Below are positions 1-25,825 of a DNA stretch of 25,825 nucleotides, one piece after another. The stretch comes from Chrysochromulina tobinii (Eukaryota; Haptophyta; Prymnesiales; Chrysochromulinaceae), in assembly GCA_001275005.1 (NCBI GenBank), contig JWZX01001608.1, positions 1 to 25,825 of the forward strand. Reading direction: 5' to 3'. The position numbers were made by a program, and so were the translations under genes. The notes under the pieces were generated by a model. The model was not told where the DNA came from, ran no database searches, and saw only the letters and a program-made list of their open reading frames with translations. Every line of letters starts with the position of its first letter. Within the stretch, counting starts at the first letter, position 1.

Positions 1-400
1 GGAATCGCTCGAACGCGGAGTTTTTTCTCGAGGCCTCAAATTGCGGAAAAATGTTACCAAGTGCGGAAAAGTTTTGACAGGGGGTTCTAATCTCCGAAGT
101 GAGGTCGCTTTCGCGTCCGCGTGCTCACAGGGGGTATGCGGCACCGCTTGCGTCGCCGCCCGCGCATTACCCGCGCATGCCCAGTATCTCATGTGGTCGC
201 TTTCGCGTGCGCGTGCTCAGGTACGGTTCCTACGTGTAAGGAGACCTCGGGCCAGGTCTCCCCTTCCAGAAATGGTGCCGGGTTTTGCGGTGGCCTTGGC
301 ACGCAGGTCTCGGACAGTTGCGCCGACTCCGAAGATCACGACCGGATCGGGCCCCGCGCACGCACGGCATCAGCGATGCCCCGGATGCTGCGCGCCGTTC
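1..400 (+). other. 5' flank of the channel-like gene, with an imperfect direct repeat
   Basis: No convincing domain is seen before the methionine at 401. The frame used by the channel-like protein is open back to 41, but the residues there are Arg/Ala/Pro-rich and resemble nothing I know, so this may be 5' UTR, intron or a poorly conserved exon. An imperfect direct repeat lies at 103-130 and 195-220; its copies end in CACAG and CTCAG, which look like 3' splice sites, so an upstream intron is possible. The gene could start outside the window. Confidence 0.4.
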
Positions 401-1145
401 ATGACATTTTTCGTGTTTGCCATTATTCTCATCCCTTTAACTGTCTTCGCCGTCGCCGCGTTCTTTGCTGTCCTTCTCTGGTGGATCGAGTGCGATGCGT
501 ACATGCTGGACGTGGCCGCAGACCTCGCGAGTGGGGAAGGCAGCGATATGTGCTCCTTTTATGAGTGGTGGCTGTACATTGTTGGAAATCTTGTCGGCGT
601 CTCCGTTGCCGACGTTACGGTCGAATCGAACCACGCCTTTTCGGCCATCCTAGACCTTCTCATCAGCGTGTGGTCGCTTGCGGTCGCCGGCCTCGTGGTC
701 GGCCTCCTCGCCTCACTCTCTTGGGTAACGCTCATCGCCGAGGGCGCCGACTCGAGCCTCACCCGTGGCTTTCAAAAGGCTTTCGGAAATGAAGGGGTCG
801 CAGTAGGAGGGCCTGCGGGCGCGACCGGCAGTCTCGAAGGGAGCCAGGCGACCGGCAGTCTCGAATGGAGCCAGTTCCTCGAGCTCTGCCTCAAAAAGGA
901 GATCAACCTCGAAGTGGCGCACCTTCGTGAGCTCTACGATCACGCGCACCGTGACGAAAACGGCAGCATCAACGCGGACCGAGGTGGAGCGGCTGCTGAC
1001 GAAGCTCCACTCCAAGGTGGAGGCATTCAACGCATCCACAAGCGGGATGCAGAGCCTAACCTCACGGATGGACACTCTCGAGGCGAAAATGGACACTCTC
1101 GAGGCGAAGATTGACATGATCATCGCCAAGTTGGACACGAAATAG
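401..1145 (+). CDS. Two-TM, EF-hand channel-like protein (TPK/KCO-like), interrupted by a +1 frameshift at about 980
   Basis: From Met 401 the protein has a hydrophobic segment (401-485), a pore-loop-like stretch with aromatic lead-in (FYEWWLYIVGNLVG, about 552-600), then a second hydrophobic segment (about 625-720). This is the layout of a two-TM pore domain. A cytosolic tail follows with a helix (FLELCLKKEINL) and an EF-hand-like loop (RDENGSINAD). This order, pore then EF-hand, is known from plant TPK/KCO potassium channels. The frame then breaks: the original frame runs into low-complexity sequence and stops at 1114, whereas skipping one C at 979-980 gives Glu at loop position 12 and a heptad-like coiled coil (EVERLLTKLHSKVEAF, then repeated MDTLEAK) ending in TAG at 1143-1145. 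The canonical TVGYGD filter is absent, so potassium selectivity is not supported. Upstream exons may be missing. The channel family is an inference; the frame break is seen directly. Confidence 0.5.
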
Positions 1146-1366
1146 GGGGGGGTGTGACGCCTCGGGTCCACTCGGGATTGACTAAGGTCACCTTAAGAGC
1201 TACCCGTTCTGAGTACTTGTGTAGACCGAGGGCAGCGGAACCGTCCTTCGAGACGGAGTGTGGTCGGGTGTGGAGTGTCAGTGGAGTGACCGGATACAAG
1301 TGACTTTGTGAATAACGTCTCGCATGGCCGATTCGCTCTCGGCCTTCCACCTGCGCTCTTGACGGC
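1146..1366 (+). other. Short intergenic spacer
   Basis: About 220 bases between the channel-like stop and the methyltransferase start. A short G-run follows the stop. No ORF, repeat or clear promoter motif was recognised. Confidence 0.4.
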
Positions 1367-2315
1367 ATGCTCGGCATAGCCGTACCGGTGGCCGCAGCCG
1401 CAGCGGCCTCGACTGCCGCTCGGCCCTCGCTCGAGGACCTCGCCTTCTACTACGGCACCGACAAGGGACACGACGACCACAAGTACACCGACCTGTACCA
1501 CGCGCTCTTTGAGCCGATCCGCGACCGCGTCGCGAACATCACCGAGGTCGGCATCGCCCTGGGCCAGTCGCTGCAGGTCTGGCACGACTACTTCGAGCAC
1601 GCCCACGTGTGGGGCGTCGACATCCACCCAAAGGTCATCTCTCGCGCGCGCCGCATGTTTGCCGAGAAGCCGCGCGTGCACATCCTCCACGCCAACTCCA
1701 AGTCGGAGGAGCAGGTGAAGCAGCTCGCGCTCACACCGCTCTCGATGGACATCATCATCGACGACGGCGATCACTACCCGCCCGTGATGGAGAAGACACT
1801 GCATCGCTGGTGGCCGTACTTGCGGCCGGGCGGCTACTACTGCATCGAGGACGTGGCAACCGGTGCGAACTCCAAGGGGCAGCGTTACGGCGGCCGGAAA
1901 GGCGCCTTCTTCTTCCCCGACGGCTCGGCGCCGCTCGTGCACAACGAGACGTACGTGAGCGAGGAGACGACGCGTGCGCCGCTCGGAGACGAACGCAGCC
2001 CCGCTCGCGCGTGTGCGTGCTCCGCAGATCGCCTCTGATTTCCACCGATTGCCTCGCTCATCAGGCCTCTTCCACGAGAACGATCTCTTCTTCGTCGACA
2101 CGCACGTGGGCCACCGCGCGCACGACACCGTACGGAAGGCGCTCGGCTTGTGGATGAAGGATCGCGTGAACCATATCTCGCACGTTCTGGTGGTCCGGAA
2201 GCGCGAGGTCCCGCGCACGCGGCGCGTCGAGTCGGCGCTCGGCGAACGGCGCGCCATGTGGGAGAAGGGCGTGCGCACGGACCGATTGGGGAAGGGCAAG
2301 GGGCTGCCCAGCTGA
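1367..2315 (+). CDS. Class I SAM-dependent methyltransferase, two exons
   Basis: Exons 1367-1958 and 2065-2315 give 280 residues. The family is the small bacterial-type O-methyltransferase group that includes demethylmacrocin/MycE-like enzymes and CmcI-type proteins. Seen in sequence: the entry motif YYGTDKGHDDHKYTDLY (residues about 28-44), the SAM-binding motif I EVGIALGQSLQVWHDYF (about 60-76), GVDIHP (83-88), the acidic metal/SAM motif DIIIDDGDHYP (128-138) and LRPGGYYCIED. The second exon supplies the final strand region (HENDLFFVDTHVGH). The Ala-rich N-terminus has no clear targeting signal, and an additional upstream exon is possible. The substrate cannot be deduced; sugar or polyketide hydroxyls are typical in bacteria. 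It is convergent with the glycosyltransferase at 2685-5595. Joining the frames needs a phase-1 intron, best satisfied by a GC donor. Confidence 0.8.
1959..2064 (+). other. Methyltransferase intron, probable GC-AG, phase 1
   Basis: The 106-base intron ends in CTCATCAG after GATTGCCTC-type repeat sequence. The GT donors at 1951 and 1955 give the wrong phase; a GC donor at 1959 (GCGAGG) joins a single A to GC to make Ser and keeps frame, with total coding length divisible by three. Donor choice is inferred from frame. Confidence 0.6.
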
Positions 2316-2684
2316 CCTGGATGAGGTATGTCAGCACTGTCGCTCTCGGCGGTACCGGTAAGCTATAGGAGTGGCTGCGGGTTCAACGAGCGTCGTCGTA
2401 TGGTCATGCGTATGGTACAAAACAAGTTGTTAGTAAGTTAGTAGACTACACAGTATAGTGCATGACGGTATTGGTATGTGGGGCCGAAGGCGGCGCCCGA
2501 GCAAATTGCCGCTCGGAGACTATGTACCCCTTGTTAGGACTAAGCGTCTTCGAAAAAACCACCAACCTTAATAGTTTGTGTTCTTATTGTGTTCACAGCT
2601 ACGAGCTAGCGTCCCGACGACACGGCTCTGAACGCTAGGGTACTTGGTCCCTAGGAGAAGGACGCTTTTCGACCGACGTTGTGA
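2316..2684. other. Intergenic region between two convergent 3' ends
   Basis: This 369-base stretch lies between the methyltransferase stop (+) and the glycosyltransferase stop (-). It is less GC-rich than the genes and presumably holds both 3' UTRs. No canonical AATAAA signal or conserved ORF was recognised. Confidence 0.5.
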
Positions 2685-5595
2685 CTACGGCCGTATCGCT
2701 TTGGCGCGCGCCGCATCGCCGGCGGCGTCGAAGATGTCCGCCATCGCCTTCGCCGCCCATAAAGTCCAACGGCCAGCGCGCCAAACGTCCTGCCCTTCAA
2801 ACGGTGGAAGCACATACGGGATGACGCCCGCCGTGCGCTTGAACCGCTCGTCCGCCGTACAGCACCACGAGGAGAGCAGCTCTTGCAGCTCCTCGTGGTA
2901 GGTCGTGAGCTCGCGCCGCCCCTCAGCGGTTTCGTCAAAGCCGCCAAACGCGCGCAGCACGTCGTCGACGCGGAGCAGCTTGGTGGGCAGCGCGCCGAGC
3001 CGGGCGCGGAGAGCGGAGATGCTCAGCCCGGCGGGGATCGCAATCTCCGCGGGGATCGCAATCTCCGCGGGGATCGCAATCTCCGAGTCGGGAGCTCCGT
3101 TTGCGATCGTCGCGGCGGCGTCGGCGGCGTCGGCGACGCGTACTCGCGTCGTCGAGTGCAGCAGCAGGTCTCTCGGAGTGCGCGGGTTGCCTAAAAAGGA
3201 GCGCTCGCGATGGAGAAAGGGCGACGTGTTCAAGTTGACAGGGTCGAGGTAGTGGTCCAGAGAGCAATTGTAGCTGAGGAGGGAAGTAGTCGTTGACAAT
3301 CAGTGGTCATCAATGCGCACTCAGGGGTGTCATCAAGGCGCAATCAGTGGTCATCAAGGCGCAGCCAAGGGGTCGTGGTCGAGAGAGCAAGCGTACGGCA
3401 GGTGGAGCGTCGGATGGTCTGGCGCGCGGCAATCCTCCTTGATGTGGTAGATGAAGAAGCCCATCTCGCACGTACACGTCACCGTCGGCAGCACGAGCGC
3501 TCGACCCAGCGCGCGCGCCAAGAAGAAGGCATTGCGCAGTTGGCGCAGCTGCTCGAGCATGATCGTCAGGTGGTGCGTCGGGATGCCGCCATTGGACAAG
3601 GGCGGGCGGGCGAGCCACGTGGCCTCAATCCGCGGCTCATAGACGAGGAAGCCGGCCGCTGGCTCGATCGGCCCGAGCCCTCCGCCCGCGCGTGCCGCGC
3701 ACCCCTCGCTGTCGGCGTGAGGCGCGTCGGCGGTCGAGGGGCAGCGTGCTTGGTCGGGGGCTTGGTAGGGTGCTTGGTCGGGGGCTTGGTTGGAGGCGAC
3801 CGGATGACCAGGAGACCGGGAGACCGGTAGACCGTACCAGGTCGGCGGGTCACGCCAAAGCATCTCCTCGCGTAAGCGCATCAGCTTGTACCTAAGGAGG
3901 GATGCCATCAAGGCTCATTAGGGATGCCATCAAGGCTCATCAAGGCTCATTTACCTAAGAGGGATGCCATCAAGGCTCATCAAGGCTCATTTACCTAAGG
4001 AGGGATGCCATCAAGGCTCATCAAGGCTCATTTACCTAAGGAGGGATGCCATCAAGGCTCATTCAAGGCGCATTCACGAGGCACTCAAGGCGCAATCAAG
4101 CCCATCAGCGCACTCAATCCGTTGTTGACGCATCCAGGTAGCATGCACCGCATACGGAGCGACCGAGTCGTCCATATTAGGCAAGTCGACCGACTGAGAC
4201 GCGCTCGTGCCCGGTACGGCGCGCCAGAGCTGCAGCACCGAGTGCGTGAGCGTGTTGCAGAACTGCGCGGACGGGAGCACCCCGCCCACCTGTGGGGAAG
4301 AGAGGGCGCCGTGGTGAGCACATGCATGCGGAACTGCGCGGACGGGAGCACCCCGCCCACCGACGAGCCGTTGCAGAAGCCGCATGGGCGTCGGGTGCAA
4401 TCAGAGGTCATCAGCATGCAATACCCACCGACGAGCCGTTGCAGAAGCCGCACAGGCGTGAACCCGACTCGTCCTGGACTGGGAAGAGGGGCCGCTTCCA
4501 TCGGAATGCGCCGGGCTGCCCCATCTTGCCTGCCCCGAACCGCCATCGAAAGTTGATTGGGCCCTGGTCGACCCGACCCAGATTCCCTTCGAAGGCGAGA
4601 TGGGCGACCGCCTCTTCCATCGCGAGCAGCGTGCCCGGCCGTCGACCAGGGGGGAAGTGCATGATGCCAATGTTGAGGCTCGGGCCGCCGCAGTGTCCGA
4701 AAGCCTCGATGTCGAGGTCGTCGCTCGTGCCCGAGACGGCGTCAATCATTCCAACGGCCCGGCCTTCGTCGTCACCCTCATCGCCACCGACCCCACTGCG
4801 TCGGCCACGTCGGCCACGTCGCCGCTTCTTCTCTCGCAACCGTCGCCCGGGCGCCGTCGCGGGCGCCGCGGCGGGCGCTCGCGCTCGCGCTCGCAGCCGT
4901 CGCCCGTCGGTGCCACCTTGTGCGTCGGAGGAGACGGTAAAGTCGAGGAGCGGGTGGGCTGCCTCGAGTCGCACGAAGTACGGGCGTGGGTCGCGCAGCC
5001 ACGTCACGTCGGAGTCCGAGAGCAGCACGCGCGCGCCCGTGCGTAGCAGCGGGAGCACATGAAACCACCGTCCGCCCTGCGGCTGACGCGCCACCTCTGC
5101 CGAGTTGACAGTGTACACGCCCACCCCGAGCGCCCGTAGCTTGGTGGCGAACTGCACGTAGCGTGGCTCGGACGGCTGCTCGTTCATCATGCCCACGAGC
5201 AGCCCGCCCACGCCCAGCCGGCGCAAATGGTACACCCAGTTCTCGGTGAAGATGGCCTGCTTCTGGTTGCCAAAGGTGACGACGACGGTGTTGTCGACAG
5301 CGTGCCGGCGCACGAGCGTCTCGACGGTGCACTCGCCCTGCGCGTCGCAGCCGGGCGTCGGAGGCGGCGCCGCGTGCACGGGTGGCGGCGGCGAGGAGAG
5401 CGCGTCGAGGTCCGTCGGCGGGGGGCAGCCACCGGCCCAGATGCGGCAGCCGTCTTCGACCTGCTCGACGAGCGCGCGTTCCGACAGGATGGTGAAGCTG
5501 TGAATGTCGCGCCACGTGCGCGGCGGGATGAGCAGGTAGACGCTCACCACGAGGGCGGCGAAAAGGAGCAGGACGCGAGGTGGTGGGCCCGACAT
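2685..5595 (-). CDS. GT77-like (nucleotide-diphospho-sugar transferase, RRA/XGA-type) Golgi glycosyltransferase, four exons
   Basis: On the minus strand the exons are 5595-4429, 4289-4114, 3891-3397 and 3273-2685, giving 808 residues. The product is a type II membrane protein: a short cytosolic start, then a signal anchor (RVLLLFAALVVSVYLLIP, residues about 7-24). The catalytic region has the GT77 hallmark LLSDSDVTWLRDP, with the metal-binding D-S-D at residues 194-196 (5008-5016). Exon 3 carries HHLTIMLEQLRQLRNAF and ARALGRALVLP, then Cys-rich CTCEMGFF, as in plant arabinosyl/xylosyltransferases of this family; exon 4 continues with LPYNCSLDHYLDPVNL across the splice. Known family members transfer pentoses to wall glycoproteins or pectin in the Golgi; here scale or surface glycoconjugates are plausible targets (inference). 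An Arg-rich low-complexity insert sits after residue 220, a Gln-Ala-Pro-Asp tract in exon 3, and three EIAIPA copies in exon 4. All three introns bear duplicated sequence. ATG at 5595 is the first in frame and precedes the anchor directly. Confidence 0.85.
3031..3084 (-). repeat. 18-bp tandem repeat, three perfect copies, in coding exon 4 of the GT77 gene
   Basis: The unit gcggggatcgcaatctcc occurs three times without change and encodes three EIAIPA hexapeptides. Perfect identity suggests recent slippage within the exon. Confidence 0.9.
3274..3396 (-). other. GT77 intron 3, GT-AG, phase 2, begins with a decayed copy of exon 4
   Basis: The donor GTACGCTTGC lies at 3396 and the acceptor CTCCTCAG at 3274. 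Splicing gives HLPYNCSLDHY. The first 25 or so bases of the intron (GCTTGCTCTCTCGACCAC) mirror the first bases of exon 4 (AATTGCTCTCTGGACCAC). The remainder consists of repeats of the CTTGATGACCACTGATTG kind. Confidence 0.75.
3892..4063 (-). repeat. 40-41-bp tandem array inside GT77 intron 2 with abutting splice-site motifs
   Basis: Three near-perfect units plus degenerate ends. Read on the minus strand, each unit is TGAGCCTTGATGAGCCTTGA, then TGGCATCCCTCCTTAG, then GTAAA. Each unit boundary therefore juxtaposes a 3' splice site and a 5' splice site (AG|GTAAAT) at about 4036|4035, 3995|3994 and 3955|3954, before the real acceptor at 3892. Confidence 0.85.
3892..4113 (-). other. GT77 intron 2, GT-AG, phase 2, with tandem AG|GTAAAT units
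   Basis: The donor GTGCGCTG lies at 4113 and the acceptor CTCCTTAG at 3892. Joining gives RIEYKLMRLREE, which reads as continuous protein. The 3' half is a tandem array described separately. Confidence 0.75.
4260..4361 (-). repeat. 31-bp exon fragment duplicated on both sides of an introner-like element
   Basis: The copies at 4260-4290 and 4331-4361 are identical. The first is the start of GT77 exon 2 (GTGGGCGGGGTGCTCCC on the minus strand); the second lies within the intron. The 40 bases between them, 4291-4330, are the introner-like element. Confidence 0.95.
4290..4428 (-). other. GT77 intron 1, GT-AG, phase 0, holding a fused exon ghost
   Basis: The donor GTGGGTATTG lies at 4428 and the acceptor CCCCACAG at 4290; the protein reads NGSS|VGGVLPSAQF. 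The middle, 4331-4384, is a copy of the end of exon 1 joined directly to the start of exon 2, with no splice site between. Confidence 0.8.
4291..4330 (-). mobile_element. Introner-like element copy 1 (within GT77 intron 1)
   Basis: On the gene's sense strand the element reads GCATGCATGTGCTCACCACG, then GCGCCCTCTCTTCCCCACA, and supplies the 3' splice site. It shares this core with elements in the dihydropyrimidinase and NBR1-like introns. It is flanked by a perfect 31-bp duplication. Confidence 0.65.
4356..4452 (-). repeat. 29-bp duplication of the end of GT77 exon 1
   Basis: The copies at 4356-4384 (inside intron 1) and 4424-4452 (spanning the exon 1 end) are identical on the plus strand. 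Together with the 31-bp duplication they show that two duplication events built this intron. Confidence 0.95.
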
Positions 5596-6054
5596 CTCAC
5601 CCGGGAGTGGGCAGCAGTTTATGATATAAAGGTCAGTTGAACCGACCCGTTAACAACTCTTCCGCTCAGAACGACACACGCAAGCGCGCACCGATCGACC
5701 GGCATGGACCTAACCGACCCAACCGTACCCGGCAGCGGCCCTGAAGGGGCCCCGCCGACGCAGCATAGGCCAAAGAAAGAAAGGGTCGGTTGCATGATCA
5801 TCCGCGTTGGATGGCCGGGTGACGAATTCTGACTGTTACCATCAATGAGAAAGAAATAAGTTATCTGGCGCACAGGCCGTCCGCTCTTGGGAAAAACGAC
5901 AAAACTTCTGTTTTTGAACTCTGTCCAAATACCACCCAAGTTTCGGAACGACGCATAAGGGCATGAGGGTTTGGCACCTCTAAACCATCCCGCCCTGAAC
6001 GCCTTCGTGGTGTGTTCGAGTTGAGCGGTCTTAGGCAGTGTCCCATCTAAGAAG
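5596..6054. promoter_or_regulatory. Divergent intergenic region between the GT77 gene and the giant ROCO/ART gene
   Basis: These 459 bases separate two genes read outward, so both promoters should lie here. An AT-rich TATATCAT-like stretch (minus strand, 5621-5630) is only about 30 bases before the GT77 ATG, close for a TATA box. A 42-codon ORF on the plus strand (5704-5832) starts in a fair ATG context but resembles nothing; it could be an upstream ORF. No precise promoter can be called. Confidence 0.4.
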
Positions 6055-9000
6055 ATGGCGCCGAAGCAGCCGGCCAAGCCGAAGACGCCTGAGCCAGCGG
6101 AACTGCCGATTGACAAGGTCAAAGAGTCAAAGGGTGCTCCGCAACAGGATTCGAAGCGTGGCAGCAAGCTCGACTCGGATCGCAACAAAGGATCCCCGCC
6201 CAACAAAGGGGCGCCCTCCGCAAAGGGTGCGCCGCCAGCTGCGCCAGCAGCGCCGACTGGCGGTGCCCCAGCCGCGCCCGGCAAAGGGGCACCACCGGCG
6301 CCACCAACAAAGGGTGCGCTCACCACGGTTGTCGCGGCAGCCACGCTCGCCGCGCCTGCGAAAGGGGCGCCGCCGCCGGCCGCCCCAGCCGCGCCTGCAA
6401 AAGGGGCGCCCCCACCGGCTGCCCCAGCCGCGCCTGGCAAAGGAGGCAAGCTCGCCACAATCGTAGAGCAGGCGAGCGCGCCGCGAGGGTCCCAAAGCGG
6501 CGATCCCTGCGGCGAAGTTCGTCACCCTGTCGAGCGGCTTGCAGAAGAAGGTTGAGTACCTGACCGATGAGATCATGAATCGCAAGCCTCTTGCGCCCAA
6601 CCTGTTCGAAGCTCTCTCCCGAAAGTGCGGCCCTCCGATGCAGGAAGTAAGATTCGACCGCAACGAAGCGAAGCCGCCGCCCGGTCGGCAGGACGACCTG
6701 GCGCCCTCGCGTCATGAACACGTGCCGCCATGCCGCATCGTTCTCATGTTCAACTGCTTCGAGGCGAGCTTTGAGCTCGCGTATGGCGACATCTCGACGC
6801 TGCCCGAGGCAGAGATGACTGAGCTTCGCTCGCTCACGAGCGGCAAGATCATTGGGCGTGTGCGCCTCTCGCCTGACAAGGGGACGCCCCTCACCGAGCG
6901 TGTGATCTTCACCGATTCGTGGCACCTCGGCTCGGAGCATGGGCTGGAGCATGACGGCTTGCAGGCCGACGGCTACATTTTCCTGCGCTTGGATTGGCGC
7001 GACCATGACCAGCCGCGCGCGGCCCTCATCCGAGTGAACCCGTGGCTTGCGTACGGCTGCGGTGAAGGGGCGCGCGTAGGCATTCGCAAGCCAGGAGCCA
7101 CCGAGAGCACGGCGGCGACCGTGCAACGGTGGCTGCGCGACGACACTGTCGTCTTGAAGCGCGACGGCACCGACAACGAGGTAACCATCGACCCGACGCC
7201 CTTCACGATGGTGCTCGGCTCGAACCCTCGCTATAACCCGGGCACCCGGCTGCTCATTCTCTACGAGGGCAGTTGTGTCGACGCGACGGTCGAACCCTTT
7301 CCGGTCGAAAACATGTCGACGGGCGACTTGGACGTCAAAATTGGCTCGCGCCATTACCTCAAGGTGGATGGAAAGCTCATATCGGGCTGGATCACCTCAA
7401 AGACCGCCGACGGGTCCGTCAACCTCGATGAGGTGCCTCTGCCCGGAGGGGAGGTCGTGCCGGACGACAAGAAGGTGTGGGTACTCAACCGCAAGAAGGC
7501 GCTCGCAATGAGCTCCGGCTGCAACGCATCCGACTCGGAAAAGGTCGGCTCCCTCACGAACAAGATGCAGGTGCGCATCCTCGAGGCACGCGAGACGGAA
7601 GACAAGGGCACGCGCTGCTACGTGTGCACAATCCCGTCCCAGTCCAGCATCTACGCGACCATCGCTCTGAACGAGTTTAACCACAGCCCGCAGCGCTTCC
7701 CCTCTGTAGCAGAGTACGAGTCCGCGCGGTGCAACTACTGCGAGGACATCGTGGTGAAGGAGGCGATGGTCGAGGATGCGATCACGGGCAACCACCTGCG
7801 CATCAAGGACCAGACGCTGCATATTTCGACCGCGACGGACGCCCTGGACAACACGCGCGTCATCCCTCCCGAGTGGAAGGTCAGCAGCGTACTCGATCTC
7901 TGCACTCTGCTCTTGGTGCCCTCACCCCAGCGCGCGAACGGCACGCACGCGACGCAGCCGGTGCTCGTGCGCGCTGGGCCGGGCACCGGCAAGACCTGGA
8001 TGGCCAAGCAGGCGGTGTACACGCTCGCCGACCGGCTGCTGCGCGGCTCAGGCATGGGTGATGGCATCCGGCTCGTGCCGATCGTTGTCTTCGTGCAGCG
8101 CATCATCTACCTGCTGCGCGAGAACGAAAAGGTACCGGGGCAAGGAAAGAAGCAGACTCTGCTTGAGCGCTACATCGAGTCCGTGTACAGCGGCAAGAAG
8201 TTCGAATCGTGGTGCATGATGCTCATGCAGGCGTACGACATGCGCGCGCTCGTGGTGCTCCTCGACGGCGTCGACGAGGCCGCGGGCCTGCGCGACCAGA
8301 TCGAGGAGTTTGTGCACAAGGAGGTCGTGCCCTCGGGCAATCGTGTGCTCGTCACCTCGCGCCCGGAGGGTGTCAAGCTCGAAGCGTACAACAAGAACTT
8401 CATCGTGATGAACCTCAACCAGCTCACTAACGAGCAGCAGCGGCGCGTGATCAATATCCAGATGGAGGGTAACGTCTTCTTCGACCACCTGCTCTCGCTC
8501 GGCGAGGTCCGCAAGAACCTCGACGACGCGTACCGCAAGATCGGCGCCGTCGTGCGCAATGACCTCGAGACGCAGTGGGGACCCCACGCCTGGCAGTACC
8601 TTGTCGATGGAAAGCCCGTTTGGGATCCGGCTCGGCGCCAGAAGAACGCGTTCGGGTCGAACTTCTGTATGCCCGTGCGCAACAAGGCAAGCTGCGAGTA
8701 CCTGATTGATCTCGACAAGAAGTTGACGAACCCGAACACGGCCGCCGGCGTGAGCCTGTTGGGCCGCGTCGAGATGCTTTGTGCGACCAAAGCGTATGTG
8801 GAGAACGAGTTCGAGGCGGCGATTCTGGAGGGCTTCTGCAGCCTTGCGGACATCAACAGCCGTGAAAACCTCCCCAACAAGGTAGCCCTTCAGCTTGGGG
8901 TCCTCTACATGAAGCAACAAGAGAAGAAGCGGCTTGCGGGCTTGTCCTTGCAGACGGATACGACGAAGAGCAAGAATTCTAAGACCAAAGCGGCCGAGGC

Positions 9001-12000
9001 GGCGGCCAAGAAGGCGGAGGAGGAGAAGAGGGCGGCGGCCAAGAAGGCAGCGGAGGAGAGGGCGGCGGCGTTGGTAGCTGGCGCGGAGGCCGGAGAGGTG
9101 GCGACGGAGGGCGGGGACGAGGAGGTGACCCCCGAATCGCTCGACAACCCGAGTGGCATGTGGAAGTCGATCATGCAACGCACCGATGAGCTCTATATTG
9201 TGCATGAGAAGATGAATCCCACGTGGAAGGAGATCCTCAAGAAACTTGTGATCGAGGTAGCCCGTGATGACGCCGAGTGCAAGAAGCTCGAGAAGGATAT
9301 CCAATTTGGTGACGTCAAGGACCCCGTCAAGATCCATTCGAAGGCACTCGAACTCTATGCCGATCGGTTCCCTGATGACATCTTGCCGGAGACGTGTGTG
9401 AGCGACGTGACGCGCGCGCGCATCGTGCTGCAGACGGGCACCCAAATCAAGGACCTCGTCAACCGTCTCACGGACGGGATGGAGCTCAGCGTCGAGACTC
9501 GTGCCCCTGTGTATCCGAGCATGCGAGCAGCCCTGAAAGAAAAGGAAGAGGCCGATTTGGCGGCTGGCGTCCAGCCGGGCCCGACCGTCCTGCAGGTCAA
9601 CTGCATGTTCATGGACAACAAGTTCGACCACCTCGACCCTACGCACTTCCGGTTCGCGCTCTTGCAGATCGAGGTCGCTGAGAAATTGGGCGTCAATTTC
9701 GTCTCGATCTTCTGCGAGGTCGAGGTCCATTTCCACGAGATCCTCGCCCTCGGGCAGCAGTCCAACGGGGTGGCCATCGAGCACTACAACTTCTTCCGGA
9801 ACCGCCTCAAGGGGACGGTGCCCGTGGAGGAGCTCGATCGGCTGCTCGAGGAGAAGCTCATCTTCCTCGTGGACGCGACTGGCATCCCCGTGCTGCTCTC
9901 GCTGCTCGTGCTCATCTTCACCTCGGGGGGCGAGGACCTGACCAAGCTGCCCTCGAACCGTATCGAGCTCTATGAGATCGGCATCGATTCTGCCGTCTCG
10001 AAGCGCCTGCTTCCAGGCAACCGGACCTCGACCGATCTGCTGATCCACGATTGGCTGCGCCTCTTCAACCTCGACCGCTCGGCCTTGACCCAAACCGTCG
10101 ATGTCGTGGGCCCGGCTGGCGGCGACGCGAAAGGCGGAGGCGGCGACCAAAAGGAGCGCAAGGAGCGCGAACACCGGCCGACTCGCAAGGCCGCGCTCTC
10201 GATGGAGCTCGCCAACAACACGGACTTCAACGAGAAGAAGATGCAGGAGGAGTCGTCGAATGCGGCCAAGAAGAAGAACAATGAGCAGTCGGGCAATAAG
10301 GATAATAAGAAGCTGCTCAACCTGGACGCCAAGGAGGTGTACGAGGTCTTTCGCCACGGCTCGCACTATCTGCGCGAAGCGGCCAAGCCCGAGGTGCAGC
10401 GCACTGAGCTCAACCGCATCGAGCTCTCGATGCCCAAGAAGCTTGTCGACACGGTGATGATGCTCGTCAATGCGAACCTGAAGATGCTGCTGGGAAACCG
10501 CGCACAGATGCTTGGGGTGACGATGCTCCGGCACGTGGCCGTGTCCAACCAGCTCGCCGGCCGTCGCGAGTTCTCGGCGGTCCACGTCGCCACGGCGCTG
10601 CTCGTCGAGCAGGTGAACACGGAGGGGTTGACGCTGTGGATGCACCTGAACAAGGAGGATGCGGGGCTGCCGCTCACGAAGACACTCGAGGCGCAAACCG
10701 AGCTCGCGCCCGCGCAGTACCAGTTCAAGCACCTCTCCTTCCAGGAGGGTTTGTTTGCACAGGATCTCTTGCTCAAGGCCGAGGCGGGCTGGGAGACGTG
10801 GGAGACGGACCTGACCGCTGCAGAGTTCCTCAACAACCCGTTCATGAACAACACGTGCCGCATCGCCGCGGGCTACCTCGGCACGCGCCTCGCCAAGCGC
10901 CGTCCTAATTGGGACTTTTCGAAGAAGGAGTGCAAGCTGTCCGAGGTTGGACTGATCGCGCTCTGGCTCATCTGTGAGAACAATGAGAAGATCAAGCAGC
11001 TCGACCTGCGCAACAACGGCGTGGGCACCAAGATCGAGGACTCGAACGGCCTGTCGCGCATGCTCTCGACGAGCACGGCGCTAACCGTGCTCGATCTCGG
11101 CCACAACGTCCTCGGAGACCTCAAGGGATACATCCGCCCCTTTGGGCGTGGGCTGAGCTCGAATAAGACGCTGATCCAGCTCGACCTTCAGAACAATCGG
11201 CTGCTGCCCGACGGCATCAAGGTCGTCTGTACCGCGCTACGCACGTGCACCGCCTTGAAGATCCTCAACCTGAGCTACAACTCTCCCGGTCGCGAGATCA
11301 CGCTGTCCCAGCTTCTCCAATTCCACCCGACGCTCCAATCCGTGGGCGTGATTGAGAAGGAGCCCACGACGCGTGCCGAGAGGACCTGGTGGCTCGACAC
11401 GCGGGCCAAGGAGGCCATCGGGAAGGCGCTGCTCCTTTCCAAGTTTGCCTCGATCCACTACTTGCAATGCGACGTTTTCACGCTCACGGACAAGACGGAG
11501 GTTCTTTCGTGGACGTCGCAGGCCAACTGTGATGCGATCGTGCTCGCCGGCGTGCTCCGCTCAAACTCGGTGCTCAGGGCGCTCAACATTGGCTCCTCGG
11601 GCGGCGAGATCGGCGACTACGAGCGCGAGAGCATCGGCCTCTCCCTGATCAGTAACATGAACGGCAAGCTGGGCTACTCGGACATGTACGGGCTCAAGGA
11701 GAACATGAGCCCGACGCACCGGGTGGATCTGAAGGAGAAAGACCAGATTCGATCTCGGCGCTCGTTTACGCTGTTCGCGGGGCTGCTACGGGCGAATTCG
11801 ACCCTCACCTCCCTCACGCTCGCGTCCGTGGTGCCCGAGCAGATCGAGGTGCTCGCGGACGCGCTCTCGACCAATACGACGCTCGTCTCGCTCATCCTTG
11901 AGCAGCCGAGCAAGACGGGCGACACCGCGTTCGCGATGCTGCCCGTCCAGGAGCTCAACGGGATGAAGAAGATGGAATTCATCGACCTGTTTGAGAAGGG

Positions 12001-15000
12001 CTACGGCGGCTTCATCGCCAACGACACCCCCGGCGCCGCCGCCGCCGAAGCGGCCAGAGCGACCGCCGCGATGCTCGCCGGAGGGCCTACCATGCCGATG
12101 CACAGGCAGGCGTGCGCGTTCGTGGGCGCCATCCTGGGCGCCACGTTGGCACCCAACCGTACCATCCAGCGTCTCAAGATCAACCCCGGAGGCGGCTCGG
12201 AGGGCGGCGCGGTGCTTGATCACCTGCACAAGGCACGCAAGTCGTCGCTCATCGTGCTCGACCTGACGGACATCGGTCTCGGTGAGCGCGGCGGCCCTCG
12301 CTTCTTCGAGTCGATGCTCGCCGGCAAGTGCCCGATGCTCAAAGCTCTTCACTTGGGCTCCAACAAGCTCACTGACCTGTCTGTGGGCCAGTTGATCGTT
12401 GAGGTGCTCCGATCGGACGCGTGCAACATCACGACGCTCGACCTGCACGACAACCAGCTTGGCGCGCCGGTGATGGTGCAGTCGTTGAAGTACAACCGAT
12501 CGCTCACCTCGCTCAATATCACCGGAAACCCGATCGACGATGACGGGTTATGGTCCATAGGCGGTCTGTTGCTCGAGCAGGATTGCAGGTGCGCCCTCAA
12601 CTCCATCTCAGTCGCCCCCTTCGAGATCCCCCACGGCTCTGATAAAATCGCCATCCACGAACAGACCCTTGGCGCGGGTGCAACTCGTCTCATGTTCGGC
12701 GTGCTCAAGTACAACACGCTCATCAAGAAGCTTGATCTCAGGAACCGAGGCATCACGCCCTCCGCCGCCTCCATCCTCGCAGTCGCTGTGGCCGCCAACA
12801 CCGTGCTGCAGTCCATCGACCTTTCGGGCAACCCCATCGTCGACGTGTCGCAGTACACTGGCGACAAGCCGCAAAGTGACACCAAGGGCCTGCTGGCCCT
12901 GTCCGTGGCTGTGCAGAAGAGCTCGTCGGTCGAGGCGATCACGCTCGAGGGCGGCACACTGCCAGTGGACCAGCTCAAAGGCGTAAAGAAGGTGCGCATC
13001 CTCGATCTGTCGCGCAAGAACTTGTCGCTAATCTCGGCCTACTTCATGGGCACGCTGCTCTCGGGCAACACCTTCATGACCGAGCTCGTTCTCCACACCA
13101 ACGACCTCACGCCGAACGGAGTCAAGATCGTCGTGAAGCAGGTCACGACCGCGATGAAGACCATCGACGTCGCAAACGTGGTCAAGCGTGATGAGAAGGC
13201 GAACAAGGACAAGGGCACCAAGGGCAAGTGGGGCGGCGTCGTGTCGGCGGCCAAGGAGATGGATGTGCCACCTCACGAGCTTGAGCAGATGTGGAGCGCG
13301 ATCTCCGATTTGCCCTGGCTCGACAAGCTCACGCTCGACAAGGACTTGCTCACGGCCTTGCCGATGGTGGGCAAGATGATTGGCCTGAAGCACCTGAGCG
13401 CCGCGAGCAACAAGCTCAGCACGCTGCCCTCAGACATCAACCTGATCCGAGGCATGCGCACGCTGCAGCTGAACGGCAACCAATTATTCGAGCTGACGCA
13501 CGCGGTAGGCGACCTCGAGCAGCTGGAGCGGCTAGACGTGCGCATGAACAAGCTGCCGTACCTGCCCACGACCGTCTCAAAGCTGCGCAACCTCAAGCAG
13601 CTCGACGTATCGGAGAACATGCTGCAGACGCTTGACCCCTCAATCTGCGACCTGCACACCATCGAGAAGGCCGAGTTCAAGGACAACCCGCTCGTGCGCC
13701 CGCCGATGGCGATTGCTCGCCAGGGCCTCGGTGCGGTGCGCAAGTACTTCCAAGAGGTGGTCACCGCCGTCGACATCCGCTCCTACTCGGCCCGTTGCGT
13801 TATCCTCGGCCACGCAGACTCGGGCAAGACCACCCTCGTGCGTGCCCTGAAGCATAACATCGCCCAGCTGCCGTTGCCGGCTCCGAGCGTCTACGAGTCG
13901 ACGAACCACGTGTCCATCGATACGATCACACTCGGGGAGGGGGCAGAGCAGGTGGCGCTCTCGGTCTGGGATATCAATGGCGCTCTACAGGGCGCGTCGA
14001 CGACGATGCGTTACCTCTCCGAGAATTCGCTGTTCATCCTGACCGTCCCTGCGCTCGGTGTGAACCAGCTAAAGCGGGAAGCCACGGAGTACGTTGAGCG
14101 GTGGCTGAGCTACCTGCGCCACTGCGCGCCGAATGTGACGGTCATCCCCGTTCTGACCAAGTGCGACATCGTCAAGGGGCATGAGACGGGGCATGGCTCG
14201 TCGGTGCCACTGAACCAGCAGCTCGAGAACGCTGCGGCACCTCAGCTTGCCTGGTTCAACGAGCAGCTTGACAAGTTTTCGAAGCTGCATAGCTCAACTG
14301 CGCCGGGCGCGAAGACCATCAAGATTCTGCGTCCGATCCAATGTGTGCAGTCCATCTCGGGCGGCGATACGTCGATTGTGCCGCTCAAGGAGAAGCTCGA
14401 GGGGCTGATGAAGGGGCATTCGGAGGAGAAGGCGTTGCCGCACGTGGGCCAGATCGTGACGCGCAACGCGTTCCTCACAGCAGTCTTCATTCGAGCCCTG
14501 CGCGATGGGCGCGAGTTTATCGACTCAGCGCGTGCGGCCGACATTGGTTACATCCCCTCCACGATGTCTGCTGAGCAGAAGAACACGCCCAAGCCGTTTT
14601 TCAAGTTCGAGGACATGGCAATGATGTACGTCAACGAATTCGTGCCCGCGCTCAAGCTGACCGGAGCAGACGAGCGCGTGCTCAGAGACCAGCTGAAGCT
14701 GCTCCAAGCTCAGGGCGAGATTGCAATGGATCCGACAGGAAGGGTCGTCTTCCTTGACCGAGAGTACCTCATCCGCATATTCAAGCCGATGTGCGACTCC
14801 CGGATGGGGAACCGCCTCTGGCTGTCGCGCATGATTGCGGCGCAGGACGCGATACGGGCCCTCTATGGGCGGCCGCTGTGCACCGAGTTTGAGAAGATTG
14901 CGCTGGGCAACTCCGCCGATAACTTCGAGAAGACGGGAGAGATCCACGAGGAGCTCATCATCAACATGTGGGACGCGCTCGGGTTGCCGGTGCGCCGTGA

Positions 15001-17406
15001 GGACTATGGGCAGATGATCTCGATGCTGTGTGCCTCGGGCCTCATCTACCTCGCGGACAAGGACGCGGCCGGTGGGCGGCGGTGGATCGTCCCGATGCGA
15101 GTGCCCCTTCCGAAGGCGGACCTGCTCAAGGAGCAGTGGCTCAGCGCGACCGCCGAGGCCTACGAAAACGAGGGCAAGGCGAAGACGCTCGAGGTGCTCA
15201 CGATCGCGATCTCCCTCGGCCGGCTGCCGGTAACTGGTCTGTTCGAGTCCCTCATCTCCACCTGCGATGGCTTGGGCTCGTGGGTCGAGAGCTGGCGCAC
15301 CCCTTCGGGCACGGGCGCCACCCTCAAGGCAAAGGCGGTCTTGCCGGGCGTCTCGCATCTGATGATCGAGATGCGACCGAAGACCACGACCGAGACAAAG
15401 GATGGGCTAAAGGAGTGGGAACTTGCAATCGAGTGCCTCTGCCCAAAGGCGACGCGGCGCGACGCGTGGGCCTCGGTCATGTTGTTCAAGAGCAAGGCGC
15501 AGTCGGTCATCGACTCGATCGTGGGTATTGCCGAGACGTGTCGCTCCTCGTTTGTCTGCCCTGGGTGCAAGGGCCTCCAGGACCCCGAGCCGTTCTCGTG
15601 GGCGCTCGAAGACGTGCTCGGCCGAGCCAAGACGTGCGAAAAGTGCGACGAGCACGTGCAGCTGAACACCGTGTCGCTCAACAGCGGTATCTCGACGCCA
15701 AAACTCCTCGTGATGGAGAAGGCGCTCAACTCGGCGCCGCGCGAGATCAAGGTGGGTGACTGCCTTTGAATGCCTCTCTGATCGCCTCTCTGATCGCCTC
15801 TCCCTAATGGCCTCTCTGAGGTCCGCTGACGCCCACCGCGAGCGCTGTCCTGAGCAGTTCTGCCTCGAGAAGCTGCGCTTCGGCCGGCCCCTCGAGTCTG
15901 TCTTCCCATTGCATGTGCTCCTCGGCCTGAACTCACAAGAGGACATCGACAAGTCGCGCGCCAGTGGCATCGACGGCATCATCGCCGAGATTATTGCCAA
16001 GCCCGACCCCACGCGCTCGGACAATACGGAGACGCGCAACGCCCCGGGCTGGTCCACCCTCGAGTGGCTCAAGTACGCGGATGGCCTCTCTGAGTGTACT
16101 CTGAGTGCTCCTCTGAGTGCTCCTCTGAATGCTCCTCTGAGTGCTTCTCCCCTCTCCCCTCTCTCCCCGTTGTCGGATGACAGGTACCTTGCGGGCGACG
16201 CGGCAGAGGAAGCGGTCAGGGCCACCGGCGCCGGCGCCGGCGGCAAGTCGCATGACGAAGGCGGCGCGGCCAAGGCGGCGGCGGAGTCACAAGAGAGGCT
16301 CAAGAAGCAGGCCAAGGAGCATGGGATCGATGCAGGGCGTGACAATGTCGACCTTGGCGTCTTCGTCAAGATGCCGATCTGCGTGGCGGCGGGCCTCCAC
16401 CGTGGCCACGTGCTCGCGTTGCGCCTGTACACGAGTCGGATGGCGCACGCGATCAACATGCCGCTGCACGATGTCTGCTCGCCCGAGCGACCGCACCCGT
16501 ACCCCACGCTCTGCGTGCTGCTTAACGACGCGGTCTGGAAGCTGCGCGCAGCGCAGATTGAGCATCGGAATATGTTGCTCAAGAAGGCGGCCGTCCTGAT
16601 GGAGGCGCACAAGAAGGCCAAGGCTGAGGGCGACGACGACACGGCAACTCTCAAGCTCGCGGATGCCAAGGAAATCGAGAACACCGCCAAGCAGCTCGAA
16701 ATGTAACGTCCTTGCCTGAGATGCCCTCTAGTTTGCCTCCATTGCCCCTCAGGAGATGGCCCCTGATGATGGCCACTGATCCACTCCGATGGCCTCCCTC
16801 ATCAGGTCCTCGTTTTGGACGGGCGTGAACAACATGGGCCACTACGAGTTCAAGCTGCGAGGTGCGACCGAGGTCGGCTTCTTCTCCGTCTCCAAGAAGC
16901 GCGACGATGCGCAAGCGGCGTCGCAGCACTCGCAGCTGCTCAAGCAGATCAAGCACCTCGATGACGATTTCGACGAGGAGCGGATCCACCTTGCGCTCGC
17001 CCCCGACTGGAAGCGAGGCATCGCGGGCGTCTCGAAAGAGACTACCGGTCCGGTGGTGGTCCAAAAGGGAGGCAGCCAAGTCAGGGAGGTACGTCTGCTT
17101 GCCAATGATGGCCTCTGATCGCCTGTGATGACGCCTAATCGCCTCGCTCATCAGGTACCCGTCCTCATGTTCAATGTGGTCACGCCGAGCGACACGGTCA
17201 ACCCAACGGACATCTCCTTTCTCTCGTGCTTCCCACACGAGGGGGAGTGTGTCTTTGCCCCGGGCACCTTCCTCGAGCAGACGAAGATTGTTGAGACCAC
17301 CTCGATGAACTTCGACGGCGAGTACCTGCAGTACCGTACCCTCGAGGTGGCGCCGACGCTCGGGCGCAACCTGAGCGCCAAGGGGCGCGCGCAGGCGGAC
17401 CTGTAA
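6055..17406 (+). CDS. Giant NACHT-LRR-Roc-COR-ADP-ribosyltransferase protein (ROCO family), five exons, one frame break near 6487
   Basis: Coding segments 6055-15751, 15843-16072, 16184-16702, 16806-17088 and 17155-17406 total about 3,659 residues if one extra G at 6487-6489 is skipped. In order: a disordered Lys-Gly-Ala-Pro-Pro repeat (to about 145); an uncharacterised beta-rich region; a NACHT/STAND NTPase with Walker A GPGTGKTW (641-648), Walker B LVVLLDGVDEA (about 732) and VTSRPEG (766); an Ala/Lys/Glu linker (about 975-1012); an NLR-like motif FKHLSFQEGLFAQ (about 1560); ribonuclease-inhibitor-like LRRs (1640-2370); shorter LRRs (2420-2550); Roc with GHADSGKT (2585), DINGA (2639) and TKCD (2701); COR (about 2795-3020); CPGC and CEKC (3168, 3194); and an ART-like domain with LYTSRMAHAIN, FWTG and ISFLSCFPHEGECVF (E3605, E3607). 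ROCO proteins are GTPase switches and ART enzymes transfer ADP-ribose from NAD. A sensor-switch-effector role is inferred. ATG 6055 has a good context (aagaagATGG). Confidence 0.85.
6349..6450 (+). repeat. 39-bp tandem repeat encoding AAPAKGAPPPAAP-type units
   Basis: Copies lie at 6349-6387, 6388-6426 and a partial from 6427. They encode the Pro/Ala/Lys-rich N-terminal tail of the giant protein. The same composition extends back to about 6190 in looser form. Confidence 0.8.
15752..15842 (+). other. ROCO/ART gene intron 1, GT-AG, phase 0
   Basis: The donor GTGGGTGAC follows ATCAAG. The body is repeats of TGCCTCTCTGATCGCCTC type. Only the AG at 15841-15842 keeps phase 0; the AG at 15819-15820, which looks more like the other acceptors here, would shift the frame. 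The acceptor is therefore the least certain of this gene. Confidence 0.5.
16073..16183 (+). other. ROCO/ART gene intron 2, GT-AG, phase 2, 111 bases with no stop
   Basis: The donor GTACGCGG and acceptor GATGACAG join to give LEWLKYLAGDAAEE. The intron body is CTCTGAGTGCTC repeats, the same kind as in other introns. Its length is divisible by three and contains no stop, so retention would add 37 Ser/Pro/Leu-rich residues. Confidence 0.7.
16703..16805 (+). other. ROCO/ART gene intron 3, GT-AG, phase 2
   Basis: The donor GTAACGTC splits an ATG codon after AT; the acceptor is CCCTCATCAG. The product reads TAKQLEM|SSFWTGVNN. The body has GATGGCC/GATGATGGCC repeats. Confidence 0.8.
17089..17154 (+). 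other. ROCO/ART gene intron 4, GT-AG, phase 0, 66 bases
   Basis: The donor is GTACGTCTG and the acceptor CTCATCAG; the following exon also begins with GTAC. The product reads GSQVRE|VPVLMFNVV. This separates the middle of the ART-like domain from its EGE motif. Confidence 0.85.
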
Positions 17407-17438
17407 TGAGGGAGGCCATCCGAGCGCCAACGGGCTCG

Positions 17439-17497
17439 TATGTGCTTGTCCTATGTGCTTGTCCTATGTGCTTGTCCTGGGTGCTTGTCCTTTGTGC
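17439..17497 (+). repeat. 13-bp tandem repeat, about 4.5 copies
   Basis: The unit is tatgtgcttgtcc; copies start at 17439, 17452, 17465 and 17478 (tgggtgcttgtcc), plus a partial. Confidence 0.9.
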
Positions 17498-17604
17498 GAA
17501 TGCGTCTGCAGCAGCTCGGAGCTCGAAGCGGAGCACGAAGCGGAGCTGCAGCAGTCTCTCGTGCCCTTTGTTGTGCGTGATGCGTGATGGCTGATGCTGT
17601 CTCC

Positions 17605-17757
17605 CCGTGATGATGTTCCCATGATACGGACAGTGAGGCCATGAGGGAGGATGCTCAGAGGAGTTTATCACCGTGATTATGTTCCCATAGTACGGACAGT
17701 GAGGCCATGAGGGAGGATGCTCAGAGGAGTTCAACACCGTGATGATGTTCCCATGAT
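17605..17757 (+). repeat. 66-bp tandem repeat, about 2.3 copies, upstream of the dihydropyrimidinase gene
   Basis: Copies at 17605-17670 and 17671-17736 differ at a few positions; a third, partial copy runs 17737-17757. Each contains gatgttcccatga-like and gaggccatgagggaggatgc segments. It lies 200-360 bases before the ATG, so a regulatory role is possible but unproven. Confidence 0.85.
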
Positions 17758-17961
17758 TGAGGAGGAGGGGCTCTTCCATGCACAGTGAGTGGTGAGAAAT
17801 GTGTGCGCTGTCGCTGTGCGTAGAGCGCAGCCTGGTGGCGACTCGCGTATGGACGATATGGTGGACGATTGGAAGGTAGTCCCTAGCGGTAGCGCCGTGT
17901 TTGGGTGCAGAGGGGGCAGTTCACACGAAGCTTTGGACATTCACAGCCTTGACGGAACGAA

Positions 17962-20550
17962 ATGACGTCGTTCGAAGTCACAATCCGCGGCGGCACGGTC
18001 GTGACAGAGAAGGATGTCGTGCGCGCCGACATTGGCATCAGCGGTGGACGCATCACGGCGATCGCGCCTTCGCTGCCCCCCGGAACGGTCGAGGATCACA
18101 ACGCCACCGGCCTGCACGTCTTTCCGGGCGGAGTGGACTCGCACTGTCACATCGAGCAGAAGACGTCCACGGGTCTGACGCCGTGTGACGACTTTTTCAC
18201 AGCGTCCATCGCAGCGCTATGTGGCGGGACGACCACCCTCATCCCGTTTGCGTGCCAGCACCGCGGCCAGAACATTGCCCAGGTGGTGGCCGCATACCGT
18301 CAAGTCGCGGCCAAGTGCGCGTGCGACTATGCCATCCACGTGATCGTGAGCGACCCCGCGGTGGAGCACGCGCTGAGCGATCTGGAGGTGCTCTTCCGGG
18401 AGGGATACACCTCCATCAAGACATACATGACTTACGACGCGCTCCGGCTGAAGGACGATGAGATGCTCGAGCTCCTCGCCCTTTGTCGTGCACATGGCGC
18501 CATGGTCATGGTGCACACACGCTTGGATGGCCACTGAGCAGCACTGATTGCCACTGATTGCCACTGATTGCCTCTGAGAGCATGCGCATTGCCTCCCTCC
18601 TCAGGTGCACGCGGAAAGCCACGAGCTCATCACATGGATCACCAAACGACTCGTCGATGCGAAGCGCACTCTGCCGCGCTACCATAGCGTCGCACGTCCG
18701 GCGTTAGCGGAGCGCGAGGCGACTCACCGAGCCGTGACGTTCGCTGAGCTCATCGGCACTCCACTGCTACTCGTCCACGTGTCCTCGGTAACCCGCTCGC
18801 TGATTGCGTCTGGATGGCCACTTGATTGCCTCTTGATTGCCTCTCGAGGGCCACTTGATTGCCTCTTGATGGCGCCTTGATGGCCGCTGGAATGCCCCAC
18901 TGAGCGCCACTTGATGGTCTCCCTCATCAGGCCGCAGCGGCGGCCGAGATCGCGGATGCGCGCGAGCGAGGCTTGCCCATATTCGGCGAGACCTGCCCGC
19001 AGTACCTCGCGCTCACCTCCGACTGCCTCGCCCGACACGACGCGGCCAAGTTCCTTTGCTCACCACCTTTACGGAGCGTCTTCGACCAGAGTGCCCTGTG
19101 GGACGGTCTGCGCAGCGGCTCGCTCCAGGTGGTTGAAGTGTTTGGATCAGAGCGCCCTGCGGAGACAGGTGATTGCCACTCATCGCTTCGGATTGCCGCG
19201 CTCATCAGGTGGTCTCGTCAGACCACTCAGCGTATAATTTCGAGGCGGAGCATTCGGGGCAGGCGGCGAAGACGATGGCGGACGCGGATGGCGCGACGCG
19301 TCCGTTTCACAAGGCGATTGCCTCTGATTGCCTCTGATTGCCTCTGAGTGCCTCTGAGTATCCCCTTCTGGCCTCTGATTGCCGCCGATTGCCTCTGATT
19401 GCCTCCGATGGCCACTGATTACCCCTTCTGGCCTCTGATGGCCTCGAAATGCCTCGAGATTGCGTCGAGATTGCGTCGAGATTGTGTCGAGATTGCGTCG
19501 GGATCGCGCAGGTGCCGATGGGCTTGCCCGGGCTCGAGTGTCGCATGCCGCTGCATGCAAGTGCTCACCACGACGCCCTCTCTCCTCTCCCCACAGGTGC
19601 CGATGGGCTTGCCCGGGCTCGAGTGTCGCATGCCGCTGCTCCTCTCGCACTCTCGCCGTCCCCAGACGCCTCTCAAGCTGACCCAGGTCGTCGCGGTTGC
19701 TTGCACGAACCCGGCCAAGCTGTATGGCATCTACCCTCGCAAGGTGAGTGCCGCTGAGTGCCGCTGAGTGCCTCTGAGTGCCTCTGGGTGCCTCTGAGTG
19801 CCTCTGATGGCCTCGGATGAGCTCTGATTTGCCCCCCTCATCAGGGGACACTGGCTGTGGGCTCAGACGCGGACATCGTTCTGTGGGATCTTTCGTCCAC
19901 GTGGACGCTCACCAAGACGGCGCTCCATGATTCGCTCGACTATACCCCATATGAAGGCTTCCAAATTAGGGGCGCGCCGGTATTGACGATGCTCCGGGGA
20001 CGAGTTGTGTTTCGTCGCTCGAGTGTGCGAGGATCGCTGAACATTGGCGCCCTCGACACCATCAACGCCTCGGAAGGGCAGGTGAGCACATCTGAGTGCA
20101 TCTGAGTGCATCTGAGTGCATCTGAGTGCATCTGAGTGCATATGACGACAATCTCCTCGCATCTGAGTGCATCTGACGACGATCTCCTCGCATCTGACGA
20201 CCATCTCCTCGCTCGTCCCTAATTAGGGCGAATGGCTCCCCTGCGGACGGCCCGATCTTCTCGGTTGGCAGCCGCCGGCAGGGGGGCTCTGGCCCGACCG
20301 CGCGTGCCCGGTGCTACAGCGCGCGGACGATCTGGATCGCGAGATTGCGGCGGCGGCGGACGATCTGGTTCGCGAGATTGCGGCGGCGGCGGGGGCGAGT
20401 ACCGAAGGCACGGGCGGCGGCGGCGGCGGCGGCGGTGGTGCTGGCCTGTCGCTCGGCGCGCCTGCCGCCGCCAGAAGCAGTAGCAGCGGAGGCAGCGGAG
20501 GCAGCGGAAGCGGAGGCAGCAGAAGGAAGCGCTTGCACGAGGAGGGCTGA
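17962..20550 (+). CDS. Dihydropyrimidinase / hydantoinase-type amidohydrolase, seven exons
   Basis: Exons 17962-18510, 18605-18787, 18931-19128, 19209-19313, 19597-19743, 19845-20081 and 20227-20550 give about 580 residues. The family hydrolyses 5,6-dihydrouracil and dihydrothymine to N-carbamoyl-beta-amino acids, the second step of reductive pyrimidine breakdown, or related hydantoins. All expected metal ligands are present: HCH in GGVDSHCHIEQ, the lysine expected to be carboxylated in TSIKTYMTY, His in VHAES, His in LLLVHVSS, and Asp in SSDHSAYN. Other family blocks are GGTTTLIPF, GETCPQYL, PMGLPGLECRMPLL and GTLAVGSDADIVLWD. All six introns fall in phase 0. The last exon is doubtful: its reading (LQRADDLDREIAAAADDLVREIAAAA, given here in parts, then Gly and Ser-Gly runs) does not match a family C-terminus. 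Start: first ATG (context gaaATGA), immediately before the beta-strand FEVTIRGGTVV. Confidence 0.9.
18511..18604 (+). other. Dihydropyrimidinase intron 1, GT-AG, phase 0
   Basis: Donor GTGCACACAC; acceptor CCTCCTCAG; the next exon begins GTGCACGCGG. Six bases are shared between intron start and exon start. The body has several ACTGATTGCC units. Confidence 0.9.
18788..18930 (+). other. Dihydropyrimidinase intron 2, GT-AG, phase 0
   Basis: Donor GTAACCCG; acceptor CCCTCATCAG. Splicing joins VHVSS to AAAAAEIADARERG, as expected in the family. The body repeats CTTGATTGCC and CTTGATGGC. Confidence 0.9.
19129..19208 (+). other. Dihydropyrimidinase intron 3, GT-AG, phase 0
   Basis: Donor GTGGTTGAAG; acceptor CTCATCAG; the next exon begins GTGGTCTCG. 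Five bases are shared. Splicing gives SLQ|VVSSDHSAYN. Confidence 0.9.
19314..19508 (+). repeat. Decamer-type repeat array (gcctctgatt and variants)
   Basis: Many adjacent units of GATTGCCTCT, with variants GAGTGCCTCT, GATGGCCACT and, at the 3' end, cgagattgcgt. A segment ending in accccttctggcctctgat occurs twice (about 19360 and 19420). The array forms most of the intron. Confidence 0.85.
19509..19639 (+). repeat. 46-bp exon-start duplication flanking an introner-like element
   Basis: The copies at 19509-19554 and 19594-19639 are identical. The second begins with the final CAG of the intron and continues into exon 5; the first is inside the intron. This parallels the 31-bp duplication at 4260-4361 in an unrelated gene on the other strand. 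Confidence 0.95.
19555..19593 (+). mobile_element. Introner-like element copy 2 (within dihydropyrimidinase intron 4)
   Basis: Together with flanking bases it reads GCATGCAAGTGCTCACCACG, then ACGCCCTCTCTCCTCTCCCC and ACAG. Aligned to the element at 4291-4330 it differs by two substitutions and one four-base gap over the shared core. It contains GCAAGT, a strong GC-type donor sequence, and provides the acceptor. Confidence 0.65.
19744..19844 (+). other. Dihydropyrimidinase intron 5, GT-AG, phase 0
   Basis: Donor GTGAGTGCC; acceptor CCCTCATCAG. The body is a run of TGAGTGCCTC units. Splicing gives IYPRK|GTLAVGSDAD. Confidence 0.9.
20082..20226 (+). other. Dihydropyrimidinase intron 6, GT-AG, with two nested tandem repeats
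   Basis: Donor GTGAGCACAT; acceptor CCCTAATTAG. It holds five or more catctgagtg decamers (about 20087-20140), then three units of catctgacgac followed by (g/a/c)atctcctcg. The acceptor, and so the frame of the last exon, is less certain than for the other introns. Confidence 0.65.
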
Positions 20551-20746
20551 AGACTGAGCGCCGAGCCCGAGAGTGACCTTTGCCACGTCCCTCGCATACA
20601 CGTCGCTGAGGTCCAGTTATCGTCACGTCATAAAATGTGTATAGCTTTGCGCGCCATAACCAACATTGCTGTGGCGCCGACGCGACGCGAGGGTTCGCCG
20701 ACCAGAACTTTCGCGTCGTTCTGAGCACCGCATTCTCGTCGTCACT

Positions 20747-23310
20747 ATGGCCGAAGGCGGTTTGCGCGTCCGCGTGCGTGGGCGTGAGGGCGAGGAAGTT
20801 GTGTGGTCGCGCAAGGCAGCGCGGCGAGCAGGAAGACTCAATGATTGGCTCGACGACCTCGATCCGTCTGAGGACGACATTTTCCCCGTCGAGGAGACGG
20901 CCGCAACGGTGCTGCGCACGCTCGGGGCGATGTGCGACGACAATTGGTCAGCCTCATGCCTCGACGAGTGCTCGCTCCATGAGCTAGCTTCACTCATCGA
21001 GGGAGCCAGCAATCTTTTCGCAGAGCAGGCCCTTGAGTACGCTCAGGTTGCGTTTGCCTGTCTATTGGGCGACAATCGTGCCAACGAGCTGCGTGAGCTG
21101 CTCGGTGCAGTGGACGACTTTGAGAGCGACGAGGAGCGCGCAGCAGCGCTCGCTGAGCCGGCGTTCACGCCGGACAGTCCCACGTCTCAGCATACCGCCG
21201 CGGGGGCGCCTGCTTTGGCCGTGAACGACGACGCCGCGGAAGCCGCGATGGCCAAGGTCGGCATGGGCACGCTGATAGAGCTCAAGGGTGTCAACCGAGC
21301 GTGGAGTGCGCTCGCACGCCGAGAGCTCTGCTCGCGGCTGTGCGGCCGTAAAGGGCACGCTGACCCTCGGCAGCTGGACGAGATCACGGAGCTCCACGTG
21401 GAGCTGCTCATCGAAGCCGGCCGGCCGTGGGAGGCAGCGAGGGCGGGACGGCTGGTGCCCCACCTGGAGCAGCTCACAGGGTATGGCTTTGTGGTGGACG
21501 TGGCCGCAGTCCGAAAGGTCAATCTGGACGACGATGGCAGCGAGGAGGAAGAGGAGGAAGAAGAAGAGGAGGATCGTTTGGTGTCTGCTGCGGTCCAGGC
21601 TGCTCTGAGGCACTGCTGCACGGGCGAGGGCGAGCCGCCTCGTGCGTTGCTGCTCGCAGCCATCGCCTGCGCTGGCTCCGGCAGTGTCTGTGGCATCCCG
21701 GTGGAGGCAATGCGCGCCGATACTTTGGCAGTGCTCAACCTTTATGATGCCTGGACTGGTCCTGAGGGCGCCACGCTCATTGCTATCCTCATGCCTTCCA
21801 TGGGCGGGCTGACGGAGCTCAATATCGCGCGCAACTCAATCGAGGACGAGGGCATCACGGCGATCTGTAACGCAGTGCAGGGCAATAAGGAAAGCAAGCT
21901 CGCAAAGCTCAACGTTGCGGGCAACAACATCAGCCCAGTTGGAGCAACAGCTGTGGCGGCTATGGTAGCCGTCATAGGCGCGCTGACGAGCATCGACCTC
22001 CGCGGAAACAAGCTATGCGGAATCTGGACTGACAGGTGGGGTAGCCAACAAGGCACCTACACGGCACAGGGCATCATTGCAATCGCCGATGCCCTGCGCG
22101 TTAATGGCGCATTGACGTCCGTCGACCTCAGGGGCAACATGCTCGGGGATGAAGACTGGGGCGCCATCTTTGCCGCCATCTGCGGCAACAAGGACAGCAA
22201 GATCATGTCTATGGACGCGTCCGACGAGAACATCGGCCCTGCTGGTGGCAAGCTGATCGGCGAGGCGCTCCGCACGAGCGTCACAGGCGCATTGACGTCC
22301 ATCAATCTCAGACATCCATCCTGGGGCAAAAAGCTCGGGGACGAGGGCTGGGGCGCCATCTTTGCCGCCGTCTGCGGCAACAAGGACAGCAAGATCATGT
22401 CTATGGACGCGTCCTGGGAGAACATCGGCCCTGCTGGTGTCAAGCTGATCGCCGAGGCGCTCCGCACGAGCGTCACAGGCTCCATGACAGAGGTGCTTGC
22501 TTTCTGATCCTGTTCTGATCCCCCTACACATCCCTTTTCGGTTAACTACCCACACCTTTGCTTTGTATGGTATTGCAGTTGGACCTTTCAGGCAACGAGC
22601 TGTGCGGCCTCTCTTATTATAACGATGGAGACGGAACTTACACTGCGGAGGGCATCACAGCAATTGCCGACGCTCTGCGTGTCAATGGCGCGCTGACGGT
22701 GATCGACCTCCGGTACAATAAGCTTGATGCGGAGTCCGCCAAGTTGCTCGCTGAGGTCGCCAAGCAGAAGGGCATATCGCTCTGCGGCATCCGGCGCGAC
22801 CAGACCACCGCTGACTTCTCCAACCAAGACCTCAAGCCGCCCTTTGCGATCCTGCTGGGGTCGGACCTGTCACAGGCTGTTGTCACAGGCGCGCTGACGG
22901 TGACCAACCTCCTGGGCAATAAGCTTGATGCGGAGTCAGCCAAGATGCTCGCCGAAGTCGCCAAGCAGAAGGGTATCTCGCTCTGCGGCATCCGGCGCGA
23001 CCAGACCACCGCTGACTTCTCCTACAAGGGACTCAAGCCGCCTGATGCGATCCTGCTGGCGTCGGACTTGTCACAGGCCGTTGTCACAGGCGCGCTGACG
23101 AGCCTGGACCTCTCCAACAATTCACTCTGCGGAGTGACCACCTTCGGCGGCGGCACCTACACTGCAGAGGGCATCACTGCAATCGCCGAGGCCCTGCGCG
23201 TTAATGGCGCATTGACCAACCTGAGGTGCTGGAACGGGCTCGGCGAGGAAGGAATGTCCTCGATTCGTAACGCAGTGCAAGCAAAGGCTGGCTTCGAGCT
23301 GGATCTGTGA
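20747..23310 (+). CDS. SKP1-like / F-box-like / LRR fusion protein, two exons
   Basis: Exons 20747-22492 and 22579-23310 give 825 residues. The first 130 residues read like SKP1: a BTB-type start (LRVRVRGREGEEVVW), IFPVEETAATVLRTLGAMCD, and the F-box-binding helices SLHELASLIEGASNLF, then LLGDNRANELRELLGAVDDF followed by an acidic ESDEE, matching the SKP1 C-terminal layout. Residues about 165-200 (MGTLIELKGVNRAWSALARR) resemble an F-box. A conserved-looking block (EAGRPWEAARAGRLVPHLEQ, then GYGFVVDVAAVR), an acidic Glu run (265-276) and ribonuclease-inhibitor-type LRRs from about 330 follow. SKP1 and F-box/LRR proteins are normally separate SCF ubiquitin-ligase subunits. Cytosolic or nuclear location is inferred; no signal peptide or TM is seen. 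ATG 20747 lies in a good context (cactATGGCC). Near-identical internal LRR duplications are listed separately. Confidence 0.75.
22142..22483 (+). repeat. 192-bp near-identical LRR unit duplication in coding sequence
   Basis: The segment starting ctcggggatgaagactgggg at 22142 recurs from 22334 with few changes, encoding GDEDWGAIFAAICGNKDSK and GDEGWGAIFAAVCGNKDSK. The offset of 192 keeps the frame. Confidence 0.9.
22493..22578 (+). other. SKP1/F-box/LRR gene intron, GT-AG, phase 0
   Basis: Donor GTGCTTGC; acceptor GGTATTGCAG after an AT/pyrimidine-rich stretch. Splicing gives VTGSMTE|LDLSGNELCG, matching the LRR pattern. Unlike the others it lacks the decamer repeat, although it contains CTGATCCTGTTCTGATCC. 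Confidence 0.85.
22717..23103 (+). repeat. 201-bp near-identical LRR unit duplication in coding sequence
   Basis: The segment from aataagcttgatgcggag at 22717 recurs at 22918, offset 201 bases (67 codons). Both encode KLDAESAK, then EVAKQKGISLCGIRRDQTTA. It is separate from the 192-bp duplication. Confidence 0.9.
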
Positions 23311-23674
23311 GATGTTGTGTGTGCGTGCTGCAGGGCTGCGTCAGTAGGAACTATCAAGCGTGTTTCGCTTACGTGGATACACGTCCGAGAAGTGAGTAGT
23401 TTTCGAAGTTTAAGATTTTGTCCTACCAAATGCGTGAACCGTATTGAATTGGTATTGCCCATATCGTGTATTAACGTGCTTGCTTTTTGTTTTACACGTG
23501 CGTTTTAAGGACGGGTCGGGTCGGGTCTCGCGGGACGCGACGGTCGACGGAACGCCCCGCGAAAGCTGTAACCTGTATGCTGTATAAAAAGCTCTTACCA
23601 CCCGGGCCTGGCGCAGCGCCGGCGGGCATGCTCGCGATGAGCACAGCTCCACGTCCCGATGTCGCCAGTGTGGC

Positions 23675-23690
23675 CACACACACACACACA
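23675..23690 (+). repeat. CA dinucleotide microsatellite, 8 units
   Basis: Eight uninterrupted CA units in the intergenic region. Confidence 0.9.
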
Positions 23691-24130
23691 GCAGTCACAC
23701 AAAACGGGGTCTCAGACCTGGCACTGAGATGCTCGCACTCATGCTTGGGCGGCGAAGCCTCACACCTATCTGGCCCCTCGTGGCTGCCTCGATTGCTCTT
23801 CTCATTGGGCTCGCCTGGCACTTTGGACTTGCCTAGCACTTTTGTCCCTCCACTGCCTCTGGATGCCATCCGCCATGCGCGTTCCAGCCGCAGGCACCCA
23901 CTCCCCGGCCTAACCCTTGGCGCCCTTTGCTTCCCTCCGCCGGCGGCATGGTATGCCTGGTGCGTGCTGTCTTCTGTAGGCATCGAGCCAAGCAGAGCCA
24001 CCCGCCGCCGTCCCTCCACCGTCGTCCCCCCGCCGCAGCCACGTGGAAATGCCATGCGAGCCAGCTGGGTACGCCCACCTGACCATCCCTTCTGTTTCAG
24101 CATTGCAGCTGTGAGCCCACGTCACTCTCG

Positions 24131-24242
24131 GTGACCAAAGTCCTCAGCCGTCACCTAAGTCCTCAGCCGTCACCAAAGTCCTCAGCCGTCACCAAAGTCC
24201 TCAGCCGTCACCAAAGTCCTCAGCCGTGACCAAAGTCCTCAG
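24131..24242 (+). repeat. 19-bp minisatellite, about 5.9 copies
   Basis: The unit is gtcaccaaagtcctcagcc. Copies start at 24131, 24150, 24169, 24188, 24207 and 24226, with single-base variants. There are no spacers, so it is not a CRISPR array. It ends 14 bases beyond the NBR1-like stop codon. Confidence 0.95.
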
Positions 24243-24256
24243 TCCACGTGGCCTCT

Positions 24257-25825
24257 TCAGGCCTCGACGAGGTCCTTGACGGTGCGCTTGACGTTGCCCG
24301 AGTTCTTGAGCATGAGCGTCCGGTTGAGCTCGCGATTGCCGAACCCCATCTCCTCGAGATCATCGAGCAGCGGGTCCCAATCGGCCGCGGCGGCGAGGTC
24401 GCGCACGCACGCGTCGAGGTCGGCTCCATTCTTAGCAATCACAGCCTCGATGAGGCTCGCGTCGTTGAAGCCCATCGCGCGCAGCGCGCCTTTGGTGTCG
24501 AGCATGTTGGTCGCCTGCGAGGGCCCAGGGTCGGTGACGACGGCGGTGGAGGCAGCGTCTGCCTTGGCCTCCGCCAGCACTTCGGACGAAACCACCTCCA
24601 CGTACGAGCCGTCCTCCGAGATGGTGCCGTCCTTGGAGGCCTCGATCGGGAAGCCCGGCGCCGACGGTGTCGGTGCCGGGGGCATCATCTTATCGTGGGC
24701 GCCGTCGTGGGCGCCGTCGTGGGCGCCGTCGTGGGCGCCGTTGTGGGCTGCCGGGGGCATCATCTTATCGTGGGCGCCGTCGTGGGCGCCGTCGTGGGCG
24801 CCGTCGTGGGCGCCGTCGTCGGCGCCTTCGCCGTCGCCGTCGGCCTCCGTGGCCGCGAGAGCCTTCTTCTTGCGCTCGATTTCGTCGAGCGTCGCCTGCA
24901 GGTTCTCAAAGGCGGCGGAGTCCATCGTGGCCGACGTGTCGACGACGTGGATATGGCACCAGACGCGCTGACCAAACTTGCGCCGGCCGTGCGGCCCGGT
25001 GAGGCGCCAGTAGCCGAGGTAACGGCCGTGCTCGGATGGGGCGGTGAGCTCGACGGCCACGTCCACCTCCTCGCCGGGCTGCACCGGCGTCTCGCGCGAG
25101 ATGGGCACGGACATCTCCGTCGTCATCTGGTCTCCGCCAACGAAGAGCATCTTGGTTCCCGCGGGCCACGGCACCTGTGGGAAAATGGGAGGGAGGGAGG
25201 GGGGGCGTGTGAGCACAGGTGCGTGCAAGGCAGGTCCGCGAGCAGCTCATGGATACCCACGGGCGCCGTGGTAAGCACTTGCATGCAAGGCAGGTCCGCG
25301 AGCAGCTCAAGGATAGCTGATGGTGGGCACGCACCTCTCCCACGTTCTTGAGGCGCCAGATCTTGGTGAAGGCGGTGCCAGGAGAGACTTGGGTGCCGTC
25401 AAAGACGGTCACGTCACGGACGAAGCGGGCCGCCGGCATGCCATGCCAGCCCATGCCGCAGCGGCCGGCGAGGCCCGGAGGCATGCCGCCGTGGGCCGGG
25501 GGCATGCCGCCGGCGTGCGCGGCCGCCCATGCCGCCGCGCGCTGACGCCAGCCATGGGGGCGCCAAGGGCACCCGCCGTCCCCCATGGCGGCCGGGGCGG
25601 CATCAGCCACTCCCATGCGGCCGCCGACAGAGGGCGGGATCGCCTCGTATTGGGCCTTCTCGGCGGCGCTCAGCTTCTCGTACTCCGCCTGGCACAGGTC
25701 GTAGTTTTGGCCGCGCAGGTGGAAGCGCATGCCCACGATCGGGTTCATGCCCGAGCGGTCGCACTCGACGCCCGGGTGGAATCCCTGGCCGAAGGGATGG
25801 GGGGGGGTGGGGGGAGGGGCCACCG
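24257..25825 (-). CDS. NBR1-like selective autophagy receptor (5' end beyond the window)
   Basis: Minus-strand exons: beyond 25825 to 25335, then 25174-24257. Seen in order: a Pro-rich stretch; a ZZ-like segment (HPGVECDRSGMNPIVG, then GQNYDLCQAEYEKL) that lacks several usual cysteines; a Met/Gly/Pro-rich linker; the FW (four-tryptophan) domain, with all four Trp in KIWRL, VPWP, GYWRL and QRVWCH; a charged linker with two (GAHD)4 blocks; and two UBA domains (ALRAMGFNDASLIEAV and LEEMGFGNRELNRTL). Immediately before the second UBA lies DWDPLLDDL, closely matching the WDPI-type ATG8-interacting motif of plant NBR1. A second candidate, YVEV, lies at 24593-24604. NBR1 proteins bind ubiquitinated cargo through UBA domains and the phagophore through ATG8. 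A PB1 domain usually comes first and would be outside the window. The stop is TGA at 24257-24259. Confidence 0.9.
24676..24826 (-). repeat. 12-bp coding repeat, two blocks of four, encoding (GAHD)4
   Basis: The unit gtgggcgccgtc occurs in two blocks, each preceded by ccgggggcatcatcttatc, with an offset of 75 bases (25 codons). The encoded pattern is (GAHD)4-KMMPPAA-HN-(GAHD)4-KMMPPA in the linker between the FW and UBA domains. Confidence 0.9.
25175..25334 (-). other. NBR1-like gene intron, GT-AG, phase 0
   Basis: Donor GTGCGTGCCC at 25334; acceptor TTCCCACAG at 25175; the next exon begins GTGCCGTGG, sharing four bases. Splicing gives LKNVGE|VPWPAGT inside the FW domain. It contains the 60-bp tandem duplication and introner-like cores. 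Confidence 0.9.
25206..25315 (-). mobile_element. Introner-like element copy 3, tandemly duplicated (60-bp period)
   Basis: A segment at 25221-25255 recurs at 25281-25315 with two differences (agctgctcgcggacctgcct on the sense strand). Next to each lies an introner-like core: on the sense strand GCATGCAAGTGCTTACCACG followed by GCGCCC (25261-25285), and a decayed GCACGCACCTGTGCTCACACG (about 25204-25224). The pyrimidine-rich acceptor follows the second. Confidence 0.6.

What the first reader, a model, noticed from the sequence alone, without database searches (positions are those of the whole stretch)
6055..17406. NACHT-LRR-Roc-COR-ART: sensor, switch and effector enzyme in one giant protein
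Seen: Walker A/B and VTSRPEG of a NACHT-type NTPase, the NLR-like FKHLSFQE motif, two LRR classes, a second P-loop with DxxG and TKCD (Roc), COR and a C-terminal ART-like domain. Known: STAND/NLR proteins sense, ROCO proteins switch through GTP, ARTs modify targets using NAD. Inference: two nucleotide switches gate an ADP-ribosylating output, giving an innate-immune or stress sensor in a single-celled alga. I do not recall this full combination as described.
Basis: partly seen in the sequence, partly recalled or inferred. Interest (0 to 1): 0.9.

Follow-up and report, generated by a model that had tools for sequence, protein, structure and literature searches.

The report
Algal NACHT-LRR-ROCO-ART giant protein
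A single-celled alga carries a real, repeated gene family that joins an immune-receptor-like ATP switch, leucine-rich repeats, a Parkinson-kinase-like GTP switch and a protein-modifying enzyme fold in one giant protein, but in this copy the enzyme part has lost a key catalytic residue.

Summary
One gene runs from ATG 6055 to stop 17406 (five exons, about 3,660 aa). NACHT, LRR and Roc pass Pfam cut-offs on its own sequence; COR and ART do not but are supported by predicted folds and relatives: Roc-COR resembles LRRK1/2 and bacterial Roco; the ART region, modelled on a relative, resembles ART2.2. The combination recurs: 13 of 18 Roc-bearing giant relatives carry the ART in the same predicted protein, and paralogue C523 holds NACHT region, LRR, Roc and ART in one open frame. 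The organism is most likely Chrysochromulina tobinii.

Two parts of the interpretation weaken. This copy and its C304 twin have Thr at the motif-I Arg of R-S-E transferases, so ADP-ribosylation by this protein is doubtful; other members keep all three motifs. And the LRRs are constrained on average, so "immune sensor" is unproven. Best reading: a NACHT-LRR chassis with a ROCO-gated ART output, this copy a pseudo-enzyme. Eight library searches showed no description of the combination.

The parts
6055..17406 (+). whole gene, ATG to TAA, 5 exons, about 3,660 aa
6055..7960 (+). N-terminal part: Pro/Ala-rich head, then a region shared with relatives, fold not examined; one-base frame break within about 6467-6555, absent from P0001
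7961..8452 (+). NACHT NTPase (Walker A, Walker B, TSRPEG)
   Evidence: PF05729, 31.0 bits, cut-off 26.7; motifs
9857..11026 (+). conserved stretch after the NACHT (69-81% identity in six relatives), holding FKHLSFQE at 10724-10747
11204..13246 (+). first LRR block (LRR_6 type); edges by eye
   Evidence: PF13516
13289..13741 (+). second LRR block (LRR_4/LRR_8 type); edges by eye
   Evidence: PF12799, PF13855
13796..14167 (+). Roc GTPase (GHADSGKTT, WDING, TKCD)
   Evidence: PF08477, 39.0 bits, cut-off 27; own-genome hit
14399..15685 (+). COR, ending in CPGC...CEKC (15557-15646), a putative zinc ribbon; edges by eye
   Evidence: no Pfam match on its own letters; Roc-COR model against LRRK1/2, 3dpu, 3dpt, 6hlu
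15752..15857 (+). intron 1, 106 bp, GT-AG, with a 12-bp tandem array
16094..16183 (+). intron 2 (probable), 90 bp, GT-AG, in frame if read through
16703..16805 (+). intron 3, 103 bp, GT-AG
17089..17154 (+). intron 4, 66 bp, GT-AG
15864..17400 (+). ART-like domain with helical lead-in; core by profile 16317-17400
   Evidence: profile A2 and relatives with PF01129/PF03496; fold of relative P0018
16813..16827 (+). ART motif I reads FWTGV: motif-I Arg absent
16879..16893 (+). ART motif II FFSVS (Ser kept)
17236..17247 (+). ART motif III HEGE (ExE kept)

Best explanation
The gene encodes one member of a family of giant NACHT-LRR-ROCO-ART proteins of this haptophyte and its relatives. Inferred mechanism: the LRRs bind a partner or ligand; release lets the NACHT module exchange nucleotide and oligomerise as in other STAND ATPases; this brings the Roc-COR modules together, whose GTP-dependent dimerisation acts as a second gate; the C-terminal ART fold is then presented as the output. 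Shown here: the domains, their order, the single polypeptide, the recurrence. Inferred: every step of gating. In this copy and its C304 twin the ART lacks the motif-I Arg, so it is most likely a pseudo-enzyme subunit (NAD-binding, scaffolding, or regulating Arg-bearing sister proteins in mixed oligomers) rather than an active transferase.
For: NACHT, LRR and Roc above cut-offs. COR and ART folds (49, 56, 63). Roc and ART in the same predicted protein in 13 of 18 Roc-bearing giant relatives, and in the same open frame on own-genome contigs C523, C1000, C1912 and C1830. P0056 (2,917 aa) reaches the Pfam cut-offs for Roc and for ADPrib_exo_Tox and shows Arg, Ser and ExE. Motif-I Arg: present in 23 of 36 ART rows printed, absent in 8 (window and C304 among them), 5 not readable by the pattern, near-copies included. 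On a tree of 24 rows the five Arg-less rows need at least three changes; window plus C304/P0002 is one supported pair next to P0004 (keeps Arg) and P0003 (no ART seen). Exon 6 with the ExE has dN/dS 0.10.
Against: No transcript or protein data. The ART fold was modelled on P0018, not on the window's spliced protein, and its motif-bearing half has lower confidence (block pLDDT 43-83). The Roc-COR model has modest confidence (pTM 0.44). The window's own letters give no Pfam match to COR or ART. Of nine relatives scanned with Pfam five match NACHT, all below cut-off, and four do not match it (one of these starts after that region); their NACHT rests on homology to the window. dN/dS rests on one gene pair with few changes per exon and possible gene conversion; exons 4 and 5 (0.54, 0.70) and exons 3-6 together (0.39) are less constrained than the rest (0.21), which could also mean a decaying domain.
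Confidence: 0.6

Rival explanations
1. An active ADP-ribosylating immune sensor: the Thr at motif I is tolerated, and LRR recognition of a pathogen triggers modification of targets.
For: Ser of motif II and ExE of motif III are kept; NACHT-LRR resembles NLRs; ROCOs are candidate immune receptors in brown algae (PMC11378527, passages).
Against: Motif-I Arg replaced in both closely related copies; LRR blocks constrained on average, dN/dS 0.10-0.22, and on the whole more conserved than the output end.
Confidence: 0.12
2. A housekeeping signalling scaffold (cell state, cytoskeleton or membrane traffic, like LRRK-type ROCOs), where the LRRs bind a fixed endogenous partner and the ART is a regulatory or binding module.
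For: Strong conservation of NACHT core (71-87% identity) and LRR (42-70%) in the relatives compared; low average dN/dS in the LRRs.
Against: A multi-copy family with variable C-terminal modules is more typical of receptor repertoires; no partner known.
Confidence: 0.2
3. The ART end is a decaying remnant, and the working protein is NACHT-LRR-Roc-COR only.
For: Motif-I Arg lost; dN/dS 0.54 and 0.70 in exons 4 and 5.
Against: Frame and splice sites intact, exon 6 dN/dS 0.10, the domain kept in C304.
Confidence: 0.15

Closest known systems
NLR / NACHT-STAND ATPases (NLRC3-like)
   Same: NACHT with Walker A and B, a conserved stretch with FKHLSFQE, then LRR_6-type repeats; an EF-hand relative is named 'protein nlrc3' in C. 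tobinii (P0049)
   Different: a ROCO GTPase and an ART fold follow the LRRs; LRRs constrained on average
ROCO proteins (LRRK1/2, Chlorobium Roco; brown-algal LRR-ROCOs, PMC11378527)
   Same: LRR-Roc-COR core
   Different: NACHT before the LRRs, and an ART after COR where LRRKs have a kinase (recalled); the brown-algal paper has 0 occurrences of NACHT or ADP-ribosyl in its main text
R-S-E mono-ADP-ribosyltransferases (ART2.2; Pfam PF01129 / PF03496)
   Different: motif-I Arg replaced by Thr in this copy; long insertions; part of a giant STAND protein
NACHT-LRR relatives with other C-termini (EF-hand: P0045, P0049, P0050, P0051, P0053; WD40: P0071 of Prymnesium parvum)
   Same: homologous NACHT region (29% of the 1,141-residue query covered in each of these six)
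   Different: EF-hand or WD40 modules instead of Roc-COR-ART (Pfam accessions as listed; their names partly recalled)

Membership tests
NLR / NACHT-STAND | NACHT NTPase with Walker A and B | tested here: met
   PF05729 31.0 bits, cut-off 26.7; motifs
NLR / NACHT-STAND | LRRs C-terminal to the NACHT | tested here: met
NLR / NACHT-STAND | ligand-triggered ATP-dependent oligomerisation | not testable with these tools
   needs protein
NLR immune receptor | LRR diversification (a common, not strict, mark of pathogen receptors) | tested here: inconclusive
   average dN/dS 0.10-0.22 in LRR blocks, 0.06-0.31 in 100-codon windows there, one gene pair; no site test run
ROCO | Roc GTPase with P-loop, DxxG and TKxD | tested here: met
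   PF08477 39.0 bits, cut-off 27; motifs
ROCO | COR directly after Roc | tested here: met
ROCO | GTP-dependent dimer switching | not testable with these tools
   needs protein
R-S-E ART | ART fold | tested here: met
   on relative P0018 and paralogue C1859 (PF01129 26.6 bits, cut-off 22.3), carried to the window by homology; the window's own letters give no Pfam match
R-S-E ART | motif-I Arg | tested here: not met
   FWTGV in window and C304
R-S-E ART | motif-II Ser and motif-III ExE | tested here: met
   FFSVS and HEGE
R-S-E ART | NAD-dependent transferase activity | not testable with these tools
   needs assay

The most novel reading that the evidence does not exclude
Haptophytes evolved a repertoire of giant receptors in which two unrelated nucleotide switches (ATP at NACHT, GTP at Roc-COR) gate an NAD-using ART output in one chain, and in which dead-enzyme members such as this one act as regulatory or decoy subunits in mixed assemblies with catalytically intact sisters.
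Probability: 0.27. Interest if true: 0.87.

Novelty: new variant of a known kind. Interest (0 to 1): 0.64.

Why it matters
If the architecture works as its parts suggest, one polypeptide holds a STAND ATPase, a ROCO GTPase and an ART fold, so the coupling of two nucleotide switches could be tested in a single molecule. It would extend NLR-like and ROCO repertoires in a unicellular haptophyte: the brown-algal ROCO paper (passages) reports ROCOs with simple architectures in several SAR species (diatoms, oomycetes) and, among green and red algae, only in multicellular ones. The natural mix of Arg-bearing and Arg-less ART copies is a ready comparison of enzyme and pseudo-enzyme outputs.

Tried and rejected
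Separate genes or transcripts: rejected on genomic grounds, since C523, C1000, C1912 and C1830 keep Roc and ART in one open frame. An intron within 6467-6555: set aside in favour of a one-base assembly difference, because P0001 is continuous there. Pfam on the window's own COR and ART letters gave nothing, nor did a PDB sequence search with the ART part; the PDB sequence search with Roc-COR matched only in the Roc part in the 60 of 131 rows shown. PF27087, listed for many relatives, is not explained: I did not find what it stands for. Literature: eight library searches. One search, naming NACHT, Roco, ADP-ribosyltransferase and leucine-rich repeat together, counted 3 papers and listed 2. I read passages of PMC9334734, PMC8195603, PMC7159879, PMC11378527 and PMC4580454 (the C. 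tobin genome paper: 0 occurrences of NACHT, leucine, ADP-ribosyl); of other papers I saw listings only. None of what I saw describes this fusion; the library lacks most subscription papers. Left out of the 18 Roc-bearing relatives: P0016 and P0017 (Balamuthia, Clavelina), which list Roc but are kinase proteins matching by LRR or GTPase only.

Full report
What is there. The gene occupies 6055-17406 on the + strand. The first exon, 6055-15751, holds the N-terminal part, NACHT, LRR, Roc and COR; four short exons (15858-16093, 16184-16702, 16806-17088, 17155-17406) hold the ART region. All four introns begin GT and end AG. Within about 6467-6555 the window changes frame by one base; P0001, from another source, is continuous there. 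From that point to the first intron P0001 and the window differ at five residues only, and each of the five equals the C304/P0002 sequence, which points to gene conversion or to mixed assembly of two near copies.

Domains on the window's own letters. NACHT, LRR_4, LRR_6, LRR_8 and Roc exceed their Pfam cut-offs. COR and ART give no Pfam match even at E 10, and the ART region no PDB sequence match.

One polypeptide. In the own genome the ART search hits 12 contigs, seven of which also have a Roc hit: C684, C304, C523, C1000, C1859, C1912, C2221. C1830 has a Roc hit and an ART by profile. Roc and ART share one open frame on C523, C1000, C1912 and C1830 (3355, 2648, 2182 and 1231 aa); on C304, C1859 and C2221 they lie in successive frames. 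The C523 frame also includes the NACHT region, 74.8% identical to the window over 234 positions, although Pfam scores its NACHT and ART below cut-off. In the database, of 18 Roc-bearing giant relatives (P0001-P0009, P0031-P0033, P0035-P0037, P0043, P0054, P0056; Roc as precomputed) 13 also hold the ART in the same predicted protein; P0001 and P0002 end just past the window's first splice site, and P0003, P0009 and P0054 show no ART. I did not check whether these database proteins are single frames or spliced models. In seven of the 13 (P0005, P0006, P0007, P0031, P0032, P0033, P0036) the NACHT-region query is covered 98-100%; P0008 starts after that region. One giant, P0040, has EF-hands and an ART without Roc.

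Catalytic residues. The names of the motifs (I Arg, II Ser, III ExE) and the reading of xWRG as motif I are recalled from general knowledge of R-S-E transferases; the residues are read. The window reads FWTGV / FFSVS / HEGE, C304 FWTGV / FFSVA / QEGE. P0004, P0008, P0036 and C1859 keep all three. Counting all 36 printed rows, near-copies included, Arg is present in 23, absent in 8 and unreadable by the pattern in 5, of which P0029, P0030 and P0056 show it by eye. Other positions vary too: motif III is lost in P0005 and P0007 and altered in C1000 and P0006. A tree of 24 rows needs at least three changes for five Arg-less rows; the label of P0002 was taken from C304, and P0003, P0009 and P0054, without a visible ART, were counted as not Arg-less. 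So the family probably includes active transferases, while this copy is doubtful.

Evolution. Identity to the window in up to seven relatives or paralogues: N-terminal part 37-63%, NACHT core 71-87%, the stretch between 33-46%, the FKHLSFQE stretch 69-81% (P0008, 32 positions only, 47%), LRR blocks 42-70%, Roc 31-43%, COR 34-49%, end of COR 26-36%, ART 26-50%. In C523 one ART section (48%) exceeds two LRR blocks (42-44%), so the contrast is a tendency. dN/dS between window and C304 is 0.21 overall up to COR, 0.10-0.22 in the LRR blocks (0.06-0.31 in 100-codon windows there), 0.24-0.26 in Roc, COR and after it; in exons 3-6 it is 0.26, 0.54, 0.70 and 0.10. This does not look like an arms race on the LRRs, but it rests on one pair and on averages.

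Organism. P0009 is named Chrysochromulina tobinii by NCBI, its contig has the length of C2149 (30,731 bp), and 2,727 of 3,076 of its 30-residue words occur in frames of the C2149 piece fetched. The C. tobin genome paper gives 59 Mb and 63.4% GC; G000 has 53 Mb. Most other Roc-ART relatives come without an organism name, so how many species share the family is unknown.

Wider setting. The NACHT region finds 63 proteins: 17 list Roc, 9 list EF-hand families (P0040, P0045, P0049, P0050, P0051, P0053, P0065, P0076, P0082), P0071 of Prymnesium parvum lists WD40, P0058 and P0083 list ankyrin. The own genome has at least 34 NACHT matches, 27 over the cut-off (four of them only with their neighbours in the frame). 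The window gene is thus one output class of a larger NACHT-LRR repertoire.

Function. I commit to a two-switch gated output protein of which this copy is most likely a pseudo-enzyme member. Gating, ligand and targets are inference. Nothing here shows an immune role, and nothing excludes one.

Noticed in passing
window 14918-15112, against P0001 and C304: The only five internal residue differences between the window and P0001 cluster in COR and all equal the C304/P0002 sequence: gene conversion or mixed assembly of two near copies.
   Followed up: partly
window 15752-20212 (introns and spacers): Introns and spacers hold many short degenerate tandem arrays with units such as GATTGCCTCT; one (16088-16149) starts six bases before intron 2.
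   Followed up: no
window 8048-11080, minus strand: A 1,010-codon frame is open antisense to the gene; probably a by-product of high-GC coding sequence.
   Followed up: no
window 20660-23310: A second LRR gene (LRR_6, LRR_1) with internal duplications of 192 and 201 bp, about 90% alike.
   Followed up: no
window 24257-25823, minus strand: NBR1-like gene in two frames (N_BRCA1_IG, UBA_NBR1_C, weak ZZ).
   Followed up: no
window 17953-18534; 4411-5649 minus; 1316-2035: Neighbours look ordinary: amidohydrolase, nucleotide-diphospho-sugar transferase, methyltransferase.
   Followed up: no
P0040: A NACHT-LRR giant with EF-hands and an ART but no Roc listed: the ART may be exchanged between chassis.
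   Followed up: no
P0001-P0009 and many of P0031-P0077: Pfam PF27087 is listed for most relatives but appeared in no scan here; its meaning is unknown to me.
   Followed up: no
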